Origin: Syntrophaceae bacterium
GTDB taxonomy: Bacteria; Desulfobacterota; BSN033; UBA1163
Direction: 5' to 3'
Assembly: GCA_013388645.1 (NCBI GenBank)
Contig: JACAEV010000145.1
Span: 1 to 58,586, forward strand
DNA: 58,586 bases
A program made the translations under genes and the position numbers. A model generated the notes under the pieces. It was not told the DNA's origin. It did not search any database and was given only the letters and a program-made list of their open reading frames with translations. Positions 1-58,586 of the stretch are shown piece after piece (position 1 is the first letter of the stretch; each line of letters begins with the position of its first letter).

Positions 1-101
1 ATTTGCCCCTCTTCGAGACGGCTCATGACCCGAATTCGCTTAGGAATGGTCAACTGGCCACGGGATTTGATTTCTGCTGTGATGGATCTTGCAGCTTGCA
101 C
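1..101 (-). CDS. AbrB/MazE (SpoVT-AbrB) family DNA-binding protein, N-terminal part, truncated by window start
   Basis: Minus-strand frame from GTG at 101 with AAGGAGG upstream reads VQAARSITAEIKSRGQLTIPKRIRVMSRLEEGQ; the KSRGQLTIPKRIR core is typical of AbrB/MazE. Confidence 0.7.
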   Translation of the reverse strand, partial: MQAARSITAEIKSRGQLTIPKRIRVMSRLEEGQ

Positions 102-120
102 GTTGCGCCTCCTTATTTTA

Positions 121-149
121 TTCTGAATTCAGAATATCAGAATTCAGAA
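121..149. promoter_or_regulatory. Tandem palindromic operator-like sequence upstream of the AbrB-like gene
   Basis: TTCTGAATTCAGAATATCAGAATTCAGAAA: palindrome TCTGAATTCAGA followed by the related TCAGAATTCAGA, just upstream of the RBS/GTG. Confidence 0.5.
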
Positions 150-322
150 AAAAATGCAATATCCAAATTTACTCCACTTTGATTTTGCCATCTTCCTGTG
201 CGAAGTTTTGGGGTCAAATCTTTATTCTTGACTTTGCTCGCTGCCTATAAAACAATCTTAAGCATGAGCTTTCAGGTGCTCCTTGCTATCTGGATAGCGT
301 GATCTTAGGAGGGTCAAAATAA

Positions 323-352
323 AAAGCCCTTTAAAAACAAGGGCTTTCTTTC
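323..352. terminator. Rho-independent terminator-like hairpin
   Basis: AAAGCCCTT-loop-AAGGGCTTT followed by CTTTCTT. Confidence 0.55.
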
Positions 353-530
353 TTAATATTGGTGGTCCCTAGTGGGCTTAAAGTAGAACTCCACTCCTCC
401 AGAAATATTAAATTTAACTTATGGAATCAAAAGGTCCAGAAAAATCGACGTTATGTACATAAGCCTAATACCGACACTTCTGGCAAAATCAATCTAACAG
501 AAGAAACTTTAAAATGTCAAGGAGTTAAGG

Positions 531-573
531 AGCGTAAATAGACGCCTCACAGCGTTTGTTTACGCTTTTTTGT
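531..573 (+). terminator. Terminator-like nested hairpin with T-tract
   Basis: AGCGTAAA ... TTTACGCT (also AGCGT-TTGTTT-ACGCT) followed by TTTTTTG. Confidence 0.5.
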
Positions 574-800
574 TTCAAAATTCGTACGAGATTAGCACTG
601 AGAATCTTCGATGGTCCTATCCTTAGAGACAGTTGAGCAATGGCAATCATAATGCACGGCTTTAAGAAACTATGAAGGGAGGTGATGGAGTTGAACGGCA
701 GGCCACTGTCAAGCCTCGGATTTTCTGTATCCATTGTGTCGGAAGGAAATCCGAAAATTTGTCAATCACGTCAAACCAAAACGAAAGGAGCTAAGAAATA

Positions 801-1330
801 TGGAATTTACTTCTCTCAGACAGGCACTTTCAGAAGTCGTTAAAATTCTCAAACGGTTTCTCTACTTCAAAGACCCCTTCTCTTATTTGATACTGGGTCT
901 CTTTGTGCTCCAAACCCACTGCTACGAAATTTTTGATGCGGCCCCTTATATCTTGCTTAACGGTCCCCATGCCTCTGGCAAGACTCTGACTCTTGACCTG
1001 CTCAACCTGCTTTGTCATCGTTCCCTCCTGATCTCTCAAATCACCAAAGCCGGGTTCTTTCACGTGATTCACCGATTGAAGGGAACGCTCTTGCTTGATG
1101 AGGCGGAAAATCTATCCAGGCGTTACCAGTCCGAATTTGATATGGCAGTCCTGTTGCACGGGTACCGAAAAGGCGGGTTCGTGGTCCGCGTGGATCCAAG
1201 AAAACGCAAGCCCACAAAATTCAAGGTGTATGGTCCGAAAGTGATGGCCAACATCTCCGGGATCTACTCCAGACAACTTAGAAGCCGCTGCATCATCATC
1301 AAAACCACACCAATTGAAGGAGGAGACTAA
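801..1330 (+). CDS. P-loop ATPase/primase-helicase-like protein (DUF3631/DUF927-like)
   Basis: ATG at 801 with AAAGGAG RBS; Walker A LLNGPHASGKT, Walker B-like LLLDEAE. Confidence 0.55.
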
Positions 1331-1331
1331 A

Positions 1332-1997
1332 ATGGAAAGATACATAAGTTTTCGACATGAGAAATTATTTAAGGACTTAGCTAAAGGCATAACAACATTA
1401 TTCAAATCAAGAAAGTTAAAAAAGCAGATTGCCGTCCTTTACGAAAACTTGGAACCGGTGAAGGGACTGAATGGAAGAGACTTCGAGCTCTGGTCGGGCA
1501 TTCTTGCCCTTGCCCAGAAGATTGATTCTGAGAATCCAAATCTTAATCTCTATGACCGTGTTCTCAAGGTCGCTATTTCCGCCACCGAGAAAAGGGACGA
1601 GGAAACTTTCTTCTTGGATTGGAACTCTCGATTCCTGATATCGGTAGCAAATTACGTTAAAGCCAACCAGCATGACAGCAACACCTTTATCCAAGCCGAC
1701 TTAATCACCAACCATGTCAGCGACGAAGTTAAGCCTCCCTTCAGAATCCGAACAGAGACCATAGGGAAGCTATTGGACCGTGAATCTATTCTCATTGAGA
1801 GAAGGGTGAGATGGTTCAAAGACAAAGACGGCAGTCAAGTCCACAAGACGGGATGGAGGCTCGATGTCGAAAGGTTAAAGAAAAAGGTCTCCAAATTCCA
1901 GAAGTACATCCAACCCAAAGAAGATCCTCCGGTCAATCAAGGTTTTTCCAATTCCGACCTTGCTGGCATTTTTGACGATGAGCAATTCAAAAATTAG
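1332..1997 (+). CDS. Companion to the ATPase, resembling a DUF3631 C-terminal region
   Basis: ATG at 1332 with GAAGGAGGAGAC upstream; GLNGRDFELWSGILALAQKI pattern; directly follows the P-loop ORF. Confidence 0.4.
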   Translation: MERYISFRHEKLFKDLAKGITTLFKSRKLKKQIAVLYENLEPVKGLNGRDFELWSGILALAQKIDSENPNLNLYDRVLKVAISATEKRDEETFFLDWNSRFLISVANYVKANQHDSNTFIQADLITNHVSDEVKPPFRIRTETIGKLLDRESILIERRVRWFKDKDGSQVHKTGWRLDVERLKKKVSKFQKYIQPKEDPPVNQGFSNSDLAGIFDDEQFKN

Positions 1998-2012
1998 AGA
2001 GGAGAACTAAAA

Positions 2013-2747
2013 ATGTCAATTGCTTTTGAACTTTTCAAATCCATCGGTAAAAGGCCGTGCCCTCCCGGCTCCAGAGTGGACCGCTGCCCAATAGTAATCA
2101 ACGAAAACAGCGAGGATCTTTTAACGTCGAATGTGTTTGGGCTTTTGAAGTTTCTACCGCCGACCGCATGGCCAATCCCCTTACTCGAAATGACCTTCAA
2201 AGGAAGGACTTTCGGCCCTATTGAACGGGGCAAGATCAAGGTCGAATTCTGGAAGAAGCTACCCTCGCCACCCGGAGCCAAATACCACGAAGGGACACCG
2301 GAGATCGACATCGTCATAAAGATTGGCCGCCTGATCGTCCTTCTTGAAGCAAAATACCGATCTCCGATACAGGGAGAGCTCGCCCGTGAGCATAAGAGAG
2401 ACCAGATTCTCAAATACTTGGACTGCGGGGTTCACAACCTCTGGCCAGAATCCGGGACCCCCTGTGAGATCCTTTTCGTTCTTCTGACAGACATGGAACG
2501 AGAACCAGAAACTCTGTCCCAGTACAGGGATCCCGAGAAGATACTCGCGGGACTCACCCAAGCTCGGCCCTTCATCGATTACGAAGATGTAAGCAGAAGA
2601 TTGGCCAGGAACATCGGACATGCCAGATGGAGAGACCTATTACAGATTCTGGAGAATCAGGATGCCAAGAGGCTGAACCCGACAGAGTCGATGATCATCG
2701 CAGACCTCATTGTCTATTTGAGACATAAACTCCGGGCTACAAAATGA
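2013..2747 (+). CDS. PD-(D/E)XK nuclease-like protein, paralog of the gene at 39117
   Basis: Motif EIDIVIKIGRLIVLLEAKY; shares FELxKxxGKxxCPP..., SEDLLTxNVFGxLK and KYxEGxxExD with the 39117 ORF. Confidence 0.6.
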   Translation: MSIAFELFKSIGKRPCPPGSRVDRCPIVINENSEDLLTSNVFGLLKFLPPTAWPIPLLEMTFKGRTFGPIERGKIKVEFWKKLPSPPGAKYHEGTPEIDIVIKIGRLIVLLEAKYRSPIQGELAREHKRDQILKYLDCGVHNLWPESGTPCEILFVLLTDMEREPETLSQYRDPEKILAGLTQARPFIDYEDVSRRLARNIGHARWRDLLQILENQDAKRLNPTESMIIADLIVYLRHKLRATK

Positions 2748-2798
2748 ATGCACCAATGACAGCAGCATTATCAAATCCAAAGGCAAAGGAGAGATGAG

Positions 2799-3146
2799 AT
2801 GGATGTCACAAACCTAATCCCCAGAGTTCCTGATTTCCCGGCGCTGACCATTCGCAAGAGTGGGCATATTTCAATTCATCAGCTGACCGTGGACCGGTTT
2901 GGCCTGATGGGGACTAAATACGTAAATCTCGATTTTGATCCCGTAGAGACTACTTTAGAAATCAAACCCAGTATAGATGAATCTGAGGCTCCCTATAAAG
3001 TCTCTAAGGAGAGGAGTGGTGCGCTCATAATCCAGGCCAAAGAATTCCTTGATTGTACCGGAGTTGTTTATTCCCATGGCTCAAGAGTATTTCCGGTGAG
3101 ATGGAACCGGCTGAAAGGGCGCATTGTGGCCCAACTCAAACAATAA
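2799..3146 (+). CDS. Small conserved hypothetical, paralog of the gene at 4231
   Basis: Shared pattern P.lTIRKsGhiSi..., pYKVsKERs..L.I.akeFL...gv.Y..GSRV; RBS upstream. Confidence 0.55.
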   Translation: MDVTNLIPRVPDFPALTIRKSGHISIHQLTVDRFGLMGTKYVNLDFDPVETTLEIKPSIDESEAPYKVSKERSGALIIQAKEFLDCTGVVYSHGSRVFPVRWNRLKGRIVAQLKQ

Positions 3147-3234
3147 ATTTGAGTTCAAGTTTTCTGCCGGAAAGATACGGCACTAACTCTAATTCCCCGA
3201 TCTTGTCCGGTGCAAGCTTAAAACGTAGGCCGCC

Positions 3235-3275
3235 CCAATTTCCTGTTATGGACTAAGCAGGAAGTTGGAATTTTT
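3235..3275 (+). terminator. Rho-independent terminator
   Basis: CCAATTTCCTG-loop-CAGGAAGTTGG followed by AATTTTT. Confidence 0.7.
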
Positions 3276-3574
3276 AGTTATGAAGCCCCTTGATATAACA
3301 ACAAAGTTGAACAAAACGGATTTTCCATTGTTATTAAAGTATGGCGGTAATAGGCAAGTAAATAGAGTGTAAAGAAAACAGATGAATAGACAGTGCACGT
3401 ACAGAACCAGATAGGACCGGAAATCATTGATCTATAGAAAGGAGGTGAGGCCGATGGTAAGAATCAGATCCCCCTGCGAACTCAGTAACATTTAACGAAG
3501 CGAAGTGTACCCGAATGCTTTAACAGGCTTAAATTCTCAGTCTCAAGACTACAAATAAAAGGGAGGTAATTGAA

Positions 3575-4234
3575 ATGAAAGAGGAGATAGATTTCAAGGA
3601 AGAGGCTATGGAGCACTTCTTTAAATCGTTTAAATTCGAATGGCATGAGGCAAACCGACACTACCACCTCGGTATGGCATGCTCAGCCCTTCTCTGTTTT
3701 GACGAAGCAATCACCGCGTTTGAGAAGGCTGTCTTTATAGATCCAAATCATGTCCAAGCACTCCGTGAGTTGGGATGGCACTACAAGTTCCAAGCTGACA
3801 ACGAGTACGACTACCCAGAGGGACCCGACGACGCGAAAGAAATTTACGAGAAGGCAGCAGCGGCTTATAAGAAAGTTATTCGCTTGAAACCTGCCTTTGT
3901 GTCGGCCCACACAGACCTTGGTACAATCTATGCTGCTTTGGGAAATCATGAAGAGGCCGTCGCTGCCTTCAAGGAAGCGATACGGATCAGACCAACTTAT
4001 GCGGAAGCCCACTATTATCTTGGCCTATCCTATCTGAAGATGGGGGACAAATCTTCAGCGATAGAAGAGTATAACAGGCTTGGATCACTGGGTAGCGATT
4101 TATCCCAGAAGTTGTTCTGTCACCTGTGGCCTGATCAGTGTCAGCCAGTTAAAAGCGTCAAAAGTGAGACGCCTGTTACAAAGCCAATTGAGTCTCCGAA
4201 CTTAAAATCAGAAGAAAGGAGGGAATTGACATGA
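3575..4234 (+). CDS. TPR repeat protein
   Basis: Repeats such as AHTDLGTIYAALGNHEEAVAAFKEAIRIRPTYAEAHYYLGLSYLKMG; RBS GGGAGG. Confidence 0.85.
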   Translation: MKEEIDFKEEAMEHFFKSFKFEWHEANRHYHLGMACSALLCFDEAITAFEKAVFIDPNHVQALRELGWHYKFQADNEYDYPEGPDDAKEIYEKAAAAYKKVIRLKPAFVSAHTDLGTIYAALGNHEEAVAAFKEAIRIRPTYAEAHYYLGLSYLKMGDKSSAIEEYNRLGSLGSDLSQKLFCHLWPDQCQPVKSVKSETPVTKPIESPNLKSEERRELT

Positions 4235-4581
4235 CACTCGAAAAGTTTGAGAGACAACAGCGTCCTGATTGGCCTGCAGCGACCATTAGGAAAAACGGCA
4301 GCCTCAGCCTTAACCACAAGGCCATTGAGGAGTTCCATCTTGAGGGCAAACGAATTTTCACCCTTCACATCGATTCGAAGGCAGGGCAAATCGGGATCAA
4401 ACCGGCTGATGATGATAAAGACCCTTCTGCTTTCAAGGTCTGTAAAGAGAGGGGGAAGACATTGACCATCGGATGCCAGGCCTTTTTGAAGGCTGCAAAG
4501 ATTCCATATTGGCAGGGCTCAAGAGTCCTCAAGGCCGAGTGGGACTCCCAAAAGGGTATGCTCATCGTGAAGATCAGTTAA
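4231..4581 (+). CDS. Small conserved hypothetical, paralog of the gene at 2799
   Basis: Start overlaps the stop of the TPR gene; sequence similarity to the 2799 ORF. Confidence 0.55.
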   Translation: MTLEKFERQQRPDWPAATIRKNGSLSLNHKAIEEFHLEGKRIFTLHIDSKAGQIGIKPADDDKDPSAFKVCKERGKTLTIGCQAFLKAAKIPYWQGSRVLKAEWDSQKGMLIVKIS

Positions 4582-4586
4582 GTTTG

Positions 4587-4624
4587 GTGTGGCCCTGGTT
4601 TCTATAATGAGGCCGGGGCCACAC
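4587..4624 (+). terminator. Strong hairpin downstream of the TPR operon
   Basis: GTGTGGCC...GGCCACAC inverted repeat. Confidence 0.5.
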
Positions 4625-4915
4625 TGCACATGTTATTTAGACAGACAAAGACCTACCTCTCCTTTTGGCCAATCTTTGACTATTTCCATCTATTTTGATA
4701 AATTTCTCAGCAGGCGGACCTTCCTGCTTGTCTAACGAGATCAAAGATCATTTGGAGGCTTTCTTAACCTAAAAGGAAAATCTCCAGCAAAGGCAGTTCT
4801 TGACACGGAGAGGCTTACAATCGACGTGCAAACTCAAAAAATGGATGTCTACAGAAAAGTTTCCATAGAGCCCTGGGAAGCGGATGAAGGATCACCTTAA
4901 TGGTAGGGGAAATTC

Positions 4916-6034
4916 ATGAAGGCATTTTTTAGCGATCTCCATCTAAGTGATGGTAAGGACCGAGACGATTTCCAATACCAAACCGAGTTTGATAAACTTT
5001 TGAACGAATTGTCTGCAGAGTACAGAAAGGTGGAGATCGTTTTTCTTGGAGACATTTTTGACTTGATCCGCACCCAGAAATACTATGAGCTTGAGGAAGA
5101 GCCTTTCACTGAGGACAAGATCAGAGCAGTTAAAAGAAGGGTGATGGAAGAGATTGTGGAAAACCACTCACGCTTCTTTGAAACACTGAGGGGTTTCGAA
5201 GAGCAGCCCGATCACACATATAGATACATCGTGGGAAACCATGACTTCGGGATCAGCCTTGATGGTAGGCTTTTGGAAATAATACGAGAAAAACACGGAC
5301 TCACCTTTACTCCTGAAAATTACTATAAGGAAGCACAGTTGGGCATATGGGCGGAGCATGGCCACCGATATGACATCATCAATAACACCTTTAATAATGA
5401 TGGAACACCGATACCCTACTGTCTCGGCGACAAAATCGTCGTTGAAATAGTGAATAGGTTTTTCGAGAAGGTGAGAGAAAAACAAGAAGAATTAGGGATC
5501 AACCCCGAGATAATCCATGACCTCGATAACGTGAGACCCCAGTCGGCCATTGTGAATTGGCTTGATTACATCGATGAGACAGGCCAACTCAAGCGGCTCT
5601 ATTACGAAACCATAACAAGTTTCATTGTCAACAATGTAGACGAAGTGGCACCCCTGATATGGGATTTCTTATTGGGCAAATACCAGCCAGATCTCCTGAA
5701 GGCAGCCAGAGAACTCGCAAAGAAAGGGGTTGGCAAGTACATCATCTTTGGGCACACCCATGCCCCGCTCGATAAGAGATTGGCGAAAGGAGCAAGACAC
5801 CTGAATAGTGGCACATGGAGGAAATTTATTGAACCGAAGGGACGCCCGTCAACCAGAATGAGAACCGTGCCCACATATAGTGAAGGCGGAGAGCAGTTCT
5901 ACACTCAAGAGCCATACTTCTACTACAAGTTCAAATCCACGATAAACCTGAGCCACGTACTATTTTATGAAGAGGGAGAAGGCGAAGTAGGGCCACACCT
6001 GATCCAGCAAGAAAAACCGATTCCAAATGGTTGA
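4916..6034 (+). CDS. Metallophosphoesterase (calcineurin-like)
   Basis: FFSDLHLSDG, FLGDIFDL, YIVGNHDF, AEHGHRYD, IFGHTHAPL motifs. Confidence 0.88.
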   Translation: MKAFFSDLHLSDGKDRDDFQYQTEFDKLLNELSAEYRKVEIVFLGDIFDLIRTQKYYELEEEPFTEDKIRAVKRRVMEEIVENHSRFFETLRGFEEQPDHTYRYIVGNHDFGISLDGRLLEIIREKHGLTFTPENYYKEAQLGIWAEHGHRYDIINNTFNNDGTPIPYCLGDKIVVEIVNRFFEKVREKQEELGINPEIIHDLDNVRPQSAIVNWLDYIDETGQLKRLYYETITSFIVNNVDEVAPLIWDFLLGKYQPDLLKAARELAKKGVGKYIIFGHTHAPLDKRLAKGARHLNSGTWRKFIEPKGRPSTRMRTVPTYSEGGEQFYTQEPYFYYKFKSTINLSHVLFYEEGEGEVGPHLIQQEKPIPNG

Positions 6035-6145
6035 CCAAGGGCAAGTTGGAGATAGAAAACACAGCTCTTTGGTAGTGAGACGGGTGAGTGCTGAGGCAGG
6101 ATCAACCGTTAGTCCATAATTCACATCACAATAGGAGGTGATTTT

Positions 6146-6997
6146 ATGTCTTCTTTTCCTTTCAATTACATTCCTGAGAACCTAAAATTTGCTGATAAGC
6201 CTGTTTGGGTATCCGCAACCGACGGTGACACCCCAACCCTTCAACTGCCAATTAGAATGCTCGGCATGGATGCCCCTGAACTCCACTATCAAGGGGCAAC
6301 GGAGAAGACCCCAGGTAAATACGATGCCAAAATGGAGAACTTTCTCAAAGTAGAAGGAAAAGATCTTGATGTCGGCTTGAAAAAACATCTTGAGAATCGC
6401 CTAAAAGACAAACCCAGCACACGCCAAATTCAAGACGGCAAAGTGGCATTTGATCATTTCCTGGACATTGTAGCATACCGCCTGGACCGTGGTGTCGGAA
6501 AGAACGGCAAAAAGCTCACTCCCCGAAAGATCTTCATTATGGCTCCACAAGAGGTATTTGACCGTTATGGCCGCCTCCTTGCCTATATCAATGCTGCGTA
6601 CGAGAAGAGTGAACTCAAGAAAATACCGTTATCCAAACGCCCAACATTTAACCTCCAGATGATCCAAGATGGACATGGGGTCAGCCTCACCATCTATCCG
6701 AACATTCCAAAACCAGACGACCTAAAGATGGTTCAGGATGCAGTCAAAAACGCTCGAACCCACGGGAAGGGGTTCTGGAAACAGGCAGGGAAAGTTCTTT
6801 TGCCTTATGAGTTCCGATGGATTGTCGACACGATTCTCGGCAAACGCAAAGGCCCAGATCGATACTGCTCTGACATTACTACCGGGAACTTATTTCCTCC
6901 CCAACAGTATTACCGAGTTCTACCTGAGAATCGATTGTTCTTCTATGAGGATCAGGTAGGCGATGCGCTCAAAATGGGGCTGAAGCTAACGGTATAA
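6146..6997 (+). CDS. Staphylococcal nuclease-like (SNase/TNase) protein
   Basis: VSATDGDTPTLQLPIRMLGMDAPEL and FDRYGRLLAYI motifs; RBS AGGAGGTGA. Confidence 0.75.
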   Translation: MSSFPFNYIPENLKFADKPVWVSATDGDTPTLQLPIRMLGMDAPELHYQGATEKTPGKYDAKMENFLKVEGKDLDVGLKKHLENRLKDKPSTRQIQDGKVAFDHFLDIVAYRLDRGVGKNGKKLTPRKIFIMAPQEVFDRYGRLLAYINAAYEKSELKKIPLSKRPTFNLQMIQDGHGVSLTIYPNIPKPDDLKMVQDAVKNARTHGKGFWKQAGKVLLPYEFRWIVDTILGKRKGPDRYCSDITTGNLFPPQQYYRVLPENRLFFYEDQVGDALKMGLKLTV

Positions 6998-7125
6998 TTC
7001 ATGAGAGGGTATATCAATCTGTCAATGCCAGGATTCAGACAACTATCAGAACTTCTTCTTGAACGGACAGATCAAATAATATTCTGCCCAGTATATCGAT
7101 GAAGGTAGTAAGGTAGTAATGATAA

Positions 7126-8355
7126 ATGAGCCGACCCTCACATCGAAAACCGATAGATGAAATAGCTTCGATAGTACATAACCGACCACTTGCATCAGCC
7201 ATCTATAGGTCAGTGGCTTCAGGTCTTGATTGCCCTTTTGTTCACCTCGTTAGTTGCAGGACTGTCTATGAGTTATTTAAGCGATCACTTGACTCTGCAA
7301 TCCGAGACATTGAGGAACATCCAAAAGGTAAGCTTTTCCAGAGATTGATTGAATATGGCCCTCACAATCCCGATGTTCCTGAATCATTGATTAGTGATCA
7401 CAAGACAACTTTATCCGATCCTGAATGTGGAACATGTGTTGAATTTATTTATTCACATATGGTTAACCGCTTCAAGGGCGAACTGGCCGAGCTACTCGCA
7501 ATTGATCCTTGCATTGCCCTCATTCAACAATTGCGCAGAAAAGGACACTTGCCTTCAGACGTTCAGCTCTTTTGGGGTGAAATGATACAAGAACGCCGAA
7601 AGGTAAAAACTAAAGAAGGCAATCTACAGTGGGGCAGTTTTACCAAAGGCGCCGATGGCTTACTTGCCGAAGAGGTATCAGATCGACACAGCAAGTCCTT
7701 TGATACCCTAAAAGTTCTGGGTATCGTTGAAGTTAAGTCCATGTCTTACCCCATGCAAAAAGTCGCTACCCAAATCAACAGCCACATTATGCGACTGAGA
7801 GGGGGAATTAAACTTGAAGGAAAAGAATGGACATCTAACCATCTATCTGTTGCTCCCATTAATACCCCTAAGAAAAAGAAGTTGAAACTGGCACGAATTA
7901 TGGTGGTGCCCTCGACATGGAAGTTAAGTCGTGAATGGCACAGTGTAAAGGCAGATAAAGGTCGGGAAATAGTGCTCCCTGAACCCTCTGAGACACAACT
8001 CCAGGCTCGATTTGAAGAATTGGAATCCAATCTATGGAAAATTACACTTCCGTGGTCCGTGGAGGGACTCAATCAAGCATCCTATGAGATGACCTTCTGG
8101 TATATGTCACAAGTAGGTTCGCATGTTTACAAGAATAAAACCTTCCCAAAGGGGTGGGAATACATGACACCCAAAGAGGCTGGATATAATGCCATCAAGA
8201 TGATGCTTTATTACATTCCATTGCGCTATATTTCAACACGACAGGGACGCCTGGCTACCAGGCTCTATAATGTCTACTGTTTTGGCTATCCCTTAGGCGC
8301 TGACAGTAAAGAGATGCTGTGGCCAGACAATTTTCCTTACCGAGAGAAGAAATAG
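7126..8355 (+). CDS. Putative PD-(D/E)XK restriction-like protein
   Basis: KGADGLLAEE...LKVLGIVEVKSMSYP motif. Confidence 0.45.
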   Translation: MSRPSHRKPIDEIASIVHNRPLASAIYRSVASGLDCPFVHLVSCRTVYELFKRSLDSAIRDIEEHPKGKLFQRLIEYGPHNPDVPESLISDHKTTLSDPECGTCVEFIYSHMVNRFKGELAELLAIDPCIALIQQLRRKGHLPSDVQLFWGEMIQERRKVKTKEGNLQWGSFTKGADGLLAEEVSDRHSKSFDTLKVLGIVEVKSMSYPMQKVATQINSHIMRLRGGIKLEGKEWTSNHLSVAPINTPKKKKLKLARIMVVPSTWKLSREWHSVKADKGREIVLPEPSETQLQARFEELESNLWKITLPWSVEGLNQASYEMTFWYMSQVGSHVYKNKTFPKGWEYMTPKEAGYNAIKMMLYYIPLRYISTRQGRLATRLYNVYCFGYPLGADSKEMLWPDNFPYREKK

Positions 8356-8459
8356 GATCGGACTCCATGACCCTTAACAAAAATAGTCCGCTTCTTTTGC
8401 ACTTGATAAAACGTATTTATCAATTCTTATAAAGTTTAAGTGGCTCTGTAATAAAGAAA

Positions 8460-8903
8460 ATGAGTATAAAAGGACCCGAACCAAAGCGACTTCTCAAAGG
8501 GAAAACCTTTCATAAAAAGATCCAAAAGGATTGGCATAAAAATGCCGAAGGCCCTGTTAAAACAGAGAAATCAATTACAAAGCCCAGTGGACGAAAAGGG
8601 CGTATCGATGTATTAGCCCAGAGTGATAATTCACTGGTTGCCGTTGCTGAAATTAAAGCATCCGATTGGGACACGATGACAATATCTTCAGTCCGTAGAA
8701 GCGTAAGACGCCAAGCAACTCAAGTCTGGGATTACATCGAGTCGCAATTAGAATCAGGGAGAGACGTATCGCCTGGCATTATATTTCCGAAACGCCCCAG
8801 AGATACAGAATTATTGAAGTTGATAGAGGGGCTGTTTGAAGCAAAAGGACTCTCAGTAGTCTGGGATGATGAATCATTAGAAGATCGCAAAGCACGAATC
8901 TAA
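8460..8903 (+). CDS. Small PD-(D/E)XK nuclease-like protein
   Basis: KGRIDVLAQSDNSLVAVAEIKASDW motif. Confidence 0.55.
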   Translation: MSIKGPEPKRLLKGKTFHKKIQKDWHKNAEGPVKTEKSITKPSGRKGRIDVLAQSDNSLVAVAEIKASDWDTMTISSVRRSVRRQATQVWDYIESQLESGRDVSPGIIFPKRPRDTELLKLIEGLFEAKGLSVVWDDESLEDRKARI

Positions 8904-9138
8904 TCGGGATTAGCCCGAATTGCATCGGAGTTCTTTATGCCAGGCCGACAGCGGACAAGGCTGATAGCCCGTAACCAACAGGGATGTGAAGCGATCAAAA
9001 ATCGGAGCCCTTTGCTCCCATTCCAAAATGAGTTCAAAGAAGACATGTTAGAAATAAAGATTCAGTTTCACCCCGATTGAAACATCGCTGCTATCATTCA
9101 CCAATATGCAATCACGGTATCATAACTGAGGGGAGCCT

Positions 9139-9267
9139 ATGATCACATGGTCATTTAATTTCAGTCAGGCCGCAAAAGAGAACAATGCAGAGAAGTACCT
9201 GTTATCCAGGATAAGAAGTTGGCCGAACGGTATGCGAGGAACTGACAAGAGCATGCCAAGAATCTGA
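9139..9267 (+). CDS. Possible 42-aa ORF MITWSFNFSQAAKENNAEKYLLSRIRSWPNGMRGTDKSMPRI
   Basis: RBS GAGGGGAG 5' of ATG; followed by a hairpin at 9308-9334. Confidence 0.3.
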   Translation: MITWSFNFSQAAKENNAEKYLLSRIRSWPNGMRGTDKSMPRI

Positions 9268-9307
9268 ATTCTAAGTTGGGAGAAGGAAGGCACAGGAGAA
9301 ATAGATC

Positions 9308-9334
9308 AGAGAAAAGGTGAGGCCCCTTTTCTCT
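9308..9334. terminator. 10-bp stem hairpin AGAGAAAAGG/CCTTTTCTCT
   Basis: Perfect inverted repeat, T-rich after the stem. Confidence 0.5.
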
Positions 9335-9668
9335 TCATTATATTCTGAAATTGAAAACCCTCGGGGAGATTACGATTAAGACAAGCTATTGGAATCAAAA
9401 AACTTCTTCCAGTATACCGAGATAATGGTCGTAAGTACCCTTCCCAAAATTTGTCACCGCTTTGAATAAATTGTCATCGTTGGAAAGAGTTTTTCCATTT
9501 TAAGACTTCGTTTTAACCTCACCAAGATAAATAATACCTCTTTTAAATTGAGTAGTTACAAGAAGAGTTATTTCGATCTTTTCTCTGGCATATATCTTGC
9601 TGCCTATCAAAACGAAGAATAGTGCGAAAAACTCTATCAAATTCTAGCAAAGCGAGATAAGCCGTCCT

Positions 9669-9878
9669 ATGGAAAAAAGCAAGAAGGATGAAGTTTTAAC
9701 TACGGACGAAGCGATTCGATACCTAAAGATTTCAAGACCCACCTACTTTAAGTGCATTCACCAGGGCAGGATTAATGCAATCAAAGTCGGCAGTGGCTGG
9801 AGAGTTCTTGAGTCAGAGCTAAACAGATTCTTGAGAAGCGGAAAGGGGAGGTCAAAAGGGACGCCTCAACCGAGTTAA
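9669..9878 (+). CDS. Excisionase/MerR-family small HTH protein
   Basis: LTTDEAIRYLKISRPTYFKCIHQGRINAIKVGSGWRVLESELNRFL. Confidence 0.85.
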   Translation: MEKSKKDEVLTTDEAIRYLKISRPTYFKCIHQGRINAIKVGSGWRVLESELNRFLRSGKGRSKGTPQPS

Positions 9879-9973
9879 GTCGCCCTCCCTTAATACATGG
9901 ACACGAACCGGAACGGGTGGTGATTATTTATAACGTTTTGCCTTATCGTGTCAAGTTAAAAGGAGAATTGGGT

Positions 9974-11362
9974 ATGAAGTGCTACACAAAGACCATAGCA
10001 GAGATCAGGGACATGTATGATAACCGTCAAATAGAGCTTGATCCTCCCTATCAGCGGAAACCAGCATGGAAAACAAAACAAAGGAGACTGTTGCTCTCAT
10101 CATTGTTTAATGGAATTCCCATACCAGCATTAATATTTCATAAGCATTTCATCTCCAAGAAAATGAAAGATGTATATGATGTTCTGGACGGTAAGCAGCG
10201 CCTTGAAACCATCCTTCATTTTATTGGAAAAAAGGAGCTCAAAGATGAAGACGAGTTGTGGGTTGACTTTAAGAATCCAAAAACGGACAAAGATGATTAC
10301 CTCTATTTTGATGATCTACGCTTAAAAACAGTCAACAAAGAATACGAAAACATTCTCGAAAAATTCTTACAATACCCCATACCCATCATCGAATACGAAG
10401 GCGATCTATCAGATATATTTGGCCGTAATGTTGCATCAAAAGAGGTTTTTGTCCGAATTAACTCGACCGGGTCACCCCTTAAGAAAAACGAAATCAGACA
10501 CGCTTTGTGGTCAGGACTGTTCTTTGAACTTGGTACCCAGTTAGAGAAAAAGTATAAAAATCTCTTCCTGAGGTGGAAAGTCATTTCCAAAACAGATCTC
10601 GATAGGTATTTGTTCCATGAGTTCATTCTTGAGCTTTGTACGGCATGTTTCGAGGGTAATTATACCGATAAAAGAAAGAAGCTTGACGACCTATTGGCAC
10701 AGCACAAGTGGACCAAGAAGGAGATTAAGAAAGTCCAAAAGACATTCAATAAAGTGATTACTTGGATCAAGGAAATCTTTCCAGACGACCTCATCAAGGT
10801 CACAAGGTTTAAGAATAAATCGGATTTTTATTCCCTATTCATTGTCTTACTCAAGTTAGAACAAAAGGGCTATGTAACCAATGACAAAAAGACCAACAAG
10901 ATAGCAGGCCGATTTCTACTAACATTTTCAAAACAAACACAACAGTTAGACAGCAAATATTCTGAAAAGGTAATCACAGATATCAAGTTGTCAGAACACG
11001 AAAAGAAATTAGCTCCCTATATTAATTCGACCAGACAAGCGACAGACACCCAAAGGCACAGGGAAATTCGGGATTCTTATTTAATGTCAGTTCTCAAGGA
11101 CGGCTTTTTCCTCAAACCTAAAGACACAAGGAGGAGCTTTGATAAGAATGTTCGTGACATTCTATGGATCGAGCTTATGGAGAAAACTGATAGACCAAAA
11201 TGCCCAAATCCAACCAGAAACAAGAAATGCAAGAAATACCTGACCTACGACGATACTCAAGTAGATCATAAGAGGCCTTGGAGCAAGGGCGGTTCCAGCA
11301 AAAAAATCGGAAACGCCCAATTATTGTGTTCAACCTGCAATAGCAGCAAAGGAGATAGATGA
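9974..11362 (+). CDS. DUF262 domain plus C-terminal HNH endonuclease (GmrSD-like)
   Basis: ATG at 9974 with AAAGGAG RBS; N-term DPPYQRKPAWKTKQRRLLLSSLFNGIPIPALIF...DVLDGKQRLETI; C-term VDHKRPWSKGGSSKKIGNAQLLCSTCNSSKG. Confidence 0.85.
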   Translation: MKCYTKTIAEIRDMYDNRQIELDPPYQRKPAWKTKQRRLLLSSLFNGIPIPALIFHKHFISKKMKDVYDVLDGKQRLETILHFIGKKELKDEDELWVDFKNPKTDKDDYLYFDDLRLKTVNKEYENILEKFLQYPIPIIEYEGDLSDIFGRNVASKEVFVRINSTGSPLKKNEIRHALWSGLFFELGTQLEKKYKNLFLRWKVISKTDLDRYLFHEFILELCTACFEGNYTDKRKKLDDLLAQHKWTKKEIKKVQKTFNKVITWIKEIFPDDLIKVTRFKNKSDFYSLFIVLLKLEQKGYVTNDKKTNKIAGRFLLTFSKQTQQLDSKYSEKVITDIKLSEHEKKLAPYINSTRQATDTQRHREIRDSYLMSVLKDGFFLKPKDTRRSFDKNVRDILWIELMEKTDRPKCPNPTRNKKCKKYLTYDDTQVDHKRPWSKGGSSKKIGNAQLLCSTCNSSKGDR

Positions 11363-11484
11363 ACAAGCCAGGACATAAATTTATAGTCAAAGTAGTCCCA
11401 TCAGTGCATTGGCTAATAATGTTCCACTGGGCGAAGACATAAACTGCATCCTCGTAAAACCCGTATGAGAACGGGAGCTGAGTA

Positions 11485-14235
11485 GTGGAGAATAAGTCAA
11501 TTCTAAAAGAAATATTGGAAACCCCCAGACCTCTTTCCGAAGAACAAAAAAAGGCCGTCTTATCCGAGAGCAAATATCTCAGAATAGTTGCCGGTGCCGG
11601 TACTGGCAAGACAGAAACACTCACACGCCGTATCGCCTATCTCCTTCTTTATAAAGCACAAGAACCTGCTTCCATCGTGGCTTTCACTTTTACAGAACGG
11701 GCTGCGCAAGGCATGAAGAGCCGCATTTACGAGAGGGTGCGTCAACTCAAGGGTGAAGACGCCTGTGCTAAACTCGGAGAGATGTATGTGGGCACAATCC
11801 ATGGATATTGCCTTCAGATCCTTGAAGATAAGTTTGGCTATGGCGACTACGATCCGCTGGACGAAAATCAGGAGATGGCTTTTATTCTCCGAGAAGGGTG
11901 GGGCTTGGGCTTGACCAAGGACGGAGGCTACTCCAAGAATTGTGGCGAATTCTTAAGGAGTGTGGACGTCGTTTATAACGAACTTTTCTCTCATGAGAAC
12001 CTTGGCCAAAAAGCGCCAGATTTTTATAGACAGTTTACGAAATATGAAGAACTCCTCAAGAGACACAGGCTTATCACCTTTGGTCAAATGATCGCTCTTG
12101 CAGTGCAGAAACTGGAAACAAACCCAAAGATTCTCTCAAATATTAATCATCTAATAGTAGACGAATACCAAGATATTAACAGGGCCCAAGATAGACTCAT
12201 TCAGCTAATTGGGCGAAATGCCAGCACTTTTATAGTCGGTGATCCAAGACAAAGCATCTACCAATGGCGTGGCTCTGATGAAAGATGTTTCGAGGAATTT
12301 TTGAGAAATTTTCCAATATGCGAAAAGGTCAGCATCAAGGAAAACTGGAGGAGTGTGCCAGCCATCGTTAAGGCAGCAAATGGATTTGCTGAAAGCTTCG
12401 AGAGCACAAGGTATGAGCCGCTTGCGCCAACCCGTGAACAGACCAGCCCCGTTTATGTAACAGATTTCGATATGCCTGAGGACGAGGCCAAATGGATCGC
12501 AAGACAAATCAAAGAGTTGGTGGAAGAGAGAAAGGCATGCCGATATCCGGACATTGCCATACTGCTTCGGAGCGTATCAACCTCTGCGAAACCATTTCTT
12601 GACATCTTTCGTAACGAAGACATCCCCTACGTTGTCGGTGGGAAAATTGGATTATTTCAAAGGGACGAATCCCAGGCAGTTGGAAGATTGTTTGCGTGGC
12701 TCTATGAGTGGGGATTTTGGAAGGAAGGTTTCTTTGGAGAAGGTGGCTACATGGATGGTGATGACTTGCTGAAATCTGCAATAGAAAAATGGAGGTCTGT
12801 CAGCAAGTTGCGGGTGGAATCAAAAGACTTATCCAAGGCCCTAACGATATGGAAAGAAAACGTTCTGAACAACGCCTTCAAGAATTTCACGTCGATATAT
12901 CAAGAGCTCCTCATAACCCTCGGCTTTCTCAAACTCAACCCCGGTGATAAACTCCATGCGGCGATAATGGCAAACTTAGGCCGTTTCAATACATTACTCA
13001 CCGATTATGAAACATCCATTAGGTTAGGCGGTAGGAAACCTGACTGGCAAAATACTCTTAAGGGTCTCTGCTGGTATATGAACACATATGCCACCGGAGC
13101 CTATGAAGAGCAACCTACAGAGGATCTGCGTGGAATCGAAGCCGTTCAAGTCATGACGATCCACCAAGCAAAAGGGCTTGAGTGGCCTGTAGTATTTGTG
13201 CCTTGCTTGACAGCAAGAAGGTTTCCCACAAGCCGAACAGGCCAGAAACAACATTGGCACATCCCCAGAGATTTGGAGGGATTTGACGTAAAACGCTATG
13301 AAGGCGGGATTGAAGACGAGAAAAGGCTCTTTTATGTTGCCATTACCAGAGCCAAAGACGTTCTTTGTTTGAGTCATTTCAAGCGCCTGACCAACTCCCA
13401 AAGGCCAAGCCAATTTTTCAATGTGGTCAACGATCTTGCAAAAAGGATCGATCAAAATAAGGGCATCGATTCAGCACACCTCATAACAGATACTGAAAAT
13501 GATGAAATCCAAGCATTCTCTGCAGGAGAGATCATTACCTATCACAGATGCCCTTACCTTTACTGTCTCAGAGAGATGTGGGGCTATCAATCAGGTCTTG
13601 ACACGGAGATAGGATACGGGAAGAGCCTACACTATTGCCTTAGGTGCGTAAGTGAACTGATAAGAGAAGGAACAAACCCCGAAAAAGCCGTTCGAGAGAC
13701 AGTGAAGGAGAAATTCCACCTACCTTTTGCGGGTGGGAGGATGTTGGAGACGATGAGAGAGGCAGCCGAGAATATACTGACCCAGTTCGTTAAGCGTCAT
13801 GAGCAAGACATGCTCCGTATACAAGAGGTCGAAGCCAGACTCGAATTTCCACTTGAGAAAGCTACCATAACAGGAAGGGTCGACGTCATAATTAGGGGTA
13901 ATGATGATAAACCAAGCCTTGAAGTCCGAGACTACAAGACCTCCGATGCTGTAACTACGTTTAAAGAATTGTGCTTGCAACTTCAGCTCTATACATTAGG
14001 ATTGAAAAAACTTGAGCGGCCCGTTGACAGTGCATCCGTTGCATACCTTGATCCGAAACATAAAGGGAATGAGATTGAACCCGTCCCCATTCACCAGGAT
14101 GATTTGAAAGCAGCAGAACAAGAGGCTGAAAACAGCATTAGGGGCATTCGCAAAGCATCGTTTCCTCCAAAGCCGGGGGATCATTGCAAGAATGCTTGCG
14201 ACTTTCCGCAAATATGCAAATGGAGTAATGCTTGA
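11485..14235 (+). CDS. UvrD/PcrA/AddA-like SF1 helicase with C-terminal PD-(D/E)XK nuclease
   Basis: IVAGAGTGKTETLTRRIAYLL, LIVDEYQDINRAQ, GDPRQSIYQWRGS, VMTIHQAKGLEWPVVFV, LFYVAITRAKD; C-term GRVDVIIRG...LEVRDYKTS and terminal Cys motif CKNACDFPQIC. Confidence 0.93.
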   Translation: MENKSILKEILETPRPLSEEQKKAVLSESKYLRIVAGAGTGKTETLTRRIAYLLLYKAQEPASIVAFTFTERAAQGMKSRIYERVRQLKGEDACAKLGEMYVGTIHGYCLQILEDKFGYGDYDPLDENQEMAFILREGWGLGLTKDGGYSKNCGEFLRSVDVVYNELFSHENLGQKAPDFYRQFTKYEELLKRHRLITFGQMIALAVQKLETNPKILSNINHLIVDEYQDINRAQDRLIQLIGRNASTFIVGDPRQSIYQWRGSDERCFEEFLRNFPICEKVSIKENWRSVPAIVKAANGFAESFESTRYEPLAPTREQTSPVYVTDFDMPEDEAKWIARQIKELVEERKACRYPDIAILLRSVSTSAKPFLDIFRNEDIPYVVGGKIGLFQRDESQAVGRLFAWLYEWGFWKEGFFGEGGYMDGDDLLKSAIEKWRSVSKLRVESKDLSKALTIWKENVLNNAFKNFTSIYQELLITLGFLKLNPGDKLHAAIMANLGRFNTLLTDYETSIRLGGRKPDWQNTLKGLCWYMNTYATGAYEEQPTEDLRGIEAVQVMTIHQAKGLEWPVVFVPCLTARRFPTSRTGQKQHWHIPRDLEGFDVKRYEGGIEDEKRLFYVAITRAKDVLCLSHFKRLTNSQRPSQFFNVVNDLAKRIDQNKGIDSAHLITDTENDEIQAFSAGEIITYHRCPYLYCLREMWGYQSGLDTEIGYGKSLHYCLRCVSELIREGTNPEKAVRETVKEKFHLPFAGGRMLETMREAAENILTQFVKRHEQDMLRIQEVEARLEFPLEKATITGRVDVIIRGNDDKPSLEVRDYKTSDAVTTFKELCLQLQLYTLGLKKLERPVDSASVAYLDPKHKGNEIEPVPIHQDDLKAAEQEAENSIRGIRKASFPPKPGDHCKNACDFPQICKWSNA

Positions 14236-14312
14236 AGTGAGGTGAATGCCTCGCCCGATTGGCGCCATTTTTACCCGACAAGTATTTTGCCGGGTAGACC
14301 AAAGAGCGTAAG

Positions 14313-15068
14313 ATGTCCGACAATATCGTTGTTTGTAAGAATTGTGAAACGAAAAACCGGATACCAGGTCACTGGTCAGGCCGACGACCGATTTGTAGTG
14401 TATGCAAAGTTCCTTTTGGAGAAATAACCCTTTGCCTCAACCCAAGTTGTACAAAAAAGCTTAGGATTCCGGTCAACGAAGACATAAAAAGGGTGAAATG
14501 TCCAAGCTGTAATAGTTCATTCTTCTTGTGTTCGCCAACCGTCCCGCCAGGCTATGAGGAATTTGAGAACGCTGCCTATGTTGACATTGAAACAACGAGT
14601 TTAAGTCCTTCAGAAGGCATCATAACCGTCTTAGGAATATACCTTGTAGAAGGCTGTAGCCATTTGATCATCCAATTAACCGAGCACGAGTTGAACAAGG
14701 ACAAGCTTTTTAAAATAATGGACAAAAAGGAAGTGATCTATACATTTAATGGAAAGAGATTCGATCTTCCCTTTATTAAGGAATTTGTTGGTATTGACCT
14801 CTCCAAACACCATCATCATATAGACATCATGCGACTTTGTCATGACAACGGGTATCCTGGCGGACTAAAGCTCATCGAGCAGAGACTGGGGATTCAAAGA
14901 AAAAACAGTACCATTGATGGCAGAGAAGCCGTTAATCTTTGGAATAGGTGGAGATATGAGAAGGACAACCACGCGTTGTCTCAACTACTGGACTATAACA
15001 AAGAGGATGTGTTCAATCTCAGAACTCTCAGACTAAAATTAAAAAGGAATCATCGCCCGTTAATATAA
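14313..15068 (+). CDS. Zinc-ribbon protein with RNase H-like DEDD exonuclease domain (YprB/RNase_H_2-like)
   Basis: Paired CxxC motifs (CKNC, CSVC, CLNPSC, CPSC) then YVDIETTSLSPSEGIITVLGIY, YTFNGKRFDLPFI, LLDYNKEDVFNL. Confidence 0.75.
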   Translation: MSDNIVVCKNCETKNRIPGHWSGRRPICSVCKVPFGEITLCLNPSCTKKLRIPVNEDIKRVKCPSCNSSFFLCSPTVPPGYEEFENAAYVDIETTSLSPSEGIITVLGIYLVEGCSHLIIQLTEHELNKDKLFKIMDKKEVIYTFNGKRFDLPFIKEFVGIDLSKHHHHIDIMRLCHDNGYPGGLKLIEQRLGIQRKNSTIDGREAVNLWNRWRYEKDNHALSQLLDYNKEDVFNLRTLRLKLKRNHRPLI

Positions 15069-15129
15069 AGATGTCCCCCACTCACCAGTTTAGAGCGAAG
15101 CGAATTGCCATCTTAAGGAGGGGCCGTAC

Positions 15130-16410
15130 ATGAGCGAATATCGTTGTCCTCTTTGTGATCAACCGGTTTCTAAGGAACTTTATGAGAAGATAACAGGCAT
15201 CTGGAAGGAGAAGGAGCAAAAACTCGCCGACCTCAGGAAAAAAGAGCAGCAGCTCCGAGAACGTGAGAAATCGCTAAAGGAGTCCTATCAGAAAAAAGAA
15301 AGGAATATGCACGAGAAATTCACAGAAGAGACGGACCGGAAGTTGAAGCTTCAAGAAAGACAGTACAAATCTAAACTGCTCGCGATGAAAGAGAGAATCG
15401 ACAGAGAAAGGGAAAAAATAAAGAAAGACTATCAAAAGCAGTTGTCTGTAGCCGTGGATCAAACCCTCAAGTGTGAACAAGCAAAACAGAAAGAGAGGGA
15501 ACAGTTCTGGAAGGAGAAATTGAAACTTTCCACGCAAAAAGCGGTCGATGATGCAAAAAAGAGGCTCGCTTCAGACCGGAAACAGCTTGAAAAGAAGGAA
15601 AGACTTTGGAAGAACAGAAACGAGAGATTAGTGGAACAATACCGCTCTATGCAGAATAAGTACTCAGCCCAATTGGTCCGGGCCAACGACAAAATTAAAT
15701 CCTTAGAAGAACAGATAGCCAAGAACCAGACACCCCAGGTGTTAGGTCTGTTGGAGGAAAAGAGCTTTCTTGGCAAACTTCAAGGAACGTTCCCACACGA
15801 CAGATATGAGCATACTGGCAAGGGCGGTGACATCATTCACCATATCATCGAAAATGGAAAAGATGTGGGTCTCATAGTATATGAGCTAAAGAAAGTTGTG
15901 AGATTTAATCCCGACCATATTCGACAAACTCAGGAGGCAAAGCAAAGAAGGGAAGCAGATTACGGGATTCTGGTCACAAACGCCAAACGTTCGAAAGACG
16001 ATCCAGGGTTTTCACTCGCAAAGGGGATCATCGTAATACATCCTGCTGGAGTCATGGTCCTTGTTAAAATCCTCAGAGACCATCTCACTACTCTTGCGAG
16101 GTTGAGACTAACAGCGGACCAGAGAAAGAAGACAGTAGAGGCGGTGTTGGACCCCATCCAGAGTGCCAACTTTAAAAACACGATCGACACGATCATACAG
16201 GATACAATCGATCTTTATGAGGATATGAAGAAGGAGATTGATAAGCACATCAAAACATGGGAATTCAGGCTGAATAAGTACCGGGGAATAAATGCTAAAT
16301 CCACCGCAGTGGAAAGCCGGGTCCTTCATTTGCTGCATGAAGGACAGAGGAAAGGCAGAGCCGCATTGCCTGAAATTGTTCATATCCCTTTGCCAAATCA
16401 GATAAGATAG
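15130..16410 (+). CDS. DUF2130 family coiled-coil/PD-(D/E)XK-like protein
   Basis: N-term CPLCDQPV, long coiled coil, then GDIIHHIIENGKDVGLIVYELKKVVRFNPDHIRQTQEAKQRREADYGILVTNA. Confidence 0.8.
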   Translation: MSEYRCPLCDQPVSKELYEKITGIWKEKEQKLADLRKKEQQLREREKSLKESYQKKERNMHEKFTEETDRKLKLQERQYKSKLLAMKERIDREREKIKKDYQKQLSVAVDQTLKCEQAKQKEREQFWKEKLKLSTQKAVDDAKKRLASDRKQLEKKERLWKNRNERLVEQYRSMQNKYSAQLVRANDKIKSLEEQIAKNQTPQVLGLLEEKSFLGKLQGTFPHDRYEHTGKGGDIIHHIIENGKDVGLIVYELKKVVRFNPDHIRQTQEAKQRREADYGILVTNAKRSKDDPGFSLAKGIIVIHPAGVMVLVKILRDHLTTLARLRLTADQRKKTVEAVLDPIQSANFKNTIDTIIQDTIDLYEDMKKEIDKHIKTWEFRLNKYRGINAKSTAVESRVLHLLHEGQRKGRAALPEIVHIPLPNQIR

Positions 16411-16601
16411 AGAAGCCAGGTATATTCTCCAAGATCTAATTTATAAAGGGCTTTATCTATTGGCCTTGGCGCGTAATCATGTGAAATTGCTTAAGAGCAA
16501 AATTTTTGGTATAAATACGGTAAGTTGCAAGGGCAATTGTTGTCTCAGGGCAAAGGTGAACGGAGTTAGTTCATGAGGGAAGCTTCCCTGCCGATGAGCA
16601 A

Positions 16602-17861
16602 GTGTTGATTCTGCCAATGGACAACGCCTGGAGGTGGGCTTTCGGGGTGATGGCCAAAAATTCTTACTTATTAACCGACGGGGGTTTAAAGAACACGGCG
16701 AGCCATGTTCAAAAGAAGGGATTTGAATCTGACACAAAAACCTTGCGAAAGAAGGTTATCCAATCCCTGAAAAAGCAAGGGTTCCTCTTTGACGGACAAA
16801 AGATTAGTCTTCCCGAATATATTGATAAGGAAGGAATTCGACAGCTTCATCAAGAAGCCGTCCAAACAAGAATAGCGCGGTCTAAGGAGGGGCTCATTCG
16901 CCGTGAGGCTCGCTTGCTCTCATACATTGCTTCGGGCAGAGAAGTGGATCCTGATAAGATCTCTCCCAGGCTGGTTGAGGTGAAACCGAACACGGAGAAC
17001 GAGCTGCTTTTTAGGTATGCTACCCTCCATTGGAGCATACCTGTTTCTTCCGGATATGGAAGGCGCCTAAGATTTCTCATCTTTGACCAGAATAATGGCA
17101 AACTCATCGGTCTTTTTGGGCTTGGCGACCCGGTTTTCAGCCTCGCAGCAAGGGATAAATGGGTTGGCTGGAATAAAGAACAAAGAGGAGAAAGATTGAA
17201 ACACGTAATGGATGCGTTCGTTCTGGGTGCCCTTCCGCCTTACTCCTACCTTATATGTGGGAAACTGGTTGCGATGCTTCTCGCGAGCGATGAGGTGCGC
17301 GAGGCATTTCGCAAGAAGTATTCAGGACAAACGTCCCTGATTAATCGGGAAAGCTTTGATGGAAGACTTGTTTTGATTACAACAACCTCAGCGCTTGGCC
17401 GGTCTTCAATATATAATCGCGTGAACTGCAATGGAAGGGGATTGTTCCATCGTATTGGATATACGTCGGGGTCAGGGGAGTTCCATTTTGCAAACGGTCT
17501 TTATACTGAGCTTAGCCGCTTCGCTGGCCTTCATTGTCAGCCGACGGCCAAACAAGAGCGCTGGGGTGTGGGATTTCGAAACAGGAGAGAGATCGTACGC
17601 AAGGTCCTTTCTTTGCTTGGCCTTCCTGATAATCTGATCTACCATCAAGTGCAGCGGGAAGTCTTTGCAATCCCTTTGGCCGCGAACACCCAGCAGTTTC
17701 TTCGGGGAGAACATGAGCGGGTTCTATGGTATCATATGTCGGTTCAAGAGATATTTGATTATTTCAAAGACCGCTGGCTCATGGGAAGGGCAGAGCGGGA
17801 TTCAAGCTATCGCAAATTTAGATCTTCATCCTATGCCTTATGGATGAAGAAAGAGGATTAA
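16602..17861 (+). CDS. DUF4338 / DruA-like protein
   Basis: LRFLIFDQNNGKLIGLFGLGDPVFSLAARDKWVGWNKEQRGERLKHVMDAFVLGALPPYSYLICGKLVAMLLAS matches the DUF4338/DruA pattern. Confidence 0.7.
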   Translation: MLILPMDNAWRWAFGVMAKNSYLLTDGGLKNTASHVQKKGFESDTKTLRKKVIQSLKKQGFLFDGQKISLPEYIDKEGIRQLHQEAVQTRIARSKEGLIRREARLLSYIASGREVDPDKISPRLVEVKPNTENELLFRYATLHWSIPVSSGYGRRLRFLIFDQNNGKLIGLFGLGDPVFSLAARDKWVGWNKEQRGERLKHVMDAFVLGALPPYSYLICGKLVAMLLASDEVREAFRKKYSGQTSLINRESFDGRLVLITTTSALGRSSIYNRVNCNGRGLFHRIGYTSGSGEFHFANGLYTELSRFAGLHCQPTAKQERWGVGFRNRREIVRKVLSLLGLPDNLIYHQVQREVFAIPLAANTQQFLRGEHERVLWYHMSVQEIFDYFKDRWLMGRAERDSSYRKFRSSSYALWMKKED

Positions 17862-17865
17862 AAAA

Positions 17866-19014
17866 ATGGGAACCGAAGAGACCCCCTTTGTCGATCTTCC
17901 CGCCGCACTGGTGGAAGAAGTTCTCCAGCAGACGGCAGAGGTAAGCGAGATTCTTCTTGAGTCATTCAAGAAGGTCAAGGCTGATAAGGATAGTTTCAAG
18001 AAGCAGATACAAGAAAAGGATCTGGTGGGGAACGAATCCTCCCTCGGATACCCTCCCTTACCCACCACGTGCGGAGCTGATGGTTCCTACGGGATCGAAC
18101 GCCTCTTAACTGCGGATCTTGTGGCAGCCGCAGCCGTGGCGGTTGAAGGACTGACGCCACCATCTGAGAAGAGGCACTGGGAACAGCCAAGGCACACAAC
18201 TTATGTGAAACCCGAAACACATCATCCAGACACGGCCACTGTGGTAAGAGCCATCATGATCGGGAGCGAGCTGGTTTTAGCCGGTAAAGCACCTCACGAC
18301 TTGATCATGATTGATGGGTCCCTCACCATTCCGATCATCTATTTCAACCAGGCAATAAGTAAAGCTCATGAAGCCCCAGAGCTCCAATGCTCAAGAGATT
18401 TCATCGAGAGAATTTCCGACTTCCTGGAGGCTTATGCCTCGATATTGGCATCCGAGCGATCGGATAGAAATTTCAGTGGTCTGCCAAAATATTCCACTCG
18501 GCGTGAAATTGGGCGACTCTTGGGATGGCCTCCACAATACGATGACAGAAGCATGCTGACCTTTCTTCTCAATCCTGGCGAATTCACGAAGCCTATGACC
18601 ATGGAACAACCTGAGCAGAGATGGCACCTTTACACCAGCAACTTGCCGGGGGCAATGCAGACTAAAGCAAGCGAACTGGCTGAGATCATTATCAACAATT
18701 TGGAGCAGGTTTCTATTCTCTACTATAAACCACACGATTGGATACCGGCCCTTCGCATTGAAGTCCCCAAGGCCGTTGCAACCAATAAACACCGACTTGC
18801 CATTGTCCTTCAGGGAATCAAACACCAGTGTGCCACTCCTTCGATGTTGGAACCTTATCCCCTGTATCTTGCCGACAGAACAGTTAAGGCCCTTGTTCGC
18901 GCAATCCCCACCTTTCGTCAGGTGACCACGCAAAGAATTTCTGAGAAGTACACCGGGAATATCGGAGAGGTTTTTATGGCCATGCACGGCTATCGCACCG
19001 AATCAGGGAGGTGA
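17866..19014 (+). CDS. NurA-like 5'-3' nuclease
   Basis: CGADGSYGIERLLTADLVAAAAVAVEG near the N-terminus and DLIMIDGSLTIPIIYFNQAI; directly upstream of HerA. Confidence 0.65.
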   Translation: MGTEETPFVDLPAALVEEVLQQTAEVSEILLESFKKVKADKDSFKKQIQEKDLVGNESSLGYPPLPTTCGADGSYGIERLLTADLVAAAAVAVEGLTPPSEKRHWEQPRHTTYVKPETHHPDTATVVRAIMIGSELVLAGKAPHDLIMIDGSLTIPIIYFNQAISKAHEAPELQCSRDFIERISDFLEAYASILASERSDRNFSGLPKYSTRREIGRLLGWPPQYDDRSMLTFLLNPGEFTKPMTMEQPEQRWHLYTSNLPGAMQTKASELAEIIINNLEQVSILYYKPHDWIPALRIEVPKAVATNKHRLAIVLQGIKHQCATPSMLEPYPLYLADRTVKALVRAIPTFRQVTTQRISEKYTGNIGEVFMAMHGYRTESGR

Positions 19015-20780
19015 GTATGACCAACGCCCCAAAGAATCTCGATACTATCTTGGGTCAAACAGAAAGACTCGGAGTAGTCGGTTCTCCTTCGTCCACATCA
19101 GAGCTGGCCATAGACATCCTGGGATCTGCCGTTACAAGAAAGCTGGTTGGGGAGTTAGCCTTATTTCACTTCATCCAGGATAACGCCCCGCATTACGCTC
19201 TTGGGCAAATTACTGAGATCCAACTCCGTAACATATGGCATGAAGACCCAACTATGCGAAGCCTTATCCGCCAAAGGGGGCGGGTGGACGCAGTAAGCGA
19301 AAGGCAAGATACTCACCTTGGAAAGATGGGAGTGAGTGCCGTATTCCAAAGAGGTGGACAGGCCGGATATGAGCCAAGCATTCTGGGAACGGTCCCTTCC
19401 ACTGGAACACATATACACATCGTGTCGGACGACATTCTTGATGAGCTTCTCCACCCCTATCAAGACCAGATTTTCTATCTTGGTCATGTCTATGGGTCAA
19501 AGCCAAAACTCCCTCTCTGGTTCAAGCACTTTGATCGAGGACCAGATGGAGCTGGAGAAGCCTACCATATCGGCGTGTTTGGGAAAACCGGTTCTGGGAA
19601 GTCCGTTCTGGCCAAGATGATTCTCTTGGCCTATGCGCGCTATCCCAAGATGGCGCTACTTGTGATCGACCCTCAGGGAGAATTCGCACGTGACATGAGA
19701 CCAGGTGGAACCACGGGCGAGTTTCCGCTGCCCACCGGGGATATCATGCGGAAGATGGGGAAGCAAATTGTTGTCTTGACTGTCAGAAACCTTGTACTGG
19801 ATCGCTGGGAGCTTTTTGAACAGATTCTTTTTGAGGGACAGTTCTTTGAGCGGCTTACAGTTCCAAAAGGCGAGAATCGGGAACTCGCATGCGGTATCCT
19901 ATCCGACCGTCTCCAGAAAGCGAAGATCAAACTTACCGATCTTCATCTGAGAAAATCTTTTGACGAAGCGTGGAAGATGCTTCAGGACGAGCGCGTGCAG
20001 AGGGTCTTCTACCGAACGGAGGCATCCCGAGCGCGGTTCAATGCGGCATTGGAGGACTCTGACCCCAATGAATTTTTCTCACAGTATTGGGGACCTGTGG
20101 CAGAGCTTTTTCGGGAAGACCGACAGGGAGCAAAAAGCATCAACAAAGCCCTTAGCTGGTTACTCAGTGTGGAAACGGATAACCGACCTGTTCTGGTGAT
20201 TGATCTTTCCAGGGAGCAAGCTCATGGTCTCTTCTGGAACGACAAGATTCAGTCTCTGGTCATCAAAAGGCTCTTGGATGGGCTTAATCAGACGGCGGAG
20301 TATTTTTATAAAGAAGGTCAAAGCCTCAATGCACTTGTCGTGATAGATGAAGCCCATCGGCTTGCGCCCCGTGAACTCCCAAGAGAGGATGAAGCATCGC
20401 GTGGAGTAAGGGGAATGCTAATTGATGCTGCCCGAACGACGAGAAAATATGGGCTTGGATGGCTTTTCATCAGCCAAACCTTATCCAGCCTCCATAGCGA
20501 AATCCTCCAGCAGTTAAGGATATTCTTCTTTGGTTTTGGCCTCGGACTCGGTCAGGAATTTCAGTCTCTTCGCCAGCTCGTGGGGTCCTCAGGTCCGGCA
20601 CTTGATCTCTACCAGCTCTTTAGGGACCCCCATTCGGCTTTTGACGTTGCCAGCCGTCAATATTCTTTCATGACCATTGGACCAGTCAGTCCTCTTTCTT
20701 TCTCTGGAACACCTCTTTTCTTCAATGCCTTTAATAAAGTCGAGGCATTTTTGGACGCAAACGATTTGAAAAGCAAGTGA
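19011..20780 (+). CDS. HerA-like ATPase (DUF87/FtsK-HerA superfamily)
   Basis: HIGVFGKTGSGKSVLAKMILLAYARYP, LLVIDPQGEFARDM, ALVVIDEAHRLAP, LFISQTL. Confidence 0.9.
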   Translation: MSMTNAPKNLDTILGQTERLGVVGSPSSTSELAIDILGSAVTRKLVGELALFHFIQDNAPHYALGQITEIQLRNIWHEDPTMRSLIRQRGRVDAVSERQDTHLGKMGVSAVFQRGGQAGYEPSILGTVPSTGTHIHIVSDDILDELLHPYQDQIFYLGHVYGSKPKLPLWFKHFDRGPDGAGEAYHIGVFGKTGSGKSVLAKMILLAYARYPKMALLVIDPQGEFARDMRPGGTTGEFPLPTGDIMRKMGKQIVVLTVRNLVLDRWELFEQILFEGQFFERLTVPKGENRELACGILSDRLQKAKIKLTDLHLRKSFDEAWKMLQDERVQRVFYRTEASRARFNAALEDSDPNEFFSQYWGPVAELFREDRQGAKSINKALSWLLSVETDNRPVLVIDLSREQAHGLFWNDKIQSLVIKRLLDGLNQTAEYFYKEGQSLNALVVIDEAHRLAPRELPREDEASRGVRGMLIDAARTTRKYGLGWLFISQTLSSLHSEILQQLRIFFFGFGLGLGQEFQSLRQLVGSSGPALDLYQLFRDPHSAFDVASRQYSFMTIGPVSPLSFSGTPLFFNAFNKVEAFLDANDLKSK

Positions 20781-20848
20781 CATGGATTAGATAATTAACA
20801 TCCTGCAGCAATCCTCCATGAAGGGATAGCAAGTTAAGGTGGGCGAAG

Positions 20849-22315
20849 ATGGCTAATCGCAGATCATTCAAGATAGATGAAAGCTTTTTGGAGAAAATTT
20901 CCATTGGAGCCATAGCGACGAAGAAAGTATTTAACCACCTTTCAGGTCTTGGACACAGCCCGATTGAACTTGAACGAGGCTCGATGAGTTTCAAAATCTG
21001 GAAGGAGATAAAGATCAAGAGGGTCAGGGTTCCTGACATCTTATGCGTCACGTGCGGGAAAAGGATAGAATCCAGGGGGAAAACAAAGCTTGAGATTTCA
21101 ATGTCGCACTCCTTCGTTTCCCCTGAAAGAGGCTGGGACCACGGCCTTAATGACGACGATTTTGTTGCATTGGTCAAATGCTCAAAGATCGGGGAGCATC
21201 CAATCGATTGGAAAGGCGAAGAGCCTGTACAATACATCCCTGTTGATAAAATGAAGGAAGCCTACAGAAATCAACTTATCGTCACTGAAAAACCCAAAGG
21301 AGCAACGGAAGGGTTTGAGGCCAGAATAACCTGGCCTTCTGCAAAGGCAGAATCTGAAGGGACAGTGACTTCGCTCAATGAGAACCGCCTCCAATATAGA
21401 CGGACCTCTGATAACAGGACGGTCACCCTCCAGTTGACAAAAAAAGGGATCAAACTGACCCCTCTCGTCACGCTGAACGATCACGTCTTCCCGAATCAGA
21501 TTATTGCGTCGGTTGTACCGGTCTCAATGGGTTTCGACTGTGCCAAACATGCGGACTTGAAATACTACTCTGGAATGTTAAAGAGTCCTTCTCTGAGCGA
21601 AAGATATGCGGCAGCAAAGGCCCTCTTTCTGTTCCCGTCTGACATCACAACAGACCTCCTATTGGATAGAATGAAAGATGATAGGGACCATATCTATGTG
21701 AGGCTGGAAGCCGCCTCAAGTCTAATGAAAATGGGACGGAAAGAACCCCTTGATTTGTTTGAACTGATGTTACGCGATGAATATCTTGAAAACCGACTGG
21801 AAAGCGTGATAATTTTAGGGGAAGTCAAGGGTGACGACTCATGCACCCTCTTGGTCAAGACTCTGTTCGACGCTACTCAGCATGCAGAAATAAGGGCCGG
21901 AGCTGCTTGGTCTTTAGGCGAGCTGAAGAACGAGTGCTCACTATCTGCGTTGGCGAAAGCTTTTAACGAGGTTGAACAGAATATTAGAGTCGAGGCAGCG
22001 AGGGCACTGGTAAAATTTGGCGAGAGTTTCACAAGAGAATTTATCAATTTCTTTCCAAGAGGCAATAAAGAGGAACGTGCAGGATTGTCGTGGGCGCTGA
22101 GCAAAATTGGCAATTTTAAGGTCGTCGATCTACTTCCTGTTCTGACAGACGATGAGGCAAGGAAGTGGGTCGCATGGATCATCGGAACCCAGAACCAAGC
22201 GACATATATCGACCAAATTGAGCAATTAAAGAACAAGGACAAAGAGGTTTATTTCGCCGTTACCGTCTTATGGCAAATACTTTCCAGTTGGATAGACGGA
22301 CTTGACACATATTGA
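20849..22315 (+). CDS. HEAT-repeat protein with distinct N-terminal domain
   Basis: C-terminal HEAT units (YVRLEAASSLMKMG, EIRAGAAWSLGELK, NIRVEAARALVKFG); N-term RVPDILCVTCGKRIESRGKTKLEISMSHS. Confidence 0.75.
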   Translation: MANRRSFKIDESFLEKISIGAIATKKVFNHLSGLGHSPIELERGSMSFKIWKEIKIKRVRVPDILCVTCGKRIESRGKTKLEISMSHSFVSPERGWDHGLNDDDFVALVKCSKIGEHPIDWKGEEPVQYIPVDKMKEAYRNQLIVTEKPKGATEGFEARITWPSAKAESEGTVTSLNENRLQYRRTSDNRTVTLQLTKKGIKLTPLVTLNDHVFPNQIIASVVPVSMGFDCAKHADLKYYSGMLKSPSLSERYAAAKALFLFPSDITTDLLLDRMKDDRDHIYVRLEAASSLMKMGRKEPLDLFELMLRDEYLENRLESVIILGEVKGDDSCTLLVKTLFDATQHAEIRAGAAWSLGELKNECSLSALAKAFNEVEQNIRVEAARALVKFGESFTREFINFFPRGNKEERAGLSWALSKIGNFKVVDLLPVLTDDEARKWVAWIIGTQNQATYIDQIEQLKNKDKEVYFAVTVLWQILSSWIDGLDTY

Positions 22316-22326
22316 GGTACTAATCA

Positions 22327-23352
22327 GTGCAAACAAATATTCCTCTTTACCATACCGAGTTTGGGAGAGCCTTTGTCGGTGATTCGTTAGAATTGCTTGA
22401 CCGCTTGAAAGAGAACTCGATCAACCTGGTAATTACTTCGCCACCTTTCGCTCTATTGAGAGAAAAAGAGTATGGGAATAAACCGCAAGAAGAATACATT
22501 GACTGGCTCATCCAATTCGCCGCAAGAATTAAGAACGTTCTCACAGGAGATGGCAGTTTTGTACTCGATCTCGGTGGCTCCTACGAGAGGGGGAAGCCGA
22601 TTCGCTCCCTTTACAATTACAGGATTCTCATAAGATTTTGCGATGAATTAGGATTCAATCTTGCCGAGGAGTTCTTCTGGCATAACCCTTCAAAACTCCC
22701 CTCGCCTATTGAATGGGTGAATAAAAGGAAGATCAGGTTGAAGGATTCGGTAGACACGGTTTGGTGGTTCAGCAAGGACGAGTATCCAAAAGCCAATGTT
22801 AAGAATGTCTTGATGCCGTATTCGGATAGGATGAAGAAGCTCTTAGAAGACAGCGATAAATTCTATACCCCAAAGAAAAGGCCATCTGGACATGATATTT
22901 CAGACCGTTTCTCTGGTGCGAATGGAGGAGCTATCCCACCAAATCTATTACAGATTTCAAACTCGGAAAGTAATTCCAAATATCTCAGGTATTGCAAGAT
23001 TGCAAGTATCAATGCACACCCTGCACGCTTTCCAGTACGGCTTCCTGAGTTTTTCATCAAGTTTCTCACAGACCCCGGCGATCTCGTGCTTGACATCTTT
23101 GCGGGATCAAACGCCACCGGTGAAGCAGCCGAGATGCTTCAACGAAAGTGGTTGGCTTTCGAGATTGATCAGGGATATCTGGCAGCATCAGCTTTCAGAT
23201 TCCTGGACACTGAAGATCACGATGAAATTATCACGACCTACAGGAAGCTCCTCAGTGACAAGACCTCCGATCTACCTCTCGTTAGCAAACAGAAGGGGTT
23301 GTCCTTAATTAGACACAATTCTGACACGCTCGATGTCTTCACAGCGCGTTAA
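22327..23352 (+). CDS. Site-specific DNA methyltransferase, beta-class, SPPF type (possible N4-cytosine)
   Basis: LVITSPPFALLREKEYGN and LVLDIFAGSNATGEAAEMLQRKWLAFEID in beta-class order. Confidence 0.88.
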   Translation: MQTNIPLYHTEFGRAFVGDSLELLDRLKENSINLVITSPPFALLREKEYGNKPQEEYIDWLIQFAARIKNVLTGDGSFVLDLGGSYERGKPIRSLYNYRILIRFCDELGFNLAEEFFWHNPSKLPSPIEWVNKRKIRLKDSVDTVWWFSKDEYPKANVKNVLMPYSDRMKKLLEDSDKFYTPKKRPSGHDISDRFSGANGGAIPPNLLQISNSESNSKYLRYCKIASINAHPARFPVRLPEFFIKFLTDPGDLVLDIFAGSNATGEAAEMLQRKWLAFEIDQGYLAASAFRFLDTEDHDEIITTYRKLLSDKTSDLPLVSKQKGLSLIRHNSDTLDVFTAR

Positions 23353-23709
23353 TCCACTTATATCCCTTATGTCAAGTTAAGTACGGTTGCATTTATTTTC
23401 CGGCAAAAATCCCAAGATAAACTCCGCTAACCCCTAAGTCCGTTGACATTTTGCTGCTTCAGCAGATTCATCTTCTTTTCCCATATTGGCCACACCCTTC
23501 CAGGAGGGAAACCTTTAGATCCCTGTCACTGAGAGTACCTCCTGATTCCATAGCATTTGTTGCGCATCACTTCATAGTAAGTCCATTTATTCCTGTGCTT
23601 ATGATCACCTACCACAATGCCGACAGCCTGCCGCCATATAAATAAATAGCCGATTTTCCAATCGTTGCAGTTTCATTTTGTATGACAGGCCTTTAGTGCA
23701 GGATAACCC

Positions 23710-24936
23710 ATGGCACAACATCATCGACCCAGCGCCCTCTTTGCTTATACTGAGCAACCATTAAGCATCAGTGACGGGATATCTTTTATTCTCAAAGAGA
23801 TGGAGGAGGGGTTTCGGGTTGATGTCAACACATTGATGAATATCAAAAGAAGTTATGAGTCGACCCTCTTTAGTCTTGAGAAGGAGATCCAGGCCAAATC
23901 AGGGAAGGCCGTCAGGATCGATTCGAATAGAGAACTCGGAGATACTCTTTTTCGGGAGTTTTCCTTGCCTTCGTTGAGGAACACCCCAACCGGGAAGCCT
24001 TCTGTTGCTATTGATATTTTAGAGAAGCTTTGTGATTCCCATTCCGATACTCATCCGTTCCTGAAATCGGTGATCGAGTGTAAGAACGTTCAGTCCTTAA
24101 TCAAATCCACGAAAACCATCTTTAAGAAACTGGACTCGCAGGGCAGGATTCACCCTGAATTTAACCATTCAACCTGTCCTACTGGCAGGATCTATTCTTA
24201 TATCCAGAACCTGCCTAAGGAAATTAGGAGGGTTTTAATCCCGGATCAGGAAGGGAACGTCTTTATAGAACTTGATTGGTCTCAACAGGAATTGAGGATT
24301 CTTGGATCCCTGTCTCAGGAACCTGTGTTTCTTGACTGTTTTGCCAGAAATGAGGATCTCCACAGGAGGGTGATTTCCGAGATGTTTCATAAACCTATTT
24401 CTGAAGTGACAGATGAAGAAAGAAGGGCGGGAAAGACAATCAATTATGCTTTGATATACGGTCAGGAGGCACCAGGCCTTGCCTGGAAGCTAAACGTTCC
24501 TTTGAAAAAAGCCCAAGAACTAATCGATCAGTACTTCTCTTCATTGCCCACCATTCGGAGATTCAAGGATGAGATGAAGGAGAGATTTCTAAGAGAGGGC
24601 TGTTCAGAGACCTTCTTTGGGGAAAAAACTCGCTTGGATCTCGTTGGACCAAGCAGAGAGAGGGAACTCAGACGAGGGTTCAATCACATTATACAGGGAA
24701 CTGGAGCTGATATTCTAAGAATTACCCTCGTTAGGCTAAACGAAGCGTTAATGGGCACCGAGGCCAAGCTGAAGTTCTGTGCCCACGACTCGATCTACCT
24801 TGAAGCAAGAAAAGAGGACTCTGAACAAGTTGCAGCGTTAGCGAGATCTATCATGGAGATAGACTTCAGGGGCGTTCACCTCCCTGTCACAATCAAAACC
24901 CATCACGACTTCTCCATGGGAGAAGGTAACACCTAA
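23710..24936 (+). CDS. Family A DNA polymerase (polymerase domain only)
   Basis: Motif A ELDWSQQELRILG, motif B RRAGKTINYALIYG, motif C CAHDSIYLEA; too short for exonuclease domains. Confidence 0.92.
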   Translation: MAQHHRPSALFAYTEQPLSISDGISFILKEMEEGFRVDVNTLMNIKRSYESTLFSLEKEIQAKSGKAVRIDSNRELGDTLFREFSLPSLRNTPTGKPSVAIDILEKLCDSHSDTHPFLKSVIECKNVQSLIKSTKTIFKKLDSQGRIHPEFNHSTCPTGRIYSYIQNLPKEIRRVLIPDQEGNVFIELDWSQQELRILGSLSQEPVFLDCFARNEDLHRRVISEMFHKPISEVTDEERRAGKTINYALIYGQEAPGLAWKLNVPLKKAQELIDQYFSSLPTIRRFKDEMKERFLREGCSETFFGEKTRLDLVGPSRERELRRGFNHIIQGTGADILRITLVRLNEALMGTEAKLKFCAHDSIYLEARKEDSEQVAALARSIMEIDFRGVHLPVTIKTHHDFSMGEGNT

Positions 24937-24949
24937 CCTTCGCTCGCCG

Positions 24950-25034
24950 TCCTTTTGCATACTTTTCAGCCTTATATAGAGAGGCAATCAAATCCACCCG
25001 TTTCGTTACATTTTGTGACGAGGGAGGTGATCCC
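24950..25034 (+). promoter_or_regulatory. Promoter/leader element, copy A, upstream of the ligase operon
   Basis: CCTTTTGCAT...TATAGAGAGG...TCGTTACATTTTGTGACGAGGGAGGTGATCC closely matches 34039-34123. Confidence 0.55.
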
Positions 25035-25181
25035 ATGAAGGCGACCGAAGTTTCTAAGAAGCCCGCATTCAAGCCTGAACCGATTACCTTATTTTCTTTT
25101 GGGAGAGGCAAATGCCCACAGACAGGTTCTAACTGCGGCTTCATCCGTAAGACCTGCAAAGTCTATTGCTGGTTAAAGTAG
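25035..25181 (+). CDS. 48-aa Cys-containing small protein
   Basis: ATG after GGGAGGTGATCCC; MKATEVSKKPAFKPEPITLFSFGRGKCPQTGSNCGFIRKTCKVYCWLK. Confidence 0.5.
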   Translation: MKATEVSKKPAFKPEPITLFSFGRGKCPQTGSNCGFIRKTCKVYCWLK

Positions 25182-25193
25182 GGAGGGAAGATC

Positions 25194-26453
25194 ATGAAGA
25201 GGCTATCCGAATTGATCAAAGAATGTGAAGAAAAAGGAATCCCTATTCCTGAGGGCAAAAAGGTCTCAAGAGAAACGCTTATCTCCAGACTGGCCAATCA
25301 TCATCTTGAGCAAAACCAGGCGGACATTCCACCTCTCGAACAGGTCTCTCCTCAGTTGGCGAGAGACATTACCGAACTGCCGGAAAAAGAAAGAGAAGAG
25401 GTTTTAAAGAGTGACCGATTCGCCTGTGGTGAGAAAAAGAACGGCATCAGGGGCATTCTTCATATCAGACCGGAAGGAAACCGGTTCACCTCAAGGAACC
25501 GATGCTCCGACACTTACCTTTTAAATGAACTTACAGTGAACGTCCCACACCTTTGCAACCTGAATTTAGACCAGTGGGAAGGGTCGATCTTTGACGGAGA
25601 ACTCTATCTGCCCGATAGCTTTATCAAGCTTGACTCTTTGACCAACGCCCTTGAGGCCACCACTGCTTTACTTCACTGCTCACCGGACAAGGCACGGGAT
25701 TACCAGGAATCCACAGGCCAGAAAATTCACTACCACGTATTCGATGTACTGAAGGCTAATGGTCAAGATCTAACCTCCCTGCCTCTGAGGGAAAGAATTC
25801 GATGTCTAAACGAATTTCAGAGCTTTATCAAATCATCAGGGCAAGGAGAACATATTCGATTTGAGGAACTCATCTTCCAAGAGAAGGAGGAATACTTCAG
25901 AAAGATCATCGAGGCAGGAGGCGAGGGAATCGTTTTAAAAAATCTTAACGCACCTTATTTCCCGGGTGCAAGGTCTCAATCCTGGCTGAAGCTCAAGAGA
26001 TCTAACACTGTTGATGCCATCATCATTGGCCATGACCGAGGCAAAGAATGGGACAAGAAAGGACTCATTGGGTCCGTTGAATTGGGGGTCTTTGATGAGA
26101 ATGGTGATCTCCGATCCATCGGGAGGGTCTCATCTCTTTCGTTACAGAGGAGAATTGAGATGACACAGGTGGTTGATGGGATTCCCACATTGAAAAAGGA
26201 ATACCTTGGAACAGTCGTGGAGTGCCGATTTCAAGAGCTAAATAAGAATCTCAAAGGCCGACACCTCCAAATCCTGAGCTTCAGGGATGGGCAAAACGCA
26301 AAACCGATCTCCGAGTGCTGTTTGAACCTTTCAAAGGAGGAAGAGAATTTAACCCGTGTGGGTATCCAAATTCCTGAGCCTGTGAACGAAAGATTGATTG
26401 AAATCGGGAATACGAGAACTGCCCCCATAAATTTTAGGACCACTGAAGATTAG
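25194..26453 (+). CDS. ATP-dependent DNA ligase
   Basis: Motif I-like CGEKKNGIRG, FDGELYL, AGGEGIVLKNLNAPYFPG, WLKLKR. Confidence 0.85.
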   Translation: MKRLSELIKECEEKGIPIPEGKKVSRETLISRLANHHLEQNQADIPPLEQVSPQLARDITELPEKEREEVLKSDRFACGEKKNGIRGILHIRPEGNRFTSRNRCSDTYLLNELTVNVPHLCNLNLDQWEGSIFDGELYLPDSFIKLDSLTNALEATTALLHCSPDKARDYQESTGQKIHYHVFDVLKANGQDLTSLPLRERIRCLNEFQSFIKSSGQGEHIRFEELIFQEKEEYFRKIIEAGGEGIVLKNLNAPYFPGARSQSWLKLKRSNTVDAIIIGHDRGKEWDKKGLIGSVELGVFDENGDLRSIGRVSSLSLQRRIEMTQVVDGIPTLKKEYLGTVVECRFQELNKNLKGRHLQILSFRDGQNAKPISECCLNLSKEEENLTRVGIQIPEPVNERLIEIGNTRTAPINFRTTED

Positions 26454-26481
26454 ATCCAAGGTCGACCAGAACCCGAAGGAG

Positions 26482-26661
26482 ATGATAATGGCCAAGAGGA
26501 GAAAGCACTCTGGAAAAGGAAGCAAAAAGAAAAGCCCTGACACAAAGAAAGACATGATTCTATTTATACGCAAAGCCCGTTTCGACAAGGAAACGACAGA
26601 ATCACTGATCAACGAAGTGGAAGAAATCTGTGACTTTGAGGACAGCCTCGAAGAGTTTTAA
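26482..26661 (+). CDS. Small hypothetical (59 aa)
   Basis: AAGGAG 5' of ATG; MIMAKRRKHSGKGSKKKSPDTKKDMILFIRKARFDKETTESLINEVEEICDFEDSLEEF. Confidence 0.4.
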   Translation: MIMAKRRKHSGKGSKKKSPDTKKDMILFIRKARFDKETTESLINEVEEICDFEDSLEEF

Positions 26662-26692
26662 CCAACCTTCAAAGGAACAGGAGACATTTGTC

Positions 26693-27070
26693 ATGAAGTA
26701 TATGAGAAGAGTCAAAAGCATAAAGACGGCAGACGCACAGCCATGCGTAACATGTCCCGCCACCGGCATGATTACTTACCAATGCTGGAACTGTGAGCTC
26801 TTTATCTCTGGTTACAAGAATGGTGATATCAGATGTGGCTATCCATACAAATCTCCGCTGGAATTTCATCTCTTCAGTATCGAGTTCGACGCCGCAAGAT
26901 GGGACGCCAGATACCATCTTCGGCAGAAGAACACGATCTATGGTCATCCAGCTCTCTATGAATTCGGTAAGATCTATGACTCTGAAATCGGCAGGGTCTG
27001 GGACACCTGGGTTAGAGACAAGTCAAAACTGGAAACCTTACTGGATAAGGAGACCATAGCGAACAGATAA
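26693..27070 (+). CDS. Hypothetical protein with paired Cys motifs
   Basis: CVTCPATGMITYQCWNC; ATG at 26693 in the 26630 ORF. Confidence 0.45.
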   Translation: MKYMRRVKSIKTADAQPCVTCPATGMITYQCWNCELFISGYKNGDIRCGYPYKSPLEFHLFSIEFDAARWDARYHLRQKNTIYGHPALYEFGKIYDSEIGRVWDTWVRDKSKLETLLDKETIANR

Positions 27071-27101
27071 GCCGTTTCAAGAAAAGCATCCTTATTTAAG
27101 G

Positions 27102-27144
27102 AGAAGAGACTCTGGGAGAAATCTCAGGGTCTCTTCTTTTTTAT
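27102..27144 (+). terminator. Rho-independent terminator
   Basis: AGAAGAGAC...GTCTCTTCT followed by TTTTTTA. Confidence 0.8.
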
Positions 27145-27148
27145 TCTC

Positions 27149-27367
27149 ATGACACAAGGAGGGGAACTTATGAACCCACTCGAAGGCTGCTCCAAAGGGT
27201 ATAAGAAATGCCTCAAAAAGTGTTGCCATCTTGATAGATGCAGAATTTGTCCCTGCTTCAATCGGTGCTGTTACGCCCTCTGTTCATATCCACCTCTTGC
27301 TTCAGAAACAATGAATGATGAGGCCCAGATCCTTAAGAGGAGAAGCCTCAAGCCTATAAGAGGATAA
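27149..27367 (+). CDS. Cys-rich small protein
   Basis: MNPLEGCSKGYKKCLKKCCHLDRCRICPCFNRCCYALCSYPP; internal start after AGGAGGGG. Confidence 0.45.
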   Translation: MTQGGELMNPLEGCSKGYKKCLKKCCHLDRCRICPCFNRCCYALCSYPPLASETMNDEAQILKRRSLKPIRG

Positions 27368-27521
27368 CCAACGACACCCAGGGGGATGAACAAAAGTCAA
27401 AGCACCGAAAGCTCGACCCAATGTCAATCATCCAAATTTCGCAACTCAGTGTAATCCAATCAAATCCGCAGAATTGTCAAGCAAATCAAGCCAACCGGAT
27501 GAAAGGGAAAAAGGAAAAATA

Positions 27522-27986
27522 ATGCCACATGGGAAACTCTTTAACGGCATTGACATCGTCAGCGTCAAACTTGTGAGGGAAAAGGACGCCATTTACGGTG
27601 CAAAGACCATCAGAAATCCTGATGAGTTGGCTTCCATCGTCAAAAGATTCCTTGCCGATACAGACAGGGAGGTCTTCCTCGCCATCAACTTCAGCACAGC
27701 CAACACGATAAACAGTATCCACATCGTGAGCATAGGCTCCCTTGACAAAACGATAGTCCATCCAAGGGAAGTCTTTAAGGCCGCCATACTCTCAAATTCA
27801 AGCAGTATTGCACTGGCTCACAACCATCCATCCGGAAGCCTTAATCCCTCTCCGGATGACATTCTGATCACAAAGAAACTGGTCCAGTGTGGTGAGATTC
27901 TCGACATCAAAATAATTGACCACATCATAGTTGCAGACGACCAGTACCTCAGCTTTGCCGAACGAAAGATAGGAGGGCTCGGATGA
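27522..27986 (+). CDS. RadC/JAB family protein
   Basis: IALAHNHPSGSLNPSPDDILITKKL...LDIKIIDHIIV. Confidence 0.9.
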   Translation: MPHGKLFNGIDIVSVKLVREKDAIYGAKTIRNPDELASIVKRFLADTDREVFLAINFSTANTINSIHIVSIGSLDKTIVHPREVFKAAILSNSSSIALAHNHPSGSLNPSPDDILITKKLVQCGEILDIKIIDHIIVADDQYLSFAERKIGGLG

Positions 27987-28198
27987 AAGAAGAGAAGTTA
28001 CTCGAAGAGATGGCCAACATCATCTCCGAGATTCAGGCCATCAACATCTGGATAGATGACGCCAGGACAAACACGATTGCGAGAATCCGATACCAGAAGT
28101 CCAAGCCAAGACTAAATGAACTCGTTGAGGCCCATAAGCCATTAATGAGAGCATACGAAGCCCTGATAAAGGAGCACCACCCATGTACCAGCCATTAA
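27983..28198 (+). CDS. Small hypothetical
   Basis: Overlaps the preceding stop; RBS-like GGAGGG. Confidence 0.4.
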   Translation: MKEEKLLEEMANIISEIQAINIWIDDARTNTIARIRYQKSKPRLNELVEAHKPLMRAYEALIKEHHPCTSH

Positions 28199-28419
28199 TC
28201 ACCGACGAGAACATACAAAGACTCTACCGAATGAAACTCAAAGAGAAGAAGCCCATGACCAAGCTGATAAACCAGATCCTTGACGAGTTTTTCTTGACCT
28301 ATGACCACAACACAACCGAAAGGAGGGAGATGACATGGATCACACCGGCTCAGACAAATTCGCCCTTGAGGCCTTCAGCCTGGCCTTTGCCATCCAGCGA
28401 ATTTTCCAATCCAGACTGA
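28183..28419 (+). CDS. Small hypothetical
   Basis: Overlapping gene chain. Confidence 0.35.
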   Translation: MYQPLITDENIQRLYRMKLKEKKPMTKLINQILDEFFLTYDHNTTERREMTWITPAQTNSPLRPSAWPLPSSEFSNPD

Positions 28420-28541
28420 TACCACCGGAGGCGAAGGAAAGACTGTTCCATGACTACCGCAAACTCAAGGAGAGCGTAACACTCCTTACTAAGATCAGAG
28501 AGAACAAGGAGGCATCTGAGAAGATGTCGCAGAGAAAATAA
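28335..28541 (+). CDS. Small hypothetical
   Basis: AGGAGGGAG 5' of ATG. Confidence 0.4.
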   Translation: MDHTGSDKFALEAFSLAFAIQRIFQSRLIPPEAKERLFHDYRKLKESVTLLTKIRENKEASEKMSQRK

Positions 28542-28567
28542 CAAAAAGGTCGAACGGAGGACAACCC

Positions 28568-29011
28568 ATGACAATACCCGTCATTAGAAACTTCAAAGAG
28601 GTGATCGAGAGCAGAGACATCGACCGGATGGGCAAGGAGCTTTACCACTTTCTTACCCTCTACTGCGGATTTATTGCCCATTACGACATCAACGGGTTCA
28701 AGGCCACATACAGGGCCCCAAGGGATTTCGCAGAGGTCTTTATCAGGCACTTTGACAAGGAACACCGATATTACAACGGAACCTATGCCTGCCACCAGGA
28801 GCTATATAAGGACACCGGGCTTACCAAGGCTGAGATCAAGAATGAGTTCGAACGAATAGTCGACCTCCACAAGCATTTGATATCCAGATGGGTGAAAGAA
28901 TCCCTCCGAAAGGAACGCTACGCCCTATATCTAAAGCTCAAAGAAGAATTCGAAGGGAGTGAGCACGATGACCTACCGAGCCACCAAGAACGAACTGAAC
29001 GAGGTTTTTAA
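28568..29011 (+). CDS. Hypothetical protein
   Basis: 147-aa ORF with upstream GGAGGA. Confidence 0.5.
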   Translation: MTIPVIRNFKEVIESRDIDRMGKELYHFLTLYCGFIAHYDINGFKATYRAPRDFAEVFIRHFDKEHRYYNGTYACHQELYKDTGLTKAEIKNEFERIVDLHKHLISRWVKESLRKERYALYLKLKEEFEGSEHDDLPSHQERTERGF

Positions 29012-29243
29012 GCTCTTCTGCAAAGCCATCGGCAAGAGAGTGGCAACGACTTACAACGACACCGGAGCCTGGACCCTAGACTACGCCAAGGAATATGGTG
29101 GCTACGTGATCCAAGAGATCATCAACGACAGAGGGGCCAAAGAGACGCCATTAGGAGACCAGCGATTCACCGCCACAGAATTGGTTGAAAGAATGCGATT
29201 TGCCCTCCACTGGCTTGAGCAAAAAGATCGAAACGAGGAGTGA
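28959..29243 (+). CDS. Small hypothetical
   Basis: ORF overlapping the previous gene end, spacing consistent with a translationally coupled chain. Confidence 0.4.
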   Translation: MSTMTYRATKNELNEVFKLFCKAIGKRVATTYNDTGAWTLDYAKEYGGYVIQEIINDRGAKETPLGDQRFTATELVERMRFALHWLEQKDRNEE

Positions 29244-29253
29244 CTCCGAAGCA

Positions 29254-29568
29254 ATGTGGAACGAATCAACAAAGGAACAGCTTGCAAACCTCCCAAAGCT
29301 CTGCGAAACCGAGAAGGTCCCTCTGAAGGACAAGCCGATCTATATCCACTTCTTCATAGGAGACTGCGACTGGTTCATCTCTGAATATGACGGTGAAGAC
29401 CTATTCTTTGGCTATGCTACACTTGGCGACCAAAACTTTGGCGAGTGGGGATATATCTCTTTTACCGAATTAAAGAATATCAGAATCCCGCCAGGCATCC
29501 ATATAGACTGCGAACTCTTTGCCCCACCGCTTAGGGCTTCAGAGATCGTGGAGATAAGAATCCGCTAA
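29254..29568 (+). CDS. Hypothetical protein
   Basis: ATG at 29254 in the 29185 ORF; GAGGAG upstream. Confidence 0.4.
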   Translation: MWNESTKEQLANLPKLCETEKVPLKDKPIYIHFFIGDCDWFISEYDGEDLFFGYATLGDQNFGEWGYISFTELKNIRIPPGIHIDCELFAPPLRASEIVEIRIR

Positions 29569-29819
29569 AAACCATGAAACGATGCAGTTTCCGTAACGCG
29601 TTAGGGTTGCACCGTATAAGGTGTTGACGAAAATGGATTGAAAATGAGTACGCTGAAGACATCAGGGCATAGCAGCACTCCAGGACTACTCCGCCTGAAG
29701 GAAATCGAAAACCGCTTGCGGCCACATGACAGAAAAATTGTAGTCGCATCTTGATTTAGAAGGGCTTTTCCCTTATATTGAACCCCATAAATCAACCTTA
29801 TTTCGAAGAGGAGGGAAAA

Positions 29820-30122
29820 ATGGCTCAGAAGAAATTGATGGCAAAAGGACAAATCGTTACACACTTTGCAGAAAAATTTGAAATTTCCAAGAAGGCCGCT
29901 GCATCCATTATTGATGAATATGCAGCTTTGGCAATGGCTGAGACGAAGAAAAAAGGTGCATTTGTGCTTCCAGGTATTGGTAAATCCGTTCTTGTCAAAA
30001 GAAAGGCTCGAACGGGTCGAAACCCTGCTACCGGCGAAGCGATCAAGATCCCAGCAAAAACCGTCGTCAAGATTAGGCCGGCCAAAGCATTTAAGGACGC
30101 AATTGTTCCTCCGAAAAAATGA
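29820..30122 (+). CDS. HU/IHF family DNA-binding protein
   Basis: ATG at 29820 after GAGGAGGG; FVLPGIGKSVLVKRKARTGRNPATGEAIKIPAKTVVKIRPAKAFKDAI. Confidence 0.9.
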   Translation: MAQKKLMAKGQIVTHFAEKFEISKKAAASIIDEYAALAMAETKKKGAFVLPGIGKSVLVKRKARTGRNPATGEAIKIPAKTVVKIRPAKAFKDAIVPPKK

Positions 30123-30136
30123 CCTTATGACAAACA

Positions 30137-30172
30137 GAGGCGGGGAGAATAAAGAAACCCGCCTCTTTTTAT
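30137..30172 (+). terminator. Rho-independent terminator after HU gene
   Basis: GAGGCGGG...CCCGCCTC followed by TTTTTAT. Confidence 0.85.
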
Positions 30173-30482
30173 TCCACTCAGGATAGCCGCCTCTAATTTG
30201 GCCTGATGGGTTTCAGAGATTGTCTTACCACTAAAGCTACTTCATTTTAACGTTTTCACAAGTCATTAGCGGGAACTGTATCCAGGGTTTGAAGATTATG
30301 AGTTGAAAGTAAGTACAACGATAAAGATAAGCGGGCCTCCTTCAAATTCGTTTTGGCGAGTAGTATAAACATACGGCTCACAAATGTTTTGAAACGCTGA
30401 GGAAATGGGACCTCTGAGAAAAGTTTTTGGGAAGCCAATCATTAAAGGGTATTATAACCTCTCTCGATGTTGGTTTCCCTTA

Positions 30483-33302
30483 TCAGAATTGCGTGAATTT
30501 GGCTACCCTGCACTGCCTGAGCTGTATGCGTTCTTCGCTGCACCGGCCTGAATCTACCGGCTTTGATCCCTTGGGGCGCTTCCGTTCCTTGAATTGGTCA
30601 ATTTCTTTCTCACCAGAGATCAGAAAACTCAAGAACGATTTTTTCTGAAAACGACAAGTCTGAGCAATCCCGAGCAGTCGCAGGTACTCAACAGCCATGC
30701 GTTTGAAGAAGCTTCCTGAAATTTTCCTTTGGATTGCCAAATGTCGACTCGCCCTCTCCGCCATATTGTTGTTCCAGGGTATTCCGTCCTCATCCAAGAA
30801 CTTAAACAGGCTTTCCCGATAACGATTAAACCGCTTCTGATACTTTTGGGTGACTTCACCCTGGTAATCTTTGGTATCGACGACATGCCCGTAAAATTGC
30901 CCTACTAACCGTCTATGTTTATTGAGGTGTCGTCGCTTTAGGCCATATTTCTGAACGTCGGTCATAATCGGAACAAGCAGGTCCTTAAAGGCTCCAACAA
31001 AACCCTCAAACTCCTGGTCATAAGGGTTCTTCCAAAGGTCATCATTTAAATCTCGGATCAGGTGAACCAAACATTTTTGTTGTCGATAGCAACATGAATC
31101 ATACCCAGCATAGAAATCGGAGATCAGAACGCCACCGTAACCATTGAGGATATCCTGAACTAAGGTGGATTCCCGCGTCTCTGTTAGTCGAAAAACCACG
31201 TGAGTGCCGTCTGTAAATACCCAAACGTAGTGATTGATTCCCTGAATATTGATCTTCGTCTCATCAACATGAATGAAAGGACTTGTCAAAATCCTCTTCA
31301 TCAGCATTTTTTCGGTGAAGGTATAATACTCAGCCAAATCAGTCATAAAGTTCACAATGCTGCCTTCGCTGATTTGCTCGCAGAACAAGTCTTCAGCTAC
31401 CCGTGATATTGCACTGTATGGAAGCCGAAGTGTTATCCGCTGGTATGCCGCCCAAGCTCGAAAGCGATGCCCAAATAAACGACCTCTGAACTGCCTGATT
31501 CCTGGTGGAGGATAGCAACGATGGCAGTGGGGGCAATAGGCAATGGCCCCCACATATTTCGTAATCGTCTTTTTACACCCATTCTTCGTAAATACCAGGT
31601 CAATGACAGTGTGCTCAGCCAGTTTATCAGATGGTGATAAGGGCTGGCCTCTGTGTCGGGGACACCTAATGGCGCGTCTAACACTAATTAGCTTGCCGGC
31701 TTTCGCGGGAATAATTCTTTGAAACCCCTGATGTCCTTGGGGAGCACCCAGTTTCTTTTGCCCTTTCTTTTCCTCGGTTTCGTCCTGTCGTATTCCAATG
31801 CGGTTCCTCCTGTACTCGGCGTGAGCTGACCTCAGTATCCCTTCTAACGAATCATGAATATACTGTCCGGAACAGGTTGTGTTCTGCTTTGGAGTGTCAG
31901 CAAAGTCTACGTCAGACCTATTAGTAGCTGCATGACCAATGTTCCGCAGTTCAGTGACTAAGAGGCGTAGTGCCTGGCAATCTTCCAAATTATAAGTGAG
32001 AATTTGTTCCTTGAGAATGCAGTCCTTGGAAGCTTCCCATTGCAACCACCACACGACACTTTGCAGGCCAGAGGCATCTGAAAAACTCCAGGTCGCACCT
32101 ACGAATTTCCCCAAATCCTTCAAGGTATTTGACCTTGTAGGGAAATACACCTTCCCGAAAATGAATGAGGTGACATTGACGAGCCGCCTTTTAATTGAGT
32201 CACAATCCAGATCATATTTCTTGGCGATTCGATCAAGGCCCTTGGGCTCGTAGCTCCCGTAATGGTAGATGGGAGCATCAGGATGTTCTTCGGCAATACG
32301 CAAGAGAGTAGTAAAAATATTGCGTTCGTCTTCGGGCGAATCCGCCCACAATGAATGGCGTTCGACACTCCCCTGAGCCGAGATAATGAGGCCAATGAGG
32401 TAGTAAGTACCGTGATCCGGTACGCCCTCAATATCGAGGAAAAGCTCGGTCGGATGCACAGGAATAGATGGTGGCTGGTGGATGTATATTTTTCCGGTAC
32501 GCAGTGCTAACGCCTGCAGCTCCAGGTTGAACCTGGATGGGACATGTGCTCGTTTTCTTCTCTGGCGCCTGGGCTTGAAAAGATAGGAAAGTTGATTGAT
32601 GGTAAAAATACCTTTCTTGTGATACTTCCTCATGACCTTGGGAGTCATATGATACAGCAGGCTCAGATTGTCCTCTTTCTCAGCTTGATCGAGACAGGTT
32701 CTCTTGAAGGGGCAGATCCGGCAATGGTCTTTGAGAATAATTTGAGGAGGCTGCGGAGGAATATTGGCTTTCCATGTTTTTAGGGTATCGATAATCGGTC
32801 TGAGTTGTGTGCTCATCTTTGCCAACTGGACACGAGACACGTCACCCGCTGCGTTTACAATAACCCCATTCACACGACGGTAATTAAGGGCCTTGACGAG
32901 AACGTGTCCAATGACTGCCAGTCGGACTTTTTGATCCGTAGTAATGATTTGAGTGCCTACGACCAGATGTGGCACATAGTGCCTCCGTGCCTTCAAGGGA
33001 CCAAGCCGCATACGAACCAGAGCATCAACCTTGACCTCCAGGTCGTCGGCCTTAAACTCGTACGAAGTAATAACGTCGGCATTGTGAAGGTCTCCCTGGT
33101 TTCTATATTGCCGAATGTTGAATCCATCTGCTGCCAACGAATCAAGATAGTTCTTCAGACTCATAGAGGCGTATGCATCAAGAAGAGCGAGGTATTCGTG
33201 AGGGGGATCACCTGCATCTCCGCGTAAAAGCAGGTAACCCTTACGTTGGCAAAGCCAATATGCCGCCACAAGTTCAGGCGTAATGGAATCATCGGGTGGC
33301 AT
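30483..33302 (-). mobile_element. Fusion protein: Cas4/RecB-like (TM0106-like) domain + DEDD RNase H-like exonuclease + IS66-type DDE transposase (copy 1)
   Basis: Cys motifs LCQRKGYLL and CRICPFKRTC; exonuclease LFLDIEGVPDHGTYYLIG, YHYGSYE, YNLEDCQAL; IS66 motifs HVDETKINIQGINHYVWVF, VLISDFYAGYD, WNNNMAERASRHLAI. Likely ATG at 33302 (MPPDDSITPEL). Confidence 0.85.
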
Positions 33303-33591
33303 TGCAGCCCCAGCCGTTCTGGCTATCAAATTTCACACTCATACCTGTTAACGTGGAATTATTACTGCCCTGCTTTCGAGACACTTTCGTCGCCATCGAT
33401 TAGGTCAATATGCATGCGTCATCCTAGGGAGAACTCTTCGCAATATACATATTTCATTGAGATTGGTCAAATTACCAAGTGCAATCTTGCATGACGGTCG
33501 AAATCATTCAACCAAAGACTTCAGGAAGTTATCCTCGGGAAAGCATAGCCTTACCCAAGTATCGTGGATTTTGGTTGTTGGATGCTCCATC

Positions 33592-33834
33592 TCATCCTAC
33601 GATTAGCAAGACAACGTAGGGCACGACATTGAATACCACAAAGACAATTTTGAATAACGCGAAAAACGAGTAAATTACCACATTGTAGGCATCCCGAGAG
33701 ATGGGGAACCACTTGCTTTGCATCCTGTACACCCAATCACTGGCAAATACACAAATCATGGCCGCGAAAACAAACCAGGCTCCGTTTATAATTGTGCACC
33801 ACATGAAAAATCTTTGAAGCGTATTAATATCCAT
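33592..33834 (-). CDS. Small membrane protein, DUF6868-like
   Basis: MDINTLQRFFMWCTIINGAWFVFAAMICVFASDWVYRMQSKWFPISRDAYNVVIYSFFALFKIVFVVFNVVPYVVLLIVG. Confidence 0.6.
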   Translation of the reverse strand: MDINTLQRFFMWCTIINGAWFVFAAMICVFASDWVYRMQSKWFPISRDAYNVVIYSFFALFKIVFVVFNVVPYVVLLIVG

Positions 33835-34038
33835 AATGTTTCTCCTTTCAGTGCGTGAATCCAAGGGGGGGCGAACATTATTTTGTATGGATGCCAAGTT
33901 CTTATGAAAAACCAGGCCAGCTAACCATCACTGATCCAAACCTACACCCTACAGTCTTCCCTGTCAAATCACTCTTTGAGGAAGAATTAACCTCACATCA
34001 CGTCCCCACGTAATCCCGCCATTGCCAAAATGTTAATT

Positions 34039-34123
34039 CCTTTCATGCGTTCAATTCTCTCTATTTATAGAGGGGTCAACATCCCGTGCTTCTCGTTACA
34101 TTTTATGAAAGGAGGGTAATCCT
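34039..34123 (+). promoter_or_regulatory. Promoter/leader element, copy B, upstream of the DUF932-DnaN operon
   Basis: CCTTTCATGC...TTATAGAGGGG...TCTCGTTACATTTTATGAAAGGAGGGTAATCC matches copy A at 24950-25034. Confidence 0.55.
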
Positions 34124-34318
34124 GTGAGGAGAAACTACAACGAATTTAGGGATGTCTGGTTCGGCTGGCAGGACAAGATATCCATCACAATTCTGGATTT
34201 TCCAATCCTGCTGGTCCGAAAGTACGAATGGATAGAGAAAGAAAGGTCTAACTGGCTGGTCCAAGTCATGGGCGTTGACCTGCTCCCTTCGATCACAAGG
34301 AAGCTGAGGCCATTATAA
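34124..34318 (+). CDS. Small hypothetical (GTG start)
   Basis: GGAGGGTAATCCT 5' of GTG. Confidence 0.45.
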   Translation: MRRNYNEFRDVWFGWQDKISITILDFPILLVRKYEWIEKERSNWLVQVMGVDLLPSITRKLRPL

Positions 34319-34332
34319 GGAGGTGTCCTTCT

Positions 34333-34501
34333 ATGAACTGTCTATGGTGTGGAGACCCCAGTCGAATTGTACGACCCCGGAATGTATCCATTCTGCGATA
34401 GGTGTTTAGCCAACATCGAAAACTTAGGCATAGACTTAGACGAGGCAGAAAGGAAGCTGATCCCAGAGACAATTATCACACAAGTGGAACCGAAGCGGTG
34501 A
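34333..34501 (+). pseudogene. Small zinc-ribbon gene split by an apparent single-base frameshift
   Basis: Frame 1 MNCLWCGDP; +1 frame VELYDPGMYPFCDRCLANIENLGIDLDEAERKLIPETIITQVEPKR; RBS AAGGAGG. Confidence 0.45.
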
Positions 34502-34559
34502 AGGAAACGAATTAGGGCCACCGATGCCAATTATTTAGAGAAGAAAGGAAATCCAGATT

Positions 34560-34800
34560 CCTGTAACCATTTATGATCAGGTGCCCTCTCGTATTGAGGG
34601 TTAACTGCGTCTGAGAACCGCAATAGCGGAGGATCGCAGCCCGATCAGTTTTGAAGTCCGGTGTCTGTGAGGCGAGCAGCAAGACCAGCAGAGGGCCCAT
34701 ACGGAGAGTGTGGACATGACACCCATCGACGGGTGGAGAAGAGGCCATATCACGCCAAGACTCTGTCTGTGAGCGGAAAGCCAAGACCAGCACCGGGCTT
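34560..34800 (+). ncRNA. Candidate structured non-coding/leader RNA
   Basis: Serial hairpins 34584-34600, 34618-34629, 34632-34646 plus CACCC-ATCGAC-GGGTG; two imperfect ~36-nt direct repeats (34661-34696, 34763-34798); 5' of the DUF932 gene. Confidence 0.35.
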
Positions 34801-34821
34801 CAAATAAAGGAGGAAAAAACT

Positions 34822-35928
34822 ATGGAGACCGCATTGATTCAAAGAACTGAGTTCGAAACACCCCAAACCACCGACCCAAGAGAAGCTAAGCTGAAGGATA
34901 TCATCGAAAAAGGCAAGGCCAGCCTCCACAAAGCTCTCGAAGAGATCCAACACGAGTTTTCGACCCGAGAGGACATGGCCGTAAGGCCCACAGCCATCGA
35001 ATTCCTCGTCCAGGACCACAGAATCCAGCCCGTTATCAGGGACGAAGCCTATGATTTGACGGACCACAGCCAGAGCCAAATGCTAACCCGAGCCGGCATC
35101 CCAGCCCAGTTTGCCCAAAAACTGATGGACCTCGAAGAGAATGAACTTCTATCGAGGAATCTGAAACGATTGACCGAGAGGATGGAAGACGGCGGAATCC
35201 TGCTCCGTCGAGTAGGCACCACCATTAAGGGATGGCTCTCCCCTGCCTACAAACGGATGGACGCCGCTCCAATCATGGAGGCGTTCCTGAGGCGAAGCCT
35301 GGAAAAAGGATTTGTCCCATACCGAGGCATGAATACAGATTACCGTTACCAGATCTCCATGATTCAACCAAGAATCTGGGACCCAGTACCAGGTGAATTC
35401 GTCATCTTCGGAACCAGCCTCGTGACAGGTGATTACGGGAACCAGAGCCTTGAGATAAACCTCCTCATGCTCCGAATTGTCTGTCTGAACTTAGCCATAG
35501 GCTACGACATGTTCAGAAAAATCCATCTTGGCTCCAGATTCCAGATGGGGGAAGGCGACGAGATCATCCCTATCAGTCAGAAAACGATCAAGCTTGACAC
35601 AGACACAATCTCTTCCGCCATCATAGATGTGGTAGACGCAAGCAATGACCACATCAAACTCCTTGAGAACAAGATCCAGGAGGCAAATGAAAAGGAAATC
35701 AGAGACCCAAAGGCCATCTACGACACTCTGAGAAAGAGAGGAATCCGAAAGGAGATAGTCGAGCAGATCAAAACCTCTTATGACCTCCCGCAGGAAGTCG
35801 AGATCCTGCCCAAGGGGAACAACCTCTGGAGGCTTTCCAACGCCATAAGCCTCGTGGCCAAGGGCATCGAGAAGACAGACGAGAAGCTCGACCTCGAAAA
35901 GGAGGCCATGAACCTCCTTCTGACCTAA
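34822..35928 (+). CDS. DUF932 family phage/plasmid-like protein
   Basis: MLTRAGIPAQFAQKLMDL..., RRVGTTIKGWLSPAYKRMDAAPIMEAFL..., LVTGDYGNQSLEINLLMLRIVCLN. Confidence 0.65.
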   Translation: METALIQRTEFETPQTTDPREAKLKDIIEKGKASLHKALEEIQHEFSTREDMAVRPTAIEFLVQDHRIQPVIRDEAYDLTDHSQSQMLTRAGIPAQFAQKLMDLEENELLSRNLKRLTERMEDGGILLRRVGTTIKGWLSPAYKRMDAAPIMEAFLRRSLEKGFVPYRGMNTDYRYQISMIQPRIWDPVPGEFVIFGTSLVTGDYGNQSLEINLLMLRIVCLNLAIGYDMFRKIHLGSRFQMGEGDEIIPISQKTIKLDTDTISSAIIDVVDASNDHIKLLENKIQEANEKEIRDPKAIYDTLRKRGIRKEIVEQIKTSYDLPQEVEILPKGNNLWRLSNAISLVAKGIEKTDEKLDLEKEAMNLLLT

Positions 35929-36011
35929 TGAAGTACCATATCAAATAGCACCGAAGGGCGACTCTATTACAGGGCCGCCTTTTCTCTTTTTGAAAGAAGG
36001 GAGGAGAACCG

Positions 36012-36152
36012 ATGCACGAATGCGAAATCTGCGGGAATGTCTTCGAAATCGAGTGGATCGCAAAGGGTAAGGACTATAACGATTTTGGCCACTGGTACTG
36101 CCCCTTTTGCGGGGCGATGTTTGACACGATCATCATCGAAGAAACCCCATAA
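36012..36152 (+). CDS. Small zinc-ribbon protein (46 aa)
   Basis: MHECEICGNVFEIEWIAKGKDYNDFGHWYCPFCGAMFDTIIIEETP; GGAGGAG RBS. Confidence 0.6.
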   Translation: MHECEICGNVFEIEWIAKGKDYNDFGHWYCPFCGAMFDTIIIEETP

Positions 36153-36154
36153 CG

Positions 36155-36526
36155 GTGATCAGCATGACTTCAAAGCAACTCGAAAGAAAGATCAATCAGC
36201 TCTACACCCGGAAGAAACTGGTCGAGACGGTGGGAAGTCTGGAGGAGGCCATAAAGGCCTTCTTGCTCATCGAAGGCAAGACAGAAATCCACACAGAGAA
36301 ATTCATCATTAGCCTGGTGAATGGAAGACTGGACATCTCTGTGAGAACGTCCATCGATCCCAACCAGCTCATTCTCGACTTCACCAATCCCAAAGAAAAG
36401 GAGGAATGTAGCAATGAAAGTATTGACCCACAGAAAACCATTACTGGAAGGACTCGACCTGGTCAAAGACGCCGTGTCCAAGCACACTGCTCTCCCGATC
36501 CTGAAAGATGTGAAGATCACTGCTGA
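36155..36526 (+). CDS. Small hypothetical overlapping dnaN start out of frame
   Basis: ORF runs 113 nt into the dnaN CDS. Confidence 0.4.
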   Translation: MISMTSKQLERKINQLYTRKKLVETVGSLEEAIKAFLLIEGKTEIHTEKFIISLVNGRLDISVRTSIDPNQLILDFTNPKEKEECSNESIDPQKTITGRTRPGQRRRVQAHCSPDPERCEDHC

Positions 36527-37523
36527 AGGAGACAGCGTCTATCTTTACACTACTAACCTCACGACCGGCATTAAGACTCGTGTCAAAGAGGCCGATGTCA
36601 TTGAACCAGGCATTGCCCTCTGCGATACCATGAAACTCCTTTCCATCGTAAAGGAGCTACCTGATGCCGAGATCATTCTAACCAAAGAGGAAAACGGCCA
36701 CGTGAGAGTGGAGTGCGAGAACGTCAGCTTCAAGTTGGTAGGTCTCAGTGAAGAGGAATTCCCGAACGAGATGGAACCCTCGGAGGAAAACGGCTTCTCT
36801 ATAGGTCAGGAATTCTTCACAGCCTTATTGAAAGTCAGACATGCTGCCTCGAAGGAAGAATCCCGATACAACATCAACGGCATCTACTTCGACAAAGCTA
36901 TCGTGGCGACAGACGGGCATCGACTGAGCCTGACCAGGGATACCAACCCACTGAGAAATACCCTTGTCCCTTCTGAATTCGTTAACACGATTCTGAGACT
37001 GAGGAGGAACGGGAACCAGTCCTACAGACTCTCTCGATCCGACACCACCATCTTTTTCTGTTCAGACGACCTGATAATCCACTCCAGGCTGATCGATGGA
37101 GAGTTCCCGGATTACGAACAGGTCATTCCACAGACCCATGAAAGAACAGCCACCATGGACAGACGCAAGCTCCATCACGCCATCAAGAGAATCATCCTGA
37201 TGAGCGACAAGTCCAATCAGATCCGTTTCGAGTTTAATAGAAATCGGGTTCTCTTGACATCGGCAAATCCAGACGCGGGTGAAGCCCGAGAAGAGTTCGA
37301 ATGTCATTATGAATCAACCTCTCCCAAAGAAATATCCTTCGCCATAGGCTTCGCTGGCAAGTATATTCTCGATGTCCTTGAGGTCTTAGAAGGTGACCAG
37401 GTGACATTCCTTATGAACGACCCCGGCCAAGCAATGACGATAGAGGAGAAGAATTCCACTCACATCATCATGCCAGTCCGCCTCATGGAATCATTCCAAC
37501 AGGAGGAAAGTAAGGCAGCTTAA
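36414..37523 (+). CDS. dnaN: DNA polymerase III beta subunit (sliding clamp)
   Basis: ALPILKDVKI, YNINGIYFD, IVATDGHRLS, IDGEFPDYEQVIP, AGKYILDVLEVLEGDQVTF, IIMPVRL. Confidence 0.9.
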   Translation: MKVLTHRKPLLEGLDLVKDAVSKHTALPILKDVKITAEGDSVYLYTTNLTTGIKTRVKEADVIEPGIALCDTMKLLSIVKELPDAEIILTKEENGHVRVECENVSFKLVGLSEEEFPNEMEPSEENGFSIGQEFFTALLKVRHAASKEESRYNINGIYFDKAIVATDGHRLSLTRDTNPLRNTLVPSEFVNTILRLRRNGNQSYRLSRSDTTIFFCSDDLIIHSRLIDGEFPDYEQVIPQTHERTATMDRRKLHHAIKRIILMSDKSNQIRFEFNRNRVLLTSANPDAGEAREEFECHYESTSPKEISFAIGFAGKYILDVLEVLEGDQVTFLMNDPGQAMTIEEKNSTHIIMPVRLMESFQQEESKAA

Positions 37524-37563
37524 CCATCTTGATCAAAGAGAGAACGCAAAAGGAGGAACCACC

Positions 37564-38223
37564 ATGAACAGAGCACTTTTAGAAAAACCATTTGAACCAA
37601 GTCAAATCAAACAGCGTCAGGGCAAATTCGGCCATATTTTAGACTATGTTGAAGGTCACGTTGTCACTTCAAGGTTAAACGATGCCTTTGACGGCAACTG
37701 GTCATTTGAGGTCGTGAAATATCGAATTCTTAAAGACACTGACGAAGTCCTGGTCCTCGGAAAGCTAACGGCCGAGGGGGTCACCAAGATGGCTTTTGGT
37801 TCAAAGGAGATTGAAAGGAGCAAAGACACAAAAGCCATCATCAGCCTCGGAGACGACCTCAAAGCCGCTTCGACGGATGCATTGAAGAAAGCAGCCTCAC
37901 TCCTCGGAGTAGGCCTATATCTTTACTCCGATCAGAGACCCAACGGTAAGCCAGAGGAGGGAAAGTCAGAGACACCGGATAAAGGGCTTCCTAAAGGCAA
38001 TGAAAAGAACCAACCCGGACCTAAGAATGAACCAAGCTTCGAAGGAGATAATGGAAGCCGCCTTACCAATAAACAGCTCGCAATGATCTTCGCCGTAGGA
38101 AAGTCAAAGGGCCTCCAGACCAAAGAGATCAAGGACAAGGCTCTGGCCACATTCAACAAGAACCTGAACTTCCTCACCAAGGCAGAGGCATCAATATTCA
38201 TCAACGCTCTCCAGGCATTATGA
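37564..38223 (+). CDS. Rad52/Rad22 family single-strand annealing protein
   Basis: YVEGHVVTSRLNDAFDGNWSFEVVKY...SLGDDLKAASTDALKKAASLLGVGLYLY. Confidence 0.85.
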   Translation: MNRALLEKPFEPSQIKQRQGKFGHILDYVEGHVVTSRLNDAFDGNWSFEVVKYRILKDTDEVLVLGKLTAEGVTKMAFGSKEIERSKDTKAIISLGDDLKAASTDALKKAASLLGVGLYLYSDQRPNGKPEEGKSETPDKGLPKGNEKNQPGPKNEPSFEGDNGSRLTNKQLAMIFAVGKSKGLQTKEIKDKALATFNKNLNFLTKAEASIFINALQAL

Positions 38224-38253
38224 GGGAACAATAACTAAAAAGGAGGACACATC

Positions 38254-39078
38254 ATGCTAAAGAAAGAAACCAGCAAAGAGGCCTTTGAACGATACATTCA
38301 CATCTCCTACTCCCAGCTAAAGACTTATTTGACATGTCCGCAGAAGTACGAATTCCAATACGTGATGGGACTACCGTGGGAATTCATCCCGGAATACTTT
38401 CCCTTTGGAAAAGCAATCCATGAGGCCGCAAAGATCTTCTATCGAACGCTGAAAGAGACCGGCAGAAGGCCCACTCTGGAAGACACGACCGAACACTTCA
38501 AGGCATGCTGGGACAAAGAGACCCAGGTCAACAATATCCGATACAAAGAAAACCAGAGCAGGGACACCTTGAGGGATAAGGGTGCCCAACTGGTTAAAGT
38601 GTTCTACGAAAATGTTGCGCCACAGCGAATCATTGGGGTCGAAGTCCCTTTCTCTGTGGACATGGTTTTGGAGGAAACAGGCGAAGTCCTTCCATGCAAA
38701 CTGGCAGGCATCTTCGATCTAATCGAGTCAGACGAGGAGGGAAACTTTATCATCGTGGAACTAAAGACCGGAGCAAAGAGATTCACCGACGACCAGATAG
38801 ACCTGGATCTCCAGGGGACGCTCTACTCATACGCATTGAGGCAGATGGGATACCAAACAGACGGCGAAGAAACCCTGGTCAGATACGATCAACTTCTCAA
38901 GCTGAAGAACCCCGACATGGAAACATACTATGCCGTGAAGGGAAACGTTCATTACATATGGGCATATACCCTTGTGAGGAAGGTTCTGAAAGCGGTTAAT
39001 AACGAAATCTTCTTCCCCATACCAGGCTGGCAATGCAAAGAATGCCCATTTGGAACAACGTGCCAGCAAGAAAAGTAA
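38254..39078 (+). CDS. PD-(D/E)XK nuclease (RecB/Cas4-like)
   Basis: SYSQLKTYLTCPQKYEFQYV, GIFDLIESDEEGNFIIVELKTG, C-term CKECPFGTTC. Confidence 0.85.
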   Translation: MLKKETSKEAFERYIHISYSQLKTYLTCPQKYEFQYVMGLPWEFIPEYFPFGKAIHEAAKIFYRTLKETGRRPTLEDTTEHFKACWDKETQVNNIRYKENQSRDTLRDKGAQLVKVFYENVAPQRIIGVEVPFSVDMVLEETGEVLPCKLAGIFDLIESDEEGNFIIVELKTGAKRFTDDQIDLDLQGTLYSYALRQMGYQTDGEETLVRYDQLLKLKNPDMETYYAVKGNVHYIWAYTLVRKVLKAVNNEIFFPIPGWQCKECPFGTTCQQEK

Positions 39079-39116
39079 ACGCCACCGACATCAACCAGCT
39101 AAGGAGCGACGATCAC

Positions 39117-39890
39117 ATGTCGATTATCTTTGAACTGTATAAAACATCAGGCAAGAAAGTCTGCCCACCCAATTATGTCCGAAAAAATAACTGCCCTCTC
39201 ATTGTCCGAACAACGAGTGAAGATTTATTAACTGCAAACGTCTTTGGCATTTTAAAGAACCTCGACCCCACCATCTGGCTTCGGAGATTCTTAGGAGAGG
39301 CGATCAAAGGGAAGGATTTCAGCCGCCACACCTTTGAGAACCTCTCCTTTGAATTCTGGAAGCGATATCGACCACCAGCCAACAGAAAGTACCGAGAGGG
39401 TATCTCGGAGGTGGATGTCACGATCTCTTATAATGACGGGATCATTTTTATTGAGGCGAAATACCTTGCCCCAGTGAACCTGAGGACAACAAGCGACCCA
39501 CGAAGAGATCAAATCATCAGATACCTCGATTTGGCTGCATACCACTACCTCAATCATCCCGATAGCGTCAAAGAGTTTTATTTCGTCCTTATCATAGACA
39601 CCGAGAAACCGCCCTGGATTCTGACCCGATACAGATACAGTCAAAACCTTATCAAGGGATTGACCAACCCAGGACTATTTAAGCCCCATGTAGACGTTGC
39701 CAGGTTGCTCTCTAAGGAGATAGGCTGGCTTACATGGAAGCAGCTTATAAAGATCCTGGTGATTACGAAAGGGCATTTCAGAACCGAGGCCGAAAGAAAG
39801 TTTGTGGAAGACCTTATCATCTATTTGGATTATAAAATCAGGGAGGGAGAACGAATCCGAACCGAGAGAAAACAACTCAGCTTTTGGTGA
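39117..39890 (+). CDS. PD-(D/E)XK nuclease-like protein, paralog of the gene at 2013
   Basis: ATG at 39117; SEVDVTISYNDGIIFIEAKYLAP; collinear similarity to the 2013 ORF. Confidence 0.6.
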   Translation: MSIIFELYKTSGKKVCPPNYVRKNNCPLIVRTTSEDLLTANVFGILKNLDPTIWLRRFLGEAIKGKDFSRHTFENLSFEFWKRYRPPANRKYREGISEVDVTISYNDGIIFIEAKYLAPVNLRTTSDPRRDQIIRYLDLAAYHYLNHPDSVKEFYFVLIIDTEKPPWILTRYRYSQNLIKGLTNPGLFKPHVDVARLLSKEIGWLTWKQLIKILVITKGHFRTEAERKFVEDLIIYLDYKIREGERIRTERKQLSFW

Positions 39891-40063
39891 ACCTCATCCT
39901 CACCCAAACTTTAATCAAAACAGGCCATTTGACGCTTTCATGGGAGTGAAGATTCCTTCCAGATCCTGAAATTCTGCTTTCAAAGAACCGAAGAAAGGTG
40001 TATATTAATAACGGTTGCCCTTATTTTAAGTAAACAATTGATTCAAAAAGCGGGAGGATAAAA

Positions 40064-40486
40064 ATGCTTACAGCAGAGAAGCTAAAAGAGTTACGCAAGA
40101 AAGCCCAAGATGCCGTCGCTGATATGCCTGATGGTGAGCTAAAAACCAAGGCTTTCGAGGTATTCCTTCAGCACTTGCTGGGATCCGAGCCACCAAGGAA
40201 GCCAAGCGAAAAGGGTGAGTCAACTTCCCGGCTCTCAAGTACAACGAAAGCCTCGAAAAAGCCAGGCTCAACCAAAAGTCGTATTCTGCTGTTAAAAGAT
40301 GAGGGTTTTTTTGCAGTGCCCCGATCAATTACAGACATCAAGTCCGAGTTGCAGGCTCATGGCTGGATACTTCCTATGACAACATTGAGTGGGCCACTGC
40401 AAGGATTGGTGCAAGACCGAGAGCTCCGGCGAATTAGGGATCAGGGCGCGAAGAAGAAAAAAGTCTGGAAATACGTTAACCCATAG
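40064..40486 (+). CDS. Hypothetical protein with C-terminal winged-helix-like region
   Basis: GGGAGG RBS; FAVPRSITDIKSELQAHGWILPMTTLSGPLQGLVQDRELRRI. Confidence 0.45.
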   Translation: MLTAEKLKELRKKAQDAVADMPDGELKTKAFEVFLQHLLGSEPPRKPSEKGESTSRLSSTTKASKKPGSTKSRILLLKDEGFFAVPRSITDIKSELQAHGWILPMTTLSGPLQGLVQDRELRRIRDQGAKKKKVWKYVNP

Positions 40487-40503
40487 CAGAAAGGAGTTCA
40501 GCT

Positions 40504-41280
40504 ATGGGACCCAGAGAAATAGCCGATATGGACGAACTATTAGAGGAGCTCAGCGAGATCCTCGTAGCAGCAAATCCTCACTCTGGTAGCCTACAATACC
40601 AAGATCCTAAAACGAAGGATTTTCGAGAACGGCTTGCTGAACTTCGAAAACATTCCACAAATCTTTTAAACGACTTTCCCCGTGATGCGTTTCCACTTGT
40701 TGCCCGTGCAGTCAAGGAACTGTCAAATCGGGTCAACGTTCTTGTGGCAGATTTCCCTGGGAGCATTGACAGACACAAACAATCCGTTGAAGAGTTGAAG
40801 ACCACTTGGTTTATTAAAGTCAAGCCAGAAATTTACCGTGTTGAAATTGCATTAGCAGTATCCGCTGGCGTCGTTTTACCAGAAGATCCGTCATTGTTCA
40901 GGGGCAAAGATAAATACGTACGGGAAATTGTATTTGAAATTAATCGTTGTTTTCGCAACGGCGCATATAACGGGTGCAGCGTCTTGATGCGCCGACTCCT
41001 CGAAACTTTGATCATCAAAGCCCATGAAAATAAAGGTACTGTTGCGACAGCTACCAATACTACGACAGGACGATTCTACAAGCTGGAAAAACTTATTGAC
41101 GACTTAGTTGCGACAAATCCATTTGGTCTCTCCAGAAATGCGATAGCCGCATTGCCGAAACTCAAGCGGATCGGTGATTGGGGTGCCCACAACCGGAACA
41201 TTTTGATTCGTGAATCGGATATAGAGGACATCAAAGTAGATGCACGACTTTGTTTCGAGGAACTACTTAGGCTTACCTAA
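40504..41280 (+). CDS. DUF4145-like protein
   Basis: EINRCFRNGAYNGCSVLMRRLLETLIIKAHENKG...LPKLKRIGDWGAHN. Confidence 0.45.
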   Translation: MGPREIADMDELLEELSEILVAANPHSGSLQYQDPKTKDFRERLAELRKHSTNLLNDFPRDAFPLVARAVKELSNRVNVLVADFPGSIDRHKQSVEELKTTWFIKVKPEIYRVEIALAVSAGVVLPEDPSLFRGKDKYVREIVFEINRCFRNGAYNGCSVLMRRLLETLIIKAHENKGTVATATNTTTGRFYKLEKLIDDLVATNPFGLSRNAIAALPKLKRIGDWGAHNRNILIRESDIEDIKVDARLCFEELLRLT

Positions 41281-41645
41281 TCTTGATCCATTTTTCTACG
41301 CGACCCATAATAAGTATCCGCGGTCAACTGACCAAACATATGACGGTTGAACTCGGTCTTTATCCCTACTTCCTATCAGAAATCAACACCTTCTAATGAA
41401 GGTCCATCTCCTTGCTTCGACTACAGTATAGGGGAGGCTGAGGGTATTAGGAATGAGAGAAAGCAAATCAGTTTCTTGCAAAAAAGCTTTTGTCTCAGGA
41501 TCCTCCCTATCTCGTTTTGTTGATCAAGTCCCCCATTTCTTATATAATCCCAGTGTACTGGCATTTTATAACACTTTTTTCTTTTTCACTCTTAAGTGCC
41601 TACACTGAATAGGTATAAAAAGGAATACTATGAGGGGGGGACGTC

Positions 41646-42002
41646 ATGACACCAGGGAAGCACGACAAAGATATCTTCGTGACCGAGACCGGTAAGGGTT
41701 CGGATGAAGTCTCGGTCTTGGAGGTGAGTTTCTTTCCATCTGGTCAACCGGAGCGCAAACGGATATTTGTGACCGAGGTTAGCTCGGGAGGAATTGTTGA
41801 TGAAGTAACCCAACCATACCAAAACATCATTACTCCAGAATTGAAAGAATACATGGTTGAGACGGTGGAGAGGAGTAAAAAACATTTCTGGGAAAGGCTG
41901 AAATTTGAAGTATCTATCAAAGATCTGAAATTTAATTTCGAACTTGAACGCAAACCAGAAAAGACCACCAGAATGCAAATCACCGCTAAAAAAGAAAAGT
42001 AA
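41646..42002 (+). CDS. Hypothetical protein
   Basis: 118-aa ORF with AGGGGGGGAC upstream. Confidence 0.45.
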   Translation: MTPGKHDKDIFVTETGKGSDEVSVLEVSFFPSGQPERKRIFVTEVSSGGIVDEVTQPYQNIITPELKEYMVETVERSKKHFWERLKFEVSIKDLKFNFELERKPEKTTRMQITAKKEK

Positions 42003-42073
42003 TACGGAAAAACCCTGGCAGCCCGCCCACGTTTTGTTGTGGAGATACAATAATATCGATCATCTTACGAGGG

Positions 42074-43138
42074 ATGCCTTTGACTTCTACAGGGATTTTT
42101 AGGAGAACCATGGAATTTCAAGTCTATGAAATTTTGGCAAAACTCGCGCTTGAACATAAGTTAGACATTACCAGAGAAGATGACATCAAGAGACTTCTCT
42201 CCTTATTTGAGGCCAGAATCAAAGGACTGGCAAAGAGACCCACTTTCGTCTATGGAAAGCGTTCTGAGAACGCATTTTTTGAATTGGTAAAAGCCCTTGA
42301 TTCAATTAAACTGATCAAAGAAGAAGATGCGGGAAGAACTGGAACCAACCTGAGCATCAAGATTCCAGATTATAGAATAGTAACAAAGGATGATGAAATT
42401 TTCTTTGTTGAGGTGAAAAACTTTGCAGTTAAACCGTCTACCAAAAACATAAAGAAGCATAGTGTATATGCGTTGACTCAGAATTATTGGAGAAGTCTTA
42501 ATGCATATTCACAACTGGTAAAAACATCCGCGAAGATAGCCATATTTTGGAAAAGTTGGGGGACCTGGACCTTAAATAATTTAGAGGATTTCAAGAGTTC
42601 GGGAATCCAGCGGAAGATAACCTTCCCTGAAGCTATGAAGAATAATCAGATGTTTATCTTGGGCGATAAATCCATCTGGACTGCCAGTCCATTGCTCTTC
42701 AGGCTTATAATGGAGCCAAAACCCATCGACACCACCCGATCCCAGACAAGCATCGTTTCAAAAATTATTGGTGTAGAAATGCGTTCACAGGGGACTATAA
42801 TTCACGACAAAGAAATAGCGAACCTTACTTATATGTTATTTTGGTTTGGTAAATGGGAGCAGGCTGGACCGTTCCCGATCTTAAAAGATGATCTCTTCCA
42901 AGGAATTGAATTCATCGCAAAGCCTTTTGAAGAAACAGAGGGACAAGGATTCGAAATGATTGCAACTCTAAGTGGGATGTACATGAATATGTATCATCTA
43001 ATGACTCACAAAGGAGAAGAATTGCCTGAAGTATTCCCCAGGTATCAACTGCCTCCGATATCTAAGATACTACCTGAAAACCCTTTTCATAGAGGACTTC
43101 CATTGTTGATCATGACTCAAACGCCCTCTTCAATATAA
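42074..43138 (+). CDS. PD-(D/E)XK nuclease-like protein
   Basis: IPDYRIVTKDDEIFFVEVKNF. Confidence 0.5.
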   Translation: MPLTSTGIFRRTMEFQVYEILAKLALEHKLDITREDDIKRLLSLFEARIKGLAKRPTFVYGKRSENAFFELVKALDSIKLIKEEDAGRTGTNLSIKIPDYRIVTKDDEIFFVEVKNFAVKPSTKNIKKHSVYALTQNYWRSLNAYSQLVKTSAKIAIFWKSWGTWTLNNLEDFKSSGIQRKITFPEAMKNNQMFILGDKSIWTASPLLFRLIMEPKPIDTTRSQTSIVSKIIGVEMRSQGTIIHDKEIANLTYMLFWFGKWEQAGPFPILKDDLFQGIEFIAKPFEETEGQGFEMIATLSGMYMNMYHLMTHKGEELPEVFPRYQLPPISKILPENPFHRGLPLLIMTQTPSSI

Positions 43139-43142
43139 GATC

Positions 43143-44126
43143 ATGGCAATTAAGAAAACATACAGCCAAGCCGCCAGAGTCCAGGCAATCTTGAGAACCC
43201 TCGGAGCCAGACACGGAATCACCATCGGTGAATTAGCCGAAGAATTTGGTGTCACAAAGAGGACCCTTTATCGGGACCTCAAGGCTTTGGAGGAAGCAGG
43301 TTCCCCCATCCTATCGGAGGTAACTGATGGGACAACTTACTGGAAACTTGAGCCATCTTTCAAGGGTATTCCACCCCTGACATTTACTCTTAATGAGCTG
43401 ATGGCTCTCTACTTCAGCCGAAAGCTGTTTATGTCTCCCGGAGGATCCCCATTCCAGACAGAGCTTGAATCCGCATTCAAGAAGATCGAATCAGCCCTAC
43501 CAGCAAAGCATATAGCCAGACTGGAGAAGATCGAGGAGATGTTCACCCCTCTGATCAAGGCATCCAAGAAAATAGACCTCGACAAAGGAATCTTTGAAAC
43601 CGTTCAGTGGGCAATTCTCAACCAAAATATTCTGAAGTTGGAGTATAAACCAAGGAAGGGTAACCGGGCACTTCATTTTGAGGTCTACCCATATTCGTTG
43701 CTTTTATATAAAGGAGCATTTTACCTCTTTTGCTTCGTACCAGAGAAGGGGATGCGCTATTTTGCATTGGAAGGAATCAAGAAGGCAGAGAGAATGAATG
43801 AGAGATTTGAGATCCCGGAGGACTTCTCGATATCTGAGTTTTTGAAAGTCCCATTCGGCCTTTTCCACGGGAAACAGATCACCGTGAAGGTCATCTTTGA
43901 CAAAGAGCTGTCGGATTATATCCAGAGGCATACCTGGCACCCAAGCCAGTCGATCAAAGAATTGAAGGACGGGAAAATTCTCCTCTCTATGACAGCGAGC
44001 GGTAAAGAAGAGATAAAGGCATGGATATTGAGTTTTGGACCGAAGGCCAAAATCATTTTACCCAAATTTCTGATGGAAGAAATTGAAACTGACATTAAAA
44101 AAACTTTAGCCTCGTACAGAGTGTAG
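43143..44126 (+). CDS. HTH-WYL domain transcriptional regulator
   Basis: GITIGELAEEFGVTKRTLYRDLKALEEAG and LKLEYKPRKGNRALHFEVYPYSLLLYKGAFYLFCF. Confidence 0.88.
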   Translation: MAIKKTYSQAARVQAILRTLGARHGITIGELAEEFGVTKRTLYRDLKALEEAGSPILSEVTDGTTYWKLEPSFKGIPPLTFTLNELMALYFSRKLFMSPGGSPFQTELESAFKKIESALPAKHIARLEKIEEMFTPLIKASKKIDLDKGIFETVQWAILNQNILKLEYKPRKGNRALHFEVYPYSLLLYKGAFYLFCFVPEKGMRYFALEGIKKAERMNERFEIPEDFSISEFLKVPFGLFHGKQITVKVIFDKELSDYIQRHTWHPSQSIKELKDGKILLSMTASGKEEIKAWILSFGPKAKIILPKFLMEEIETDIKKTLASYRV

Positions 44127-44369
44127 CGAGAGTATGCACTGCAGCTCTCCACTTCGGGACAACCAAAAAGGTTCATGATTTTAAGCAGAGGTAAAGGATT
44201 CAAGATATAGCCCCCTCGTGAATCTTTCTATTCTCTTGGCAATCGTAGTATTGATTCTTGACTGAGCGTATATCCATCTCCATGTATTGTTTGGTTTGAT
44301 CGATCCGACTCAGGATACCAGGAATCAATCTATTCCCGGAGCCTCTGCGACAGTGGATTTATACCAAGG

Positions 44370-47177
44370 CTAACAGCTCTCCTCGCCTTCGGGATCAGCT
44401 CGTGCGCTTCCATCATGCTTAGCCCTTCGCCCAGCCATCTTGAACAATCCCTCGAGGGTAGTTTCTTTCGAGAGTAAGAATTTGAGAACGTTCACATTAT
44501 TAAACTCACAGGTCTCAAAAACGGTTACCAACACGAGGTATTCTCTTAGGGATCGCTCCGTGAACCGACCATCTGCATGTGTGCGAAGCTTGGCAAAACG
44601 TCTAATGGCCTGTTCCGCGTTAGCGTTATTCCATGGGACACCATCATGATCGAGGAAGGTAAACATCTTTGCTCCACTCTTCTGGAATTTTTTCTTGTAC
44701 TTGTTTGCCAGCTCTGAGGAGAAATCCCTCGAAACTACCGAATCCAGGAATTGAAAAACAGCTCGTTTGTGCTTATGCAAGTTTCGTCTCTTGAGACCGT
44801 AACGGTCTACTGTCTGAATCATTGTACGCAAGAGAGTTCCAAATTCCTTGGCAATGCCTTTCAATTCTGTGTCCAAGGGGTTTTTCAGGAGATCATCGTC
44901 GATGTCCCGTACGAAATGAACGATACATTTTTGTTGTTCGCAAGGAAGAGAATCGTATGCTGTATAGAAATCGGAGATTAGGACGCCGGAGAAGGGACGA
45001 AGCATCTCTTGGAGAAATGATCCCTCCCGAGATGGCCTGTAGAAGTAATACAATTTGTCCATACCTGCCAGCACCCAAACATACCCGTTCAACCCTCTGA
45101 GCCTCACCGATGTCTCATCGATATGGAGGATCTTCTCTTGCAAGATGCTTTCGAGAATAGCAGCGTATAAACCCTCGTACTCTGCAACTATTAGGTGTCT
45201 CGCCCGGATCATCCGGGATTCGTCTACGAATATACCGAAAGTGTCACCTAACGCTATCCGCGTTCGGTTCATGTTCATCCCGCAAAAGATGCTTGAATAG
45301 ACACACCAACTCATCAAAGCATGACCGTATCGGTATTGCCCTCCCCGAGATCTGGCTTCCGACGAGAAAAGGCAGCCGCACTTGAGACACTTGTATCGAT
45401 ATGAACGGAAGTTGGTTATCCACTTTTTGACACCGGTTTTGGAGAATTTCAAATCGATCAGCATGCGACTCATTTGTTTGATTTGTTCGATACCCTTCTT
45501 CCGGCATTTTGGACATCGTTTGCACTCAATGTCGGCGACCCTATTGGGGTGAGTCTTCGTATGTTTCAACCTTCGCCGTCGCTTATTGATGACCCTGAAT
45601 TGCCGATAGGTTCGTACAAACACCTTTTCACGTTGGTAATTAAAGTAGGCACATTTGCAGACGTATTTGAGATCTTCCAATGCGTATTCTTTCGCTCGAA
45701 ACACCTCCCAGCTTGGTCTTTCAATAGTCATCTCCTCGGTGCGAGTGATCTTTGGAGGAATCTGAGATGCTTCATGGCTTGGGGCATCCGGAGAGGTTAA
45801 TCCCCAGATAAAATCGCAGACGTTCTTCAGCGTTCGGCAGTCATCTTGGTTGTATTGAACCAGGCTTGCTTTGATGTCTGGGTCTCCATTTATTTCCCAA
45901 GTTTTACGCCAAACAATAGTTTGGAGTCCAGTGGCGCTATCATGTCTGCGCTTGTATCCAAGAAAGTTCCCGATGTCTTTGAGACCATTCGAATATGTCG
46001 GGAAATAGATATGTGGATGGACAACCGACATGACGTTTGTGGCTCGTTTCAGAACTGCCTCGATTTTTGGATGATGAAATTCTGGGAGTTTCGCCTTTAT
46101 GCGTCGCAAGGCAATGGCTTCATAGTCCCCGTAATGAAATACTCGAAAATCAACTAACTGGGACACCATTTGGATAAACTGGGTGAACATGATTGGTTCG
46201 TCTGAATCTTGATCCGCCCAAAAAGTGTGGAACGTCTCTTGACCATCCGAGACCACAAGAGCGCCGATGAGATAATAGAATTGATCGTCAGGCAGTCCCT
46301 CGATGTCAAGATAGACTCTGGATCTTGAATCTGCAAGCTGTGGCTCTCCGTGAATGTGTACTGTATTCTCACGAATCGATAGGGCCTGGAGGGCAAGGTA
46401 GTGTGGCCTGGCAGGATTCTTAGCCCGCTTGCGTCTTCTTCTCGGCCTGAAGGTGTAAGAAAGCTGGTTGACAGTGAAGATTCCCTTACTGCGATGCTTA
46501 TTCCGTTCTTTCTCCGTCATACCAGACAACAGGCTCAAATCATCTGCTTCAATGGCCTTTTGCCTGCACCGTGCTTGAAACTCGCACTCAATACAATGAC
46601 GATTCAGAATCAGATCGGGAGGGGAATTGCCATAAAGTGACGTGGCAATTTTCCCCGTCAGTTTTCGCACTTCGTTCGCCAATGCAGAGATATTGACCCT
46701 CATTGTGGTATAGCTGTCCCCGTGGATGAGCTTACCGTGGGTAACCTTGCAACCCAGCACTTCTGACAACACGAATCCATCGAACGCCAACAAAAGCTTG
46801 TCGTAGCTCGTAAGAATGTTGGTGAAGATGAATCGAACCGGAATGAACTGTGCGGGCTCGTTCTGCTCTTGATATGATGACCGCTCAACTGCGTGAAGAT
46901 TGGATTCAAGATTCTGGCCTCGGGCCACGAAGTCCACGGCCAACTGCCACTTGCCCATTTTCAGGCTTTCCGTGATGGGTAAGCCGAATACGACTTTATC
47001 TGGCGTCACCCTTTCTATCAAGCGCTTGATCGCCTTTTTATGGTAAGACTCCTCCTGAGTCTGGACCCAGTCGGCGTAAGCGTTTCCAGTCGTTTTGTCA
47101 CTGCATGAGCGAAGATAGCATTTAGTGGGACACCTGAGGAAGGCTCCGAAAAGATTATCACTAATGATCGTATTCAC
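44370..47177 (-). mobile_element. Fusion protein: Cas4/RecB-like domain + DEDD exonuclease + IS66-type transposase (copy 2, diverged)
   Basis: CIECEFQARC, VYLDIEGLPDDQFYYLIG, FHYGDYE, YNQDDCRTL, HIDETSVRLRGLNGYVWVL, VLISDFYTAYD, WNNANAEQAIRRFA; GTG at 47177 with AAGGAGTA (ORF open to 47222). Confidence 0.85.
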
Positions 47178-47289
47178 AATGCTACTCCTTCCTGCCACTG
47201 AGGCACTCGAAATCAGATTCATTGGTACGCGTTAGATTCTTACGCAATAGATTCTGAGAATTTATCTCTAACATCTTGAAACCCATTGG

Positions 47290-47361
47290 TGTCATGCTGA
47301 ACTTGGTTCAGCATCTCGATTTGTTCAGTGGGTGAGATCCTGAAACAAGTTCAGGATGACA
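47290..47361. repeat. Palindromic interspersed repeat (REP/MITE-like)
   Basis: TGTCATGCTGAACTTGGTTCAGCATCTC...GAGATCCTGAAACAAGTTCAGGATGACA. Confidence 0.7.
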
Positions 47362-47498
47362 GGTCCGGTAAATTTCAAATATGTTTGGCTAGCTTTATGA
47401 TATCATTTACACCCTATGTCGGTGCTATATTATTATCCCCAATGTGACCTATTCTGTCGCAGGTATCAGATAAAATATTGTTTTGGGGGAGGCACAGC

Positions 47499-47999
47499 AT
47501 GAAGAGTTGCAAGCTCATCATAATATCGATGGCTTTTGGGGGATTATTCTTTGTTGTCTCAACCGCACAAGCGCAAACCTACAAATGGACATATGAACAA
47601 GGCAGGGTCCGTTTCACAGATGATCTATCAAAAGTTCCTGAGAAATATAGGAAGTCAGCGGTTCGTATCGGTGAACTGGAGAAAGAGCCAAAGAAAGAAT
47701 GGTGGATGGAATACGATAAGAACCGACCAGCACACCCGGAGCTCCTCCAGAGAGAGCAATCACAAAGAACCTCTGATCTGGCTGAAGAACTGGTCATAAA
47801 AGGGTATGCGCTATCGTACGAATGGACTCAGGACATGAGCCTATGGATAAAAATACCAGCCTCCACAGCCTCCCGAAAAGAAGAATATTCCGAGATGGCA
47901 GCAAAGATAGCTGCTCACTACCATGTCCAGAAAGGTCACATGGTCTGTGTCAGGTTCTACTATGGGAGCGGAAAGGTCATCGCTTATGAGTGTAGATAA
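47499..47999 (+). CDS. Secreted DUF4124-like protein
   Basis: Signal peptide MKSCKLIIISMAFGGLFFVVSTAQAQ then TYKWTYEQGRVRFTDDLSKVPEKYR. Confidence 0.7.
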   Translation: MKSCKLIIISMAFGGLFFVVSTAQAQTYKWTYEQGRVRFTDDLSKVPEKYRKSAVRIGELEKEPKKEWWMEYDKNRPAHPELLQREQSQRTSDLAEELVIKGYALSYEWTQDMSLWIKIPASTASRKEEYSEMAAKIAAHYHVQKGHMVCVRFYYGSGKVIAYECR

Positions 48000-48612
48000 A
48001 GAAATAGGAACAGATCCCAAAATGATCTTCGTCATAACGAAAGAGGGCCATTGGTTGATCGATCAGGGGTGTTACGAGGAAGCTGCAATCGAATTCCTAA
48101 AGTGCCTTCCGTTGGAACGTGATCCCCTGAAGAGAAAAACCTCCTTGAAGGAGCTGGGCTACTGCTACCTGAGACTGGGCTGGTTTGAGGACGCAGTTAA
48201 GATCTACAAGGAACTCCTTGAGAGTTATCCCCATTATGCCGACATTAGATTTTATCTGGCAAGCGCCTACGCCTCACTAAAGTGGACAGATGAAGCCATT
48301 GCGGAGTTGAAAACGATCCTGAGATCCGATCCCACCGATGTTTTGGCCAGACACGACTTAGGGCTATGCTTCAGGGATAAGGGATGGCTTAGAGAATCTC
48401 TGGAAGAAATGAGAAAGGCCAACGAGTATGCAGCCACCTATGGAAACGCTGAGGAAAAGGAGATCGTCAAGTCCAGCCTTGGTCACATTGAGGAAGAGAT
48501 TCAAGAGGGAGACGAAGACGGAACAAAGGAAGCATTCTTACTTCTGATCCTTTTGGCAACCGTGTTGAAGAGATCAAGAGTGGAGACCGGAAAACCACGC
48601 AGGAAACATTAA
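47986..48612 (+). CDS. TPR repeat protein
   Basis: LKELGYCYLRLGWFEDAVKIYKELLESYPHYADIRFYLASAYASLKWTDEAIAELKTIL. Confidence 0.8.
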   Translation: MSVDKEIGTDPKMIFVITKEGHWLIDQGCYEEAAIEFLKCLPLERDPLKRKTSLKELGYCYLRLGWFEDAVKIYKELLESYPHYADIRFYLASAYASLKWTDEAIAELKTILRSDPTDVLARHDLGLCFRDKGWLRESLEEMRKANEYAATYGNAEEKEIVKSSLGHIEEEIQEGDEDGTKEAFLLLILLATVLKRSRVETGKPRRKH

Positions 48613-48628
48613 CGAGCACGGTATCAAA

Positions 48629-48898
48629 ATGTTAACCGGCTGGTGGCCCAGGAAAATCCACTGTCCTAACTGCCATTACGAGGGTAGAGCCAAGCTAAAA
48701 GGCACAGGCTGCGTTGTCTGGATCCTTCTGTTGGCCACATTCCTGATCTCATTTCTGTATTGGCCTCTGTTCATAATCACCGGATTATCGTTCTTCTATC
48801 TCCTACTCAGACCTTCAAGGCAAATCTGTCCCAGGTGTGGATGGGAATTTCCAATTCCTAAGAACAGGAACTCTCCCTCTCTCATTGGTAAGCGGTAA
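48629..48898 (+). CDS. Small membrane protein with split zinc ribbon
   Basis: CPNCHYEG, hydrophobic segments, CPRCGWEF. Confidence 0.55.
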   Translation: MLTGWWPRKIHCPNCHYEGRAKLKGTGCVVWILLLATFLISFLYWPLFIITGLSFFYLLLRPSRQICPRCGWEFPIPKNRNSPSLIGKR

Positions 48899-48914
48899 AT
48901 GAATACAGCCATGA

Positions 48915-49760
48915 CTATTTCGTGTTTGAGATAGGGATCTTTTCATCTGTAGGTAGGAAGACGATGTATTGGGCTTGACTGGCCGTTTTGAAGAAAAGGT
49001 AACCCTTTGTATGGGTTTTTGGAAGGATACTGAGATTGAGAAGATTCTTGTAATCGATGAAGGGCCTCTCGAACGGGATCTGGGCCTCTATGGACTCGTT
49101 GCGATCAGTGACGAGGACAAAGCTACTCGGGGACACGGACTCAGTTCTATCACCTGAATTATAAACTTCAGCAGAATAAATATGATATCCACGCCTCCAA
49201 CCCTCAAAAGAAAGAGAGACGACCAGCCCGGATCTTCGTTTTGGTTCAGCCAGCGCCGGTTTAGGCTCAGCAGGACTTGACTTTGCTTGCCGCATCTCTA
49301 CCCACCTTTGAATATCAATTTTCCAGCCGGCATCTTCCTTGATGATGGGACACGCATTTGATTCCTTTGAGGGTCTTCGAGTTTTTAAATCGATGGCAGC
49401 GTGTGTTATGTAGGCGGTCGCTTTGGTTTCTTCATCATTTTCAATTACGATGCGGTCTACAGAGGTATTTATATCCCTCAGCGACAGAGCAAGCTCGTTT
49501 ACTATCTCCTTGCAGATTGCCTTTGATTCCTCCAGGAGCCGATCTTTAACTTCATCTGGAATGATTTCCATCAACTTATCGGGGCTCTTTGTGTTGAAGG
49601 CATCGTCCCATTTCTTGAAGAGGGCCGTAACAGCGGCTGCGGTCGGGTCTTCCTGCTCCTTCGGCCGAGTCGGCGTTTCTTTTTGGCCACAGGCCAGGGT
49701 TGCAAAGATCAAGACGGTGGCAATAAATATTTTGACGAGGGATTTGCGCAGGATCACCAT
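48915..49760 (-). CDS. Putative lipoprotein
   Basis: Signal with lipobox-like ATLACGQKE. Confidence 0.6.
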   Translation of the reverse strand: MVILRKSLVKIFIATVLIFATLACGQKETPTRPKEQEDPTAAAVTALFKKWDDAFNTKSPDKLMEIIPDEVKDRLLEESKAICKEIVNELALSLRDINTSVDRIVIENDEETKATAYITHAAIDLKTRRPSKESNACPIIKEDAGWKIDIQRWVEMRQAKSSPAEPKPALAEPKRRSGLVVSLSFEGWRRGYHIYSAEVYNSGDRTESVSPSSFVLVTDRNESIEAQIPFERPFIDYKNLLNLSILPKTHTKGYLFFKTASQAQYIVFLPTDEKIPISNTK

Positions 49761-49835
49761 ATTCGGCTCCTCCTATTAGGTCATTCGGGTTTTGTTAGCC
49801 CAACCCAATTGGGAGAGAGAGGGGCAATCGGTTCT

Positions 49836-50672
49836 TTATGAGGTCGACTTCTCCTTCTTGACAACATACTTCTCCTCCAACTGAGCGGCGTAAAGCTTGA
49901 GCTCCGGGTTGAGGGTGCGGTGATTTTTGAGCGAGGCAATAATTTTCTCCAGGTAACCGACATGCACGCGGTGTCGCACTAACCCCACCAACGATCCGAG
50001 GACAGCCTGCAATGGAGAGTTCAAGGCATCGTTTTGTTCAGGGATAAGGAAAACCACATGGCTATCTTCGTGTGTCGCCAACAAAGAAATATTCCGCAGC
50101 AGTTGGTAGTGTCGGCAAAACTCACTGAATCCGAGCAATCGTTCGTCAATGAGTCCCTGGAGTCTTGGCGAATAGATCTCCCGTAATTTGTTCTCATGTC
50201 TCTGATCTGGCTTAGCACAACCGAACTCCCCCTCAGATAGCTTTACTTCACAAAAGACCCACCTGCCATCAGAATTTTGCCACGCCACATCGACATTGGT
50301 TCCTTCTTCTGCATCAGGGACGTACTCAAAATGCCATTCTTGGATATCGCCTTCCAGGCCGAGTGCTTGAGCCATCAATCTCGCAGTCTCTCCACCAGTG
50401 CTTAGGAATGGAAAGAAGAGGTTGAACGTAAGGGCTTGGGAAGAATTGAGATGGTGAAAATCGGGATGCAGTCGAACCTCACGATTATGGTGCAGGTATT
50501 CTCTTACCTCGGACCTAATCGGTTCAAGCAGGTTTAGGTAGCGAAGGTTGGAAGGCAATATGTGCTGGTATGAGCGACCCGTCTTGCGATAAACCCCTGC
50601 CTCTCGAATTCCCAATCGGTTGGCCTTGTATTCTGCCAGGTGCTTTCTTAGGGCCATCCGGTATGACATCAT
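49836..50672 (-). CDS. PGN_0703-like putative restriction endonuclease (PD-(D/E)XK)
   Basis: SSQALTFNLFFPF..., GTNVDVAWQNSDGRWVFCEVKLSEGEFG. Confidence 0.6.
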   Translation of the reverse strand: MMSYRMALRKHLAEYKANRLGIREAGVYRKTGRSYQHILPSNLRYLNLLEPIRSEVREYLHHNREVRLHPDFHHLNSSQALTFNLFFPFLSTGGETARLMAQALGLEGDIQEWHFEYVPDAEEGTNVDVAWQNSDGRWVFCEVKLSEGEFGCAKPDQRHENKLREIYSPRLQGLIDERLLGFSEFCRHYQLLRNISLLATHEDSHVVFLIPEQNDALNSPLQAVLGSLVGLVRHRVHVGYLEKIIASLKNHRTLNPELKLYAAQLEEKYVVKKEKSTS

Positions 50673-50869
50673 TTTGTATCCCTCCTAAACAACCGCGTTT
50701 AGAATCGTTGGTCCACCTTAAAATTATTTTGACCGACCTCCTGCTTTAGAATAGGAGGACTCATCATTCTTATACTACTTATAAATATCAATTTCAAGAA
50801 TAATAATACTTATAGTCTATAGACATATACCTCCTTTCTGGCTTATAAGTGCCCGTAAGCAAAGGAGAA

Positions 50870-51238
50870 ATGGTGGCGGATATTAGGAAACAGATTGGAG
50901 ATCGAATACGTGATTTGAGAAAGAAAAAGGGACTATCCCAGGAAGAGCTGGGGTGGAAAGCGAAATTGCACTATACGTATATTGGCGGCATTGAAAGGGG
51001 TGAGAAGAACGTATCCATAATTACCTTGAGCAAGATAGCAAAAGGGTTGGGCATAAGTGTAAACGAAATCTTTAATATCCCCATGGATATCAAAGATCCG
51101 GATAAATTAAGGGCCTCATTGGTCAAAGAAATCAACCAAAGCGATCCGGAAATTGTCAGATTGGTTTTTAATCTAACCAGGGAACTGAACAGGCTGAAAT
51201 TCCAGGTCACCTCGGGAAAAGAGAGGGAGAGAAAGTAA
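50870..51238 (+). CDS. XRE-family HTH regulator
   Basis: RIRDLRKKKGLSQEELGWKAKLHYTYIGGIERGEKNVSIITLSKIAKGLGISVNEIF; ATG at 50870 with AAAGGAG. Confidence 0.9.
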   Translation: MVADIRKQIGDRIRDLRKKKGLSQEELGWKAKLHYTYIGGIERGEKNVSIITLSKIAKGLGISVNEIFNIPMDIKDPDKLRASLVKEINQSDPEIVRLVFNLTRELNRLKFQVTSGKERERK

Positions 51239-51266
51239 ACCCACCTCCTCTTGGTAGGAGAGCATT

Positions 51267-52130
51267 ATGCCCTCTATGATAACAATACCAAACAAAAAGA
51301 CCGATGAGATCCCCGACGCATTACTGACCCAAGATCCGTCTGATAAGCGAAGGGGAATCGTTACAAAAATATACGACGAGGATGAGAAAAAACAAAAGAG
51401 GTTCAGATGGGAGTTTTTCAGACGAAGCAAAGTTTATCAAGACTACAAGACCGGCAAAATCGGACCCGAACGGTTTCTTCGATCATTCCCAAATTATCGG
51501 ATTTTTAAGCCTTTGAATCTTTCCATCAAAGAACTGGAAGATGGAAAGGACGAATTTCTAAACGAACTAAAGAAAGTGGTTGCAGGGGTCCCTTCTATTG
51601 ATGTAATTTATGGTAGCGGGAAAAGGACCAAGAGCGTCTCACTTAATTATTTAGCAAGACATGACCAGTATCTCCGATCCATCGAAAAGTGGAGGAAGCA
51701 ACACCCCGATCAATTCAGAAAGCGCGGTAGATTTTTTAGTCTTTTAAATGCTATGCATAAGGAAGACAAAACCATTCAGATTAAGATCCGCCTCAACCGG
51801 AAGAAAGGGAATATTCTTAAAGACATTAACTCCCTAATAGACTTTATCGATAAGGAGGCCAAGTATCGGAAGTTCAATCTCAAAGGACTTAAGCCGCACT
51901 GGGACGAATATGCGAAATACCTTAGGGTATATGATTTAAAGAAGGAAAACCCACGGTTAACGTGGTCAGACATTGCCAAAGAAATCTTCCCAGATGAAGT
52001 AAAGAAAAAAGTTTCCCCACATAAATTTCAAATCAAAGTGCTGGCACACCAATCCGCTAAAGACAAGGTGAGGTATTATTGGAACCGTGCAAATATAATG
52101 ATCAATAAAGGGGGATGGAAAGAAATTTAG
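51267..52130 (+). CDS. Hypothetical protein
   Basis: 287-aa basic ORF with GGTAGGAG upstream. Confidence 0.5.
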   Translation: MPSMITIPNKKTDEIPDALLTQDPSDKRRGIVTKIYDEDEKKQKRFRWEFFRRSKVYQDYKTGKIGPERFLRSFPNYRIFKPLNLSIKELEDGKDEFLNELKKVVAGVPSIDVIYGSGKRTKSVSLNYLARHDQYLRSIEKWRKQHPDQFRKRGRFFSLLNAMHKEDKTIQIKIRLNRKKGNILKDINSLIDFIDKEAKYRKFNLKGLKPHWDEYAKYLRVYDLKKENPRLTWSDIAKEIFPDEVKKKVSPHKFQIKVLAHQSAKDKVRYYWNRANIMINKGGWKEI

Positions 52131-52371
52131 AAGGGTGGAAAATATTTCAGCCATGATATCTTCCATGGAAGATAAATAAGTATAAATCATTTACATATTC
52201 ACCCCAGATTAATTGTGTAAGAATGAGGCCATGATGGAAACAATCCACATGGCCTTTTTTTCGGCCGAAATCAGAATGGAATTAAGAAGTGTAAATCGTG
52301 ACGCCGTGACGGCTGTGACGGCCATCCGCAAGACCGGATGAAACCAATGAGCCGGTGAAGGAGGATGAGAT

Positions 52372-53811
52372 ATGTTTTCAGATTTGGTCGTTTTATCAAA
52401 AGCCCAAGAACGTGTTTTCTCGGACCTATCGGAGTTTGTTCCCCTATTCCACTCACCAGATGGGGAAAGATACGGGGTAATCGAGGTGAATGGCCACCGA
52501 GAAACCTGGTCTCTCGACTCCACCATATTTCGTAACCTGTTAGACTTTAAGTTCTACCAACTATACGGCAACCTTATGCCCATGGGGGAGATGAATCAAA
52601 TCATCCGATTGCTTAAAGCGAAAGCGCAATTCGAAGCTCCGGAAATCCCTGTTTTCGTTCGCGTTGCATTTTACAACGGTTCGATCTACATCGACCTTTG
52701 CAATGAAAAGTGGGAGGTCATTGAAATCACACCAAACGGATGGCGGGTCGTTCAAGATTCTCCAGTTCGATTCACAAGAGCCCGTGGCATGCTGGCGTTG
52801 CCTCACCCTCAAAAAGGGGGGAAGCTGGAAGACCTTAGAAACTTAATTAATGCTCAGGATGTTAACGTTTGGTATTCCTGTCTGTCATGGACAATAGGGT
52901 CTCTGAATCCCAAAGGCCCTTTCCCAATTTTAAATGTAGAAGGAGGATCAGGTCGAGCAAAGACCAGTGCGGTTCGCATGATCCGTCACTTAGTAGATCC
53001 CTCTATCGCGCCTCTGAGATCGGCTCCCAACTCTGTCAGAGACCTTATGATCGCTTCAAAAGACTCATGGATCCTCGCCTTCGATAATCTCTCGAAAGTT
53101 CCCGACTGGTTCTCGGACGCCCTTTGTCGGCTAGCAACCGGAGGGGGCTTCTCAACTCGGAAGCTCTTTACCGATGGTGAACAATTTATCATTAATACCA
53201 CACGGCCCATCGTCATCAACGGGATAGAGTTTCTCCCTGCCCGTGAAGACTTTATAGACCGTTCCCTTGTTATCACTCTCCCTCAGATTCCAAACGATAA
53301 ACGCATGGCAATGGAGGACCTGTGGACCGATTTTGAGGTCGCTCGGCCCAGAATTCTTGGAGCCTTCCTTGACGTTATAAGTTCCTGCCTCCTCAATCTA
53401 AATAAGGTTGAACTGAAATCCTATCCACGCATGGCCGATTTCATCCGCTGGGTCACTGCTTCAGAATCCATAATTGGCTTGTCATCAGGCACCTTTCTTA
53501 AGAATTATGAGGATAATCGTCGTTCCGCAACTCAAGATTCGCTGGAAAGGGACAAAGTCGCCTCCCTGCTCCGAACCTTATTGGCCTCTAGGAAATCATG
53601 GCGTGGGACGGCAATGGCTTTGCTTGAAGAATTGGAAAAGTGTGAATCAGATCCCAAACGCCGAGGTGCATCATGGCCAAAATCAGCATCGGAACTCTCT
53701 GGCAGATTAAAGAGAGCCGAGAATAACCTTCTATCAGTGGGAATTGAAATCATTTTTACCCGGGAAGGCGGAACTGGTCGACGAATAATTGAAATCACTT
53801 CTAAGGCGTAA
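52372..53811 (+). CDS. DUF927-like/primase-associated P-loop ATPase
   Basis: PFPILNVEGGSGRAKTSAVRMIRHLVDPS, SWILAFDNLSKVPDWFSDALCRLATGGGFSTRKLFTD, RPIVINGIEF. Confidence 0.65.
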   Translation: MFSDLVVLSKAQERVFSDLSEFVPLFHSPDGERYGVIEVNGHRETWSLDSTIFRNLLDFKFYQLYGNLMPMGEMNQIIRLLKAKAQFEAPEIPVFVRVAFYNGSIYIDLCNEKWEVIEITPNGWRVVQDSPVRFTRARGMLALPHPQKGGKLEDLRNLINAQDVNVWYSCLSWTIGSLNPKGPFPILNVEGGSGRAKTSAVRMIRHLVDPSIAPLRSAPNSVRDLMIASKDSWILAFDNLSKVPDWFSDALCRLATGGGFSTRKLFTDGEQFIINTTRPIVINGIEFLPAREDFIDRSLVITLPQIPNDKRMAMEDLWTDFEVARPRILGAFLDVISSCLLNLNKVELKSYPRMADFIRWVTASESIIGLSSGTFLKNYEDNRRSATQDSLERDKVASLLRTLLASRKSWRGTAMALLEELEKCESDPKRRGASWPKSASELSGRLKRAENNLLSVGIEIIFTREGGTGRRIIEITSKA

Positions 53812-53917
53812 GCCTTAGGTAGACTACATTCAGAATTTTGTTTAGTCCGACGCTGCTTCAACAATGCCAATTTTGAAGACACCGCCATTTAGGCTTAATA
53901 CTACCAGGAGGTAATCT

Positions 53918-54613
53918 ATGAGAATTTCTCAGAGAAATAAGAAATCAACCCTCACAGTTACAGAACGATTCTATTTCCCCTATGAAAGCCAATACATGAA
54001 AATCTCTGGAATGCCGGACGCCTGGTATAAACTTTATTCTATAGCGACCAGGCCCGACGAACTTGGTACATTTATATATACTCATTTCATTCTCCCTGCG
54101 GTGCGACACCTCAATGCAAAGCGCCCCCGAGGCCCGCATAAATCCAACGCAAAATTTATCAACAAGGTCAAAACCCTTGCCGCCTACAATTATTGTTTCC
54201 TTGATTATTGGCTGGGGAAGTCCAGGGAAGAATGGCCAGAACCCATCAAGAAAGTCGTTCAAGAATTCGAAGACGAAATGGGATCTTATTTTCCCCGTAC
54301 CGGGAAAAAGAAACATCCCAAAGCTCTTGAGATAGTGGCTTACATGATCGAAAGGGATTTTGGAGAAGAGAGACAGATCCATCAAACAATAAAGCCATGG
54401 ACCGATGACATACATAATTTCGATAAAGTCTACGTCTCCGGAAGCGGCTTTGTAACGTACTATAAGCTCTATTTGGAGTTATTGGGAAAATGGGATGACC
54501 CGAGCCTCATTTTTGCTCCCGAGAACCTAAGCCTGGTTGATTCTTGGTCCTCAGGGAAAGGTTTAAGGTTGCGGAACTCTTCTCCGAACATTGCCCCTTT
54601 CACAACAGCGTAG
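53918..54613 (+). CDS. Hypothetical protein
   Basis: 231-aa ORF with AGGAGGT RBS. Confidence 0.5.
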   Translation: MRISQRNKKSTLTVTERFYFPYESQYMKISGMPDAWYKLYSIATRPDELGTFIYTHFILPAVRHLNAKRPRGPHKSNAKFINKVKTLAAYNYCFLDYWLGKSREEWPEPIKKVVQEFEDEMGSYFPRTGKKKHPKALEIVAYMIERDFGEERQIHQTIKPWTDDIHNFDKVYVSGSGFVTYYKLYLELLGKWDDPSLIFAPENLSLVDSWSSGKGLRLRNSSPNIAPFTTA

Positions 54614-54829
54614 AACACGGTTTTTCCTAAAACTGCAGTTACGCAGTTTGGCACTCATAGTAATTATCTAATCAATCTGGTTTAATAATTTCGATAATAA
54701 ATTGAGGCTTGATATGGAACGTATTATTCATTCTCCGGTTAGAGACATGGGGCGAACGACTCCGAGGCAAGAAGATACTTGCTTTTTATTAAAAACATCT
54801 CTACAGGCAATTACCAAAATCGAGGGGCG

Positions 54830-54913
54830 AAGGAGTCAGACTCCCCTTCTGCTGCCCGCAGACCGAATTTGATGCGGGCTGTAAAATTGCAATTCCGCAG
54901 ATTCGGACTCCTT
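54830..54913. other. Nested inverted repeats (candidate structured RNA or DNA site)
   Basis: AAGGAGTC(54830)...GACTCCTT(54906); inside it GCCCGCA(54854)/TGCGGGC(54873) or alternatively CCGAAT(54863)/ATTCGG(54901). Confidence 0.4.
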
Positions 54914-54982
54914 CCAATGAATTCACTCTCTTGATTTAATAGTGAGTAGATAATCAAATCATGTAGAAAGGAGGTAACGATT

Positions 54983-55177
54983 ATGAATCAATTAAACGAA
55001 TTAAGCGAGGCCATCGGTTACTGGTATGGAGCGCGGGTGCTCTGCCCAGAGTGTTTCGAAAGGCAGGGTAGAGTTGATCATGAGGGCACCATCCCTCCAG
55101 ATGACTTGGTGGGACTTCTAACCAGATGCGCTAATTGCCACATACCACTTTGGGTATATAAGGAGGGAGTCTTATGA
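54983..55177 (+). CDS. Small zinc-ribbon-like protein
   Basis: CPECF and CANCH; AAAGGAGGT RBS. Confidence 0.5.
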   Translation: MNQLNELSEAIGYWYGARVLCPECFERQGRVDHEGTIPPDDLVGLLTRCANCHIPLWVYKEGVL

Positions 55178-55566
55178 AGAAACCCATGTTTACTCCAACC
55201 AACATCATGGCAAAGATATTCAAGGGCCCAAACAAATATGAAATCCCTATGAAGCTAAGAAATCCCACCAAGTCTTCCAGCTTGGAGACGGATAGATTCC
55301 CCGTTGAAAGGAGAGAAACGCAAGTGGTAGAAGGGAATAATCTTGAAGAAAAAGTGATGCAGATTTTGACGAACTCAAGTAAAGATACAATGAAGAAGAT
55401 CCTTACTTTGGGTGAACTTTCATTGCCGCAGCCCCAATTTAAGGCATTCAGGAAAGAGATTTTCGACTTATTTGGAACCAGAGAATTTAAGAGGGTGGCT
55501 CGCGTAATCGTGAGCGAGTGTCTTAGTTCTAATCGTGACAAATTTGGGCAGGGGAGGCGCTTTTAG
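55174..55566 (+). CDS. Hypothetical protein
   Basis: Start overlaps previous stop; GGAGGG RBS. Confidence 0.45.
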   Translation: MKKPMFTPTNIMAKIFKGPNKYEIPMKLRNPTKSSSLETDRFPVERRETQVVEGNNLEEKVMQILTNSSKDTMKKILTLGELSLPQPQFKAFRKEIFDLFGTREFKRVARVIVSECLSSNRDKFGQGRRF

Positions 55567-55831
55567 CGATTTTGCTAAGGAGGAGGAATTATGAGTGGCA
55601 GACAAAGTCTTTTCGGCCCACTCATTATATAGATTCCGGAGGGAAGAAATCGACACGAGGTATCAATGCTTATTTTTACCCCTACTCACCGCTGCGAAAA
55701 GCAAAACAAGAAGTCGCCTCTCCTTGACAAAGACCGGAAGTTCGAATATGAAGATAATATTCCTGAGGGATCGGAGGTTGACTCTGAGGCGGTTGTAAAT
55801 CTCTTCATAGAATTATTTTGGAGGGAGTGCG

Positions 55832-57403
55832 TTGAAAGGTGCAGTGATCTATACCAGGGTGAGTACCGATCGCCAGGCGGAGAGGGACTTGTCTCTTCCG
55901 ACCCAACTGGAGATCTGTAGAAGATATGCTTTCCAGACCGGTCATACCGTCATTAAGGAGTTCCAGGATGCTGGCGAAAGCGCGAGGTCTTCAGACCGAC
56001 CGGCTTTTCTTGAGATGATCGACTATTGTGATTCAAATTATAGTCATATTAAGGCGGTCATATGTTTTGATACTTCGCGGTTCGCTCGAAACCGCTACGA
56101 TGCCCTGCTCTTCAAGAAGCAATTGGCAAAAAAAGGCATTAAGGTTCTCTTTGCCACTCAGAATCTCAGCGAGGGGCCGGAGGGGGAACTCCTTGAGGCC
56201 TTCCTCGAGGCCACAGATGAATTTTATTCAAAAAATCTGGCAAGAAATATAATTAGAGGGATGGAAGAGAACGCCAGAAGAGGACACCTTAATGGAGCAA
56301 GGCCTCCTTTTGGTTATAGAATCATCAAGATTCCAGACCCAAAAGGCAATATGAAAGGGGTGCTTGAGGTAGTCGAGCCTGACGCCTCGGTAGTGAGATT
56401 GGCATTTGATCTCTACCTTTCGGGCCTGGGATACAAGTCCATTTGTGACGAATTCGAAAAGAAAGGAGTCCGAAACAGAACAGGAGGAATGTTCACGAAG
56501 AACGCCATTGAAAAGATGCTCAAGAACAGAACATATCAAGGAGATCTGATTTTCAGGAAGATCACCGTGGAAAACGTTCACCCTCCCATCGTCTCGAGAG
56601 ATGTCTTTGAGAGGGTTCAGGCCTTGGGAAAAGAAAGAGATCCAAAAAAGACATCTGGGAGGGAACTTTCCTCTCCTTTGCTTTTCTCAGGGCTTCTTCA
56701 TTGTGGGAACTGCGGAGAGAAGTTGACCTATGAAAAGACTTTTAAACCCAACAAGACCTATCCCTATTACTCCTGTAGCTCGTTCAAGAGCAGAAGGATT
56801 AAATGCCCTTCCCCGCTTCGCTTTGATGTCAAGAAAATGGATCAATATCTCTTGGATAAGATCTTTTCCAGAATATTGACCAATGCGAACCTGAAGAAAC
56901 TTCTTGTTCAAATAGAAAACCTTAGGATCCAGCTTCTTAACGACAGCAGAAGCCGTCTCAATAAACTTCGTTACGAACTCAATACCGTTCATAGAAGGAT
57001 AGAGAATCTCCTTGACGCCGTTGCAGATGGGACCGTGGATCGGTGGATAGTCAAGGACAAACTGGATAAACTGAAGGCAAACAAACAAGCTCTTGAAGGG
57101 GAGATGACAAAGGGTCAAATCATTCCCTTTCCGAAGCTGAATCTTTCTGATTCCTTTATAGAAAGGTTCAAGGATATTTGTAAAGAAATAATTATGGATG
57201 CAGACCCAATAAAGGCAAGAACTTTTTTGAAGAGGTTTATTGAAAAGATAACTTTAACGAAAAACACCTGCAAAGTTGCCTATAACCTTGCAGGCGTAGT
57301 TCCTACCAATGACGACTGTTCGAGTTTAAGGGTAGGATTGGTGGAGGCGGCGGGAATCGAACCCGCGTCCGAGAACCTTCCGACAGAGCTTCTACATACA
57401 TAG
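55832..57403 (+). CDS. Large serine recombinase
   Basis: TTG start; N-term AVIYTRVSTDRQAERDLSLPTQLEICRRYA; recombinase domain; zinc ribbon LLHCGNCGEKLTYEKTF...YYSCSS; coiled coil. Confidence 0.93.
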   Translation: MKGAVIYTRVSTDRQAERDLSLPTQLEICRRYAFQTGHTVIKEFQDAGESARSSDRPAFLEMIDYCDSNYSHIKAVICFDTSRFARNRYDALLFKKQLAKKGIKVLFATQNLSEGPEGELLEAFLEATDEFYSKNLARNIIRGMEENARRGHLNGARPPFGYRIIKIPDPKGNMKGVLEVVEPDASVVRLAFDLYLSGLGYKSICDEFEKKGVRNRTGGMFTKNAIEKMLKNRTYQGDLIFRKITVENVHPPIVSRDVFERVQALGKERDPKKTSGRELSSPLLFSGLLHCGNCGEKLTYEKTFKPNKTYPYYSCSSFKSRRIKCPSPLRFDVKKMDQYLLDKIFSRILTNANLKKLLVQIENLRIQLLNDSRSRLNKLRYELNTVHRRIENLLDAVADGTVDRWIVKDKLDKLKANKQALEGEMTKGQIIPFPKLNLSDSFIERFKDICKEIIMDADPIKARTFLKRFIEKITLTKNTCKVAYNLAGVVPTNDDCSSLRVGLVEAAGIEPASENLPTELLHT

Positions 57404-57713
57404 CCTGTATTTTGAATTCGCCCCTCCGAACTCCCACAGGCAGGATTTCGGGAGGACTATCCTATGAGGTTTCGTCCCTTTCCTATAGGAATCGGAGAGG
57501 GACTATCCTGTTTTTCTGACATCCCCCGCCTGCCAGCGGGCAGGCATCCCGCCCTACAGGAGAGAACGGGTGAGACGCTGGCCGCTCTTAGGCAGCCAGG
57601 GCATAATCGTAGTTGGCTGCGATTATGTTTAAACCCCATTTGTTTTACGAGCCAATGGGACCTCGGTATGCAGCCCTGACGTCAACGATCCCCGTCGAAC
57701 CCTTTTCGCCCCC
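57339..57713 (-). ncRNA. ssrA: tmRNA
   Basis: Minus strand: 5' GGGGGCGAAAAGGGTTCGACGGGGATCG, tag TAATC-GCAGCCAACTACGATTATGCCCTGGCTGCCTAA (AANYDYALAA*), 3' GGACGCGGGTTCGATTCCCGCCGCCTCCACCA; 5' GGGGGCG pairs with 3' CGCCTCC. Confidence 0.95.
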
Positions 57714-58143
57714 TTTCCATTTCTCTTTCAATCGTCTTTCGTTTGAGAGATTCTCGTTTATCAAAAAGCTTTTTCCCCTTTGCCAAACCCAATTCGACTT
57801 TGGCCTTCCCATCAGAAAAGTAGAGACGAAGGGGGATGAGCGTAAATCCCTTTTCCTGAACCTTTCCGATAAGCCGTCGAATCTCCCTCTTGTGGAGAAG
57901 AAGCTTCCTCGTCCTCAGCGGATCATGATTCAATCGGTTGCCATGGGTATAAGGGCTGATATGGGCATCGACCAAGAAGACCTCTCCATTCCTGATCTTC
58001 CCATAGCTGTCACTCAAGTTGGCCCTTCCCTCCCGGAGGGACTTGACCTCCGTTCCCAAAAGGCAAATCCCGGCCTCATATTTATCTTCGATAAAATAAT
58101 GATGCCACGCCTTCCTATTTTGGCAAATCAATTTTTCGCCCAT
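57682..58143 (-). CDS. smpB: SsrA-binding protein SmpB
   Basis: [50 protein letters not shown]...[16 protein letters not shown]. Confidence 0.97.
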
Positions 58144-58249
58144 CGATTCTATTTTAGCGAAATAAAGCCTTTAAATCAACCATCTTAGCTCTGGACGATC
58201 TTCTTGGACTAAATCCGAAATTCGAATATCAGATTTAGCATTTTCAATA

Positions 58250-58586
58250 TTAAACCCGGACAGGCAACTCGATCAGGAAGGCCGTTCCTTTCGGTTCGTT
58301 ATCTCTAACCCGGATATATCCGTTGTGATCGGCGATGATGGCGTTGACGATGGCTAACCCTAACCCTGTTCCGCTCTTTTTAGTGGAGAAATAGGGTTCG
58401 AAAAGCCTTCTCTTATCTTCATCGGGAATACCACAGCCGTTGTCGCTCACCTCGAGGCGAACCATCTGGAGTTTCGGATCGTAACTCGTCTGAATCTTAA
58501 TCTCGCCACCCCTCCCAACGGCTGCAAGACTGTTCTTAATAAGATTGATCATGACCCGTTTGATCTGATCCCGGTCGAGATTTAAC
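58250..58586 (-). CDS. Sensor histidine kinase, HATPase domain (truncated by window end)
   Basis: NLDRDQIKRVMINLIKNSLAA...LEVSDNGCGIPDEDKRRLFEPYFSTKKSGTGLGLAIVNAIIADHNG. Confidence 0.92.
   Translation of the reverse strand, partial: LNLDRDQIKRVMINLIKNSLAAVGRGGEIKIQTSYDPKLQMVRLEVSDNGCGIPDEDKRRLFEPYFSTKKSGTGLGLAIVNAIIADHNGYIRVRDNEPKGTAFLIELPVRV

What the first reader, a model, noticed from the sequence alone, without database searches (positions are those of the whole stretch)
16602..20780. Tight DruA(DUF4338)-NurA-HerA operon: candidate undescribed defence system
Seen in the sequence: a DUF4338/DruA-like ORF, a NurA-like ORF 4 nt downstream, and a HerA-like ATPase whose start overlaps the NurA stop. 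Established: DruA is known from Druantia, where it is associated with the large helicase DruE, and NurA-HerA is the archaeal end-resection pair. No DruE-like protein is visible here. Inference: a DruA-type protein feeding DNA to a HerA-NurA translocase/nuclease would be a distinct architecture.
Basis: partly seen in the sequence, partly recalled or inferred. Interest (0 to 1): 0.85.

Follow-up and report, generated by a model that had tools for sequence, protein, structure and literature searches.

The report
DruA–NurA–HerA three-gene DNA-degrading cassette
Three adjacent genes, for a DNA-cutting enzyme, its DNA-pumping motor and a partner from the Druantia defence family, recur as one unit in about 14 bacterial and archaeal phyla with the partner repeatedly swapped, which points to an undescribed (and still untested) defence system.

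Summary
16602-20780 encodes a full-length DruA (Pfam E 6e-117), a divergent NurA nuclease (AlphaFold model: the ten best PDB matches are all NurA) and a HerA translocase, with 4-nt spacing and a 4-nt overlap. The triplet recurs. Of 36 further NurA loci found in genome and viral collections, 34 carry DruA beside NurA-HerA, in about 14 phyla, and no other gene is shared between the flanks. Against the nearest relative, DNA homology covers 16729-20780: it starts inside DruA and stops at the HerA stop codon. No DruE is present. DruE-linked Druantia DruAs form a separate clade. NurA and HerA co-evolve (rho 0.93) but DruA does not follow them (rho 0.22; AU p 0.0005): DruA has been swapped between two deeply diverged NurA-HerA clades. 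A third, unrelated NurA-HerA pair also has DruA. DruA has a GNAT fold, and its short transposon-linked relatives are homologous to the DNA-modifying enzyme Mom. Best reading: a compact defence module in which HerA-NurA destroys DNA and DruA supplies self/non-self discrimination, perhaps by DNA marking. Architecture and partner swapping are shown. Defence and mechanism are inferred, and flanking genes gave no clear defence enrichment.

The parts
16602..17861 (+). druA: long-form DruA (DUF4338, PF14236), GNAT-fold protein; start uncertain (GTG 16602 or ATG 16653; conserved from about 16729)
   Evidence: Pfam DruA E 5.6e-117 and PADLOC DruA E 9.9e-122; AlphaFold pLDDT 91, PDB matches nearly all GNAT acetyltransferases; homology to L009 begins at 16729
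17866..19014 (+). nurA: divergent NurA (RNase H-fold nuclease) with invariant D72 (DGS) and D150 (LDGS)
   Evidence: Pfam NurA E 3.3e-4; AlphaFold pLDDT 92, ten best PDB matches are NurA; D72 and D150 invariant in 33 sequences
19011..20780 (+). herA: HerA/FtsK-type hexameric DNA translocase with Walker A GKTGSGKS (191-198) and Walker B DEAHR (446-450)
   Evidence: Pfam DUF87 E 6.8e-12; motif conservation over 32 sequences; matches to HerA and TdpA PDB chains
16729..20780 (+). extent of the conserved cassette: the only segment homologous to L009 (81% nt identity), ending at the herA stop codon
   Evidence: blastn; flanking genes are not shared among 40 loci

Best explanation
A compact three-gene DNA-degrading defence module. 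Inferred mechanism: a HerA hexamer pumps double-stranded DNA into a NurA dimer, which degrades it. DruA is the self/non-self component. It has a GNAT fold and belongs to a family homologous to the DNA-modifying enzyme Mom, and most likely acts on DNA, either by marking host DNA so that NurA-HerA spares it or by reading DNA and licensing attack. Shown: the family assignments, the recurrent three-gene unit, NurA-HerA co-evolution, DruA exchange, the GNAT fold, and the Mom link through short DruA. Inferred: assembly, nuclease activity, target choice and defence. Between the two DruA roles, marking (about 0.35) is slightly favoured over reading or adapting (about 0.3), because exchangeability without co-evolution suggests the partners communicate through DNA.
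For: Recurrence: 34 of 36 newly found loci carry DruA beside NurA-HerA, 31 of them with druA directly 5' of nurA, and the flanks share no other gene. Homology to L009 stops at the cassette edges. NurA-HerA path-distance rho 0.93 against 0.22-0.23 for DruA, and AU p 0.0005. L010/L036 and L017/L034 share DruA at the DNA level (76%, 71%) but not nurA-herA. A third, unrelated NurA-HerA pair also carries DruA. Patchy presence: 4 of 297 genomes of the phylum. NurA fold with invariant acidic residues and an intact HerA P-loop. DruA GNAT fold. Short DruA versus Mom: PHROG E 1e-6 to 3e-3 and hhalign 96%. Restriction-modification genes adjoin L006, L008, L009 and L022. Precedent: Mom-family GNATs fused to restriction endonucleases in jumbo phages (PMC7824862).
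Against: No experiment exists. PADLOC counts in flanking genes are not clearly above control genes, and many loci sit among housekeeping genes. In long DruA the Mom positions (numbering from memory) H48, Y49 and D139 appear replaced and only the Y149 equivalent seems kept, by manual alignment. Mom and long DruA do not match directly. L040 has NurA-HerA without a nearby DruA.
Confidence: 0.6

Rival explanations
1. Restriction-modification-like system (specific form of the best explanation): DruA covalently modifies host DNA, as Mom does, and NurA-HerA degrades unmodified DNA, as proposed for TdpAB with TdpC.
For: GNAT fold; short DruA homologous to Mom; short DruA fused to or beside DDE transposases, so the family acts in DNA contexts; DruA exchangeable without NurA-HerA co-evolution; the NurA model also matches TdpB of the TdpAB complex (8wfd, E 1e-3).
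Against: Mom positions H48, Y49 and D139 appear not conserved in long DruA; no direct Mom to long-DruA match; L040 has NurA-HerA without a nearby DruA, which should be harmful if DruA were the only protection.
Confidence: 0.35
2. DruA is a non-catalytic DNA- or phage-sensing adaptor that recruits or licenses NurA-HerA, as it may recruit DruE in Druantia type I.
For: Mom catalytic positions appear lost in long DruA; long DruA serves two unrelated motors, DruE and NurA-HerA; extra sensor-like genes (sacsin/NOV_C; a pentapeptide-repeat protein with a NACHT-like look) sit between druA and nurA in L006, L022 and L023.
Against: An adaptor would need a conserved interface with NurA-HerA, yet DruA moves freely between clades. 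About 40 columns are invariant in 34 DruAs, which suggests a catalytic or ligand site.
Confidence: 0.3
3. A DNA repair or recombination module (end resection) of a mobile element, not defence.
For: Canonical archaeal NurA-HerA resects DNA ends (PMC9960219, PMC12977600). The window is rich in replication and repair genes: UvrD-PDDEXK, PolA-like and ligase by Pfam; RadC, DnaN and Rad52/RecT-like by sequence reading.
Against: No Mre11/Rad50 among scanned neighbours or conserved flanks; patchy (4 of 297) and in 14 phyla without conserved neighbours; rarely inside such an element elsewhere; DruA swapping is not expected of a repair complex.
Confidence: 0.15
4. The cassette is a transposon-like unit and DruA is a mobility factor, as in insertion sequences.
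For: Short DruA domains are fused to DDE transposases or adjacent to IS66/DDE transposases; the cassette is sharply bounded and horizontally spread.
Against: No shared terminal inverted repeats or target duplications in 15 loci tested; no transposase in the cassette; the long DruA is a different subfamily.
Confidence: 0.05

Closest known systems
Druantia type I (DruABCDE)
   Same: Long DruA: Druantia-I DruA aligns full length (hhalign Prob 100, E 1.6e-105), about 41% identity to the window protein.
   Different: No DruE, and no DruB-D among the scanned neighbours. NurA-HerA takes the place of the DruE motor. DruE-linked DruAs form their own clade (99/96).
Archaeal and bacterial NurA-HerA end-resection complex
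   Same: NurA fold and acidic residues, HerA translocase, tight gene pair and co-evolution.
   Different: No Mre11-Rad50 link seen, patchy horizontal distribution, constant association with DruA, NurA at the edge of the Pfam model.
TdpABC (phosphorothioate-dependent HerA/NurA-like antiphage system; function recalled from own knowledge)
   Same: TdpB structure 8wfd matches the NurA model and TdpA is among the HerA profile's PDB matches. As recalled: a translocase-nuclease plus a third, DNA-modifying protein.
   Different: The third gene is a GNAT-fold DruA, not a TdpC-type enzyme.
HerA/FtsK capture systems, DndH and BRC (PMC10853773, PMC12839542)
   Same: HerA translocase with nuclease and sometimes a GNAT; DUF4338 was noted as a GNAT fused to DndF.
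   Different: Those systems use REase, PglZ or BrxC components. NurA is not mentioned in the DndFGH paper and not found in the BREX paper.
Phage Mu Mom DNA-modification enzyme (Mom-family GNATs, PMC7824862)
   Same: GNAT superfamily; Mom and short DruA are homologous over about 178 columns.
   Different: Long DruA is only transitively linked and appears to lack Mom's H/Y/D residues.

Membership tests
DruA family (PF14236) | Full-length match above cut-off | tested here: met
   390.6 bits against cut-off 27, profile 3-297 of 297
Druantia type I system | DruE helicase (about 1,800 aa, DUF1998/MZB) | tested here: not met
   No DruE among ten scanned neighbours; only an 820-aa MZB frame on another contig
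Druantia type I system | DruB, DruC, DruD accessory genes | tested here: not met
   No PADLOC DruB-D hit among the ten neighbours scanned
Druantia type I system | DruA within the DruE-linked DruA clade | tested here: not met
   Four DruE-linked DruAs form a separate clade, 99/96
NurA nuclease | NurA fold with DGS metal-binding aspartates | tested here: met
   Ten best PDB matches are NurA; D72 and D150 invariant; sequence alone is marginal (Pfam 20.7 vs 21 bits)
HerA translocase | DUF87 with Walker A and Walker B | tested here: met
   DUF87 E 6.8e-12; GKTGSGKS invariant, DEAHR nearly invariant
Archaeal-type NurA-HerA repair operon | Linkage to mre11-rad50 | tested here: not met
   Neighbour Pfam scan and no conserved flanking family across 40 loci
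Mom-family DNA modification GNATs | GNAT fold | tested here: met
   Foldseek: nearly all of the 50 listed PDB matches are acetyltransferases, best 1y9k prob 1.00, E 3.6e-3
Mom-family DNA modification GNATs | Mom catalytic residues (recalled numbering H48, Y49, D139, Y149) | tested here: inconclusive
   By manual alignment only the Y149 equivalent seems kept; no direct Mom to long-DruA profile match
TdpABC | HerA plus NurA-like pair | tested here: met
   8wfd among NurA-model matches; TdpA 8wet among HerA-profile matches
TdpABC | TdpC-type modification enzyme | not tested
   No TdpC model used; the third gene is DruA
Antiphage defence system | Demonstrated reduction of infection | not testable with these tools
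   Needs plaque or transformation assays
Antiphage defence system | Enrichment among defence genes | tested here: inconclusive
   Restriction-modification or related genes adjoin several loci but counts are not clearly above control

The most novel reading that the evidence does not exclude
A restriction-modification-like immune system with a new pairing: a DruA/Mom-superfamily GNAT marks host DNA with a possibly unknown base modification, and a HerA-NurA motor-nuclease destroys unmarked DNA. The marking enzyme is exchanged between otherwise unrelated motor-nuclease pairs. This would also suggest a biochemical role for DruA in Druantia.
Probability: 0.3. Interest if true: 0.88.

Novelty: new variant of a known kind. 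Interest (0 to 1): 0.75.

Why it matters
Druantia's DruA has no established biochemical role, and NurA-HerA is mostly known as a repair complex. A conserved unit that joins the two across about 14 phyla, with DruA as the exchangeable part, gives a small (4.2 kb), clonable system in which DruA's role (DNA modification or recognition) can be tested directly. The link from DruA through its transposon-borne relatives to Mom is a specific, falsifiable hypothesis for a family that Pfam names only after Druantia. If DruA marks DNA, this would be a new class of self-marking immune system and would bear on Druantia type I.

Tried and rejected
Extended operon: the window's MTase (22327), HEAT (20849), UvrD-PDDEXK (11485) and the ORF at 15130 were considered as members and rejected, because DNA homology to L009 stops at the cassette edges and no flanking family recurs in more than four loci; UvrD-PDDEXK recurs near the triplet in only three loci. 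Transposon hypothesis: no terminal repeats or duplications in 15 loci. Defence-island test: 115 flanking genes against 115 control genes with PADLOC gave no clear difference (MTase_II up to 4 members against 1; 145 against 120 families), so it is not used as support. Direct Mom to long-DruA profile match: negative. NurA search of viral contigs with a single sequence found nothing; with an alignment it gave two loci. PDB sequence search for NurA gave only a marginal hit, to Pyrococcus-type NurA 3tai, so the structure model was needed. NCBIfam has no model for this DruA or NurA. Element boundary: no second copy of the tmRNA 3' end in the genome, so the left end was not found. TdpAB papers are not in the held library.
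Full report
Observation. Pfam and PADLOC place the first in DruA at E 5.6e-117 and 1e-121, at full profile length. The second is at the edge of the Pfam NurA model (20.7 bits against a cut-off of 21). An AlphaFold model from 33 relatives (pLDDT 92) has NurA structures as its ten best PDB matches, and the DGS and LDGS aspartates D72 and D150 are invariant. The third is a HerA (DUF87) with an intact P-loop. The GTG start of DruA is uncertain, because homology to relatives begins at 16729.

Recurrence. In the window's own phylum 4 of 297 genomes have this NurA, and all four have DruA beside NurA-HerA. A genome-collection scan with a four-sequence NurA alignment gave 34 loci and a viral-contig scan two more. 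DruA is present in 34 of these 36: directly upstream of nurA in 31, upstream with one inserted gene in L022 and L023, and downstream of herA in L025. L040 has no DruA in reach, and L041 is cut by the contig end. The loci come from about 14 phyla, including one archaeal MAG (L023) and the cultured Pyrinomonas, Tepidimonas and Thermovorax. NurA is split by an apparent frameshift in L012 and L038. The distance from the druA stop to the first conserved NurA motif is 14-42 nt in all canonical loci measured. No flanking gene family is shared by more than four loci. Against the nearest relative (L009), DNA homology is one block, 16729-20780, ending at the herA stop. The three genes are therefore the unit.

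Converse test. In the own phylum the only DruA-family hits that cover the whole profile are the NurA-HerA-linked ones. The rest are short, of about 300 aa or fused, and many of those examined lie beside transposases or are fused to DDE transposases. In Chloroflexota 10 of 151 genomes have a long DruA: seven lie beside this NurA(-HerA), one (L154) beside an 1,820-aa DruE, one is unresolved, and one (L153) follows a NurA (Pfam E 1.6e-12) and a HerA that have no detectable profile or only marginal BLAST similarity to the window pair, although its DruA is 34% identical over 373 aligned columns.

Not Druantia. Long DruAs on plasmids of Nitrosococcus, Meiothermus and Pseudomonas putida lie next to a large DEAD/DEAH helicase (DruE). 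They are about 41% identical to the window DruA and form, with L083, a separate clade (99/96). The window genome has no DruE-sized MZB protein.

Partner exchange. In trees of the same 33 loci, NurA and HerA path distances correlate at 0.93 and share 17 of 30 splits. DruA correlates at 0.22-0.23 and shares 6-7. Holding the eight loci of the second NurA-HerA clade together in the DruA tree costs 377 log-likelihood units (AU p 0.0005). At the DNA level L010 and L036 share druA (76%), and so do L017 and L034 (71%), while their nurA-herA genes do not align apart from about 170 nt. DruA is thus a module that has moved between NurA-HerA pairs while the three-gene composition was kept.

What DruA is. 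The model (pLDDT 91) has GNAT acetyltransferases as nearly all of its listed PDB matches, in line with a published note that DUF4338 is a GNAT domain (PMC10853773). Short DruAs hit the PHROG 'Mom-like DNA modification protein' (E 1e-6 to 3e-3). Profile comparison of short DruAs with a Mom alignment that starts from phage Mu gives 96% probability over about 178 columns, while shuffled, NurA and HerA controls stay under 1%. Short and long DruA match at 96%; long DruA and Mom do not match directly. By manual alignment, Mom's D139 and Y149 (numbering recalled) fall in the short-DruA motif ETFVD..GS.YKAANW, and long DruA seems to keep the tyrosine (Y228 in A4 numbering) but not the histidine, tyrosine or aspartate. 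The chemistry is therefore open. Mom-family GNATs paired with nucleases are known in jumbo phages (PMC7824862).

Mechanism. Established for the families: HerA is a hexameric translocase, and NurA a nuclease that degrades DNA threaded through it (PMC12977600, PMC9960219). Inferred here: the pair is a DNA shredder and DruA decides what is shredded. Exchangeability without co-evolution favours communication through DNA (a mark) over a tight protein interface, but an adaptor role is not excluded. Sacsin/NOV_C proteins (L006, L023) and a pentapeptide-repeat protein with a NACHT-like look (L022; reading of the sequence) between druA and nurA, and restriction-modification genes beside L006, L008, L009 and L022, fit a defence role. 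The formal flank comparison was inconclusive.

Novelty. No paper in the held library contains both Druantia and NurA, and only three contain DUF4338. HerA-nuclease defence systems and Druantia are known kinds. The DruA-NurA-HerA unit and its partner exchange appear undescribed, with the caveat that most subscription papers and preprints could not be searched.

Noticed in passing
window 30483-33329 (-) and 44370-47222 (-): Two ORFs of about 950 aa each join an N-terminal TM0106-type RecB-like nuclease domain to a C-terminal IS66 transposase. They are 33% identical to each other, and no further copy is in the genome.
   Followed up: partly
window 55832-58143: A large serine recombinase ORF runs at its 3' end into the tmRNA gene (57339-57713, -), with an SmpB-like ORF beyond it. 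This suggests an integrative element inserted at the tmRNA 3' end. No second copy of a 23-nt stretch of that end was found in the genome.
   Followed up: partly
L054, L060, L061, L062 (fusions); L053, L064, L071 and others (adjacent): Short DruA domains, homologous to the DNA-modifying enzyme Mom, are fused to DDE transposases or lie beside IS66/DDE transposases. A DNA-modifying or anti-restriction passenger of insertion sequences is possible.
   Followed up: partly
L006 11535-14666, L023 2769-5933, L022 5817-8114: Genes inserted between druA and nurA: sacsin/NOV_C proteins (L006; L023 by clustering) and a 765-aa pentapeptide-repeat protein whose N-terminal part looks like a NACHT ATPase.
   Followed up: no
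L154 4024-11925 and L086 315-8140: Druantia-like loci in Chloroflexota and Meiothermus have druE, druA and a PD-(D/E)XK gene (Pfam in L154; similar sequence in L086) next to druE, a possible Druantia variant.
   Followed up: no
L088 4893-9967 (Rhizobium plasmid pRlX5): A distant NurA-HerA pair without DruA is followed by a HATPase (HSP90/gyrase-B-type) gene, another possible three-gene arrangement.
   Followed up: no
window 2013-2747 and 39033-39890: Two similar ORFs (FELxKxxGKxxCPP..., EAKY motif) look like paralogous PD-(D/E)XK-type nucleases at two places in the element (reading and 8 translations).
   Followed up: no
window 11485-14235, 23710-26453, 27474-27986, 36414-39078: Replication and repair genes in one element: UvrD fused to PD-(D/E)XK, PolA-like polymerase, ATP-dependent ligase, and by sequence reading RadC, DnaN, a Rad52/RecT-like ORF and a Cas4-like exonuclease.
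   Followed up: no
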